64,000 bases of DNA, from NCBI GenBank assembly GCA_026874595.1, contig CM049306.1, positions 75,267,642 to 75,331,641 of the forward strand, written 5' to 3'. Positions 1 through 64,000 of this stretch are shown piece by piece. Every line of letters begins with the position of its first letter. The first letter of the stretch is position 1. The DNA is from Sipunculus nudus (Eukaryota; Annelida; Sipuncula; Golfingiida; Sipunculidae). The notes under the pieces are model-generated. The model ran no database searches. It was not told the DNA's origin and worked only from the letters and a program-made list of their open reading frames with translations. Made by a program: the position numbers and the translations under genes.

Positions 1-586
1 CTAAGGTCGCCAGCTCGTCGCCACATCTCTGTCTCAAGTTTATGCAGGGTGACATTATGTTGTGGTAAAACAGATGAGGTGACATAAAATCTTGTGGGTG
101 GGGGTCAGAGGTCAGCCATGTTTGCTGGCAGTGCTGGTCACCAGGTGCTGGGTACAGCTGGATGACATAAGGAAAATAGCTGGCTCAGCAGATGTAGCCC
201 GGCTGTGATAATCTCATGGATAATCGTAATTCTTCCATTATTTATGGTACATACAGTTTCGGAATAAAATAGAAAATTTATGAAAACCATGTTTGCATTG
301 TTAAATTAAATATTTAATGATCTTAACAATGCACCATTAGATAATTGTATATCATTTTAATTATATAACATTGAAATAATGGTAATGATAATAGCATTGC
401 ACACAAATGAATATCCTCTATCCAGGAAGTTCATGTGATGATAAAGAGGATTTTTCAATTAATTTTATTTGGGTAATGTATTACAATCAAATTGTACCCT
501 GCTCGTTATATAGAAGTAATATTAACAAATAACATTACTGCCAAAGTTTCTTTGCCTTGCTTTTTCTGTGTATTGTAAATCAGTTG
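1..586. other. Non-coding flank, no gene recognised
   Basis: The first about 30 bases hold several CpGs ('ggtcgccagctcgtcgcc') in otherwise CpG-poor sequence, so an upstream 5' UTR exon or promoter edge could be cut by the window border. No coding frame or recognisable repeat is visible in the rest. Confidence 0.3.
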
Positions 587-985
587 CAGGGGTATAACAA
601 TGCATTGAATAATAAATGCATTTAATTGCAACCCTTCAGTTAAATTGTACTTGATTCGCTGAAAAAGTTCATTTTGGTTATTATTTGATGCATGCACCAC
701 CCCAAAAGATGTCAACTTTGATGGAGAAAATTGCAATGTCAAAACTCTTTATTGTGTATGTGCCCAAGATGTGGTTTCAAAGCTCCCTGTTAAAGGGCTT
801 CACTTGCATTGAAACAAAATGGCAGGGATAAACAGAGGGCAAGCTAGATTTTTCCCTTACTTGCATATATCAACAACCATACCATGAAGTGTGGTAAAAT
901 ATTTTTATTTAAAAGAAAGTCTGAAAATATCTTCTATATATTAAATTTAATTGAGAATTGAATTTAAAGTAAAGAATTGATTAAC
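587..985 (+). mobile_element. hAT-like non-autonomous repeat, copy 1
   Basis: It starts 'CAGGGGTATAACAATGCA', similar to hAT ends of the form CAGGGGTGTAACRATGCA. It aligns by eye with 6278-6680 over its whole length, sharing 'AACAATGCAT' starts, a 'TATGTGCCC' middle and 'AGAATTGAAT...AAAGAAT' ends. The right boundary is not sharp and no target duplication was found. Confidence 0.5.
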
Positions 986-1545
986 ATGCCTTAAAGATTT
1001 AAAGCACTTTGTATGCACATGCCTGTCAAAGATCAACATTCACCCTCTCCTGTACACACAGTCACAGTGACACTCTGTAGAATCCAAGTGGAGTTGATGG
1101 AGATGTACCATATATATAAATTAGGATGGAGATTTTTTACTGCAGTTACTTTTTCATCACAATAATGTCAGTTTGCAGAGAATTATTTTTAGAAATTATG
1201 AGCTTGAGTCATTTTCGCATTGTATTTTCAGTACATTTTGATGCATTATTCCCTGCTCTTAAAGTAAGTGTAGGATGTAAAATTGCAATAAATGCAGCAC
1301 TGGCTCCAGGTTTGTTTACATTATAATTGCCATGGGAACACTAACCAGGACAATTATTAAGAAATTACAGGATTTACTTACCAGCAATTATCAGCCCAGA
1401 GAATAAATAATTAATTCACACAGGCAGCAGTAGCCAAGAACTGGTTCCATAAAAAAAAAGTGAATGAAAGCTACCCTTATTATAACTGATACAAGATAAA
1501 AAAAACAATTTAGAGGACCATTACTTGGTCAGAATTGTATTAATT

Positions 1546-1883
1546 CTAAAAATCTGCATTCTTAGGAATGCAAGCCTCTGCCATGTGGGGGGTTTTATTG
1601 TGAGATGTCAACAAAACTGTACTCATCACTTATTTTGCCCATATTACCAGGTCCATTGGTGCATAAGTGACTACATTTGTGATATTCTTTGATGTTCATT
1701 TATACGAATATATTCCAGATCCACAGCAAAAATCTTATCATTTCTTCATTGGCTCATTCCTGAGATGCCCCGAAAATTTCATTAAATTCCATTCATGATT
1801 GTGTGAGTTATGTTGTGAACAAATGCATACACTAACACACACACACACAAACGGATGATCACATACCTTCCTGGCAGAGGTAG
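1546..1883 (+). mobile_element. MITE-like repeat family A, copy 1
   Basis: This about 340-bp unit opens with 'AATCTGCATTCTTAGGAATG' followed by 'CAAGCCTCTGCCATGTGGGG' and closes with 'CCTTCCTGGCAGAGGTA'. The inner ends are inverted copies of each other (GCCTCYGCCA against TGGCRGAGGY). Shared inner landmarks are 'TTCTTCATTGGC', 'CCGAAAATTTCAT', 'GAGTTATGTTGTGAACAA' and an ACAC-rich stretch. Other copies lie at 5168, 21076, 23136 and 36726. Confidence 0.7.
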
Positions 1884-4800
1884 TAAACAATGCATGTCCT
1901 TTTGATATACGTGACCAATGCTACTATGGGCTGATATAATAGGGCTTGTATTGGTTGAAAATGGCAAGCCTACATATATAAAAGCAAGCATCAGACCTCC
2001 AGGTACATTATGACTTTTGACCTGTGGGATATGTTCAGGATGTACAAACTAGTAATAGCAGATGGATGTTCTTAGATCTTGCAGCAAACTCTTCACCAGT
2101 ACACAGACCTGATAGTTCTGGTGACAGATGTCATGATATTGTCCTGGCCTGTATCTAATCCAGGGATCCTCAGTGCACTCAGTAATGGGCTGGATCAGCA
2201 CTGAACCAGGCAATAAATCTACACAGCCTGGGGATAAGGTTGAGATGGATGGGTCATGGGAAGCCATGGAAGCAATAACGGTGTGCTCTTGATCAGTTAT
2301 GTCTCCCACTTAACTTGGTCTTTCCTATCTTTATGGTAAATTTGATCCTCAGACTGTCAATTGCAGCACTGTTTTCTTGAACTTAACAGCTCAGATCGCT
2401 TGCCCAAAGGCTTATGAACATTTTAATGAGAAACAAAAGAGAGGTTAAAGCAGGTTCATTATCAGACTGTTAACAAAAGAGTCTCTGTACCATTCACACA
2501 TGGTGCCATATCCTGGGGTTATGTCTTGTTACAGTTGTAACTGTGTTGTTAATAATATCTGATAAATGGCTCCGAGGATATAGGCAGAAAACACTTGATT
2601 TGATATTCCTATCCAGAAGCCTGAACCAGGAACCCTGTTGATTTGAAGTCCCTGTATTATTGCCATGTGCTGTAAAACAGCGATGCTACTTTTTTTACAT
2701 CTCATAAATTCATCTTTTATTCCTGTTCAATGTCTGTAATATAAATTAATTAAAAATTGCCATGACTGTTAATTATTCAAAACCTATATTCTCTACCATA
2801 GTTAACCATATCCTTTATTGTTGGCAATTTAATTTATCAATAACATCATAAAGCCATTTGTTATTGTGCAAACCAAACCAATGGACACTTAGGTTCACAC
2901 CTTTCATGCTTTCACTATCCTGCATAAATTTAGGTAATCTCCTACTGGCACCTTTCTATTGAAGATCCCCATGATGATAAGCTTCATGAAGGAGTAAACT
3001 GTAAGCTGTAATTAGCTCCTCCCCACAGTGTGCATATTTGAGAGGTTTCATTGTATTTCAGTATGACAATTTTGTTGGAAGCAGCTGTCATAAAGAGTTC
3101 CCCAGATTCTTTCAAACCCTTCAAGAAATGTTGGTGGTGTACATGTGTTCAGTATATATGTGGTCAATTTGACATAGGTAACCTTGACCAGGGCTTGTCA
3201 ACTGACGGAATCCCTACACATGCTCAGGAGGTGTTAACCCTGGCCAGGGGATCAGTTAGTTTACCATAAGAATAATTGAAAGGTATTGGTCAGTGGCCTG
3301 GTCTCAGCATGTCAGAAGTCCCTCCCACCTGTATGTTTATTTATGGTCAAGAACCTCTTACAATATTTTCAAATGCTGCTAGGGTTATAGGTAATATTAG
3401 GGGATGGTTAACCACAGTGTTTGCTCATATATTGAATGAGGTACCCAACTGGATTTCTCCCCTGGTTCTTTTTATTTAATTATGCTTTGTTTTCTCTTGT
3501 TTTTCCTGAGTAAGTATCAGAGAGGAGTACACACAGCAGAGGATTGATTCTACACAGGTGCAGAGCTTGGAATTTTGTCCCAAACTGCCAGAAATTTCCT
3601 TCAGTTTTTGTGAAGGTCTATTTGAATTTCATTAATGGTAGCCATAAAAAATCAGTAAATCTCATATTGTACTTTTTTTGCTAGAAAAACTTAGAAAATT
3701 GTTACATAAGGTTTACATGAATTGCTGATCTCCAACATTAGATAGTTTTCACAAACTAATTCAGAAAGTCATGCAGGCAGATTTTTGTTGTATTGAAGGA
3801 TTGATCCTTGTGTAGTCAGGTAAAAACAAAAGATGAAAATTGGATCTTTTTGCTTAAAGATGGAACTATTGAATATGTATTAAAGTGTGTAACAGTTTTT
3901 CTTGTCACAAAAGTAAAGGAACATTTACCAAGCAGAAATAGGTTTCTTTTATACTTTTTCTGGAGGAATATATTTTTTTTGTAAAAATCCAGCATGGCAG
4001 CACTAATAATACTGTCTTTCACATGAAGCAGCTCAAAAGTATGGCACTAAATTTTTGCAGTGAAATCAGAAACCCTGTGCAAAATATGCCAGCATCATGT
4101 CACACAGGTCATGTGGTCTTATGCAACCTCTGCAACATTTAGTTTAGAATATTCCTTTTGGTGCCCCATGGAGAAGTATCTAATATTGGTTATGTACCAG
4201 ACTACTTTTGAACTAAGCTTGACTAGACCTGAAGGAGTTGCAGGAATGATATTTCATCTTCTGAATCAAATATTCCCCAGACAGTAAATTGACCTAATGT
4301 AAGGCGTCGGACTGTATAGATGCTTGAGTGATTGGTTTAAGCAAACAGAACTTTGCTGTGTCACTGTAATCAGGCATTCCCACAAAATTTCAAATTACCA
4401 GTCCAGCAATATAGCGGAAAAAGCAGACAGTTCAACAAGAAATGAGAATCAGACAAATTGATTCAGCCATGCAGACATCATTGAATTGTAATCAATTTGA
4501 TCTATTCTAGAACCAGACAGTACTGGTGACTCTGACTCAGTCTTCCTTTGGCAGTTTGGGTGCCATCCCATAACATTCTTTGGTGTTGGTGAAATTTGAA
4601 GTTGAATTTTATATATAAATAAGTCATTCTGCATAAAGGTACTTTTTTGCCTTTAATAGTAATCTATGGTCACAATGTAATATTAGAAACAGATTTAAAG
4701 TGATGTTGGACTATCCATTATAGTGGACATGATTATGTATTTTATGTAAATGTTTTATTTGTTAAATAATAGTACAGCTTAGTGACCATGAATCAAGTCT

Positions 4801-5167
4801 TAAATTGCTTGTATCCATGAAATGTATTACATGTGGATATTTATGTCTGAGAATGAACCAAAATAGCATGAGTTTCACAGTGAAGGTGCATTTCTGCCCA
4901 GCTGTGAAGGTATCCGGTTGTCTGTAGCTATTTAGGATTTCATCTTTCTAAATATATTAGCCTCCATAGGTGGTACTTCACTCATAAAGCACCAGGGTGG
5001 CTCCCAGCTCCTCAGATGTAGTGACCAGGTGGGGTAACCAGTTGTATCATGCTGTAATCACTCCTGCTGTAAATTTACCGTAAACAGCTGCAGGTGTTTT
5101 TGTGTGCTTTGTTGATGTGGATGGCCTTGGTTCACTGTAGCTTCATTCACCTCACCTCTGGCAGATT
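1884..5167. other. Non-coding, AT-rich and CpG-poor
   Basis: I see no gene here. Short open frames occur on both strands (for example 2049-2309 on the minus strand) but none resembles a known protein or shows splice context. Confidence 0.4.
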
Positions 5168-5517
5168 ATTGCCTTCGCCAGAAGGGTCATGTTTTCATTC
5201 CTGTTTGTGTGTTTGTGTTTTTGTTCATAACTCACAATCATGAATGGAATCTCATGGAATTTCAGGGCATTTTGGTAATTGTCAACAAAGAAAATATTTT
5301 TTTTGGTGTGAATGCGGCATGTTCTGGATTCAGGAATGATATCAAGATATATTCACAAATGTACACTCACTTGTGCACAAACAAAACCTTGCAATATGGG
5401 TCAAATAAGTGAATGCAAAAAATGTTATATGAGCATCCCATAGTAGGAATACCCCCCCCCCCCCCCCCATCTCCACATGGAGGAAGCTTGCATTCCCCAG
5501 AATGCAGATTTTTAGTT
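5168..5517 (-). mobile_element. MITE-like repeat family A, copy 2
   Basis: This is a reverse-orientation copy. It opens 'TTGCCTTCGCCAGAAGGG' and ends 'CATTCCCCAGAATGCAGATT'. It carries a 17-base C run at about 5452, at the position where other copies have the 'GTGGGG' tract, so the homopolymer probably expanded from the element's own G/C tract. Confidence 0.7.
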
Positions 5518-6277
5518 AAATACTATTTTATATATGAGAAAAAATTTACATATATTATGGCATGGAAGATTTTATAAATTATTTCATTTTATAATTAATA
5601 TTCAATGTACAGCCATTGAATGTTAAATGTTCAATATTTCTTGGCTTTCCTGCATGCACTACATAATATTCTTGTAACAGTTACATCAAGTGGCTAATAC
5701 AGTGTATAAGTAGGGAAAAGCAACACTTGCTTGTAATTAAAAAAGTTCTCCATCTTAGGAAATAAAAATAACAAGTGTGTCAGAAGGGTATCCCATATTT
5801 CATACACTATTACAGAAAAAAAAAAAATTATGAACTTTGCAGAAAATGATACCAAGAGCCAAGGAATTGGCGAGAAGTTTGTCTGAATCTAAAACTTTGC
5901 AGTAATGAAAGGTTTAAATGATTAAAATACATGAATCAGTTCATTTCAATAATGTGTTAGTTTCATTGCTGCTTGACAGGTGGCACTAGTATGAAGTGTC
6001 ATATTTGATCTTCCTTAGTTAAATTAGTTTTTGGTACTGATATTGCCATGATCATGAGCTTTTGAATGTTGGTTTGTGAAAGCTTAGCCTTGGTGGAGGT
6101 GTGAGCCCATCTGTGTGACAAAATAATATGTAATTTGTTGTAATTGTTGAACCATCTGTACATTATTTCCTCCATTGTATAATATTAATAACCAGGTAAA
6201 AATGGTATTGAATAAACCATGTATTTTAGTATAATGAAAGGGAGGTAGTCTGTAAAAGTTTATGGACATTGATTTAT

Positions 6278-6680
6278 GGGGGTGTAACAATGCATCGAAG
6301 AATTGATGCATTGAATTGCTAGCCCTCAATTAAATTGAGATTGATTATTAACATCTGAATTGATTCATTTCCATTATTATTTTTTTTGCATGTACCATTC
6401 TGAAGCCCTGTATTCACTTATCAAATCTGACAGAGCAGTTTGCGGTGACGAAGTTCTGTACCATGTATGTGCCCTAAATATGCTTTTCTGGTAAATGTTT
6501 GCTACTGGATCACTACACTTAGAAATATGAGACAGAGGGAGAGCTAAAATTTTTTCTTTTATTTAATGAAAGTTACTGACATCCATATTGCTAAACTTGC
6601 TTTTTATTTTTTTTTGTAAGTCTGATATTTACTCCTTATATAAGAATTGAATTGAAGGTAAAGAATCAATAATTGAATCA
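6278..6680 (+). mobile_element. hAT-like non-autonomous repeat, copy 2
   Basis: It begins 'GGGGTGTAACAATGCATCG' and ends near 'GGTAAAGAATCAATAATTG'. It is a diverged partner of the 587-985 repeat. The start has a short internal inverted repeat around GATGCATTGAAT. There is no coding capacity. Confidence 0.5.
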
Positions 6681-8515
6681 TTTCTATGGGCCCTCACAAT
6701 ACACAGGCCTCCTGATTAATAGAATAATAAACAAAAAATCCAAAACAGTTGAGTTGATTTGGGGACGTCTGCTGGGGCTTTGGGAAATGAGTGTATTCTC
6801 TTCAGGTGATTGGTGGAGGCGAAGAGGAAGATGTGCTGATTGGTTAAGGAGTGTTGGGAAGGGCTGGTGATGTAATTTGTCAAGTTGCCAGATGATAGAG
6901 ACTAGCTCAACATGTGCTGCACATAATTATCTTCATGACTCATACATTTATAATGATGGCACCCACATATAATTCCTTTCTAACTATCTTTTTATGGAAT
7001 CCCGCTTCCCAAGTGTTCAGGGCTGATAAACATGAAAGAATTTAACTACAGCAGACATCTTCTAAGCACCAGAGTATTGTTTATTGCTTGGCTTGAGCCA
7101 CCGTGCCTGGGGTATGTGTTTAATCAGTAGCCGTTTTTTGGTTAAATTTTGTCCTCGGGGCACAGCTGATTGGGATGCCTTGTCCTCCTACATGTTGTCA
7201 CAGGGGGTATGTCCATGTTATTATATGAAGGAAAAACAACACAGTGGCAGCTGTCAAAAATGGCCTGAGACAAAGCCAGGGCATTGCACCAGCTCCAGTC
7301 CACGATGTCACCCCTCTAGTTACAGCAGGTGCAGAAAACAAAAAATCAAACACCAAAACACAAACTCCAGAAAACCCATCAATCATTTAGTAAATTACCA
7401 GGATCTACTTCAATTAAGTGACATAGAGCATACCAGAATTCAGTCATTTCTTTTATAATTATATTTTTCTCCATTTTGATTAATGCTGCAGCCAGTAACC
7501 AGTATTTTATCAAATTGATACCATTTAATTAATTTGTCCCAAGATTTATTATTAAAAACTTAACCAAGGTCCCAGTGAAAAAAGCAGTATTGTATCTAAT
7601 TGATATGATTACATGATTCATATTTCCCAAGATTTATTATTAAACACATAGCTAGGGTCCCAATTAGAATAAACACCTTTGTCAGTATCTTGTGCTTGGC
7701 TTTTCAGATAAACCATGATTGAAATAATTAGGATGATCTAATTACTTTCAACATTTTATCAATCTTATTCCCAGAATCCTTAGGAGATAATGAATTTTTT
7801 CTTCTGCCTAAATACATATCCATTAACATTATTACCATGGCAACAGGCATAATAAGATAAAGATGGTTTAATATACAAATTATTTTGTACTGATATATGA
7901 AGTGTGAAAATTGTTAAACTGCTTGGGATAAGCACAATATAATTGAGTTGGATTAAGTAATTAAAAGTGTGTAATTAAATAAGTAATTACCTGGTAAAGG
8001 AGCTGTAAATCAAGATATGAATGAAAGGAGGTGCATTTTATAAATGGATTTAAATAATATCCCCCAAAGCTCACCTAATACAGAAAGACCTGTATATTCT
8101 GCAAATAGAAGTTATATACATTTAACATTTTTGATGATCATGTCTATATTTAAGAAAAATTTAGAAAAACTTGCATGCCTTTAGTGAGGGCTTTCATCTT
8201 TGTTTATTCTGTGATGTTAAAAATTTTTCATCAAGATTCAATGAAAGTTAAATATATAAACAATTTACTTATATTCTGAGTGGTTTCATTTTATCAGCAC
8301 TAGTTTCTAAACTCTCACAATATATTGGTACATTCAGAATTATCAGGGACTTTTCTCTTATTAACAGGCATAAACAAACATGAAGAAATGCAATATTATG
8401 AATGTGTTTATGTGTTCTGTCACTGGAAGGACCAGCATCTGGTCAGACATTTTAGTTAATCTTTAATCATCATAGGAACTTCACAATACAGGTCCATGGC
8501 TCAAACTGTAGAAGT
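6681..8515. other. Non-coding, no feature recognised
   Basis: AT-rich, CpG-poor sequence with no convincing exon on either strand. A 124-codon open frame at 7084-7458 lacks an ATG-based start and family similarity. Confidence 0.35.
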
Positions 8516-8530
8516 AGGTCACAGTGACCT
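8516..8530. promoter_or_regulatory. Perfect inverted-repeat-3 oestrogen response element (ERE)
   Basis: AGGTCACAGTGACCT is AGGTCA, three bases, then its exact reverse complement. The core GGTCACAGTGACC is the classical Xenopus vitellogenin A2 ERE. It lies about 2 kb upstream of the rhotekin start codon, in non-coding DNA. Chance expectation for 12 fixed positions in 64 kb is below 0.01. Molluscs have an oestrogen-receptor orthologue that binds such sites (established). Whether it controls rhotekin is inference. Confidence 0.55.
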
Positions 8531-10482
8531 AATTTATAGACTACCAAAACATTTGTTGGAAACCAATTACTATTTAAATACCTGCATATATTTATAATAA
8601 AAATATACATTAACCACTGTTATTAAGTGTATTCATTCTGCTCACTCATTGTGTATTGATTAATTTTTCCTATTGATTTTCAATTTTTGGCTATAAAATG
8701 TAGCTAGCTAAAAAAATAAATGGTTATGTCTGACTGACTAAAGATTTGAAGATTTTTTTAGTCAGTGTTTTATGTTAATTTTAATGCCAACTGTATGTAG
8801 ATTACCATAGTACCAGTAATTAAACTGTCATTTTGTCAACTCTGGTGTTGGTAACAGAATATTAATCTGTTATTTTGTACCCCCTGACCTCCTAGGGTAT
8901 TATATCACACCAGGATCTTTAGATTGTGGTTTCTGAGTATGCAGCCTATAGATAAAGTTGTATATCTCTGTTGGCATAATGTTTGTGCATAGCACCCTTG
9001 GTTGATAAAAGTTTGATAAGAGATTCTTATCAGAGCTCAGGGATTAGTGATTGTTCTGATTTATGTCCTGATATCTATAGCTGTGGGATAAATGTTATAC
9101 TCCATGATCCCCTGTTTGTTTATAATTGTTATCAAAACAAAGTAGTCTCTGTCAATATTATAAACAAACAAATGAAATGAGATTTTAGTAAAAAAAAAGA
9201 AATACTTTTTGCCATAGGATTTCTTAGCCAGGATAAATATGTTTTTAACCAATAGACAGTTAGTCACAACATGGGGTCTTATTGAATAATAAAATTGTTA
9301 ATATTGTTTTATGATTTGGAATGTTTATTTTAAATAGTTCTAATTTAAGAAATTTTATTAATGAATAAAAGCCATTTACTTACTCTTACATATGATCACT
9401 TATCATATTCATATTTACAATAAATCTGAAGTAATAATGATAAAAAATAGCATTTGAACAATTTTAAAAATTGATTGAGAAATTCAGGTAAACCTCCTTT
9501 GAAGGAAAACAGACTTCACTTTCATGTCAAAACAAGGAGTGAAATTTTGTCCTACTTGGGATGTAGGGGTGGCCTTCTGTCCATACAGGAAGGTAATTGT
9601 TATGGATGTTTCTGTTTTCATGATTAATAGTGACATACTGCTTTAATTATTTTTATGCCTGGGACATTTGTGACCTTACACCACAAGAGACGGGCAGTGT
9701 CCACACTAGGATCACAAAAGTTCACTGACACTGTGACTTTGTCTCAGTATACATACATATCAGTACTTTACCAGTAACTGATCTCTCTGTAGTCTGCAGC
9801 AGTGGATAGGCATAAACTGTCACAGGCCAATACAGTACTGGTATCTATTACATTGGCTTCTGTTAATATACCCCCTACTTCCATATGTACAGACATACTC
9901 CATCCCTCTATTAAAAGCCCGGGGCTTTTATCAAGAGCCCTTTTTATACAAATCTTTACCTGCCTGTGCAGGTGATATGAATAAATGATTACCTGGAAGT
10001 AACAGGTAGGCCGGGAGTATAATGTGAAGGTAAATCCTGCATTGTCACCGCTGACAGCTGACCTGGATATCAATGCTGGTATGAACAGCAGACTAGAGCA
10101 TTGCTATACAGTCAGATGGTGTCTAGCTGACAGAGGTACAGATCAAGTTATAAAGCTGACAGCACTGTGTTAGAAGAGGAAGCCTGGCAGTTATTTGTTA
10201 TCAGCAGTATGGGAGGCAGTATCATGAAATGAAAGTGTGTCAATGCTGGTGGTGTATGGGAATATATTCAAAGTGCAGAGTCAAGCACTTGCAGGAACCT
10301 TTGTTACTGGGCATGTATCAATCTGAATGGGATGTATTGGAAGTGTAGGCCTGGGACCTATGCTTTATAGGTAGTGGGCCATTTCCTACCAAACATTGAC
10401 TCATGCAAGTCCGTGAACATCCAATAATGTGGAAGGTGCATGTGTTATCCCTGTGTGTAAAATAGCGTTATTGTATATGCAC
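8531..10482. other. Region upstream of rhotekin, promoter not located
   Basis: This is the 2 kb before the in-frame stop that precedes rhotekin exon 1. I see no TATA box at a convincing position, no CpG island and no upstream coding exon. The 9660-10480 part is less AT-rich than the DNA before it and is the most likely promoter/5' UTR zone, by position only. Confidence 0.3.
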
Positions 10483-10512
10483 TGACGGGGCAGCTGGGTG
10501 CAACAGGGCATT

Positions 10513-10734
10513 ATGGAGAGTTGTTTTGGGTTCAACCTCATGCACGGTAAAACCAAGACAGATGACAGACGATGTCACTCGTTTTTGGATACCGGACAAG
10601 GTAGAACACCTCAGCAACCTCACCGCTCACTGTCACGATCTGTGTCTGAGAGCTCGGATTCGGGGCCTGAGTCCCCTATTGTTGTACAAGATATGGATAT
10701 ATTTTATTATAGACAACTGGCCAATAGTCTACAG
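10513..10734 (+). CDS. RTKN: rhotekin exon 1 (start exon, residues 1-74)
   Basis: The ATG at 10513 has A at -3 and G at +4, a good animal start context, and an in-frame TGA lies 30 bases upstream at 10483. The exon ends 'CTACAG|gtgggt' in phase 0, matching the phase-0 start of the HR1 exon. It encodes a Ser/Arg/Pro-rich stretch (residues about 34-56, including 'SRSVSESSDSGPESP') that looks like a phosphorylated disordered head, then 'YYRQLANSLQ' leading into the HR1 domain. Vertebrate rhotekins vary here through alternative first exons, so homology gives little support. The assignment rests on frame, donor site, phase and coding character. The nearest upstream AG that could act as an acceptor is at 10505, with a poor pyrimidine tract. 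Confidence 0.65.
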
Positions 10735-13700
10735 GTGGGTGAATTTCTGTGTTTTTTTTTCCTCACCAAATATATATAAAATAAAATTGATACTATATTG
10801 TTCCTAACTCTGTACATATATATACAATATTAAAACCAGTAGGTTCATTAAATAATAATAATCAGGCTAATTGCATACTTACTTTCATCATTCAATAGAC
10901 AGTGCCATCAACAGACAGTGGAATTATCCTTTAAAAAAATGATTAATTTGACCTTTTTTCAACATAAATCTCAGCTCAGTTGTTTTGGTATGATTGACCA
11001 TGCAGTCAACCTGTACATGTCACAGCAGCATCTGCATGAGATTTATTACTTTACTGACAACATTTACTTCAAGTTCTGTCTCATTAAAACTAAACTTTGG
11101 CTGACCATATGTCACTCTTATTAACACACAATGCATCTTTGGCTCAACTGTCTATAAATCTATGTTGCTATTAGTGTGGTTCAGTGGGTCTTGCAGTACA
11201 CAAGATATATCAGATTTTTAAACTGCAAAGCTGCAGTAAATTGACTATTAAATAGTCTGAGGAAAAAATTCTAATATTGGTTATACTTATTGAACTGAGT
11301 TTGGCTTAGTCCAAGACAACATTGAAGGAAATCTGAATATCAAATGTCATCACTCACAAAATTATTTATAAAATATCATATCAGGGATGATTGTAGGGGT
11401 AGATATGCAGTCTCTTAGTGCTTTCTAATTTAATGATAGGAAGGTCTGTAAAATTTATATGAATTCTCTCCCTGGTTGCAATATTATATAACCAGGGTTC
11501 ACTATATTAAATAGGAATATCACATTGTTCAGGTTAAGTCAACAACAGGCTTTATCTGTCAAAGGCACTTAAGTCTGCAAATCTGTAATAATTTCCAAGT
11601 GATGCAGGTCAAGAAAAAATTGTTTACTTTACTAGTTTTTTAATGTGGTCAGAGCCATCGATAATCAAATTCAATTGTCGCTCCAGCTTTGATCAATATG
11701 TCAATATATCATACCAGCCTTAGGTTAAATAGTGTGAAATATATTTACGTTTTAACCATACATAAGTAGACCATGACCTATTTAGCCATGCAAGCTGGCC
11801 GTGTGCTCATATGCAGATAACAACAGAGAATCATCAGCACTTTGTGTGAAAATTTAAAGGGACTTGTGTCGGCCTGGATAATACAGCAGTAATTTTCAGT
11901 TATAGATGATATAGCCCATGTGTGAAACCAGTGGGTTTTTGAGCCACAGACAGGAGTGGCAGGTTCGGTCCATGCGTTGTTGATGTAGCGTGGCCACATG
12001 ATTCACTCCCTCCCATGTGGTTTGGCACGGGAAATGTATGAAAAAGCTGATCGACACATTGTCAGAGCTGAAGGAACCGGGCTCATTCATATTCAAACAT
12101 GAAAGGGCACACACTGTTATTCTGTTGTGATAAATTTCAATTTACTGACACACTATACCTGGTTCTGTTCACAGTAATCTATGGTTCCATGTGGGTCTAT
12201 AGTACCAATATATACATGACAGGGTATATATATATACTATCTGCAAATTTTGCTTTCTACCTGAGCCCCATATTATGTTATGGTGTCTTCTTATGTATTC
12301 TGTGTAATAGGATTATATCTCCCCTCTGCTGGCAAAACATATATAGCTTTTTTTTCTTTTTCTTTTTTTTTTGCATATTAGAATAGTGCAATTTGTGTTA
12401 AATCTTACATTTTACCCTGTTATTAAATTGATTTTAGTTCTGGCAGTATAGATTTTGAGTTATTAATGTAAAATGGAAAGATCTCATTTCCAAGTTAGTT
12501 ATATTCAAATACATTGTTAACACTATACTTTAGATGTCTTAGCCATCATTTATTCATAATATTCAATCAATTAAAGGACTTTTGGCAAAGAAGCAAATTG
12601 AAATTTCAGATACATAAGATGCAGGATGGAATGTTGCTTGATTAAAATGCCAGTGATAATTTGGTCTTGATGGTTTATATTCTGGTTGTCCTCATGTTTT
12701 ATTTGTACATACATATATATGCATTATAAATATATATTAAAAAGTAAGGTTACATATGTTTTTGTCAGGATTATGCCATATTTTTAATCATAATGTAAAA
12801 TTATCATAATAATTAAAAAAAGATTATTATAATAATCGATAGGTTTAAAATTTAAGATATAACTATAATTAGTATAGCCTTTTTAGGCACAATGGGCATA
12901 GATGCTTCCAAAGAATTTCTGAAGCAAAGTCCCATGCTTATATAAATTTGTGTACACTGTTCTCTGCTACCCAGCTCTGTATTTATTAAGGACATTTTGG
13001 TATTAAACGTCTTGATAACTGACATTTGTCAGTGCACATAGCTTTGTGTATGTAACAGCATGATATACTGTGCTGTATTTATTTCTGAGACAGTACCTGT
13101 ATGAGTGTGATAGAACAGGTTGCTTTATGATGTTAATAGATTGATACTCCTCTGTATTTATCTGGGTTATCAGACTGGAACATCTTTGTGTCCCTGGCCT
13201 GACTACCTGACATTAAACTGATGTTTTGTATACACCTTCAGTCAATGTTTATGATCTTTACCACCAACAGGTGTTCTTGTGTTGTTTCAGTATCCATGGT
13301 GTTTCTGTATCTCTTTTGAAACTTTATAAGAATTAGATTTTCCTTTCATAGAGGGAACATGTACCAGAATATAATATTTGTTTTTAATTTCAAAAATATA
13401 ATATCTAGTTCTAATAATATAATAAAATATATAACATAATATAATATAACCTAGGATGGTCACTTGTTGGATCAAGTTAATTGAATCAGAACTTGTTTAA
13501 CTGGTTACTTGATATAGCAGACAGTGTTGGCCCTCACTCAAAGAGGGGTCAGGGTGCAAATCCCAGTAAAAGAAGGCTAAGTAGGTTAAATTTTCTTCCA
13601 GTTTCCTGGTTTTGGATCCAGAAGATTTAATTACCCTGCCAGGGAAGAGGTATTATGCTCTCTACTGAGCACCTCCATTATCATAATAAACAGAAGAAAC

Positions 13701-13768
13701 AGCCTGGTTTTCCTTTGCTCCTGTGGTGTTTTTCAGTTTCTCAGTCTCTCTTTTCTTTTCTCTCTTTT

Positions 13769-13809
<41 letters not shown>

Positions 13810-16800
13810 GTCTGTCTCCTTTTGTCTCTCTCTCTGTCTGTGTCTGCCTGTCTCTCTATTTTATCACTGTCTCTGTCTGTAGCTCTGTCTGTGTCCTTCT
13901 TGCTCTCTGTCTCTGTGTTCTCTAAATCTGTCTTTTTGTCATTGTCTTGTTCTCTAAAATTGTCTCTCTCTGTCTCTTATCTTCTCAGTTCTCTCTGTCT
14001 ATCTGTCTCATTTCTATCTCTGTCACTTTCTGTCTCTGTCTGTCTGTTTCTGACTCCATGTATGTGCATCTCTGTTTCACTATTTCTGTTTCTATGTGTG
14101 ACTCTCTTTCTCTTGTTCGCCTTTCTCACTCTATGTCTCTGTCACACACAAACATTCAATCTCATTGTTATATCAGAGCCAATGAAAAGCATGAGGCCTC
14201 TCTTTTTCTGCTTCATTTAATTAATGATTCAGAACGTTTGCGTACATTTGTCCGCGTGTGACATCATGCCAGACCTGATACTGCCTGTAGAATGCATTGA
14301 TTTTTTTTTTTTTGCTTTATTATGTTCCCATCTGCAAATTGGTTCAGAATACCTTTTGTCTGATAATCTTTTGTCCCTCCCTTCCCCCATCAGGAGAGAT
14401 GGGTAATTTTACAGTTTTACAAATAATAGGTTGAATGCCTAATCTAATTATTTCAAATTATTTCCAGTAATGTAGTTCCACGGCTTTCCATGAAAGAAAT
14501 GATAATATTGTGGTCTTCAGTCAGAAAATATTACTGAAATAATTAGTGGTTTTCTGATTAATAGACTACATTGAACTTTGGTTGTTTTCTTTTATAAAAT
14601 GGTTATCAGATCTTCGTAAAATTGATCATAAACTATAATGTATGCACATACCAAGACTATTTTCGGGGGGGGGGGGATAAAATGGTGAACAATGGTAATA
14701 CTGTACTTTGAGCTGCTCATAAGTGTCAGTAACCTTGCTGTTACCTTGATCTTTCAGTGTGACTGTAACCATGCATTGGGGTAATAGTGCCCAATTTAAA
14801 ATCATCTACCTAACTACTTATAAGACACATATAATGGATTAATAGTTGATCATCAGTCGTTATCACCTTCTTTCATTACAATGTACTATCTTTGGTGTAA
14901 GAAATAGTATAGTCCAGTTTTCCTGGAATTATATTTTGAAACAAATTGACTGCCAAGTTTGTGTGAATTCAATTGTATCATTGCTGCATGAATCCAGAAG
15001 ATTAAAAGAGCATCCTTGAAAACATGGTTGCCTGCACATCAGCAGACTGCTATGTATACTGTGCTCATAACCTGTAAAAAGGTGCTCTTTGTCATCTAGT
15101 TTTTGTAAGATAAAATTGTATTCATTGTCAGTATCATGTGAGATTTATTAATAAGAACCATACTTTAGATAACTTTTATGAGAGTACTGTTTATAAAAGT
15201 AGACTAAATTAGCAATTGTATAATATATGTTGCACAGTGGTGTGGTTGGCTTCTTCTTCGTGAGGTTAAATGATCACGATTTTCACTTTTCCAATGTTTT
15301 GTGAGGTTTCCATTCTCGTAATTCAATATACAGTAACCTTCACTCAGTATATCCAATATTATTTTAATGATATAATATGTGCTCAAAACCTTAACACTTT
15401 GATAAGGATTTGAGGGAACACCAAACAATTGGAAATGTTTGCTCTTTGTTGTCTTTGTTGTCTGTTGATATATATATAATAACTATATTTTGCCTTTGGA
15501 CTTTAATTAACTATACAATGAAGTAACAATGAGGTTACATTATAAGTGATGGTATAGAGGAGGTTTGTTATCACAAAGGATATATATTTTTTAGATATTG
15601 TTGTATAGTAAATATAAAAAAATTGAACCCAAAATTAAAAAGCCAAGGAACCACAATGTCCTTGGTCTCCTGGTGCCCAGGGCAGATGTAGGTTATGGTT
15701 TACCTCAGACATTGCGAATATTAAAGATTTGAACCCAAAATTGAAAAGCCAAGGAACCATAATGTCCTTGGTCTCCTGGTGCCCAGGGCAGATGTAGGTT
15801 ATGGTTTACCTCAGACATTGCAAATATTAAAGATTTGAATCCAAAATTGAAAAGCCATGCAACCACGGTATGTCCTTGGCCTCTGATGCACAGGGCAGAC
15901 GTAGGTGTACCTCAGACATTTCCTGTATCGTTTGTTAAGTCGACTGTAGTCTTATATCTGGTGACTTTTTTGTTTTATCTACTATTTAACATGTACAGTA
16001 ATTTATGTGGGAGGATCTAAATGGATAACAGTTATGTCACACACCAGATTTACAATCCAGCCATCCTTGTGTGGTTAATTTAATTTATCCTCCAATATTC
16101 ATTAATCATTATTGCAGCATCATATTCATTGTTTTCTCTCACTAAAGGTTACCAGGTCGTATATAGTTCTGCAACAGCTACTACAGACTATTGTTGAGTT
16201 TTGTTGTTACAACACAGTTCCACTATACTTGTAATTATTCAGTATCACTGTATCAAGTAACTCAAAACCCTTTAGTATTGTTTTGGTTAAGGTTGTTAAT
16301 GTTATTGTGTGGATCAACTAGTCTCAGATTTAGGATGTGTCATTTAATTTAGAGTCACTTCATTTATCAGTCACGTGAAACCCTCATTCATCCAAAGCTA
16401 GGACACCCATATCTGCCAAATTTCTCTTTAAAGAGTCGCTCTTTTTTGAGAATTTACTAAAAATGAGGCTAAATTCTCTTTTTTTAACCACACTCTTTTT
16501 TACACTAATCAATGCAAAAAAATATATACATATACAATCAGTCAAATTGACAGTTATGTGCAGAACCAATTTTAGCTGTTCACATAACATGACCAGATCA
16601 TATGAAGGAGAGTATTAGATGAGTACAATGTAGAGCTCAACTAGACTTGACTGAATATCTTTTTACTGACATATATACATGAAACTGGGTAACACACTGA
16701 ATATTATCAGTTCCAGACATTTCCCGTTACAGATTCCTGATGGTTGCTGATGTTAAGGTGTTTGAGATGGTTTATGTCTTTGTTCTGTTTCTTAGTGCAT

Positions 16801-19800
16801 ATGTTTACAAGGTATCAGGGACTTTCATATACAGGTAGATGAAATTTTTTTTAATTAAAAAAAAGGATGGACCTTATGGGAAGGAATATTTCTGGTATGT
16901 GCATGATGACGGTTGTTCCTATATTCACCTATTCTGGTGAGTACAGTCCCTTTGTTGTGGTCTAGAGCAACAGAGATATATATGTGACTGTCACAGGAAG
17001 ATTGTTTTGGTCTGCTTTCAGGTCCACTTTACGAACTGCCTGTCATATGCAAGTCCAGATATACCTACTTTAATATTAAGTGGGTTAACACCTTATATAT
17101 GTATAAGCAGTAACCAATTATTAATCAAGGATATACGTGGCAGTTCTGTAAATGTGGTAACATGTGGTTACCAAGTGCAATTAATGTATCAAATGACAAA
17201 TATGATACTGAGATGTGGCTACGGCAGGCTACCCACAAAGCCCCATCCCTGATACATGGAAACACACCCTTATGAAGGAAGACACTATAAGGCTCTGTGT
17301 GTTTCCCAGCAGTTTTTTTTGCCAGCTGTTTGTCCTGTAGCTTCCTGTCTACAGCTTGTTACTACTTAGTACATATAAGGGACTGATCATACTCTGTTAG
17401 GATGTGACACCACATGCTGCCAACCATACATGATTGTTCTTAATTTTTCTGACCACAAACCTCTCCCACTTAACTAGAGACAACTGGTTGCAAGAAATGA
17501 CACTGAGGGTTTGGGTCCAGTTTATTGACAAAAAAAGATCATATTCAGTCATATATGAAATTATTTTTTAAAATACATTTTTAAATTTATTTTTAACTGA
17601 TTAAAAACCCAGTGAGTTTGCATATATTGGACCCAAACATAGAAGACAGTTGTGACATGTAGTGCACATGCTCATTAAAATGATGGATTACACCAGTGTG
17701 ATGACAAAGGATATGGAAGGAAATGTCAGTAATAGTGCACAGTTTTGATGCATCTTAAATCACTGTGGACATGGGTTTTCAGATTCATATTTTCTGCATT
17801 GCTCAGTTAATTTCAGATTCTCTTGATCATTTGAGACCCTACATCCAGATGCGCATGTTCTCTGAATTAAGACAACAAAAAAGCTACTGAACTGGCAGTA
17901 AGAAATCCTTAGAGTGCATAACCCTGCAAATGTTAGGATCCAGATCAGCCCTCAAAGTGCAACTGATTAATCCTTAGCCAGTGACCACCCTCCTGGACAT
18001 TTTTATTGTAATTCATTGTCAATTTCTGGAGATACTGTATGACAAACACAGACAAAAAGGGATGAATTTGGCAAGATCGCTTCCAGATCCATCCTAATTT
18101 TAAATGATCAGCCCAAATGTTTTTTAAAGTGTTCATTGCCTTGGTCCTCCTGTCCATAAAATTTCTTGTTGAATTAATAACAAACAAACTGGGGTAAAAA
18201 CATAACCTTCACAGCCTTTGTTTGTGGATATAGAACTTGTGCGGTGTCTGCATCTAGTGTGTTCAGGGCTTGATGCAGCCAGTGGGCATGCTGCAATGGG
18301 CACTCTTTTTACTTTCATACATATCTGTTACCTATTTATTGTACCGCAGCAGGTTATGTTTATATTATGTATCACCACCACAGGTTATCTATATATATTT
18401 ATACAGCAACACCAGGTTATGAAAATAGGAACACAGGCCTAGTCAGAAACACTGTTGTACTGCTGTCAGTCCAGCTGGAAGCCATAGATGTACTTTTTTC
18501 AAGGCTCACGTGAAACGCAGATGACAAGCATGTAGACCAGTAACTGAGGTAGCGTGGAGTTAAGACAGCGCTGAATGACTGGCGGGTTGGTCCGCTGTCT
18601 GGTAGTTGTAGTAGTAACACCTGATCACCTGATCACGATGATGCACCACGTTGTGCACGCAGTGATCCCAACAAGTGCAAGTTGACTTACTCTCCCAGCA
18701 TTCCTGCATATCTGAGCGGTAAAATTCTCTATTTCCTCCACCAGTTGAGCAAAAAATGGAACACGCTCTGACATTCAGACATTCGGGAAGGAAACCATCT
18801 CACTTTACAAACAAACTATTATGATGTTTAAATTCACGCAAAGTATTCATGGAAATTTTGGCTTCCTGGAGGAAGTGTGGTTTTATTAATAGCTCTGTTA
18901 ACATACAGTGTTTCCAGACATTTGATCTGGTATTTAACTTGAAGAGGAACATGCAATGATTTAATGGATAATAATATGCAGGGATTGATCCAGGATTTTA
19001 GGAAGGGAGGCGTTTACAATTTCCATCCAGAAATTTGTTACTAAAAAGAGTTCCCTAAAAAGTTTTTTTTAAGTCTTTAGTCTTAAAAAATCAGAGAAAA
19101 CTACAAAGAAAGGAAAATTGTTCTAGTAAGGATGGGGAGTTGGGTTAAACCTCTAACCCATCCACTTAGACTGCCCCTGATGTGTACGCTTTTCCATGTA
19201 AAAAATTCAGTCTTTTAATAAAGTAATGTAAACAATACAATACAAACCTTTTTATCAAATATTTTTTTATGGCTCAATCAGACCTGAAACTTGGTCAGGC
19301 TCACTCAAAATGATATTTTCCTTTTCCCCTTTCAAATTTAAAGTCTGTCCACTGAAAACTAATATCTGGTTCTTCTCTTCATTATAATTTAAAGATGAAT
19401 ATTTGTGGGACACTTAATACTAGCCAGGGTTTCACATGATCCAGGGTCCTATACATCATTGCCAGGCACCTTGTCAATTTGTCATGGTGCATTCTTTGTT
19501 TCTATGATGTTCCAGATCCAGGTATATGATGGTAGACCTGAAGGTTTATTATATTTATTATAAACTTTCAGGTATCTAACAATTCACTTTAGTTTGCAAA
19601 ACTGCGGTCACGCTTGATTCATCCAGGTGACAGTCAGTCTAGTGTCATGACCCATGGGCCACTCATTTAGGCAAAAACATGAGATCACCATTTAGTTTTA
19701 TGTACAGTGCCTGGGGATGTTTAAAACATGTAGGAATAATTTTGCTACAAGCATTTCTAGGTTACTTGAACCTGATGCATAGCAAATATTAAACATCAGA

Positions 19801-22800
19801 AATGTTCCAAGCTAGAAATTGTATAATGCAGTCACAATTTCTGCCTTATCTGGGATCATGGGGAGGTCAGACATAACATTAATGGTTTATCAGTGACCTT
19901 TCTGTGTCATCAGCAGTTTTTATTGCTGAGAGAATTCTGGTGAGCTTGCAAACCAATGGGTCTGACTGTTTGGCCTTAGGGTCATATGGAAGTGATTTTT
20001 GCGTTTCGTGATTTTACGAGGCCACCTGAACACAGGGGAAAACTGTAAATACCTCCTGGTGAGGCTAAAACCTTGAAGTGACATATGATTTAAAGCCAAA
20101 TGGTCTGTGCGAGGATATACCATCAGGTCGGCCGAGCATGCTGCAGCTACATGGAAATTACCAAGTTACACGCATGAATGGACATCCTGTGTACATGTGA
20201 GGCTTAGCTCCTGGCAAGACACCTCTACAGCAGAAACTCTGTGGACAAACTCAGCAGTAACAAAACGGTGGCACCAGTTGACCTGTATGTGTATATTATC
20301 AATCAGTATTGGATATTCCTGGTATACACTTGATGTACACTTTGTGAACATCATTCAAACCTGGACCAGGTGTAAACATGGTATGTACCTAACTTCGACG
20401 ACAACAGCTTTGTGTATATGTACTTTATGGAGATCACGCACATGCCCTTCATAGCCAATATGACAGTATAAAGTATGTGTCATGCTGGCTTGGTAGGTCT
20501 GCCTAGGGGATGTATAGTAAACATTGTTTAAGGACAACTTCTTGTGCCTTATGGTCTTGGCTTTTGGCTTGTCTATAGGTACAAAAGTGTCTTCTCAGTT
20601 TGTTTATACATAATGTGATTTAATGTCTGATAAAACCTGATGCAGTAATAATATATCTCAGTGTACTTCTAATTCATTGGATAATTGACTCCATAAGTGG
20701 AGAAATGTCTTTATTCAAATTTGGTGTGAGACTGCACACTATTAATATTTTGACAATTTTATAACAGATCCAGTACAAAAAGATGTATCATTAATGCCTG
20801 AAAATTTATGGGCAGGGAATTTTGCCATGTAGTAGTTTGTTTGCATCAGTATTTCAGAATAACTTGCACATTGTGTGCATGGATGTATAATCATAACCAT
20901 TATAGTTGCATATAGCGTATCACCAAGGAGGCAAAGGAGGTTGTTTTCAACTCTGTATGTTAGCAAGATTATGCAAAAATTACTGATTTCCATGAAATTT
21001 TGTACAGGGAGGATATATGGACCAGGGAGGAACTTTAGTTAGATTTAGCACAGATCCGAGGAAAGGGTAGATTTATTGCCTCCACCTGGAGGGTATGCAT
21101 TCATCCCTGTTCGTATGTTGGTGTTTTTGTTCACAACATCTAAACACACAATCTGGAATTAAATCTCATGAAATTTTCAGGTCATTTCGGGAATGGGCCA
21201 ATGAAAATTAATTTAAATTTTGGTGTCGATCCAGCACATGAGCCAGTTTCAGGATCATCATCAAGAAATATTCATAAATATACATGAGTCACTTATGTAT
21301 GAATGATCCTGGGAATATGGGCAGAATAAGTGAATGCTTTGGGAGCATCCCCCCCCCCCCCCCCTTGACATACACATGCACACTGCAGAGGCTTCCATTC
21401 CTTAGAATGCAGATTTCTAGTTCTATTTTTGCCTTGCAGAGTTATCAGCCTTCCTTAGTTCCTCACTAGTGTTTGACCCATGGTGTGAATATTCCTCATA
21501 AGCCCCTGCCACCATGTGGATCTGTTATTTATTATTGAGGTATTGGTATAGATTTGCTGTGTAGGGTCTGAGAGATCAAATCACCTGCTGTGTCCACGAG
21601 ATCATGATAAATTATGCCCTTAACAATACCTGCTTACTGTAGCATGTACCTTATGTTTAACTACATGAATCTAAGAAGGAACAGTTTTCAATGAGTCCAC
21701 CTGGGTGTCTTCTTATATAAACAACTCTGACTAAGATTCAGAGATACACATGTCCAAAAAAATGGATTTACCAGGCTAAGGTAACATTTATTTAGTATCA
21801 TAAACAAAGAATATCAATTTGTCTAAGGAAATAAATATAATAAGAAATATTTAAGGAGTTTATAAAAGTACTTCATCATGCTTATTTCTGTGTGATGATA
21901 CTTGCATGTATTTCTTTATACTGTGTGGTAGGCTTTTTGTTAAAGAAAATGAAACCTTCATTTATAAGCACATCAGCACAGGTGAACAGTAATTTATTCT
22001 TTAGCCTCAATGGCATCTCATGTATATTGTGCCGGTAGCATCAGTATTAGCATACATTTTATGTTACCCCAAATTTTAAGATTACTTCACCTTATGCAAT
22101 TATAAAGATTTTGTATGTATATAGGTGTTTGATATAATAATGATTTTAAGTTACTGTATGGTAAATTCCAAGCATAAAACCCTGATGAAACAATGAAGAA
22201 ATGAAAATCATGAATATTTAATAACCTCAGGAATACGAAGACATGCACAGTATTTTTCTTTACATGTAGATTTATATAATATGACCAGAATATTTGTCTT
22301 ACAACTTATGACTAAGAAATCTCAAATTAGAAAATAGCTATTTTTTGTATAAAGATCTGTTGTTAGATTTATGTGACAACAAGTAGGTTAAAAATGACAA
22401 CTAAAAGGGCCCTTATCATTTGAGATAAGATTGTCCTAAGATTACCTTCTAGTGCCACTGAATGCCAGATAGAATCATGGAAACAATTTTGAAACTGTTC
22501 ATTGTGGTTTCATTTGATCAGTACACTACAGTGTAAATATGGTGTGATTAATTTTACCACAGCTGACTTTCGGTAATGCTGAGCAAGCAATATCAGTACT
22601 TGTCAAATGTACTTGTTATTTATAATGTCAGTGACTTTGATAAACAGCCCGCAAAAGCATTTCATCTGATCTTTTCTGGTTATCACACTTTCATCAAATT
22701 TGTGGTTTGAACCACATTTACAGGATTCTGTATAGATTATAATCAGACAATATGGCAGGATGCTTTGAAAGGATAATTTGTACATCCTTCTTTCATTGAA

Positions 22801-25800
22801 AGTTCAGTGACACAGCTGCGCGTGACATTATTGAGCTACTGAATTATACTGATTAACGGGATAGAATTATGTTAGGGCTTTGAGGATTACTCCTATATTT
22901 CCTATATATTCCTATATTTCTCCTGTGTGAAAATTGTCTCCTATAATATCCTATATATTCCATCATTTAGGTATTAATCTCCTATACAGCTCTCTAAACC
23001 AATTAAATGGACCATTAGATATTGTTTTGAGAACTTGCTTTTTCAAATATAAAAGAAAACATTAATCCTCTGAAGGAACTAAGATGAGCAGCAAACAGGA
23101 GCATAACAAGGACTAATGTTCATTAAAATAAACCCCAGAAATCTGCATTCTAAGGAATGCAAGCCTCCACCATGTGGGGGTACCAAAACCATGTTTGCAT
23201 TCATTTATTTGGCCCATATTCCCAGGTTCATTCCTGCATAAGTGATGTTACATTAGTGAATATTCCTTCATGATGTTCCTGAATCCAGATCATGAGACTG
23301 ATCTACACCATAATCTAATAGTTTCTTCATTGGCCTTTTCCTAAATGGCCTGAAAATTTCATGTGATTCTGTTCATGATTGCAAAAGTTATGTTGAGAAC
23401 AGTAACAGAAACACGCACACAAACACAAACTGGGATGAACGCATAGCCTCCTGGCGGAGGCAGAGGAGTGGTGATCCACATCCAACAATTATTTATTTTG
23501 TGTGGCCTTTTTTTGGGTTATTTGTTGAATGGAAAATTTTGTTGCTTTTTTATCAGATTATTTATGCATTGGTTAAAGACAGGTGCCTGTTTCGTTCAGA
23601 AAGTGAGGTTAAACATATTTTTATGCAGTTCACCTGACAGGTGCATTATAACCAGATTCAGAACCTCAAATGTACCGTAAACATACTGACTGCTTACAGG
23701 TGTTGAATCGAGGTAAATCTTATATGAATGGAGATAAAAATGTAGATCAATACTCAAGAGTTCAGATACACGGGTTCCTGTCCTTACAACCTCAACATCT
23801 GTCCATTCATAAAATATTGAGACCTAAAGAAATGTGATCATTATCTTTGTTATTTTCTGCCAGTGAGTGGCAAGTCCTGATGGTGATGATAAAACAACAT
23901 CCTCTAGGATATGTCACTCGTCTCCAAGTTACTATCTAGTTCACATACAAAAGTGTACCACACACGTTATGTTTTGCAATCCGACACCATCACTCTTGTT
24001 CAGGAGGCAATACATTGTCTGAAAACCTGGCCACTTCTTTAAAGCTGGTGATTTTCCTTCCAGAACTTACAAATGGTTGCCACCGTTTAATTAGGAAATT
24101 TGTATATATGTGAAGTCATGTTTAACACACACAAAAAAAGCTTATGTTGTATGCTGAGTCAGAGATGTAGTAGATAAGTCTAGCTAGCAGGTTCCTGTCT
24201 GACATCCAGTGCAAGATTAATGGAATACTGAACATCTTGTGGCATGCAAGTTTAACTCAAAACAACATTTTGACATTTGCGACCTTCCCTTGTGTCCATC
24301 CTGCTGTTATTATCTGCATCGTGTTCAGTGATAAAAGATGGTCATCCCTTCTGGGTGTTCTTTTGAGGGTGATGCAAGTTTTAGAACTGCTTCCATCATA
24401 ATCAATATTTATACATATAGAGGTGGAGGGCTGCTACAAATAGAGACTGCCAGCAGCTCAATTCAGCCATCAGGGACAATGCAGGACAGCAACAGCAGCT
24501 GAAAAAGCTTTTGTCAATTATCTGTATTTTAAGTCTCTGTGTATTGTCAATATAAGGTTGAAGGTTTTGCAGTACATCATAATACCCATAACTCCCCAAA
24601 TGTCCTTGACCTTTTTCATACAATGCTTTATGGTAATGATATTATTTTTGGACAGCATGTGTCCTTTAATGACTAATTTATGGAATCCTTGTTATAACCA
24701 GATACACGGGTGTAAAGGAGAGTTAGGCTATTTGTCAATGACTGTTATATAAGGATATTCAGAACTCATTATATTTATCATTCACAAAATTGAATATCAC
24801 AGTATTCATTACCCTATTTATTGTCAACAATAATTGTTCATAATTTTCTCTGTTAAGCTAGCATTTCATATATGCGCAATTTGCTAGAAAACGGATGCCT
24901 GTGATTTTGTATGCTTATCATGTGATATGTATGCAAAACTGAGGATATAGTAAAGAGCTGCTGGAGTAGAGGAGTCATCTGCCAGAGGAATACCCTATGA
25001 CTGATGACAAAGTGTGGAATTTCCCAATCCGTTACGGTGTGTAAGTGTTTTCAGTCGCTACAGTAAGCGACCGGGAGTGCTGCATACACATGTATATATG
25101 CATACGTACCTTATACATACTTATGGAATCACTCCAAGAGAATGTCTGATTCCTAGCTACATACACATACGTAATGCATCCATACCCCATATGCATAAAT
25201 GGAATGCTACCTTTGAAGTGACTCTGCTTCAGAGAGAGAAAATAACTTTTATATTGTTTCAGGAACAACATGAATTCCAACTTGAAATACATTTGTCTGT
25301 TATTGACTGTATACTGAAACTGATAAAAGGCCTGTGAAATCTTATTTCTGTTAGTGTATATAAGCTAAATGATTTCTTTGTGCAAGAAATTTTTCACTGA
25401 TCACAACTGTGTTTCACCGCAAATATTTAACAGAAATATTGTATATAAAGAATATATACATGAACATACTGTATAACGTAAAAATTCAATTTCTAAACAT
25501 ATATCCAATCTCATATTAATAATGGTATGTGTCTTGATATATATTAATATATTGAGGAACATGATTAAGGACAATATGTTTATGCTCATATCTAGTTCAT
25601 TATCAATAATTGTGGGCGCTGTTTTATTAGTAGTCTTTGCAAACAAAATTTTTTGCTGCAGATCTGGATTGCCATGGTCAAAGTACTCTGCTTTAGGTTC
25701 TGTAGGACTTAAAAATAGATGTCATGCCAAGGGCATGAAAGATAGGTACAGGTGTATGTGTTTAATCAATTAGAATGTGAGTAAAACAGCACACTTTCTT

Positions 25801-28800
25801 AGCTGTGCATCAGCTGAGATCAGTGACTTACAGACAGCTGAAATACCATAGTTCCTTCCATCAGCTCATGTCCACCTGTTTTTTGCTTTGAAAATTGTAA
25901 TTAGGAAAAAGTTGGGGTAAAAATTTAAATTAATGTAGAAAACTAAGGGGCTTTACACCTTATGTTATAAACAGAATTATTTAAAAATAAATCAGTCTAC
26001 ATTTTACAACATATCAGCCCCATTTATGGCAGTCAAGATCATTGGTCACATGCAAAAACAGCCTCAGTCGACAGCTGCCAATTGGATGATGTCATGTAAA
26101 TACTCTAAAATTTATATATATATCCAAATCAAACATAGATGGCCACTCATGCAGGGTGTTTGTGATCTGTTAGATCATTGTGAAATGTCTAAAAAGTTTG
26201 TAGACAAATTGGAGATTAATTGTAAATATCTGAATGACCATATTAGGATTTCACCTGCATATGCAGATTTATTCGAATTTATTGAAAATAGAAAAGCACT
26301 CAGAGAGCAAAGACCTCCGCCATCTGACATTGTCAGAAATGCAGCATTTTACCTTTAACCCTAAAATTCAATCCATTTTTCCTTGTATCATTGCCAAGCT
26401 ATCCTGAAAATATCATTAAAATCTGTTAATAACTTTTTGAGTAATGTTGCTAACAGATGAACAAACTAACGCCAGCATAAACATAATTTCCTTGGCAAAG
26501 GTTAATATAAAAATTTAAGAAAAGTGTCTGTACAGAAAAGTGGACACAGGCTGGTAGAACATAGTATAGTGGTGAATCAGCATCTTGATATAAGTGGTAT
26601 TAAAGTGTATATATATATTGCCAGTTCTGTACAAGTCTTCATCTTCTTTACAGGATCAGGAACTGCAGCAGAAGATTGATCATGAGATTAAGATGCGTGA
26701 TGGCACAGCCAAGCTTCTGGCAGCGTCAAAACATCCCGCACAGATGCTGGAGGCGGCCAAGAGTCTGCTGACCTCAAACACCCGCATGATCTCCTACATG
26801 ACAGAACTGCAGAAACGCAAAACTGATGAAGTGCTGCGACGGAAAAGGTAATGGTACATAATACATCTATAAAAATTGTTCTAGGGCTAGGACTTTTAAA
26901 GGATGATAGTCCTTTTTATTTGATGCTCATTTCAGATTTTAAGACTGCATTCACATAGATAAATTTTCAGACTATATCTTTACAACTGTAGGTTATTTGT
27001 TATTTAAAGAGATCAGTAATACTTGTATCTAAGGTTGGGATGATAACTAAAATCTGGTATTATTATGATGTGCTTTTTTATATGGTTTTAGTACATCAGA
27101 TGCCCTTATTGGAATACTACATTAAGATAATGGCATCACAAGGTTTCTCTTTCTGGGTTAAAAAAAAATAATTATACATCAAGGATAACATTTATCTTTA
27201 TCATTCCCATGAAATTCTGTACAGAAGAAATCATTTAATATAAAATGTATATGGGTATAAGAATGTTCAAAATGACAGGGTTTGATTACCTGACAGAATC
27301 AATTTCTGCGATAACTCTTGAGCATTTTATGGCTTATTGGTACTCCTGGACACGTGTCAGAAAGTACTGACAATATGGTGACAAGTACTTGAGTACCTTT
27401 GTCAGATACTGATATTACAATATCACAGTATTTCACAATAAAATTAATATCATTTAATAACATGATAGAAAAAAAATTGTTGTCACAACCCTAATAAATA
27501 TATTAAATATTTTAAGTTAAGGTTTCTGAACCACTCTGAAAGTTTTCCAAAAACGTGGAAAATAGGTTTCCTTTCCAAAAAAAAGTGGAAAATAGGTTTC
27601 CCTTTTCTCAAATTAGTTAAGGTCTTGAAATTTAAGGGAGGCTGAGTGGCTCAATCAGGAAAAGTCAGAGACTGACAGGTCAGGCAGAGAAAATGGTCAG
27701 TCCATTATTTATTGGATGAAACAAAATCAATTCCATGTATATCTTGATTTTACCTTGTTCAACATAACTGCCACTCACTGCATCAAATATTGTAACTGGA
27801 AATGACTTGATTAACCATTTTCAAGAATGGCAGAAACTCTGGAATGTTGTATTAGATAAAGCTTATTACCTAAATTTTGAAATGATCACATTCAAAAGTA
27901 ACCATGATACATGACTGTATAAGCATGTAATGCAGGATTTCTCGATTCTGTGCTGTTTCAAATCTTATTAAGGAAAAGCAGAATAGAATGCAGAATCAGA
28001 TGTAGAATCACCATGACAGAATTCATAATGAATCCCAGCTTTAAATAAATATTTTTAGCGAACCTGTGAGCTAATGCGATGGTGCAGCGTCGTCCGTCGT
28101 CTGTACGTTAACCATAGCTATCTCAAAAACGGCAGGAGCTAGCATCACCAAATTTTTTGCAAATATTCAGTCATCCAAAAAACTATATCGGATTTTGTTT
28201 ATTTTTTTTCTAACTGCATTTTCTTAGATTTTATAGGGAAAAAGCTAAAAAAAAGCTTAAAAATTCTTCTTCTCTGAAACTGTCCAGCCAAAAAAGCATA
28301 TTAAAATTTAAATCTCATAAACGGCTGGAGCTATCATCACCAAATTTTATGCCAATGTTGGTCACATGAGTCATATCTGAAATTGAGGTATTGGTGGCGC
28401 CACCTGCATCGGCCTTTTTTGTACGGGGTCATCAGTGCCCGTATCACACTGACAGCTACAAATAACTTCTTCTCTGAAACAAAATGGCCAAATTGTTTAA
28501 TATCGCACAGAAATGATCCTAGGGTAGTGCTTTCTGAAGTTTGTTCAAATGGTCTCAGTTCAGTGACTTTTGGCTAAGTTATAGGAAGCTGAATTTAGTC
28601 GTATGCCATAACAGCCCATTTTAGCTAAGTGGCTACAAAAATCTTCTTCTCAAAAACCACTGGGCCAAATTCTCAAATCTCACACATTAATTATCCTTAG
28701 ATGTTGATAATTCAAGTTTGTTCAAATGGTCTCAGTTCAGTGAATTTTGGCTGAGTTATGGGGAGCTGAATTTAGTCATATGCCATAACAGCCCATGTTA

Positions 28801-31800
28801 GCTAAGTGGCTACAAAAATCTTCTTCTCAAAAACCTATGGGCCAAATTCTTAAATCTCACACATTAATTATCCTTAGATGTTGATAATTCAAGTTTATTC
28901 AAATGGTTTTGATTCAATAAATTTTGGCTGAGTTATGGGAAGCTGAACTTTGCCATTTTGTTGTATTTTCCCCATATGAGTTATAAACCTACAAAACGTT
29001 TTTCGACTGATGATGATACTGAGGCCAGTTTGTTTAATATTTTGCAAGAATAATTCCCTGAATCATTCTTATAATAATTGTCCTTTATGGTTCCAAAAAA
29101 TGAATTTGGCTGAATTATAAAGATTGAATTGAGTCATTTTACCAAATATGTTAGCTGTGTGAAGCAGATACATCTAGCCTAGCACCAGTTTATCAGCATC
29201 CATTACATCATGCCTCTAGATTTAGATTTCAGGTTATCTATGGAAAATATTGACAAAAATGTTTTTAAAAGCTTTTAAAAAATGTAGATTTATGATATTA
29301 CATATCATCTGTACACTAACTCATAATTTCTCAGGAATAGCAGGAGCTACCATCCCCAAATGTTATGCAATTATCTGTCACATATCAAATGTTGATGGAT
29401 TCATCTTATTTTTGCTATCTGCATTTACTTAGATTTTACAAGGAAAAGCTTAAAAAAACTTGTAAAAGTCTTCTTCTTGTAAACAGTCCAGCCAAATTGT
29501 CCAAATTTTACAGAAATGATCCCAGAGGCGAGCCCTCTCAATTTTGTTCAAATGGTTTGTGTTGGATAAATTTTAGCAGAGTTACATAACAGGCCAAGAT
29601 TGTGTACGTTTCTTGAATAGGTTGAGAAACTGCCAACTGTTTCAGATTTGGCAACAGATCAAGAGTTCATTCAGTGCAGCCAAATATAGGTCAACAGTTC
29701 AGTCAGTGCAGCCAAGCACAAGGCATGTGATCACCTCATGGGCAGCATGTGATCATCTCATGGGTAGCATGTGATCACCTCACGAGTTCATGTGATCACC
29801 TCATGGGTGTCATGCCCCTCAGGGCTGCATATGGAGCCAATCTGTGAGCTTATGCAATTGTGTGGCTACTATTTCAGATTTGGCAATAGGCAAAAGGTCA
29901 GCCTGGATTTATTTATAGCTTTGGCAGACTGCCAACTGTTTCAGATTATGCAACAGGTCAAGAGTTCACTCAGTGCAGACAGGTACAGGTCTTAATTCAC
30001 TGTCTAGCCAGGTGCAGGTCAAGAGTTCACTCAGTGCAGTAGCCTGAGCCAGTAATTTGTCACAGTACACTCGGAGCAACAGCCTTTCTCACCTAAGTTT
30101 GATGTATTGGCCTGATATTCTGACCTGTCTATGTGTTTTTATGGCTTTCTCGTTCACAAGACAGGTGTCGCCATCTACAATGACTTTTGCAAAGTGTATT
30201 TGCCTGCTTAATTCTACAGAAGAATTTGATATATCAGCCTGAAATTGGGCATATGTGTACATATCAAATAGCTTTGTTGTATACAAGACTGGTGGTGCCA
30301 CCTACAATAATTTTTGTGTTGTGTGCACCCATGCCAGAATTTCAGCAGTGATGTTTGTGTATTGTTTCTTGTTCAAAATGTTTAGTACTTGCATTGTTCA
30401 TATATATGAAAAGTAGTGGTTCAGCACTGAAGCGTTATACCTGGTGTATATCCATATGCACAGGTTCGCATTAGGCCTGTAGGCCTTGTTAGAATTGTGA
30501 TCCCTGCAGTTTTGTCAATTAATTATAATATCTCTGCTTGCAACACACAACTTATTGCAAGAATACAGGTTTTATGTATTGGTGGTGTCTTCAACCACCT
30601 GTGTTCTTATGTTTTTATAAATAACTCTTTATAAAAAGTAAATGAGATACGGAATCTTGGTGGGAATATGGTGAAATTGATACCTCCTCCATCCCATAGG
30701 TTTTGGAATTTATCTAAAAAAATACATGGCCCATCATTTGAGCCTACTAAAAAAATTGTGGTGAACATTTTTGTACTATCCTGTAGATTGTTAAATAAAT
30801 GACATGTCATATTTTTTACTTGTTAAATATTTCAGTTTTTCATTGAAATGATTCTTGTATGTTTAAGCATTGGTTACATTTTCTTATGATAAATGAACCA
30901 TGCCTGAATTTACTTGTAGCTGGACAGATGGGAACCAGTTACCATGTAAAGCCAGGGTGTGTGTCTCAGGTAGGAATTTATTAATAATTTTTGTTAACAA
31001 AAAAAAAAACAAAAGATCACATATTGCCCATTTTAGCTCAGCTGACTATAAGTCCTCTGAGCTATAGTCGTCCGTTCGTCCGTCTGTCCGTCCGTCCGTC
31101 CGTAGATGTGGCACGTTTTGAAACTGTAAGACCTAGGAATCCAAAATTTGGCATAATGTTAGATGTCCCCAAGATCTCCTACCAAGCCGAAAACTGGGTC
31201 TTTGCGACTTTGTTCCTTTGAGAAATTAAGGAAAAACCTCAATTTTTTATTAAAAACCTATTTTCACACTTCAGGACTGCCTAATATCAAAACCACTCAT
31301 CTGTTTTTCCTCATATTTACCATAAATAATCCTCTATATAGTTTTCATGTACATGCCAGAAATTAGGTCTGTATTATATAATTTAAAAAAGTTATGGGCC
31401 CAAACATAATGCATTTCGTAAATAATCAGGAAAGAAATTTGATCACTTAACACAAAACTTGTTAAAGCTAAGCACTTTTTTTCCCGTAATATTACTTTTA
31501 TTAATCAAAATAAAATCGTATACCCAAAATTAGATCAAAATCTTTTAAAATTTTTAAAATATTAGCAAAAATAAAAAATTGGTACCTTAAATTTTGCTCA
31601 ATTTTGTCCATGGCACGTTTCTTTCCTGTAACTGCTGTGGATTTAATTTTCATGTTTTTGTTAGCATTTCAACTGTTAACACCAAAAATTTGAAACCAGT
31701 TGATCAAAAACTAGATTTTATTCAAGTTTTCAAGCACCATGTCACATATTGTTTACATCAAGCTTGTGTTACGCAGTTTGCTAGAGCTCAGCTCCTGAGC

Positions 31801-34800
31801 TTCAGCTCTAAGTTACTTAAATTTGGCATACAGTTAGATGTCTCCAAAATCCCCTATCATGCCAAGAATTTGGTCACTAGGACTTAATTCCTTCGAGATA
31901 TTAATGAAAAATTTCATTTTCCATTAAAAACCCATTGTACCACTTTAAGACTGCCTAATATCAAAACCACTGATCTGACTTTGATCATATGTAATATACA
32001 TATTTTTCTATACATTTGCTATGCACATACCAGAAATGATGTCAGTAATGGTATTTTTTTTTAAGTTATGGGCCCAAACATAATGCACTTTTTAAAAAAT
32101 CAAGAACTATATTTACTCACCTAAGATGAGAATTGCTGAAGCTGGAGACTTTTTTTCAGGAATATAACATTATTTAATCAAGATTCAATTGTTTACCCAA
32201 AATTAGATCTGAATTTTGCAAATTTTTCAAGTTATTAGCATAAATAAAAAATCAATAATTTAAATTTTGTCCAACTTTGGCAATGGCACATTTTTTCCTT
32301 GTTAGCACTGTTGATTTTATTTTCACAGCATATATACATGTAAGGATTTAATCTTTTAAAATCTGAAATTTCAAAGGAATTGATTGAAAAGAGTAGCTTT
32401 TATTCAAGTTTTCATACACCATGTCAAGTGTTGTTTACATCTAGCCTACCTAGTAGTACAGCCTTCACTTGCATTATGTAACCCACCCCAGGCAACTTGC
32501 CTTGGCTCAGCTTGGCCACTACTAGCAGGATTCCCCTTTGCCCTGCACACCCCCCCCCCCCCCCCAGATGGTGCTTTAACTAGATAAATGTTATAATTAT
32601 CTGTATTTCATTTTATTCTTGGCTATGCAATGCTACATTTTAGATTTTGTATTTACCACCAGGGTTGCAATGATTAAAGTGCACATTTAATTGTGTCCAC
32701 AAAGTGGTGTATTGCTATGAAAGTGTGGATGTTCATCAGATAAGTAATTCCTTACTTGAGAAGAGTAAAAACTTCACCAGGTGTGAAATTGACTATTAAT
32801 TCCAGTTATAAATTATAGCTTAGATTGTAATAAGCATAATGATATTTTTTGTCCCTCATTCAACCTACAGTGTGTATACTTTATTTGAAAAGATGTTTTT
32901 ATGTTACCAAATTTACAGAAGCTTATTTTATTTTGGTGAATAAGATTAAGCATGTACTGAAAACTCCAATGTGCAAAACTTTTTAATAGTGATTCAAGGA
33001 ATAATCTTGTAGATGCCATGTTGTGGCATTATTTTCTTTTAAATTCAGTTTAAGCATTTGTGATTTAAAAATAATAAAATATATGTGTATGCATTATTTG
33101 ACCCAATATGAGCTACACTCTGGATATATAATGATTGCACCTTAAAATTTTAATATTTTAACTTATATTTTCAGTGTTTTCAATACAAATTTATAAAACT
33201 TGTTAATAAAAAAAAATTAATCAGATAAAAACTATTTTAATGGAAAAAGTGGATATGCTTAAATAATAGGCTTATATATAAACTTAAATGCATTATTCCC
33301 TTGAAAGTGAAATAAAGGTATCAGTCCATTCTGTCCACTGGCCTGTCCATCTGTAAATTTTTCATATGCATCACAGTATCTCAAAACTTTTACTGTTTTT
33401 CTTCATGACAGTCTTGTCAGAGTATTAGTTTGCAATCATATATTTAGAACTTTACTATAACCAAATAGGAGAGCCTCTTTCCTCTTAGCTTCTCACATGC
33501 TTATATAAATGAAAAACATTAAAATAGAATATTTTGCATTTGCAGAAATTTCAAAGTTAAGCTGAGTGCCGTGACCCATGGGTTCCTTGTTTTAACCCTT
33601 TTATGAAATCCAGAATGACATCAATAATTATTTAACCCCTCTATTACTATGTGTTTAGAGGTAAAGATAAATAAATAACAAGTAAATCTGCAAACAGGCA
33701 AACTGAATACACAACTTTTCTGTTACACATATGGAGACTTGGTTGAAAATTATCATTGTTTGTCAGGATATTACCGGTATACACATTTAAGAACAGTGAA
33801 AACTGTGTACTTAATAGTTCTAAGTACTGGTAATATATATACAATCATTTGTTCATTGTTAAATGTGCCCTGTTTGCATCCAATTTACATTTTTACTGCA
33901 AATTACGCAATGACCAAGTTTGTGCTTGTACACATCTGGAATGTGTAACCGTACTAATACAGTTATCAGCACAGAATTACGTTTAAGCTTCCATGCCATA
34001 ATTGGTTCAAGTTCCTACTTTTGCTTTCATTGAAAGTAAAGCTGAATATATTGAAAAGTATCTACAGTTTGTACACCTTTCTGATAAGATAACAGTCTTA
34101 CATGAATTGAAATATTTATTAATACATCTTTGATCTTAACTATACTGATCAAGAGGGTGTACTTAAAGATATCAGACTTGTTTCTATTTGTCAGTGATAT
34201 GAATTGATTATTTAAAATATTTGTAATTGAGAAAAAGACACAGGTCCAAAGCTTCAACTGATATGAAAAGTTAAGTAGTGTTGTATTTATATTGCCCCCC
34301 TAATAATGATTCTTATGTATGACAGCCTAGTAAATGGTTAAATATCAAATCTTAACAACAAGGCAAGGCTGTTGGCAGATAGTTAGCTTATAAACAAACC
34401 ATATAACTCTGTCAGTGTTATGTAATTTTGGACTAAGGCCCAAGTGGAAATAAGCCAGAAACCATGCTTTCTCCAAAAAAAGGCAATTTCTGTTTTCTTT
34501 ATCATGTATAGGGGGGGGGGGGGCTGGGGTAATTTTCATCTCATGTGATGACACATATTGTGAGCAGAAAGATTCAATTCAGATAATCCACGTGAAACTG
34601 AATTAAAAATACAGATGATACAACTGTTTCAACAATCAGGTAAACATTGAATAATTAGTATGCAGACTCACAGGGCGCTTGTGCTTGTACAAACAATGAC
34701 ATGTACCTACAAATACGTACTCACTGCTCAGGTTTCCTGGCTAAATGCAATTCATCGGCAGTTTACACATTGGCTAGGAATTCAGAAAGCTCTCTGTTGA

Positions 34801-37800
34801 ATTAAGAGATAAAACGTCTGCTTTTTCTCAAAAGGTTTTTGCCAGAGTTGCATTTGGGTTGTCAGCGTGATATGTAATAGCAGGTGTCATGTCAAACTTT
34901 ATTTAGCTTGGAGCATAATGACATCTGTTGTGGATGCCAGTAATGTGGGACACTGGTTTTGGATTTCACACAAAACAGTATTTGTTACATCATGACAAAT
35001 TAACATGCTAAGAATATTATGGCGTATTTTTTAGTTAATTAGTTCAAGAAGTATTGCATGGGACATTTATAGAATGACTGAATACTTGTTTAACATTTTT
35101 ATGGTATATGGATATAAATATTCAGCCTGCATTGTGTCTCTTATTTATTCACCTGTTGCAGTGATCCCCCTTCTTTTTCCTTAGAGAAAAAACACACACA
35201 TATATACATACTTGCATGTAAAACCTGAGGCACTACTTTGTGCAGATGGCTAAATTAAAGTAAAAATATGTATATTTTGAAATATTAAAATAAGTATCTG
35301 AAGTTTCCAGTGTATATAGATCAGCAAGTTCATTAAGTGAAGTAGATGTCAATTTTTAACATTGCTTGGTTCATGCTATAAATGATCCTGATTCAGTAAA
35401 GTTAATTTCATATGCATGTATTGTGTATGATGGATTGAAGTACAGTAGAACATCATTTGTCCAAAAGCTCTAGGATTTGGTCGGATAAATGATCATTCGG
35501 ATAAATGATTTCACAGGATTTACTGTGATCACCAGGAAGCAGAAGTTATCATACACACACAGAAGTTTTCAACAATTTAATCAGTGCATTATGTGATATA
35601 CATCAGAACTTCTGCTAATTGGCCATTAAAAATAAATCTATATCACTGATCCCTGGTCATTCCTGTAAATTTGCTTGGAATATAATGATCTTTAATACCA
35701 ACTTTTTGGACCCGTTCATTGTCTGGATTTTTAATAGGTGAACAAATTTTGGTTTTCAGTGAAATGATTTTACAGATAAACTGTGTTAAGATAAATGATG
35801 CTCTACTCTGTTATCCATACATATTAATTTGGATATCAATAAGGCAGAGTAATGAAAGTACCTCATATGTGCATCATTTTTGTAATGAATATTAGTAAAA
35901 ACTTCTGTGCATATTAAAGGAAAACATTAACAATCATAATATTAATCTGTTTCAGACCTGAGGGTGCCACTGATGTGGAGAGATACAGATCATTTCAAAA
36001 ATAAAGGAGGTATGGAACCAGTCTGTTTTTCGACCCAGACACCTACATCACAATTTGTATAGTGACATGGCCTGGTATTATATTTTGCTGTTTACATTAA
36101 ATTGTGGGATACCTCGGACCATAGTAATCAAATAGGATTTGTGATCATTCTCTTGTCTGGTGTGAGTATCCAAGCCAGTAAAAAAATCCCATGATTCCAG
36201 ACTGTTTGAGATAGTGTTTGTATGCTAAGATAAGGGCCAAATATGCCTTTAGTCCTCAAGATACAAATGATGCTTAAAAAAATGTTAAAAATTTAAAGTG
36301 TCTTTTTCTTTGCATATGATTGTATTAAATAATCTGAACAGGTACTTCAATTATATTATTTTCTGTTTTTGGTTAATAATGGCAGTAAATTGAACACAAT
36401 CATGCTGCAAAGAAGTTAACTTTTTCATACTCTTTTAACTTGAGTTGTTTAGGTAGCATTTGGATTGAATACCCAGAACCCCTGGAGAGGTACTTTTCAT
36501 GGTCATTGCCCCCAGACTATGCATTCTTCTTCAGAAGTGTCACATTTACTGATCATGGCAGTTTCAGGTTTACAACTTACATAGGACCCCTGCTGTTATC
36601 AACCAACCATTAGTTCTGCCCTGTACTCTGGTGCATGTCCTATAAGTATATGGTTGATTCTATTATTTTTGCACTTGTAGCATGTGTGGGTGCAGGGAGG
36701 GTATTCTTCTGGAAACCTTCAATAAACTAGAAATCTGCATTCTAATGCATGCATGCCTCCGCCGTGGGGGAGGGAGGTCCCCCTTGTTCAGTGCTCCAAG
36801 AACTGTGTTTGCATTCACTCATTCAGCCCACATCCCCAAATTAAGCTGTGCATAAGTGACTTTACATTTGTGAATATTCATTGATGACATTCTTGAATCC
36901 AGATCATGTGACAGATCCACATCAAATATATAATCAATTCTTCATTGGGCCTTCACCGAAATGCCCTAAAAATTTCATGAGATTCCAAGAGATTGCTTGA
37001 GTTATGTTGTGGAAAAACAGTTACACACACATAAGCACACACACAAACAGTGATGAAAGCATACCCTCTGGGCAGAGGCAAATTTGATATTGTAGGGGGG
37101 TGAGTCAAGAAAAGATCATGGCATATAGTATATATATAGGGTAATACAAGGGTATTAGATATGAGCAGTTTAAACTTTAAGATGCATTGAGTCTTTGGTC
37201 ATAAAATATAATTTGGCATAAAGCTTTGATATGTTCCTTAAAGATATTTTTGGATACAGGGTAATTACACATTTGTCTCTGACAGAGACAGCTAATAAAC
37301 AGCTAATTTCCAAGGTGGCTACCCTTCACATACCTTGGGCCTTCTTTATGATATACATATGTCATTCTTTGTACAATTCCAGTGCACCAGATTTGAAGTT
37401 CGAGCACATGAGTAATCAGTGCAAATCAACAATTTCCACTTTTAATTCAATACTCTGTATATATTTTTATATTAATGTACAATAGGAAAGGAAGGTTGTT
37501 CTTCTTGACAGAAACAATACAGAGCTGTTTATTTGCCCTGACAGATTACCGTCGGTATGCAGTGTTCTGTGTATGGAAGCTTGGTACAGAGGTTTATGAT
37601 ACCACCCTCATCAAAGATGTGGACCGGAGCATGACAGACCTCTACTTCAAGGATGTGTTTGTGTTGTAAGTTTTGTCATATTTGTTAAATTAGCAGCAGC
37701 TGAGCAGCTCAGCCACAGCCACACATACACATCTCAGTCAGCCCACTAGGCTGAGTATTGAGTAGTAGCTACTCTGATAGAGCTGTAATGATTCACCAGT

Positions 37801-40800
37801 GCCCTGATGCATCACGATACAATGTCAGATATGGTATTGGTATCATCAAATGGCCTTGTATCAGTACCTTGATGATTTATCATCAAACGGAAAACAACTT
37901 CCCATAAAATTCTTTAGGCATCGTATACCAGTTTGTATATTACTAATAATATTTGTATCTTCAATCAGCAAAAATATAATGTAATATGATGTCTAGTATC
38001 TTAATGGTATCTTCAAATACCTTGGTATCAATACATGGATCTTTTGTTATCAAATAGAACATCCTTTATTTTCATCAATATTCTGTTGATAGTGTATATA
38101 CTTGCCAGATGAGAAGTCATGAAACACAGATATAAACTATGTTCAAATGCATATGACTATTATATAAGTATCATATGATTAAAGCAACCTTTTTCAGTAT
38201 ATAAGGACCCAATGTATAACATAAGGATGTCAGTAATAGTAGATTGGTGTTTCTGGTCAACCCACCTATAAATATGTTGGCACCAGTCTGTTTATAGCAG
38301 GGCCAAGTCTATTGATCTTGCTTACATGAAGGATGCTGCCTGTGACCAGAGTGAATCTCTCAGATCTTATCAAGTTTCAGTCAACAGGGTCATATGATAA
38401 ATCATGTGCTATGGCAGGAATTCATATTTTTGGGTTTATTGGGTTTCTTCTGTAGGAATACTTTTACAAAGTGTTCCAGGATTAACCTTACTGTAAATGT
38501 TAAAATTTGATATTTTGCTCATGAGTTGACCAGTAAGTTCAGTATAAACACTTGAACCAAAGGATTTCTTGAGTTCCTGCTGCTGACTTTGTGATGACAG
38601 GTTATAGCCCAGATGCATGTGACAAATTATGAAATAATTAATTTCCAAATAATATGATGTTTTTGAAAATTTGTTCCAAGTATGCCTTTCTACTATTCCC
38701 AAGTTATTTATGCCACTTAACAAAATCCTACTTTTACACAGACATTCATGCTTTCTAGTATTAAAATACAATATGAGTACTAAGTCTCAGACATTTACTC
38801 ATATTTCCTTGTGCCTGTGCTAATGAAATTTGATGTACCTGACAAGAATAATAAGTTTGTAAAGGAGTCATTGTTTCAGTAAGAAAATTCTCATGTTTCC
38901 ATTTGACTTTCCTTTGATTTATGCTTTATTTGTCAAGTAGTGAACAAGCAATTTCAGTTATCAGTGCCATCTACTGGTAAATATCCTGATGTTTTTGCTC
39001 TTTTCAGTAACAATGTGAGTCATGACTTTGAGTGTCAGTTGGAGGTATACTGTCACAAGCTGTTTGATGATGTGTCCATTGCAAGCACCCCAAAGCGCTT
39101 CCGCAAGAAAATCAATGACCTGTCCACATCTTTTGGCCGCAGTGTTGGCAAGAGGCTGTCGGGACTGGTGAGTATGAAGGATCACTGCTATCCTTTGATA
39201 AAGCTAATGTAAACTTACAAGTTTCTCTGTGATATTTTAAAAGATAGGATGAATCCTGTATGTCATAAGAAAAAAGGTTCAGAGGAAACTTCCCTTTTAA
39301 ACAAAGTAGGATGAAGCATAGTGGTGGAGATTTTGGACTGAGATGAGTAAGATCCCCTGTTTGAAACCTGCCTGTGCCTCAAAGGCTTAATTGTGAAATC
39401 TCCAAAGAAATCTCAGAGATTTACCCTTGAGTCTTAGCAACAGGAATTCCTAGCCTGATGCATGAGAAACCTGAGGGCTAACATATATAGGCAAAATAAT
39501 AAGGTATGGTTCTCAGGCACCGCCCGCATCAATTTTAACCCTCCATATCAACAATTTTTAGTATTGCTTTTTTATCTGTTTAGAAAAAATATGTTATTAA
39601 CAAGCTTTTACCTGATCATATGACATTTTTATCAAAACATACAAAAAAGGATATAAAAAAAAAAGATTTCTGAAAGAAAGTGCCTGAGAACCATATCTTT
39701 TTTTTGCCTAATCTTTATTGTATGGTAACATTCGTTCTCCATGCCATCAACAGGTCTTTAGCATATCCTTTAAAAGATAGATAATTAAACAAATCTGTCT
39801 ATTTCTTGAAATATTTCAAAATAAAGTCTGCAGCAATGAAGACCATGAATCATTACTTTACCATGATAGATTTAACAATTATTAACTTACTAGACATTTG
39901 TCTTTTTCTCTTAAATGTTGCATCTTAAATCTTAGTCATAAAAATGAACAAATCTAAAATGTGATGGGAGATGTCAGTTCTTATGGTTTAACAGAATTGG
40001 TTTTGTCTGTGTTTTCAGAAAGAGGATACAGATATCATGGCAAACATGGTCATGTAAGTATTTACATTGGTTTGTTTCTGTTATTTTTCTTCAAGCATTT
40101 AAAAAAGGAGAAAAGAAAATATGTCAGGACACAAAGTTGATTAATTTAACAAACCAACAATAAATGTTTATATTTGGTGTTGTCCTGAGAATTTAAGTTC
40201 TTGTGTAGCAATTTAAATGATCAAATATTCATTCATTTGACAAGGTAAGATGCAAACATGTATCACACCTTCAGTGCATAACATGTTTTCCTATCAGCAA
40301 ACTTGTAGAGTCTGGTGAATTTAGGAGTCTCTGAAATATGCCCACTAATATATGAAACACATCAAAACCATATATATTTTGACATCATGCCCATTGATAT
40401 CACCCAGTCTTAGTCATTTTCCATACTTTTGAAAATTAGGATGCCATTCTATATTTTGAAACTGGGATTATATGATTATTTATCAATGATTTATTAAGCA
40501 GTTAATAAATGACTGCCGCTCCTAGGACAGATTTATGATATGTGGATCTCTTTTTATTCTGTTTCTTTTATTTCCAGAGGTCCCAAGTATGAGCAGGTAG
40601 CCCACGCGACACTGAAGTTAACGGACATTCGGGATGCTGTGTCCTCCTTTGATCTTGTCATGAATTCCACTACCTCTTCTTCCACAGGTGAGAATTTTGC
40701 CTCCAGGTACACGTTCATTAAGCAGATTATTTTCATTTGATACAGGCATGATAAGTGTTAACAATGCATTTTTCAGATGATTGGTTTATGATGCCTTTTT

Positions 40801-43800
40801 AAACTCTTATGGAAGGTAAGCAAGAACATTTAAGTATGCACTGCAAACTGACATTATCTCAATTGACCACAAGTAAATCAGTCCAATCTTCAAAAACAAA
40901 ATCAATTTATTTCATGGGATGTTTGTAGTTTATATTATGCTATTATTCCATAATAAGTTTACTGCCTAATTTTTCACAAGGTAAAGTATGCATCATAGAA
41001 TAATTACCCAAACAACATTACAGACTAGTTAGAGTAGCTGGCATTCATTTGCAGTTTTTCAATTGAAACATATCCAAAATAATGTTAAATTTCTCATGAT
41101 TTACAGGGAAAATATGAGGGAGTGGCCCCCTTAGGACACATTTGGCGTTGTTACAAGACAAAAATGGAGCAGGTCTTAAGCATGGTCACAGGAGTTGCAT
41201 GACCATAATATGGAGTGGTAGGGTAGTGCTATCAGTTATAAAATATATAACAAGTGAACTGTCTAGTGACTAACACATTCCACATTTTGTTTTGCAGATA
41301 CTTCAGCTGGACCAGAGCTTCCACTGTTTGGTCATTTCTGCTGCCGGCTTGTGGCACAGCCCTACTGTCTTGTTGACCCCACAGTCACAGGTCACCTGCA
41401 GATACAGGTCAGCATCATATCCTCATCATTTATCGAACAAGTATATTTATAATCTTAAATATGATAATATCAATTATGGATAAACAGTGTTCAGATAAAC
41501 AGCAGTCTACTGTACCACATTCTTTTGTATAAAGTGAGCAAACTTAAAGGAATACATAGACCAGATTTTTAGAAAAAATATTAAGAGATAATTAACCTCT
41601 TAAACTAAATAACTTTTTAAATGAGGGAAATATAACAGTAATAGTGATACTGTTGGAATTTAATTTCAGTCTTCCCAGCGCTGGTGTGTTCTCCGCTGTC
41701 TACAGATATCCTGCTGGGACAATGCTGAAGATGCTGACGATAATGAACCTGTCATCACCATTCCAATAACAAAGGTCAGTCTCTGGACAGGATGTGTAAA
41801 CATCTCGTGTATCTAGCTTATCATTATTTTGCACTTGAAGACCAGTTTAGTTTCATCACAAACATGACAAGGGGCTCTTTAATATAATGAAGACCGGCTA
41901 AACATTTTAATATTAATAGATAACAACTTCACACCTGTCCAGGTGAGCATTTTGTTGGTCAGGCCATGGTAATAACATGCCTTTAGAAAAATTTGAAAAT
42001 TAATAAGCAATAGTTAAGACAAAAGTTTATTTCCAGCCCTACCTACCACATATTTTATTAATAAAAACAGTTTTGTTCATTGATGGTTTAGAAACAACTG
42101 AACATTTTGTAATGTTTGGCTTTATGATTCTTGGTAAATGTAAAGATGACCAGATAAAAAGCCTGAGGCCCTGATTCAGATTAACAAACACCTTAAAAAA
42201 AGCCTGAGGCCCTGATTCAGATTAACAAACACCTTAAAAAAAGCCTGAGGCCCTGATTCAGAGTAACAAACACCTTAAAAAAGCCGTCAGGCCCTGGTTC
42301 GGAGTAACAAACTGCTTAAAAAAGCCTGAGGCCCTGATTCAGAGTAACAAACTGCTTAAAAAAAGCCTGAGGCCCTGATTCAGAGTAACAAACTGCTTAA
42401 AAAAAGCCTGAGGCCCTGATTCAGAGTAACAAACTGCTTAAAAAAGCCTGAGGCCCTGATTCAGAGTAACAAACACCTTAAAAAAGCCTGAGGCCCTAAT
42501 TCAGAGCAACAAACTGCTTAAAAAAAGCCTGAGGCCCTGATTCAGAGTAACAAACTGCTTAAAAAAAGCCTGAGGCCCTGATTCAGAGTAACAAACTTCT
42601 TAAAAAAGCCTAAGACCCTGATTCAGAGTAACAAACTGATGTCTCCCTTGATACAGAATCTACAGAATCTTAGTTGCCAACAGATGGCACTGCAGTAGCT
42701 CCTTCCAAAAATAATTTGAAATATCTCTCAATTTATGGAAAAATTAGGAAAATAACCCCCTCAGGATACACACTGCATCATTCCTGACAGTTAAAGACCA
42801 AAAACGTGCATATCTGAGACGTGATCACAGAGTTCCATGACAAGGTCCTTTGTTACTACCGTCAATTATAATATAGACGTGACCAGTCTGAGAACTTGTA
42901 TTAATTCATTATCACACACAGTTTTGGAATTCTTAATCTCTTGCATATATATTTGGGAAATGTACTTCAATATTAATTTCTTGCTGCTTCTAAAGTATAG
43001 CTTGCCTGAGGTAGCTTTAAATGTACTCAAAGCTTTTCTGTTACCTTTATTTAGAGACTGCTTAAAAGATTTACTTGGATCACATTATTTCAAAGATATG
43101 CGAATGCATGGTATCAGGGTATCTGGTTTATCAATTATAAAAGTCCTATTGCTAGGCCATTAGTGTTTACCCTATAAGATCTACTTCAATTATCTTAATA
43201 ATAATATATTAATAATACAAGTGTCAGATATATCAAATGCAGTAGCCTTTTGACTTAGGACAAATGTTGATGGTCAAGGATAGATGTTTCCTGGTCATTA
43301 TTAGATATAAAAGAATGGTTGAGTAAGGCCAAAAAAAATAAAAGGTATGGTTCTCATGCACCGCTTGCATCAATTTTAAACCCCAGCATCAAAAATTTTT
43401 ATTTTGATTTTCAATAGAAACTTACCAATTTTGAGCTGCAGCCACTCAGAAATTTCTTTGAAGAATATAGAACCATACAAATTCCTTAGTTTTCTAGTGC
43501 TTTTGCTTGTTAAGCAAAATAAATCTGTTATAATTATACTTTTCCTTAATCATTTGACATTTTGATCGAAACATACAAAAAATTAAAAATAAAAAACCGT
43601 CCACCCGCATTGATTTCTGAAAAAAAAGTGCCTGCGAACCATACCTTTTTTTTATTTTGACCTTACAATTTTTCTTTTTGTTTTCAGGACACTCAAATAA
43701 GTGAGGGTTTACAGAGCGGCACCTCCCGTGGACGCAATATACAGGTGTCCATGCATGGTTCACGGAAGCCAGAGTATATACTCACAGCTGAAACCGAGAA

Positions 43801-46800
43801 AGACCACACAAAATGGTGGGAGGGGCTACAGCAGCACCTACTGGACCAAGGTAAATTAGAGCAGATAAATAACAATAATTACATCTCAGCTACATGTTGA
43901 TTGGAGACAAGAAACTGAGTCTGTAAAAACACATTTCAAAATAGCACAATGCTATTTTCTTCTTTCAATTTTCTTAAACTGATCTGAAGTGAAATATTAT
44001 TAAATATTTGTTTAGTAACAATTGTGTGTAATATTTTGCACGGGGCCATGTCATAGAAATCGATAAACAGGGTTGTTACAGATTAAAATGCATCCTCACA
44101 TGTAAAATGTATCAAGAGTAGCACATTGTAATAATGGTCTATTAAAAGTAACTGTTGTTTTATTTCAAGCTCTGTGGCAGCATGCTTGTGAGAAGAAAAT
44201 GGAAATTCGTGAAGCCAGCCCAGACAAAGTCCCTTCATACCTGAGAAAAGGCTCCCTAAGTCTTTATGAATCAGTCTCCTGTACAGGTAAGGACATCAAT
44301 ACATAATGTATGTCCTTTACTAAAACTATTCAACAGCCATTGCTGGCCTTCACATTACACTTTGAATTAAACTGCCATCAACATAGACCCCTCACACTGT
44401 CTAAGCCAAATCAGATTCAAATTAAGTGCTTCAAAGCCAGCTTATTTGTAGCATTCATGTGATTTCTGGCTTAGTCTGCCTAGTTATTAATTAACTGTAA
44501 GTTCTTCTAACGCCTCTGTGACAGTGGTATGACCTTGTTTATCTTTACCCTGATTTGCCCAAAGCTGTCCCTGTTGGACATCAGGGTTGGGGCCAGGTAC
44601 AAGTGAAAGTACCTAGGTACAGGTACAGGTACTTGTGAATTGGCCAGGTACAGGTACAGGTACTTGATTTTCACAGAGTACCTAGGTACAAGTACAGGTA
44701 CTTAAAAATTACCTAGGTACAGGTACAGGTAAATTTATTTTAGGATCATTCAAAGACATTTTACAGATAATAATAGCTGCATAAATTCATGTATATGCAA
44801 GTTAACATGCCTTTTTTCTATCAAACAATTTTGAAGTCATTTGCTAAAGTATATTTTATTAGAACTTATTATCTGTATGGCACATACATTCACAAACGTG
44901 ACATGCAAGTGTTTTAAAATTCCATTTAGTGCACCAAGTAGAGTATGAAACCGTACATTCACAAACATCATATACAAGTCTACAAGTACACCAAGTACAG
45001 TATTACACCATACTTCACAAACATGATATTTGGGTACTAAAAGTTCATTAAGTGCATCAAGTACAGTATAGTCAAATGATTTGCTCAATTAGTGGTTACA
45101 GCTGATTTCACACATGTCACCATTCTGGAGTTGTGATAACAATTCATTTCATGAGCAGTTTATCACACTGATGGCTTGCTGATTATTTTACATTACAGGT
45201 AACCAAATTTAATACTAAAAGAGAAAAAAAACTTAAAAACGCTGAGAATATGAAAATGTACCTGGAGTACCTTGTACCAGGTACAGGTACTTCAGTTCCA
45301 GGTACAGGTTCAGGTACAGGTACAAGTACCTGGCCCCAACCCTGTTGGATATAATTGGATGAGAGGCATTCATTTTTTTGGGCCTCCTACATTATAAACA
45401 CTTGTACATGAACAAAATTGATAGCATGGGATTGGTGCTTTTTTGCTTATTTTAAAAAAGGTCACAGTGACATTTTGAAATGGGAAACTTGAATGGTTAA
45501 ACATAGATTAAACTGATTTTGCTCTAATATTTTGTACACAAAAAATTATTTTTAAAAACAAATAAACTTATTCAGGATGAAGAAGCCACCTTAGACACCT
45601 GTCAGAATTTTTCTTGATAAATTTTGATTTAAAATAAATGAATGAATTAACATATTTAAAAAATTGTTTTGTAGACTCTCCTCGTTCCAAACCAGAGAGA
45701 AGCCAGAGTGAAGATAAGGGGTCTCCCATTTTACGTATTCTTGACCGCATAGAAAAAAGCGAACAGCCTGGATCCCGACCAAGAAGTAACCCGTACCCCA
45801 TAACCCGCTCAAGCAGTGAATGTACAGCATCAAAATCAGGAGGTAATCTATCTCCTAACCTCCGAGGTGTTCACCCAAGGCCCAGTAGCAGTCACTCACC
45901 AATCCTGCGGCCACACGGTGAGCGTTCTGGTGTCGCCAGGCCATCTCCAGTACTACGCAGCCACAGTGATAGGTCAACACCAGAGACAAGTGATGAAAAT
46001 TCACTTAACTCTCTGTCTTCTCTAAAAACAACTAGCATTGATAGTTTATCGACTAACTCCTCTGATGACAGGCCACTTCATAGTGAACTGAAGGATGGGC
46101 GTGGTAGTGTGGATTCTGGTACGGGGACGTCATTAACGGGAGAAAATCGTGGAAGCAGAGGTAGTCTGGCTGGTTCTGGTGCTCTCAGACTCGATAATAG
46201 TGGGGTAAATATCGCAGCGCTGGCGGATATTAAACCCAGCGCTGCACAAACTGTTTCACAGAATCCCTCGAGTAGCTCTGTGGAGGCTGATGCTGTCAAA
46301 AGGAATAGTGTGCAGGATGCTGAAGCTTCCGCTAAGTCGGAGGAATGTAAGAGCTCAGGTCACAGTGATGTAAATAGCACAGAAAAGGTAGAAATAAGCA
46401 CAGTAAATGTACCAGTAGCAGAACAAGGTCAGACAGAAACAGAAAATAATGAGGACAGTGCAGTCGTTGACAAACCTCCCTGTGACATGACTGAGGAGTC
46501 AAACACGGAGGGTACCAGTCACTCAGACAAACTTCCATCAGGGAATGCCCAGCAGTCACAACTCTGTACAGACACAGTGAGTAATAAAACAGAAAACAAT
46601 ACAACTACACAGGAATCAGAAAAAATACAGGACTCTAAGCATTCATCTGTTGAAGCTTCCAGCCAGATCCCCCAGAGGGCAGCAGTGTGCATACAGTCCC
46701 CCGATACAGACAGACATTCCTTGTTAACAGATGAAATACTTGAAAATGCAAATATCACCGCAGTGGATGATTTCTATAATGAATGTAAAGACACAGAGGA

Positions 46801-47755
46801 GAAGGAACTGGACCATATAAACAAAGAAACAGTTGATAACCAGGAACTTGATAAATCAGAATTAAATGTAAAACAACAGGAAGCGACAGAGGATCCAGAT
46901 CCTTTTAAGTCAAAAGGATCTGATAATGATATGTCACAGGAAAGCCCCCCTGAAATTGACCAACCTCACATAGTGGTGACATCTGTTGACAATAAAAAGA
47001 ATGATTCAGGGGAGGACTCTCATTCCCCAGTGGCGGAGCCTGGTGATGGAGAAGGAAACTATTCAGCTGTGGAGCCAGGTTGTGTTCATGAGACCGAGGA
47101 TAAACTTTCATGTGACAGTAGTGAGACATCAGATGAGGTTCATGAAGAAGATGTTAAACATATCAGTGAGCCTCTTTCTGATATCCAAATCAAAAACACG
47201 GATACTACACGTATGAGATTAGATGAAAAATTACCATCGGTTGTTGAAGTTGACAGCAGCAGTGAGTCCGTGACCTCTAGTAGCGGTGAGGAGTACTCAG
47301 AGAGTGATATTAATGTTAGTGATGATCCTAGAGAGGAAGATAAACAAGCAAAACAGGATTCTGATCCAGTCGATATTCCAGATAAACTGCAGTTTAACCC
47401 CGCTGATTATATTATAGATGCCAGAGTTGCTTGTAGAGACTGCCTAGCAGATGAATCAAAAGTGGTATGTGATGACCCTAACTTAGTGAATGAGGAAGAG
47501 GGTAATGATACAACATGTGAAACACAAGAATTCATCACCAGTCAGAACAAATCAACAGAAAATGTGACAGATCAGGAAGGGGACTCACAATTACAAAATA
47601 TACAAAATAGCGTGGATAAACAACATGACAAGTGTGAGACAGTACAAACAAATGGTGAACACATTGTGCTTAATGAGGTGGAGGACAAGTCTAGTTGTCA
47701 TAAGGACACTGGGCACCAGTCTACATCTGTTAACACTAACACAAATTGTAGTTAA
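10513..47755 (+). CDS. RTKN: Rhotekin-like Rho GTPase effector, 13 coding exons, 1,173 aa
   Basis: Spliced CDS: join(10513..10734, 26654..26847, 30920..30969, 35956..36009, 37545..37665, 39008..39167, 40019..40053, 40578..40687, 41298..41407, 41670..41774, 43688..43850, 44170..44286, 45675..47755), 3,522 nt including TAA. Every junction is GT-AG and the phases agree throughout. Domains in order: Ser-rich N-terminus (1-74), HR1/REM Rho-binding domain (about 75-140), anillin-homology region (about 146-350), PH domain (about 353-455), then a long disordered-looking tail (481-1173). Diagnostic matches to vertebrate rhotekins include 'DHEIKMRDGTAKLL', 'DLRVPLMWRDTDHFKNKG', 'CCRLVAQP' and 'LRKGSLSLYES'. 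Known for the family: rhotekin binds GTP-loaded RhoA/B/C through HR1, lowers their GTP hydrolysis, and acts as a scaffold at septin and actin structures. The protein is about twice the length of human RTKN, almost entirely because of the tail. The core is very likely right. Exon 1, and possible alternative first exons in the 15.9-kb intron 1, are less certain. Confidence 0.9.
13735..14145. repeat. TC/TCTG low-complexity block with (TC)n core
   Basis: A pure TC dinucleotide run (about 13774-13806) is followed by about 340 bp of degenerate TCTCTG/TCTGTC units. It generates long open frames of Ser/Leu/Val that are artefacts. The strand is almost all pyrimidine and sits in rhotekin intron 1. Confidence 0.85.
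15625..15925 (+). repeat. 106-bp tandem repeat, three copies
   Basis: Units start at 15625, 15731 and 15837 with 'GAACCCAAAATT' (GAATCC in the third). Each contains 'TGTCCTTGGTCTCCTGGTG', 'CCCAGGGCAGATGTAGGT' and 'TACCTCAGACATT'. Copies 1 and 2 are nearly identical; copy 3 is diverged and shortened. It lies inside rhotekin intron 1 and has no coding potential. Confidence 0.9.
21076..21424 (-). mobile_element. MITE-like repeat family A, copy 3
   Basis: It opens 'TTGCCTCCACCTGGAGGG' and ends 'CCTTAGAATGCAGATTTC' in reverse orientation. Like copy 2 it has a long C run (about 21349-21364) at the internal G/C tract. It is in rhotekin intron 1. Confidence 0.7.
22889..22990. repeat. TCCTATA-like irregular short repeats
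   Basis: Several copies of CTCCTATA / TTCCTATATA occur within 100 bp, with varying spacing. No inverted structure or coding meaning was seen. Confidence 0.6.
23136..23463 (+). mobile_element. MITE-like repeat family A, copy 4
   Basis: This is one of the best-preserved ends in the window. The start is 'GAAATCTGCATTCTAAGGAA' plus 'TGCAAGCCTCCACCATG' and the end is 'GCCTCCTGGCGGAGGCA'. The inverted terminal segment GCCTCCRCCA/TGGCGGAGGC is clear. It is in rhotekin intron 1. Confidence 0.72.
26309..26503 (+). mobile_element. Short element related to family A
   Basis: It runs from 'AAAGACCTCCGCCATC' to 'TTTCCTTGGCAAAGGTT', with an internal 'GATGAACAAACTAACGCCAG' tract. The GACCTCCGCC and CCTTGGCAAAGGT ends are inverted, and the layout resembles family A at about 195 bp. 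It lies 150 bp before rhotekin exon 2. Confidence 0.5.
26654..26847 (+). CDS. RTKN: rhotekin exon 2 (HR1/REM Rho-binding domain)
   Basis: The acceptor is 'tcttctttacag' and the donor 'gaaaag|gtaatg'. The exon encodes residues 75-138 plus two bases of Ser139. The peptide holds 'KIDHEIKMRDGTAKLLAA' and 'LTSNTRMISYMTELQKRK', the antiparallel coiled-coil signature of the rhotekin HR1 domain that contacts GTP-bound Rho. This is the part used experimentally as the rhotekin Rho-binding domain in mammals. Spacing matches vertebrate RTKN and RTKN2 with no visible gap. Base composition is clearly less AT-rich than the flanking introns. Confidence 0.95.
28060..29590 (+). repeat. Large complex repeat with head GTGCAGCGTCGTCCGTCGTC
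   Basis: It begins at the CpG-rich head 'GATGGTGCAGCGTCGTCCGT', then 'CTATCTCAAAAACGGCAGGA'. The same segment recurs, diverged, at about 28310 and 29330 ('GGCTGGAGCTATCATCACC', 'AGCAGGAGCTACCATCCCC'), so it is built of diverged internal repeats. It resembles large non-coding repeats with GTCCGTCGTC heads seen widely in mollusc genomes (recollection, not searched). Confidence 0.6.
28460..28960 (+). repeat. 177-bp direct repeats, 2-3 copies
   Basis: 'ATCTTCTTCTCAAAAACC' recurs at 28641 and 28818. Each is followed by 'GGGCCAAATTCT', 'TTAATTATCCTTAGATG', 'TTCAAATGG' and 'TTTTGGCTGAGTTATGG'. A more diverged unit precedes them from about 28465. They are nested within the larger repeat of rhotekin intron 2. 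Confidence 0.8.
29723..29808 (+). repeat. About 22-bp tandem repeat, four copies
   Basis: The unit is GCATGTGATCACCTCATGGG. Each unit includes the palindrome TGATCA. Adjacent sequence has dispersed copies of 'CAAGAGTTCA(C/T)TCAGTGCAG' between 29640 and 30040. Confidence 0.8.
30920..30969 (+). CDS. RTKN: rhotekin exon 3 (linker into anillin-homology region)
   Basis: This 50-nt exon sits between 'ttacttgtag' and 'gtaggaat'. It completes Ser139, then encodes 'WTDGNQLPCKARVCVS' and the first base of Asp156. It matches the 'CRGRVCISD' / 'CKGKIAISD' stretch of human RTKN and RTKN2. It is too short to stand out alone, but the frame is fixed by both neighbours. Confidence 0.9.
31035..32480 (+). repeat. 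About 675-bp diverged tandem units with TTTAGCTCAGCTGA head
   Basis: The head is 'TTTTAGCTCAGCTGACTATA', followed by an irregular (GTCC)n run at about 31068-31104. The body landmark 'AAATTTGGCATA..GTTAGATGTC' occurs at 31144 and 31819. 'ACTGCCTAATATCAAAACCA' and 'GTTATGGGCCCAAACATAAT' occur in both units. No open frame spans either unit. Similar heads are frequent in mollusc repeats (recollection). Confidence 0.75.
35443..35810 (+). mobile_element. pogo/Tigger-like MITE
   Basis: The left end 'CAGTAGAACATCATTTGTCC' follows TA. The right end is the inverse of 'CAGAGTAGAGCATCATTTAT'. The CAGTAGAAC... start with TA flanks is the hallmark of pogo/Tigger elements of the Tc1/mariner superfamily. 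Inner repeats of GATAAATGAT are visible. At 368 bp it has no coding capacity. The right TA is not exact (CTG|TTA). Confidence 0.7.
35956..36009 (+). CDS. RTKN: rhotekin exon 4 (start of anillin-homology region)
   Basis: This 54-nt exon follows 'ctgtttcag' and ends before 'gtatgg'. It encodes 'DLRVPLMWRDTDHFKNKG', close to 'DLRIPLMWKDTEYFKNKG' in vertebrate rhotekin and one of the most conserved stretches of the family. It lies 145 bp downstream of a pogo-like MITE in intron 3. Confidence 0.95.
36010..37544 (+). other. RTKN: rhotekin intron 4 (1.5 kb)
   Basis: It contains a family A element (36726-37080); otherwise AT-rich with nothing recognised. Confidence 0.7.
36726..37080 (+). mobile_element. 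MITE-like repeat family A, copy 5
   Basis: It starts 'GAAATCTGCATTCTAATGCA', then 'GCATGCCTCCGCCGTGGGGG', and ends 'CATACCCTCTGGGCAGAGGC'. It carries the family's 'TTCTTCATTGGGCC', 'GAGTTATGTTGTGGAA' and ACAC-rich segments. Confidence 0.7.
37545..37665 (+). CDS. RTKN: rhotekin exon 5 (anillin-homology region)
   Basis: The acceptor is 'ccctgacag' and the donor 'GTGTT|gtaagt'. It encodes 'DYRRYAVFCVWKLGTEVYDT' followed by an 'IKDVDRSMTDLYFKDVFV' stretch. This aligns without gaps to 'RRYAIFCLFKMGANVFDT' and 'VDKTITDICFENV' of human RTKN2, the C2-like anillin-homology fold. Confidence 0.95.
37666..39007 (+). other. RTKN: rhotekin intron 5 (1.3 kb)
   Basis: A hAT-like left end ('GAGCTGTAATGATTCACCAG' at about 37778) is followed by TATTGGTATC-type repeats to about 38060. 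A CTCF-consensus match lies at 38964-38977, just before exon 6. Nothing else was recognised. Confidence 0.6.
38964..38977 (-). promoter_or_regulatory. Candidate CTCF site (exact consensus match)
   Basis: The minus strand reads CCAGTAGATGGCAC, which fits the bilaterian CTCF consensus CCASYAGRKGGCRS at all positions. The 12-position core is expected about 0.1 times in 64 kb on both strands. It lies 30 bp upstream of rhotekin exon 6, in the intron. Binding is not shown by sequence alone. Confidence 0.4.
39008..39167 (+). CDS. RTKN: rhotekin exon 6 (anillin-homology region, PKR motif)
   Basis: The acceptor is 'gctcttttcag' and the donor 'GGACTG|gtgagt'. One base completes Phe214, then come 53 codons. 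'NNVSHDFECQLEVYCH' corresponds to 'EAGPDFELRLELYGA' in human RTKN. 'TPKRFRKKINDLSTSFGRSV' corresponds to the basic 'PKRLATKLSSSLGRS' segment. The basic loop could contact membrane or cytoskeleton; that is inference. Confidence 0.93.
39320..39480 (+). mobile_element. Possible decayed tRNA-derived SINE
   Basis: 'GATCCCCTGTTTGAAACCTG' contains a B-box-like GTTTGAAACC, preceded at a plausible distance by 'GGTGGAGATTTTGGACTGAG', which could be an A box remnant. No clear tail or target duplication was seen. Confidence 0.25.
39488..39710 (+). mobile_element. MITE family B, copy 1 (rhotekin intron 6)
   Basis: The left end is 'TAGGCAAAATAATAAGGTAT' and then 'GGTTCTCAGGCACCGCCC'. The right end is 'AGTGCCTGAGAACCATATC' and then 'TTTTTTTTGCCTA'. 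The ends are long inverted repeats centred on GGTATGGTTCTCAGGCAC. At about 223 bp it is the shortest of three copies. Confidence 0.8.
40019..40053 (+). CDS. RTKN: rhotekin exon 7 (35-nt microexon)
   Basis: This very short exon ('KEDTDIMANMVM', the last residue split) sits between 'tgttttcag' and 'gtaagta'. It bridges the basic segment to the 'GPKY' strand of the anillin-homology region. Both phases fit: phase 0 in, two bases out. RTKN2 has a longer acidic loop here ('EEDDEMCLL'). The 35-nt length is not a multiple of three, so skipping it would break the frame. Confidence 0.85.
40578..40687 (+). CDS. RTKN: rhotekin exon 8 (anillin-homology region)
   Basis: The acceptor is 'tatttccag' and the donor 'CCACAG|gtgaga'. 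It encodes 'GPKYEQVAHATLKLTDIRDA' then 'VSSFDLVMNSTTSSSTG', matching 'GPRYHLLAHTTLTLAAVQDG' and 'FRTHDLTL' of human RTKN. The Ser/Thr-rich end replaces the mammalian 'ASHEEN' loop. Confidence 0.94.
41298..41407 (+). CDS. RTKN: rhotekin exon 9 (end of anillin-homology region)
   Basis: The acceptor is 'tttgttttgcag' and the donor 'ATACAG|gtcagc'. The peptide includes 'LPLFGHFCCRLVAQPYCLVD'. The 'LPLYGxxCCRLxAQP' motif is characteristic of rhotekins. It ends 'TGHLQIQ' just before the PH domain, in phase 0. Confidence 0.95.
41670..41774 (+). CDS. RTKN: rhotekin exon 10 (PH domain, first half)
   Basis: The acceptor is 'tttaatttcag' and the donor 'ACAAAG|gtcagt', with 35 codons in phase 0 on both sides. 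It encodes 'SQRWCVLRCLQISCW' (first PH strands), an acidic loop 'DNAEDADDNEP', and 'VITIPITK'. This parallels 'WAQVHGVLKGTNLFCYR', 'PEDADTGEEP' and 'LLTIAVNK' in human RTKN. Confidence 0.93.
42161..42640 (+). repeat. 40/41-bp minisatellite, 12 copies
   Basis: Units start at 42161, 42202, 42243, 42283, 42324, 42365, 42406, 42446, 42486, 42527, 42568 and 42608. Each reads GCCTGAGGCCCTGATTCAGA, then GTAACAAACTGCTTAAAAAA. Two variants alternate, ending AACACCTTAA or AACTGCTTAA. The period shifts by one with the A-run length. The first nine bases contain GCCTGAGGC, an imperfect palindrome. There are no unique spacers, so it is not a CRISPR array. Confidence 0.95.
43324..43665 (+). mobile_element. 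MITE family B, copy 2 (rhotekin intron 10)
   Basis: The left end is 'TAAGGCCAAAAAAAATAAAA' then 'GGTATGGTTCTCATGCAC'. The right end is 'GTGCCTGCGAACCATACC' then 'TTTTTTTTATTTTGACCTTA'. This about 342-bp unit shares an inner part with the 54042 copy ('CTTACCAATTTTGAGCT', 'AGCAAAATAAATCTGTTAT'). It ends 22 bp before rhotekin exon 11. Confidence 0.85.
43688..43850 (+). CDS. RTKN: rhotekin exon 11 (PH domain, second half)
   Basis: The acceptor is 'tttgttttcag' and the donor 'GACCAAG|gtaaat'. It encodes the rest of the PH fold, including 'YILTAETEKDHTKWWEGLQQ'. This is the C-terminal PH helix with its conserved tryptophan (family: 'LQSWMEALWQ'). It starts 23 bp after the right end of a MITE in intron 10, so the acceptor region is crowded by mobile DNA. 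Confidence 0.93.
44170..44286 (+). CDS. RTKN: rhotekin exon 12 (post-PH segment)
   Basis: The acceptor is 'ttatttcaag' and the donor 'TGTACAG|gtaagg'. 'ALWQHACEKKMEIREASPDK' parallels 'CCDEIMKIETPAPRK', and 'LRKGSLSLYES' parallels 'LAKQGSLYHEM' in human RTKN. This is the last stretch with clear vertebrate similarity; everything downstream is lineage-specific tail. Confidence 0.93.
44582..45344 (+). mobile_element. hAT-like non-autonomous element with 8-bp target duplication
   Basis: The left end is CAGGGTTGGGGCCAGGTAC and the right end is its inverse, GTACCTGGCCCCAACCCTG (19 of 19). The flanks TTGGACAT (44574-44581) and TTGGATAT (45345-45352) form an 8-bp target duplication with one mismatch, as expected for hAT elements. 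Many GGTACAGGTAC units lie just inside both ends, resembling subterminal transposase-binding repeats. At 763 bp it has no transposase. The open frame at 44837-45088 on the minus strand comes from internal repeats. It sits in rhotekin intron 12. Confidence 0.88.
45675..47755 (+). CDS. RTKN: rhotekin exon 13 (long Ser/acidic C-terminal tail and stop)
   Basis: This single 2,081-nt exon runs from the acceptor 'aattgttttgtag' to TAA at 47753. It completes Asp481 and encodes residues 482-1173. The open frame continues back through the acceptor, but the phase from exon 12 (one base, G, giving Asp) fixes the start. The tail has two parts. A basic Ser/Pro/Arg part (about 481-590) has four SPxLR motifs at residues 497, 540, 555 and 571. 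A long acidic Ser/Glu/Asp/Thr/Gln part follows (about 590-1173). No folded domain or membrane segment is visible. It ends '...NTNCS', not the 'SPV'-type PDZ ligand of mammalian rhotekin. SP/TP and acidic Ser contexts suggest proline-directed and CK2-type phosphorylation (inference). Confidence 0.92.
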
Positions 47756-49065
47756 ACACAGAAATACACTAACCTCCCTCTGGTGGAAGTATATTTAACT
47801 ACAGAGTCCCAGACTAAGTCATTTGTACTTCAGCCTCAAATCCACGTGCCATATAACAGTAGTGTGTCGTCATGAAATTTATTTTGACATGTTTTCTTTT
47901 ACAGCCTCTATCATGAATAATTATGTGATCTGAGCTGTTTTAAGATGTGTTCATATGATATAATTTTACATAATTTTTTTTGTGAATTCCTCAAGTTAGG
48001 TTTGTTAAGTATACACTGAATTGTGAAATATTTCACAAAAATATCTTAAATCTTTGCTTATATGTTACAAATATTTGTTGATAGAAAATGCAGGTATTTT
48101 ACCAAGAAGATATTTATTTTATTTTATAGTATCAGAATTTTAAGGAAATTTAAGTTCTCTCACTAATAGGTTCATTAATTTAATTTCTTGGAGAGAAAGT
48201 TATTTCATATATGATATGACCTATAAGTACTTTTAAACAAACATATTTACTGTAAAATGACAAAGATATGAAAAAGGTATGACAATACAATTTGTTAAAA
48301 TTCTGAGTAATTATACAATATAAGTGTATGCAATAGCTATTATGTTTCAATGTTTTTACTAGCTGTTAAAACAGTAGTTTAATTCTGTATATTTTTAATA
48401 GTGTATTTGTTGACACATGTTTATAAGTAATCTGTCGTCACTATTTATTTTAGTTTCATTTCAAATAAGGGCTTTAGTTTTGTACAAAATGTGAATTTTG
48501 ACAAAAATATACTGCTTAAAAATATACTGCATGAACAAATTTCTTCTATTTTTTTATTCATTTCTGTACTTGTAAGAACACTTACTGAATTGCACATGAA
48601 CTTAAAGACATTAATAGATAGGCAATACATTGTACTGAGTCCACCTTGGATAAATTTACAGTATTTTATTTGCTGGGTCATTTTTGAGATATTTATATTG
48701 GGTTATTAAGCTGCAGTTATACACATCTTAATTTTCATTACTCCGTGCTGCTCCAGAATTGGTTAGATTTGCTTAATCTCTTGTATTTTTTTATATTTTT
48801 TTTCAGGATATAATGGTCTTAAAATATAGAAACCTAGAAAACAAATTGTTCAGACTATGGGAATTACTTATTGCATTTCTTGAAAATGTAAGGTTATGAA
48901 TTTTATTTGATTTCTTTTTTTCAGTCATTGCAACACCAGTTTAATGTGAATATAACTGTATTATTAATATTATTCACAACATGCAGAGCAGAACGATTCA
49001 TCATTTGTGTAATTTTATTATTCTCTAGGAACACAAGAACTATTGGAATCTTATCTGACAATAAA
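47756..49065 (+). other. RTKN: rhotekin 3' UTR (candidate)
   Basis: This is AT-rich non-coding DNA directly after the rhotekin stop. The first good AATAAA is at 49060, so the transcript may end about 15-30 bases later. No coding ORF is visible in it. The end point is inferred only from the signal; a longer UTR is possible. Confidence 0.55.
49060..49065 (+). terminator. AATAAA polyadenylation signal (candidate)
   Basis: An exact AATAAA hexamer lies about 1.3 kb after the rhotekin stop, with T/G-containing DNA 25-45 bases downstream ('tgcttctttgctggcattg'). It is the first canonical hexamer I found after the stop. Another lies near 50270. Confidence 0.5.
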
Positions 49066-50185
49066 TTGTTTTAATTAAAATGCTTCTTTGCTGGCATTGA
49101 GATTCCAATACACTGCAATTTAAGCTTTTTTATCAATTTACCAGAATATGAGAAAAGAAATATTGAGCATACATCACACAGAGTCGGCTCTTTTATTTCA
49201 CAGACCTTTTCCACCATACCAGTGACAATCGTTGGCAACCACTGATATTATGTCTTCAGGTGCAATAGGCTGACAAAAAAAGGTCATTTTTGTTATATCT
49301 TAACAGATAAAAGGGTCATCTTTTCTTAAATGTTGAGCTTCCTTTGAGCCTCGTTCCTGTATATGATTTCACGGACAAATAGTCCAAATGCTATGTCACA
49401 GAAATAGAAAAAGAACTTATGGAAATTCTATAGTAACTTGTATTATACCATAATTCATATACTCAAAATTTGCCAAATGATATTGTAGATACATAGGTGT
49501 GATGCTTTGGCATAATATATACAAAGAGATGTAGCTAACATTGTAAAAGTTTTAAATGAACTTGTAGCAATAGGATGAAAAGTCATCTGATTGCCTTTAG
49601 CACAAACCGGGTAGTAAGGGGACATTTAACAATTTTCTGCTTTGTGGCTTTGCTTTTTACAGAATCTCGGGTAGACTGTGCCTACCATGTGCGTGGTATT
49701 TATGTATATTTATGGTAATCTTTTATACCTGCTCTAGTTGAATGTTTACGCGATGCCTCTTACGATTTCAAGAAGTGCTTCTGAAATGTTTTTTACAAAA
49801 CAAGATGTCTACATGCTGCATTATATGCAGAAACATGATAGAATATAAATGCTATAGCACTGTCATATTTGCTAGGTCAGGTTGTGTTCAACCTATGTAT
49901 ATATGCTATTGTGTATAAATTCATATTTATGAGAACAACATTAATGATAAAGTATATATGGAAAAAATAAGTTTTGTTATTTATGTGTTCAGTGTGTGGT
50001 GCATAACTTGCAAAATTGCTTTCTGGATGTCAGGTTTTTCAGTTTGTCTCTGTGTGTCAGAGGAAGAATGTGAGAGAATTATATATATAATGTGAATGCA
50101 CAACAAATCTTAAGAGCACCAGCTTCTAATATTAACTAAACATGCACCCTCTTTCCTTAAGATCTTACACGAATTCTATATAAAT
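49066..50185. other. Downstream flank, nothing recognised
   Basis: AT-rich, CpG-poor DNA between the candidate rhotekin poly(A) signal and the 3.67-kb TIR element. No exon or RNA gene was seen. Confidence 0.4.
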
Positions 50186-53100
50186 GGGCCATTTTCACAA
50201 AAAGTGACAAATAATGGTAAAGACATTTTCAAAAATTTTTTGATCATGAATTACAATATTTTTACACAGAAATAAAATATATGTCCTCACAAAATGTGTG
50301 TAGAAACAGCAAAGCTAGATTAGAAAATTCAACAGAAATGATACAAAAAATATTTTTTCAATTTTTGTCTTTGCCGTTATGACAATAATGGTAAAGACAT
50401 GAAGTTTATATTTATACCATTAAAAAGATGAAAACAATATTTAAATTTATTAAAAGTCAATCATGAGTCAGGGTAACATAATATTTTTTCAGTTAAAGAT
50501 AATTCACTAACACAAAATTAATCATGAGCTGAATAACAATATAAATTGTTTGGAATAATTAACCTTGACGTCTTTACCATTATCAGTTTAAGTCTTTACC
50601 ATTATCTCATTAACAATACAAGTTTCAGTGTCAGCAACCTTGTAGCTGTTACATGTGAAACCTTTCTACCTATATCCAGCTTGTTTTACTGAATTTTAAA
50701 AACCAAACAAAGTAAAATAGATCACCCATGGTTGTTACTCATATACAGTTTTCTCAATGTTGAAATAACATAAGTACCTGCTCTCATTGTTTTAACATAA
50801 TATATTTAAAACATTCAAATTACACAAACCTATTCTGAATGCTATTATATAAAACTTATTACATCTTAAATGAACATTAGTTTGTGTAAAATCTTTACTT
50901 TATTCTACTGGAAGTGGAATATTTTTTTCAATTTTTAGCTCAGCTGATTTTAGCATGCTGACCATAATGATGGGTCTTTGTCTGTTTTCCGGTTATCCAG
51001 CTGTCCCTCCCTTAGCAAGGCACTAGTCCTAACTTTAAGACACAGAAAATTCATGCTTGAGAGACATAAAGGTCCGGGTAAATCTCCTTGGAAACACCCA
51101 AAATAAGGAAACCGTGACATATATAATGCTAGCTAAATAGCAAAAACATGTTTTGAGCACTGTGGAAGTCAACCTTTTCTGAGGATGTGAGGCCGTTGAA
51201 CAAAAATTTTCCATTGGACAAATGGCTCCAGTTCTTCAAAATTATTACCATATATTGTAATAAAATATGGTCTGCTCACTGATAATAGAGAGTTGATGAG
51301 CTGAGTAAAATATGTGGTTCCACCTGTACTTTTTCTGTTATTCTAATTGAATTTTTCTTATATTTTTAAGACTGCTAAAGTGAAGCAAATTAAAGCAAAT
51401 TGTGCCAGTTTCTCAGCAGTGATTTCAAGTGTTTCCCCCAAAAATGTGATATGCCTATTGATTATATAGATATTCTTATCAGTTGAACAAGTGAGAGCAG
51501 CATTGTACCACCTATTTACATGCCATTTTATTTTTATTTTGAGACTTCTAAGTTATACCAGTTGTGTATTTTCCTGAGATGATGGTTCATGCATTTCCTG
51601 AAATTTTGTATGCTTAGTGATCATGGTTAGTGTAATTGGCTTAACAAAACAGATGACTAGAGGTCACTTCCAAATATTAGGCATCTATTAATTGTATTTA
51701 TCCTTGACTTTTGAGACTGCCAAATTACAGCAACTGTGTCAAATTAGTACTTTTATGTATGACACTGACAGGAAGCAGTGACATATATCAGAGTATTTGC
51801 AGGTATTCATTTTATATTAGACTATCAGACTGAAATCATGTCCATTAATCAGACATCATTCGATTAAAATTGTCCATTAATTAGAAATTATTACATCAAA
51901 TTTTTAACAAGACTGGCCTCCACCCAGGGTAAGCACTCTTAAGGCTTAATGGGATAGCTGTGCCCCAGGCCACATTCAATCGCAAACAAATCCACCTTTC
52001 GGGGTTTCCTCAGTCCTATGACCCAGCAATTCATGTGATAACACACCCAGGACCTGTAAGTGTGGTGGTCACTGGGCCTGGTTAACAGGACATAAATCAT
52101 AAATGAGATGAATCGGTGCAACCGCCCTGTTAAAGTCTTAAAATAATAGTTACATACATAGTTAATTTAGTACTTAAGAAATGAAGATGTGTATCTGCAC
52201 CAAAAATGATAAAAACAAATAAAAAACAAAAAAAGTATTTGTCAGTGTCTTGGGAACTCCAAATCCCAATTTTTTTGCCTACAATTTCAGGACACATGTC
52301 AGACTGCACTCTCATGTAATACCAAAAAGGATTGTGTAACCAAGCACATTTAATTAGGTTAAGTGCTTTACAAGTTTCTTTTGGATTACTGATTTACACT
52401 CACAGAAATTCTAACATAAAAAGTTAAATAAATGCCACCTTAACTTGTGAATTGCTCAGGGGTTTTAATCATCCATTCAGTGCATTGATTATTTTATGCA
52501 TTTTTACATCAGTTAGCTTGGTATACCTACGTAAAGAATGCAGAGTGGAGTTCTGATGAATTCTGATGTCAACAGGTTAACTTTAGAATATCAGATGTAC
52601 ACAAGGCTACATCTGAAATGTAAAAAGTGAACTTGCTTTGAATGCAGATTATAGACATAAGGCATGATCATCCCCAAGTCTGAATTGACATTCTTACTTG
52701 TTAATTCAGACAAGTAAATATTTGGTTTTACCAAAGGAATCATGGCATTTCCCCCCCCCCCCCCCCAAAAAAAAAAAACTCTCCTTTGTAAGCTTGATGT
52801 GAAGGGCTAAAACAATAAACAGTTTACAACTTCATGAGGAAATATGTCATATGACCTCTAACAGATGCATGGTATGTTTGATTATTTGGTGTTCCTTTTT
52901 TAAATAGAGGCATATTCTTGTATTATCAAATAAAATACATTTAATTTCTCTCTAAATAAACTGACACATAATATTATTATACAGGAAATACTGTGGCAAG
53001 GTTACAGCAATAAATTGTACATATTGTGAGCTCAAGCTCCGGGTCTTTGTCACACCAGTCTTTACCGTTAATACATATTCATAACAGTAAAGACAGATCA

Positions 53101-53853
53101 AGATAACGGTAAAGACACAAATATGGCCTGTAGGATATGGTTATGTACAACAGCTTGAAAAGTAGTTCCTCAACACAGCCTAAACACTATGCATATTCAA
53201 CAGTGACAGATCCTGTCATTTAACTCCTGATGATTCCATGTCTATCAATGATTACGGTAAAAACATCCAATTGTTGTGACACCCACTAACACTGTGGTTT
53301 GAAACCAACTTTTACAGTATAAAAAACACTAGCAGACTGCTTGTGGTCAGTATACCTGTCTCATGTGCTGATTCTTGTGCAGATGACATTACCTGTGAGC
53401 TTATTAAAATATTAAGTTCAAATCTCATAATTAGCATAATATGATAACGGTAAAGACAAGCACATGCATAATCTATGGTCACACAAAAAAGGACTTCCCA
53501 TTTACATGTATTTTGTAATACCATAATCATGACATGTTTCAGCACCAATTCAAGTGATATACTTAAATAACAGATATAGTCCCAGGTGGCCTCTTTACTA
53601 AAAGTAATTTTTTTCTATCTTTCAAATTGTTGTATTCAATTTTGGACATATAACGGTATGGACATTTATGTTACTAATGATTTCAAAAATCTTTTAAAAA
53701 ATGTAAATATATACCTATTTAGTTTTTTTTAGTTTCCGCATTTTAGTTTATACATGACAGAATACCAAAATTGAAAAAATGATAAATTATAATAGGTTTT
53801 AAAATGATTGACATTTTTTTACCGTTATTTGTCACATTTTGTGAAAATGGCCC
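50186..53853. mobile_element. 3.67-kb TIR element with AAAT duplication and repeated GGTAAAGAC motifs
   Basis: The left end GGGCCATTTTCACAAAAA, then GTGACAAATAATGGTAAAGA, is repeated in inverse at the right end, with 4 mismatches in about 39 positions. The flanks are AAAT on both sides (50182-50185 and 53854-53857), a perfect 4-bp target duplication. The motif ATAAYGGTAAAGACA and its inverse recur about a dozen times near both ends. No transposase-like frame is visible; the open frames at 51939, 52130 and 53312 are short and unlike known proteins. Inside lies another mollusc-type repeat head (TTTAGCTCAGCTGATTTTAG at about 50934). 4-bp duplications are known for Sola-type elements, but assignment to a superfamily is unresolved. 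Confidence 0.85.
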
Positions 53854-54041
53854 AAATATCTTGTTGGATTCAGAATTTTGCTATACATCTTTATAAATAG
53901 GAACATTAAATGTCTCAAGAAGTATAACAAGGCACTTGTTAAGCCGGGGGCATATTAGGCCGAATTTTGACATAAACAAAAAAATGAGTTTGTCCCCTTA
54001 AATGGGGGGGGGGGGGGATGAGTAAAATAAAAATTACCAAT

Positions 54042-54346
54042 TGGGCCCAAAAAAAAAATAAAAGGTATGGTTCTCAGGCACTGATTTTAAAAAAATCTTG
54101 CCAATTTTGAGCTCCATCCGCTTGGACATTCTTTTAAGTATATAAAAATCATATGATTTTGATAAAATTTCCATTGTTATGTAGTGCCTTTACTTGTTTA
54201 GCAAAATAAATCTGTTATTATCATGATTTTTCCGATATCCTTTGACATTTTTATCAAAAAATACAAAAAAAATTTAAAAAAAAAAAAAAGCCCGCATTGA
54301 TTTCTGAAAAAGCGCCTGAGAACCAAACCATTTTTCTTTTGGCCTT
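54042..54346 (+). mobile_element. MITE family B, copy 3
   Basis: The left end is 'TTGGGCCCAAAAAAAAAATA' then 'AAAGGTATGGTTCTCAGGCA'. The right end is 'GCGCCTGAGAACCAAACCA' then 'TTTTTCTTTTGGCCTTGAA'. Inner landmarks are shared with the 43324 copy. It lies just outside the 3.67-kb element, after a G run at about 54004. Confidence 0.82.
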
Positions 54347-55019
54347 GAATGTTGTAATATAAACTGTAACAAAAATGTGAGTTGCGTCTGACAGTCCACT
54401 GACCAAGAGGTAACCTTGGGTTTCCAGCCACAGGGTTACTTTGAATTCTCTTAAAAGAGAAAGGCTGCAGAAGGGGGGCATATGGGAGAAATAGGAAGGG
54501 GATGAACTTTATATAAGATTGACCCCTCATGTCATTTATAGATGCAATATTAATTGACCGAAAGGGATGTATGGAGTATGCAAGGCAGCACTACAAAAAT
54601 GGAAAGTTGAAGGGGGGCATGTGACCACCTCTGGATCCAACTATGTATCTTACACACAGACAAACAAGGTGACCTACAGACAAGCGTTAATCAACACCTG
54701 GATATAAATTGAAGAAAGGCCTTTAAAATTCTATATCTTTATTTTTTTATTTAAATTTAAAGGTTTTTTTTAATATTTCACAATGCATAAAAATTAAGTT
54801 TCTAACAGACTCAAATTTTGATATTCCGCTATAACGTTATGCATGACTTTGACAACTGTATTTGAGCATTTTTGGTCATTAATGTAATACATGCCTTATT
54901 CTTATGTAAGTATACATTTCTCCTTATTACAGAATAATAAATATTTTGGAAATAATGGGTTAAGATAGTAAAATAACCATTTAAGAAACCTCTAAAATAC
55001 AACTGGGTTGGAGAACACT

Positions 55020-55868
55020 GTTACAGTACACAAGGAGAAGTACTCGACAGTTACTAGAGTACCAGTACAGGCATACCATCATGTACTCTAGTACTTAGTA
55101 CTCATAGTTTGTACTCCATATTGGCAAAGAGTACATGAGGTTATTTTCTCGAAAGTACATAACAAATACATCTTTTATTGTCAGTTACTTTTATTTATTA
55201 ATATTCTTTAACAATAACACAATTCACAAAATACCTAGTATTCATGACATTCTTGTTTACAAAACTGTTTTTTTCTGCAGTTACAAACTCCATAAAAACA
55301 AAATGAATTCACGAACATTCACTTATGATGTATCATTGCATGAATATTTAAGTTTGACTTTATCACTTGATAAACATTACAGTTTCTAAAATAGTGTCAG
55401 TCGGCATACAAGCTCATTCCAAGTAAAGATTAACTCTGCAAAGCCAGCACTGAGATTGTACACATCTCATATCTTTCTTTTTAAATGTGCTTCTCTGAGA
55501 GACATGCACAGTTTTAAATCTTGTCATAATCAGAAAAAAGGTTTAAGAATAAGGAAATAATATTTAAATGATATGTTTCGCCATGCCTGATTTGTGCAGT
55601 CCTTATACTTTTATACATTCAAGTTACAATATTCCTTTATTACAAGTTATGTATATATGAAGCTGATTCCAGGTGGCAACCAAATAGAGTTCATTTGCAT
55701 TTGCAAATTAATACTGCATTTATAGATACCTTTACTACAAGTAAAAACTTTTAAAACTTTTAAGAATTACTAAGAGCCAGTACTTGAGTACAAGTAAAAT
55801 TGTGAAGCTAAATATGAGTGCACAGTATTTAATACAATACGAATACCGAGTACTTGTACATACCCCGA
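55020..55868. mobile_element. Decayed element with GTACT-rich ends
   Basis: Both ends are dense in AGTACT/GTACTC units (left 'GAGAAGTACTCGACAG', 'AGAGTACCAGTACAGG'; right 'GAGTACAAGTAAAATT', 'CCGAGTACTTGTACATAC'). The middle is AT-rich with CATTCAC segments. The layout is like the 44.6-kb hAT-like element, but clear termini and a target duplication are not visible. Confidence 0.4.
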
Positions 55869-57547
55869 ACCGGAAATGCTCAATTACTGTGATAAGGAAA
55901 ATTTCATGCTGCCAGACACTATATATTTAGTGTTTCGTATAACCGACAGATGGCGCATCTTGACAGGCACATTTCTAAGTTTAGTATCTGTTGGCAATTA
56001 CAGATGGCGCTCACGTAGCTCGGATTCCAAATGCCTAACAGTTGCAAGAATCCTTGGAAGAGGAACAGCAACAGATGTCCCGGCATCTGTTGGTTGAACT
56101 CGTAATCATCGCAGTGTGTAATCGGAGTGAGCGTGCGGACAATAAAACGACAATGCTTTCACTTGTAGGAACGAGAAATCCTAATTTGCTGAGTGGTCTT
56201 GCCGCTATTTTTCCAATCAGTGTCACCGGCTCGGCATAAAATCAATTTATCTCCATCATTGGCGCCCATTAACTTCTTAGTGTTCCCTGCCCCGGATGTC
56301 GCAAAATGTACAGTTAAATAAATTACATATCTATTTCGTAAATGGTGCAGCCATAATTTTTATTTAATTGTTGTTCCATCTTGTTGGTACACCACTCAGA
56401 ATGGCATATTATGACAACAAAATTTGTTATTTTTATTATGCCTTGTTTATAAACACGAACATACTACTTTTGAGGAGACATTTTCTTTTAAAAACTACGT
56501 ACCAGTATAAAAGTATTGTGAAATCAGCTAGAAACCTTCTTTGAGGGTAAACCTCATGTTTACATGTGCATAATTTAAACGCTGTAAAATAACGATATGC
56601 CCTATATGCGAATTAATAAAAAGCCCTTTTCTATGTATTGATCTGAAAACAAAGTTATAATATTCAGTATGTTCAGTATATCTTTGTAAGAACTCACAAG
56701 CAAAATTCAGCATAATTATGCATTGTATATAATTGTTGTCTTATTCGTGATAATGAAAAAGTATTTATCAATCCTTTACTGTTTCAAATGTTTAATTACA
56801 AAAACATTATTTAATTAAAATTGTAGTACCGAATACTAGTAGCTATTAATGCATGATCTCTATAACATTATAATCCGTCCTGTATGATACAGAAAAAGAT
56901 ATAAATTTATAAGAAATATAAGGAACTTTATATCGGAAGAATTTTGATACAGAAAAAGTCTTAAATTTCCGACTAATCTTCTTTTGCTTTTGTTACACAC
57001 GCAGTGAGACACAAGCACACACATGTGCATACAATTTCTGTTATAACAAACTTAAGCTCCACCTTAGCTCAACTAATATAAGAAAACTTTGTAAAGCTAC
57101 GTAATAAAAGAGATATCCAAAAGTAACATGTATAGAAACCAGCAAACTGTATCCAAATAAAAACTGGCAAACCACGGCCCGCCACCTTTAGGACTAACCC
57201 TGATAATACATGTAATTACGTTTAATTGATGCCTCGGGCATTGTATGACGTCACTAGCAGCTGCGACGGCCATGACAGCGGGACTATTCTACTATACTGC
57301 CTGGTCCCCAGGGCAAACGGGGGGGGGGGGGGCACATTTGTTATTCATACAATCATTGTTGACCTATTATTTTATCATTTCGCCCATGGACGGGCAATTA
57401 TCAAACATTTTTGTTTGACTCTATACCAGGTTGTTCTCGGCAAAATTTATCATCACCGATCACGCAAGGAGCGACGCGAAAAGCACCCATGCGCAAAAGA
57501 GGACGAGTTAAAAATAAAATCTCACCGAATAAACAACTGATTTGCAA

Positions 57548-57562
57548 AGGTCAACTTGACCT
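57548..57562. promoter_or_regulatory. Second perfect inverted-repeat-3 oestrogen response element
   Basis: AGGTCAACTTGACCT is again two perfect half-sites spaced by three. Around it (57541-57790) is CpG-rich DNA with several homeodomain-type TTAAT cores ('AATTAATACAC', 'CCTTAATGGC', 'GGTTATTAATGC'), an E-box CAGCTG and GCGGCGCGCC. This makes a compact candidate enhancer or promoter. The target gene is not in view. Confidence 0.5.
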
Positions 57563-58517
57563 GTAATTAAAACGAGCGCCAGCTGATTGGCGGGTTACCG
57601 TCAAACTATTAATTAATACACTTTCGCCGTCCTTAATGGCTGTTATTCTGTGGTTATTAATGCTTAGTTGTTGCAGTGATGGTTACACCTCCAAATGTTT
57701 TGTTAGCGGCGCGCCAAGACGCATTTAGGGCCGTGTTGATCGATAGCTTCTCACTGATAAATTCAACCCACAAAGAATGGACTGATAATACACGTGTCCA
57801 AATGATGATCTGTATTCCTTAATTTTTTGTGGACAGGTTCTTGAGGATCAATGTTTTATTTAGATTGTATATTCCATATAATTGTGTGTGCACAGGTTCT
57901 TATAAGGTAACTGTTTATTGTGGCTCGTCATAAAAAAATTAAGTGTCCTATGTTTAATATTTTTTTCGTTAATGGAAGAATTTAATGACATATGTAAATA
58001 CTACAATTAGAGTATTTTATAAATATATAATATTATTGTAGAAATTGGTGTACTCCTTACTGTTCAAACTTGTCAGTTAAAGTTAATTTTTCAGTGAAGA
58101 GAAAAGTTAAGAAGTTGCAACGTGCAGGAAAGTTCTGGGACTGAAGTATATATATTGTCGAATTTTAGCGAAATTACAGCATATCTTTGTCAAATAGTCA
58201 CCCTGAAACTATATCGCTCCAAAAGTTCTGAAAAACATATTGCCAAGAGACAACAGTTATCAAATGGAAATTTATTGAGTAGATGTAATTTTTTATATGT
58301 AGGGAATGTAACAGCAACTTAAGTATAAAGATGTATTCCATGGAAAAAAATAATGCTCTTTTAAAGTAAAGAAAAAACTTCGTAATTCTTTCTAAGGAAC
58401 AATAGTGGGCGCGATAGGCCATAAAGAACAGTTTGTTTCCTTTCTTTATTGTATTTGCATAACGAACATTTAGAAACAACGTGTTTATAAAATGCCTCTC
58501 TGTGACGGTTAGGGCGT

Positions 58518-58541
58518 TGGGGGGGGGGGGGGGGGGGGGGG
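58518..58541. repeat. Long poly(G) run
   Basis: This is the longest of several G or C homopolymers in the window (also about 14664, 34511, 54004, 57319, 61112 and 62500 for G; 5452, 21349, 32551, 52750 and 58723 for C). Poly-proline open frames on the opposite strand here are artefacts. Confidence 0.9.
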
Positions 58542-58921
58542 TTCTCTGCAGTCTGGTGAGGTCTGCGCGGAGCTGAAACTGGCACGCCTTGAATGATTGA
58601 CACTTTTCGTGGTGGGTTAACGTCATGGGAACGCAGACAGCAGGGGGCCGTGGAGTTGATTTCACGGTTTGCTCGGACACCTGCAGCTAGCCGATCTCTT
58701 GAACTTTGCAAACTAACTTCTCCCCCCCCCCCCTTCAATCCCGGATAAACAGTATTTCAGCAACACAAAATGCGCTTTGTGTAAACTCAAGTAAAATGCT
58801 ATCAAACTACTTCACACTGATTGAAGAGTAAAATATGGTTGATTACCTAAGAGTTTTTCTTTATGTGTTATGTAACCCAATAATGGGAAATGGGCCGTCT
58901 TAATTTCCAAAGTAACACACA

Positions 58922-58922
<1 letters not shown>

Positions 58923-58955
<33 letters not shown>

Positions 58956-59072
58956 AAACGTATCTTTTTGATTCTTGTAGTCGTAAAATATATGTATTCC
59001 TCATATATTCCGAATACCCGTTTCTGAGTTTTAACACGGAAGTAATTTTGTTCATGGAATAAATAAAGAAAT

Positions 59073-59111
<39 letters not shown>
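58923..59111. repeat. Two (CT)n microsatellites
   Basis: Pure CT runs lie at about 58923-58952 and 59074-59111. A third short one is at about 59445-59458, directly before a TA run. Confidence 0.95.
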
Positions 59112-59115
<4 letters not shown>

Positions 59116-59458
59116 GCCGAAACATGACTCAACTTCAGCATGAGCTAGTCCACAAAGACACTGACTGAAAAAGGCTTGGTTTTATTGTTATTGCTTTAAA
59201 GTTTAGGTCACAAAGGTGAAAAACTGGCTATAACTGGGTATACACATACCGTACCTATACAGCGGCCATGATGCATGTGTTACCTTGTAAAAGAGAAGTA
59301 CTGACATTCCATATGTATATGTACCGTCTGTCATTAACTGGTGTGATTATGGTTATTGGTAAATATTATGATTTACATAACTATACGAAAGCCTGCATGG
59401 TAGTTATATATGGTTTTACTTTCAATACATCTGCACGCATGCATGTCTCTCTCTCTCT

Positions 59459-59460
<2 letters not shown>

Positions 59461-59509
<49 letters not shown>
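59461..59509. repeat. (AT)n microsatellite left of the palindrome
   Basis: About 48 bases of pure AT alternate, ending exactly where the 132-nt palindrome starts. A matching TA run (about 59706-59742) lies 65 bases after the palindrome. Confidence 0.95.
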
Positions 59510-59515
<6 letters not shown>

Positions 59516-59640
59516 TTACAACGAAAAATGTTCAGTTACACATTAACACGTGTTTTCATGCTGCCGCAATCATCAGATGATTGCGGCAGCATGAAAACAC
59601 GTGTTAATGTGTAACTGAACATTTTCGTTGTAAATTCTGT
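59509..59640. repeat. 132-nt near-perfect palindrome (about 65-bp arms, 1-nt centre)
   Basis: The left arm 59509-59574 and right arm 59576-59640 are reverse complements apart from one A in a run (five against four), around a single central A at 59575. Landmarks are ACAGAATTTACAACGAAAA on the left and GTTGTAAATTCTGT on the right; the centre is GCCGCAATCATC-A-GATGATTGCGGC. TA microsatellites lie on both sides. It could be a foldback mobile element, a head-to-head insertion, or an assembly or read-inversion artefact. Confidence 0.9.
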
Positions 59641-59705
59641 GTATCAGCTCTTAGCATCAGGCTAATGGAGCACTGTTAGATTCGTTCTGCACCTATATAC
59701 TTCTA

Positions 59706-59742
<37 letters not shown>
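59706..59742. repeat. (TA)n microsatellite right of the palindrome
   Basis: A pure TA run follows 'CACCTATATACTTCTAG', 65 bases after the palindrome. More TATA-rich sequence continues to about 59830. Confidence 0.95.
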
Positions 59743-59747
<5 letters not shown>

Positions 59748-60170
59748 TATACGGTGCACACACATGCATGTTTATATATATAATATTATATAAACATCTT
59801 ATATAAACATGCATATATATATATTTTTTTATATGAATGAACATCTTAATTGAGTAGCTTAATTAGGGTTTTTTATTGAGTATTAAGTACAAATGTCTGT
59901 TCCTTTTGCAAAAAAAAATAAATGAAAAAAAATCATATGAACAATATTTCTTATCTCTCCACGTGTACTAATCTAATTAAGGTCCCGTATAAGAGCGAGC
60001 TAAATGTTTGTGTAGTGATGTAGAGGTCGTAATCCCGCGTGAAGTGCCGGCGAGATCTTTTCATTACGGGCAGGGCCGAGTTTGATCTCTGTTTATTAAC
60101 CAATGTATACGTATATACAGCGCAGCGTTATCTGTGACCAGTGTCGCCCTGTTCTTACTTGGCCCTACAC

Positions 60171-60258
60171 CTCAAGATAACAAGGGCATTTACACGACAA
60201 GTAAGATAGAACCCACTTAAATTTGTAAGCTGTATATAATGCCCGGGTTATCTTGAGG
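60171..60258. repeat. 20-bp inverted repeat (stem about 18/20, loop about 48 nt)
   Basis: CCTCAAGATAACAAGGGCAT on the left is matched by the inverse ATGCCCGGGTTATCTTGAGG on the right. There are two mismatches. No RNA gene is known to me with this layout. Confidence 0.7.
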
Positions 60259-63200
60259 AAGAACGCCTTTATTGGTGTTGATTTTGGGTCATATAACCTG
60301 CCCATCGAGGTCACATAGGTTCGCCCGTTAAATACCGGCGATACCAATAAATTGTTCGCTGTTTTGTCATTTGTGAAGTATCGTATCATACGGTCTTTTA
60401 GGGCACGGTTGTTACAACGTAATACATAAATATTGAGTGTACTGGACTCCAACACCCGTGCCTTAATTTATCCGGCGAACTGTTTCATTTCAAATACAAA
60501 CTTTCTTATAAATATGCAGCGTTTATTCACAAATCGATATATGTGTTGTATTTTAAAGTAATCGGTACACTTTTCGACACAAACCAGACTTTGAAATCAA
60601 AACAAAAACTTGTGTTTAATGTACAAAAGGATAATGCATATGTATGAATATACGAATTGAACCGACTTTTCTGTTTATATTCATGTTCTACAGGTCAAAG
60701 ATCTTTATAATAATACATGATACGTTCAATTTTATATATAGGCTGCATGCAAGTATATATTGTGTCATATAGTAGTATATATAAAGGGCAAGGCTGCCCG
60801 ACTATGGCGACACACTACATGCGACTGGCGGCATTATTTACAGTCGAAGTTATATTTTAATATGATGTAATGCTAATTTATATAGGTTATGATTTTACAT
60901 TACCGCTGCTTTCAACGAAAATGAACTTACAATATTAATTGTGGGTCTCAAACTATAAAATCCCCAAACCAACTTGATGTTGTAAGAGAATATTATGTTA
61001 ATATACACTATCGCGTCTGATGGGGACCGTCCGACCACCCTTCATCTATAGAAGTCGTTTCTATTCATAACTGTCACCCCTTGTTACTCCCGTTGGGCAC
61101 TGTGTGTGTGTGTGGGGGGGGGGGGGGGGGGGGACTACAGTTGAGAATCTCAACTGTCAAACTTTAAAATAAAAAAGTTGTTACATTTTTATGAAACACT
61201 GTTTACATTTTACATGCGCATAAATGCAAAATATTACTTATTCCGTGAAGTCCTTACCAAGGAAGCACCCCTAGACGCTTATGTAATTTGCCATGCATAT
61301 AGGTGCCCATTCACCTACCTTTTGAAAAAAAAATTGTCTGTTTGAAAAAGATGTGATTTCTGGCTTCCTCTGTGTATATATATATTAATGATATAATATA
61401 AGGGTAATTATGGATAAGAAAAGTTCTTATGTGGCATCCATGAAGGATGTATATGAACTTGTTAATCAACAACCTGTTTGTAAATACAGCGATGTTGACA
61501 AACGCGAAAAACATGTAACCTATAGGGTGGTAGGTTGCATATATGCGAAAGTAGAATGGTCACGTGTTGCAGGAAAGCCTTAAGCAAAACTTTGGCTTAT
61601 CTGACTTGCTGCCAGATGCCCTTGTTGGATTTGTTTTATTTTGGCGGGGCCCCACATATTATAAAACACGTTGTTATAAACGAAACAAGCAGCCTGTGTG
61701 CGGTGATATCCACGTTTTCTAGCTAATTTTTATAAAAGCTCCAAGGGATTATCTTTTGTTTATAAAGTTCAGATAGGTAATTGGGCCCCTTTGAAGCAAT
61801 TTATTTTAATCATTATTGGTTCTTGGTGTATTTGGGCATATATAGTTATTTATAGCACATATATAAAGTCGCATATATATATATGCAGACGCACTTTGAG
61901 CAAGCCAAGCATATTTTTTTAGCTTAATTTGATAACATTCTATCCATTGTTGTGCATTTCCCCTCATTTTCATTTTACATAGGGCGCCTTCTACAGGCAA
62001 TGTTTCTAATATTAAAAATAAAACTTGATTTAGTTCACAGGAATATTTACAACAGACAATCCGCACCCACACCTTGCGTCTAGCTGTTTACTTCGGACAA
62101 ACCAGGTCGGCCGGAGGGACAATTAAGCTAATAACCCGGGCTGGTTATCTGTGTCCGCGGCCCTCGAACGACGGCACATCAAATAGTCTCGAGATATGTT
62201 TGTCTATCACGTATATAACATTCCGGTTTGTAGAATGACCAATATACAGGGTGTCGACAGTACATTTTGTCAACATGCAAATAAACTATAACATCAGTTT
62301 ATACTATGCATGGCATGAGCTGCCCAATGCACATGCCACGCATGCGGTTGAAATGTTTATCCATATACTGTATCCAGGTAAAAAAAAATCTATATTATAA
62401 CTGACTGTGGTGGCACTCAAACATTGTTACACATTGCTCTGTGGCCACGCCTCATTATCGCCCGTTTTTGGGTTTTGAAGTGGCGGAGACGATGCCTATG
62501 GGGGGGGGGGTCTAAAATTTGCTATGAATAATCAGAAATTTGACATTATTTCGCGAAGGGTTTATCACAGCGGCATCTTTTATTGAAACTACGCCAGTGC
62601 AGTCAGCAGTTGAATTCTCCAGGGCATCGCACGCAGCGCCATCCATCGCACCAAGAATGAAACTTGCGAAATAAGTGCGAAATATTATGCCACTTTACGT
62701 TTTCACATGAAATAAAACGGTCAGAATATTCATCCATGCAGCCCTCTTTGATGAAATATCGGTAACCATGTGACACACTATTTGAACTGTGAATAGGACA
62801 GATTACATGGAATGTTTAAACTTTGCTTATAATATTTATACTGCATGGGACTTCCTCTTAGCACTATTTTGTAGATATCACGTGTGTGCGTATGTGTGTG
62901 CTAGTGCGTGCAGGGGGTGGGGTGTAAGCAGCCATAAGTTATACAGAGATCGGGATATATTCGGTAAAGTTGTGATTATCATCCTTGTTACTTTACAAAA
63001 TTATATTTCTTTACCCCATAAAATAAATTAACAACAGGTGACCGATTTTCGGATTCTTATATAGACGGTTGCCGCTATACTTTATATAGAATCTACGACT
63101 ATGACCTTGATGTGTTAGGCACCCTTGGGTTTCACATCTTCACACGGACTCATGCACCATGCATCTATATAATTGTTTCGTTATGACACATGGGTCGTTT

Positions 63201-64000
63201 AATTGAACGCCAAAGTCGCTATAAGAGGGAAGTGTACCACATGCAGGATGTTATCAATTGTTATTTGCTTATCTGCGGTCTCCATAACAACAATAAGGAT
63301 CAAAGAAGCATGCTACGAGACACCGGATATTTCTCTTTTCATTCGGGAGTACAATGCACATCACTACATCCTGGAATCATTGCCAGTCCGGGCTCTATTC
63401 GACGCAAAATGATGAGCATAGGAGTGTTGGGACTTTATATTAGCCGAAAAGTTACGGAAAGTAATATGAATGTGCCGAAAATGTACCAAAAGATATATAT
63501 ACCGAAAGGTTACCGAGTGTTCCTCAATCGTAATCATGCATGTAGGGTTATTTAATACTTTCGTCATATACATCTTAGCTACAATGTCCAAAATAACTAA
63601 ATAAATATCTGTATAAGTAAAATATTAGTAAATTTGCACTTGATCCTGTAACCTACAAATCTGTATGATTTCAATATTTATGATTCCTGGAATTTTACAC
63701 ATGATATTTATTTACTTTTATTTGAAACCACACGATTGTTCAGACCTCTTAGAAATCATACATATTATATACTGAAAAGTTTCTGATTTGTGCTAATCAT
63801 ATCCCTGTATATGTTGTGCACTTTTTCAACACATTTTTGAAAACTAAAATGATGTGTAGATATGCGCTCGATTAACAATATTCCAAGGAATCCTTAAGAA
63901 TATAAATATTAAAATTTTGATTTTTTTAATGAAATGACGGGTTCAGTTGATGCATGAAAATTACAAGTTTTAAAATATCGCTTACAAGCGAGCCCGTTTT

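Follow-up and report, generated by a model that had tools for sequence, protein, structure and literature searches.

Besides Tgf2, the hAT transposons Tol2 and Ac are further elements with subterminal repeats. In hAT elements, as far as the available text of one account goes, such repeats are bound by the transposase and have been described as "haphazardly present" (PMC4890040), while according to part of another study subterminal sites can also inhibit or restrict activity instead of being required (PMC11707139). Sola transposons are characterized in excerpts of a published survey by a DDD transposase, 4-bp duplications, variable ends, terminal inverted repeats (TIRs) of 11-1124 bp and a length of mostly 2-9 kb (PMC10741241), and the accessible part of a report on dictyostelid Sola2 elements lists AWWT duplications including ATAT and AAAT (PMC3627910). 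The element described here, which is located in a 64-kb window (the whole stretch of DNA that was analyzed), combines arrays of a 15-bp subterminal motif with a 4-bp target-site duplication (TSD).

Borders, genome copies and target duplications

The element (Table 1) had originally been predicted from inverted ends of about 38 bp that start with GGGCC and from a perfect AAAT duplication, and both features were confirmed, with 35 of 38 positions alike between the left and the right TIR. Inverted ends alone are unremarkable because the 64-kb window contains seven clusters of inverted 38-mers that agree at 32 or more of 38 positions, the element's own included. The status as an element is settled by the TSD, the motif arrays and the other copies in the genome. 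Within the 64-kb window, no second copy was found by blastn.

Table 1. Coordinates of the transposon and its constituent features within the window
Feature	Position	Strand	Basis or remark
Complete non-autonomous DNA transposon, 3,668 bp	50186..53853	.	Ends, TSD, genome copies sharing borders
Left target-site duplication AAAT	50182..50185	.	Perfect match to right flank
Right target-site duplication AAAT	53854..53857	.	Perfect match to left flank
Left terminal inverted repeat, GGGCCATTTTCAC...	50186..50223	+	Inner part overlaps outermost motif copy
Right terminal inverted repeat	53816..53853	-	Paired with the left one
Motif site L1	50211..50225	+	25 bp from left end; motif search and weight matrix
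Motif site L2	50366..50380	-	Motif search and weight matrix
Motif site L3	50385..50399	+	Motif search and weight matrix
Motif site L4	50569..50583	-	Motif search and weight matrix
Motif site L5	50591..50605	-	22 bp from L4; motif search and weight matrix
Non-coding interior, without motif site at ≤2 mismatches	50620..53050	.	Unlike L115 interior by blastn
Motif site R7	53057..53071	-	782 bp from right end; motif search and weight matrix
Motif site R6	53081..53095	+	Motif search and weight matrix
Motif site R5	53103..53117	+	22 bp from R6; motif search and weight matrix
Motif site R4	53251..53265	+	Motif search and weight matrix
Motif site R3	53444..53458	+	Motif search and weight matrix
Motif site R2	53650..53664	+	Motif search and weight matrix
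Motif site R1	53814..53828	-	25 bp from right end; motif search and weight matrix

The original prediction had proposed to search the element ends against the genome and to align at least ten full copies, and both checks bore out a bounded TIR element. The host genome searched comprises 1,426,538,692 bases in 153 contigs. With the left 100 bp as query, at least 20 closely related left ends (that of the window included) were recovered at 92-100% identity over 99-100 bp; 40 left-end matches were scored, and the counts are lower bounds. Twenty-one loci were examined, namely the window, 19 others and a longer relative termed L115, and at all of them both ends lie within three mismatches of a 40-base end sequence, so that the same borders recur. 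L115 apart, 15 of the 20 family loci measure 3.5-3.7 kb, two (L101 and L113) are shortened by deletion, and three (L097, L105 and L111) are longer owing to insertions unrelated to the element. As candidates for autonomous long copies, the latter three were thus ruled out, since they represent the 3.67-kb element plus unrelated insertions. Four extra loci (L116-L119), each with one recognizable end in the fetched stretch, were left out of the counts. Comparison of 15 copies gave a mean K2P divergence from the majority sequence of 0.011 (six of the 21 loci were omitted: three with insertions, two with large deletions, and L115), and the family is therefore young.

A perfect 4-bp duplication flanks 16 of the 21 loci and 15 of the 19 independent insertions, the second count dropping L102 and L105, whose flank is common to another copy. 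At other lengths, duplications were found in 0/19 (3 bp), 0/19 (5 bp), 0/19 (8 bp) and 6/19 (2 bp) insertions, and random re-pairing of the flanks produced 2.3 matches of 4 bp on average and never more than 7, as opposed to the 15 observed. Among the perfect duplications, ATAT occurs five times, AAAT twice, and TAAT, GTAT, AGGT, ATGC, ATAC, ATAA, GGAT and GTTA once each; the four insertions without a perfect TSD are L099, L100 (3/4 bases), L111 and L114. The duplication stands at the centre of a target profile of roughly ATATATAT, and its consensus reads ATAT.

Several further observations concern the copies and the neighborhood of the element. L119 (301-1946) carries a copy in which family positions 2577 and 837 are joined, either side of the junction being >99% identical to the majority sequence; judged by its sequence, this is a recent rearrangement. 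The insertions in L105 (3009-4902) and L111 (3004-6048) belong to a second repeat family; they occupy one and the same poly-C/poly-A tract and are 76-82% alike in their alignable parts, stretches within window 31035-32740 match them at 77-88%, and L097 (3924-7648) has a related end of this family in the opposite orientation. At 1546, 5478, 21378 and 23140, the window contains related sequence (roughly CTGCATTCTTAGGAATGCAAGCC) in opposite orientations, which is probably a dispersed repeat, and a 41-bp tandem repeat (11.9 copies, 93% match) is found at 42156-42638. Candidate exons and a 705-codon open stretch (+ strand, ending at 47755) span window 26594-47755, and the element lies about 2.4 kb past the stop codon of this open stretch. 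Scanning of six candidate + strand exons gave, in one exon each, an anillin match above the Pfam cut-off as well as HR1 and PH matches below it, a combination from which we infer a rhotekin-like gene and an animal host. Rfam (at gathering scores) and tRNA scans of the 64-kb window yielded nothing.

Motif arrays and a longer coding relative

About a dozen copies of a 15-bp motif in both orientations had been reported near the two ends, and 12 were indeed found, five on the left and seven on the right. Allowing up to two mismatches, the motif ATAAYGGTAAAGACA matches the window 13 times, i. e. 12 times in the element and once at position 376, compared with 0.66 matches on average and at most 3 in shuffles. 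A weight matrix built from the 12 element sites likewise gave 12 window matches scoring ≥14, every one inside the element. The left array extends from 25 to 405 bp from its end (all sites <420 bp) and the right array from 25 to 782 bp (all <800 bp). The two ends of the window copy are mirror-like in site position and orientation, with three pairs beyond the terminal site where 0.38 would be expected (P 0.007; P 0.014 with orientations fixed) at a tolerance of 12 bp that was picked after the sites had been seen. In most other copies, four of the five left sites read ATAACGG, and the innermost left site is ATAATGG in most copies; in the window copy, CpG decay seems to account for much of the motif's "Y".

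A look for longer copies with a transposase had also been proposed in the original prediction, and it led to a relative with a probable, apparently broken transposase gene that gave no significant profile match. This relative, L115 (C9:76100871-76110462), is a 9,592-bp element with a GTTA duplication and inverted ends that are identical over the first 41 bp, and outside the ends its interior shows no similarity to that of the window copy by blastn. Its + strand is open for 544, 227 and 258 codons, each time in a different frame, and the pieces encode QVDFSENY, HFVSDGPTTQYRN and SHGKGPADG. The aspartates of these three motifs, a triad picked by eye, are about 84 and 43 residues apart, a spacing that would possibly suit a D-D-D transposase and that we take to resemble the spacing in such enzymes. 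The frame shifts twice, between the first two pieces and then at a 19-bp tandem duplication. Hence, this copy looks damaged, with damage likely at the second frame change, but introns may contribute. The best matches of the protein pieces in Pfam (E 0.058) and NCBIfam (E 0.011) lie under the curated cut-offs and concern unrelated families, and the first two pieces gave no match in the PDB at E up to 1. L115 also carries a 45-bp tandem repeat of about 1.9 kb (6622-8548). In L116 (201-276), an element end shares 84% identity over 76 bp with the L115 right end, with only one motif site (≤2 mismatches) within 10 kb; this end possibly belongs to a third, diverged family.

The arrays of L115 and of the 3.67-kb family can be compared directly. 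Sites at the left end of L115 lie at 25+, 189-, 394-, 589-, 736-, 758- and 782+, and those of the family's majority sequence, read from its right tip inward, at 25+, 189-, 395-, 591-, 739-, 761- and 785+. Thus, all seven agree in order and orientation, with offsets of 0, 0, 1, 2, 3, 3 and 3 bp. In the alignment of these two ends, 101 of 105 motif bases are identical, compared with 411 of 720 other bases past the first 25 bp (57%), which corresponds to a Fisher P of 5e-18 with bases treated as independent and sites defined by the family. Between the opposite ends, three sites correspond (25+, 178/179- and 197/198+), of which the L115 versions of the second and third contain 3 and 2 mismatches, respectively; the family sites at 382 and 404 and the L115 sites at 219, 238 and 258 are unmatched, and identity amounts to 49/75 for motif bases and 190/403 for the remaining bases. 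As far as these alignments tell, the array is conserved whole at one end, and conservation at the other is confined to the outer sites. The layout had been interpreted as that of transposase-binding arrays, and this idea gains from the end whose array has been retained in a coding relative, as would be expected of binding sites, and does not extend in the same way to the other end with its three corresponding sites. Subterminal repeats are commonly portrayed as scattered. A seven-site array that keeps its order, orientation and distance from the tip amid changed DNA provides natural evidence that array geometry matters.

A candidate transposase and the rival explanations

The 3.67-kb copies constitute a young non-autonomous cut-and-paste family without a gene of its own, and we consider it likely that this family is mobilized by a related L115-type transposase that is predicted to bind the arrays. 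The element keeps its inverted ends of about 38 bp with their GGGCC start as well as the ordered 15-bp subterminal array, both of which the transposase would require. The enzyme, supplied by longer relatives such as the apparently damaged L115, probably binds the 15-bp sites in trans, then pairs the ends and cuts at GGGCC, before insertion into ATAT-like targets with a 4-bp stagger. The two ends would be unequal in this process, given seven sites versus five in the family. A transposase role of the L115 gene is suggested by its position and the DDD pattern discerned by eye, and an active transposase may still exist in the host animal, as 15 copies are only about 1% diverged. Counted against this explanation are the lack of a significant profile match for the L115 protein pieces, the two changes of frame in the L115 gene, the four of 19 independent insertions without a perfect TSD, the weak correspondence of the arrays at one of the two ends, and the published caution that subterminal sites may inhibit transposition (PMC11707139).

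The strongest rival, which we nevertheless regard as unlikely, holds that the family is non-autonomous but that the coding region of L115 is cargo, with the true transposase, of another superfamily, encoded in a yet unseen element. The missing profile match, the two frame changes, the long tandem repeat and the fact that L115 is the single coding relative seen would all be compatible with cargo. Yet, the gene is located within identical 41-bp ends, next to a conserved array and in an element with its own GTTA duplication, and it offers a plausible DDD triad.

Far less probable is an origin of the window element by decay of an autonomous element or gene carrier. A length of 3.67 kb is unusual for a MITE, and a larger coding relative does exist. 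However, the majority sequence of the 15 copies (3,666 bp), which diverge by about 1%, contradicts this idea, its longest stop-to-stop frame being 101 aa, and the family was therefore amplified as a non-coding element. The window copy gave no match to Pfam families in six frames at E up to 10, in agreement with the original statement that a recognizable transposase is lacking, and blastn shows no relationship between its interior and that of L115. Its longest open stretch of 100 codons was reached by 91 of 300 shuffles (mean 93, sd 17), and its 3-base periodicity is comparable to that seen over most of the window and below that of the 705-codon exon. Of the two possibilities raised initially, a new non-autonomous family or a carrier with decayed cargo, the former is thus upheld as regards its non-autonomous character and the latter abandoned, the majority sequence being non-coding.

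Similarly improbable is the notion that the motif copies are host regulatory sequences or chance repeats within a TIR element. Single copies of the 15-mer are not rare in large collections, since 85 viral-contig stretches carry it exactly (a single match per stretch among the 80 listed), and to this extent chance occurrence is conceivable. Against it, 12 of the 13 window matches fall inside the element, and seven sites keep their order, orientation and spacing where the surrounding DNA is 57% identical.

The other collections provided no relatives of the element. In viral contigs, the 29-base TIR pattern and paired motifs had 0 matches each, and a 16-base TIR pattern matched two stretches, neither with motif copies. 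Among the 87 loci from the 15-mer and 16-base TIR searches of viral contigs, one (L005) has three or more sites; its four near-matches to the 15-mer (8443-11530) were dismissed as a coincidence, as three lie in a coding repeat (DSKNNGKDKFFK) and a similar context surrounds the fourth. The TIR pattern had 0 matches in genome contigs, and the element DNA had 0 in phages. For the 227-codon piece of L115, 0 relatives were obtained from viral contigs, genome contigs, plasmids and phages; a short pattern hit eight viral-contig and 22 genome-contig stretches, none confirmed as relatives. Of four TIR and motif strings searched in the literature, two occur, in three papers that, judging by their entries, concern laying hens and pig heart cells, and six L115 peptide words had no occurrence there.

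Comparison with described superfamilies

Last among the rivals, a PIF/Harbinger-related element (ISL2EU or Pangu) whose short duplication has mutated is hardly credible, even though ISL2EU ends usually start with GG and several of the PHIS groups (Harbinger, ISL2EU, Spy, Pangu, Nuwa) use AT-rich targets, as the available part of a survey states (PMC4482050): the L115 pieces match no such Pfam family, and PHIS duplications are 2 or 3 bp long or absent, in contrast to 4 bp here. PIF/Harbinger, Pangu and ISL2EU, with their TWA, ANT and AT targets, were rejected on the duplication counts, i. e. 0/19 at 3 bp and 6/19 at 2 bp versus 15/19 at 4 bp. PiggyBac, Kolobok and Sola3 insert at TTAA. These three were likewise rejected, because TTAA occurs in 0 of the 15 perfect duplications. 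Ginger elements resemble the family in their duplications of 4-6 bp, but according to the part of the survey dealing with them they end in TG...CA (PMC10741241), unlike the GGGCC...GGCCC found here. The hAT superfamily, represented by Tgf2, shares the many short repeats near both ends, which are bound by the transposase in the available description of Tgf2 (PMC4890040). It differs in its 8-bp duplications, as opposed to 4 bp here with 0/19 at 8 bp, and the L115 pieces have no hAT match in Pfam.

Conceivably, though we have our doubts, the family stands apart from all named superfamilies, with a transposase of DDD type not known to Pfam, 4-bp ATAT-like duplications and two differing ends, one of which bears seven sites whose distances from the tip hold to within 3 bp. 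If so, its transpososome would measure the spacing of a long ordered array, and not merely recruit many loose sites.

A non-autonomous TIR family that belongs to Sola or stands near it is the placement in which we have middling confidence, Sola having been compared by its published descriptions. The 4-bp duplication, from which Sola likeness had initially been suspected, is compatible with it. In the literature searched, as far as its text was available, no account of subterminal arrays in Sola was found. The family has the Sola duplication length and broadly its duplication composition, but only seven of its 15 perfect duplications conform to the strict AWWT of dictyostelid Sola2. To the DDD transposase of Sola would correspond the candidate triad of L115, chosen by eye, with its spacing of about 84 and 43 residues. 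Should the family indeed prove to be Sola, it would offer a recently mobile animal case for study.
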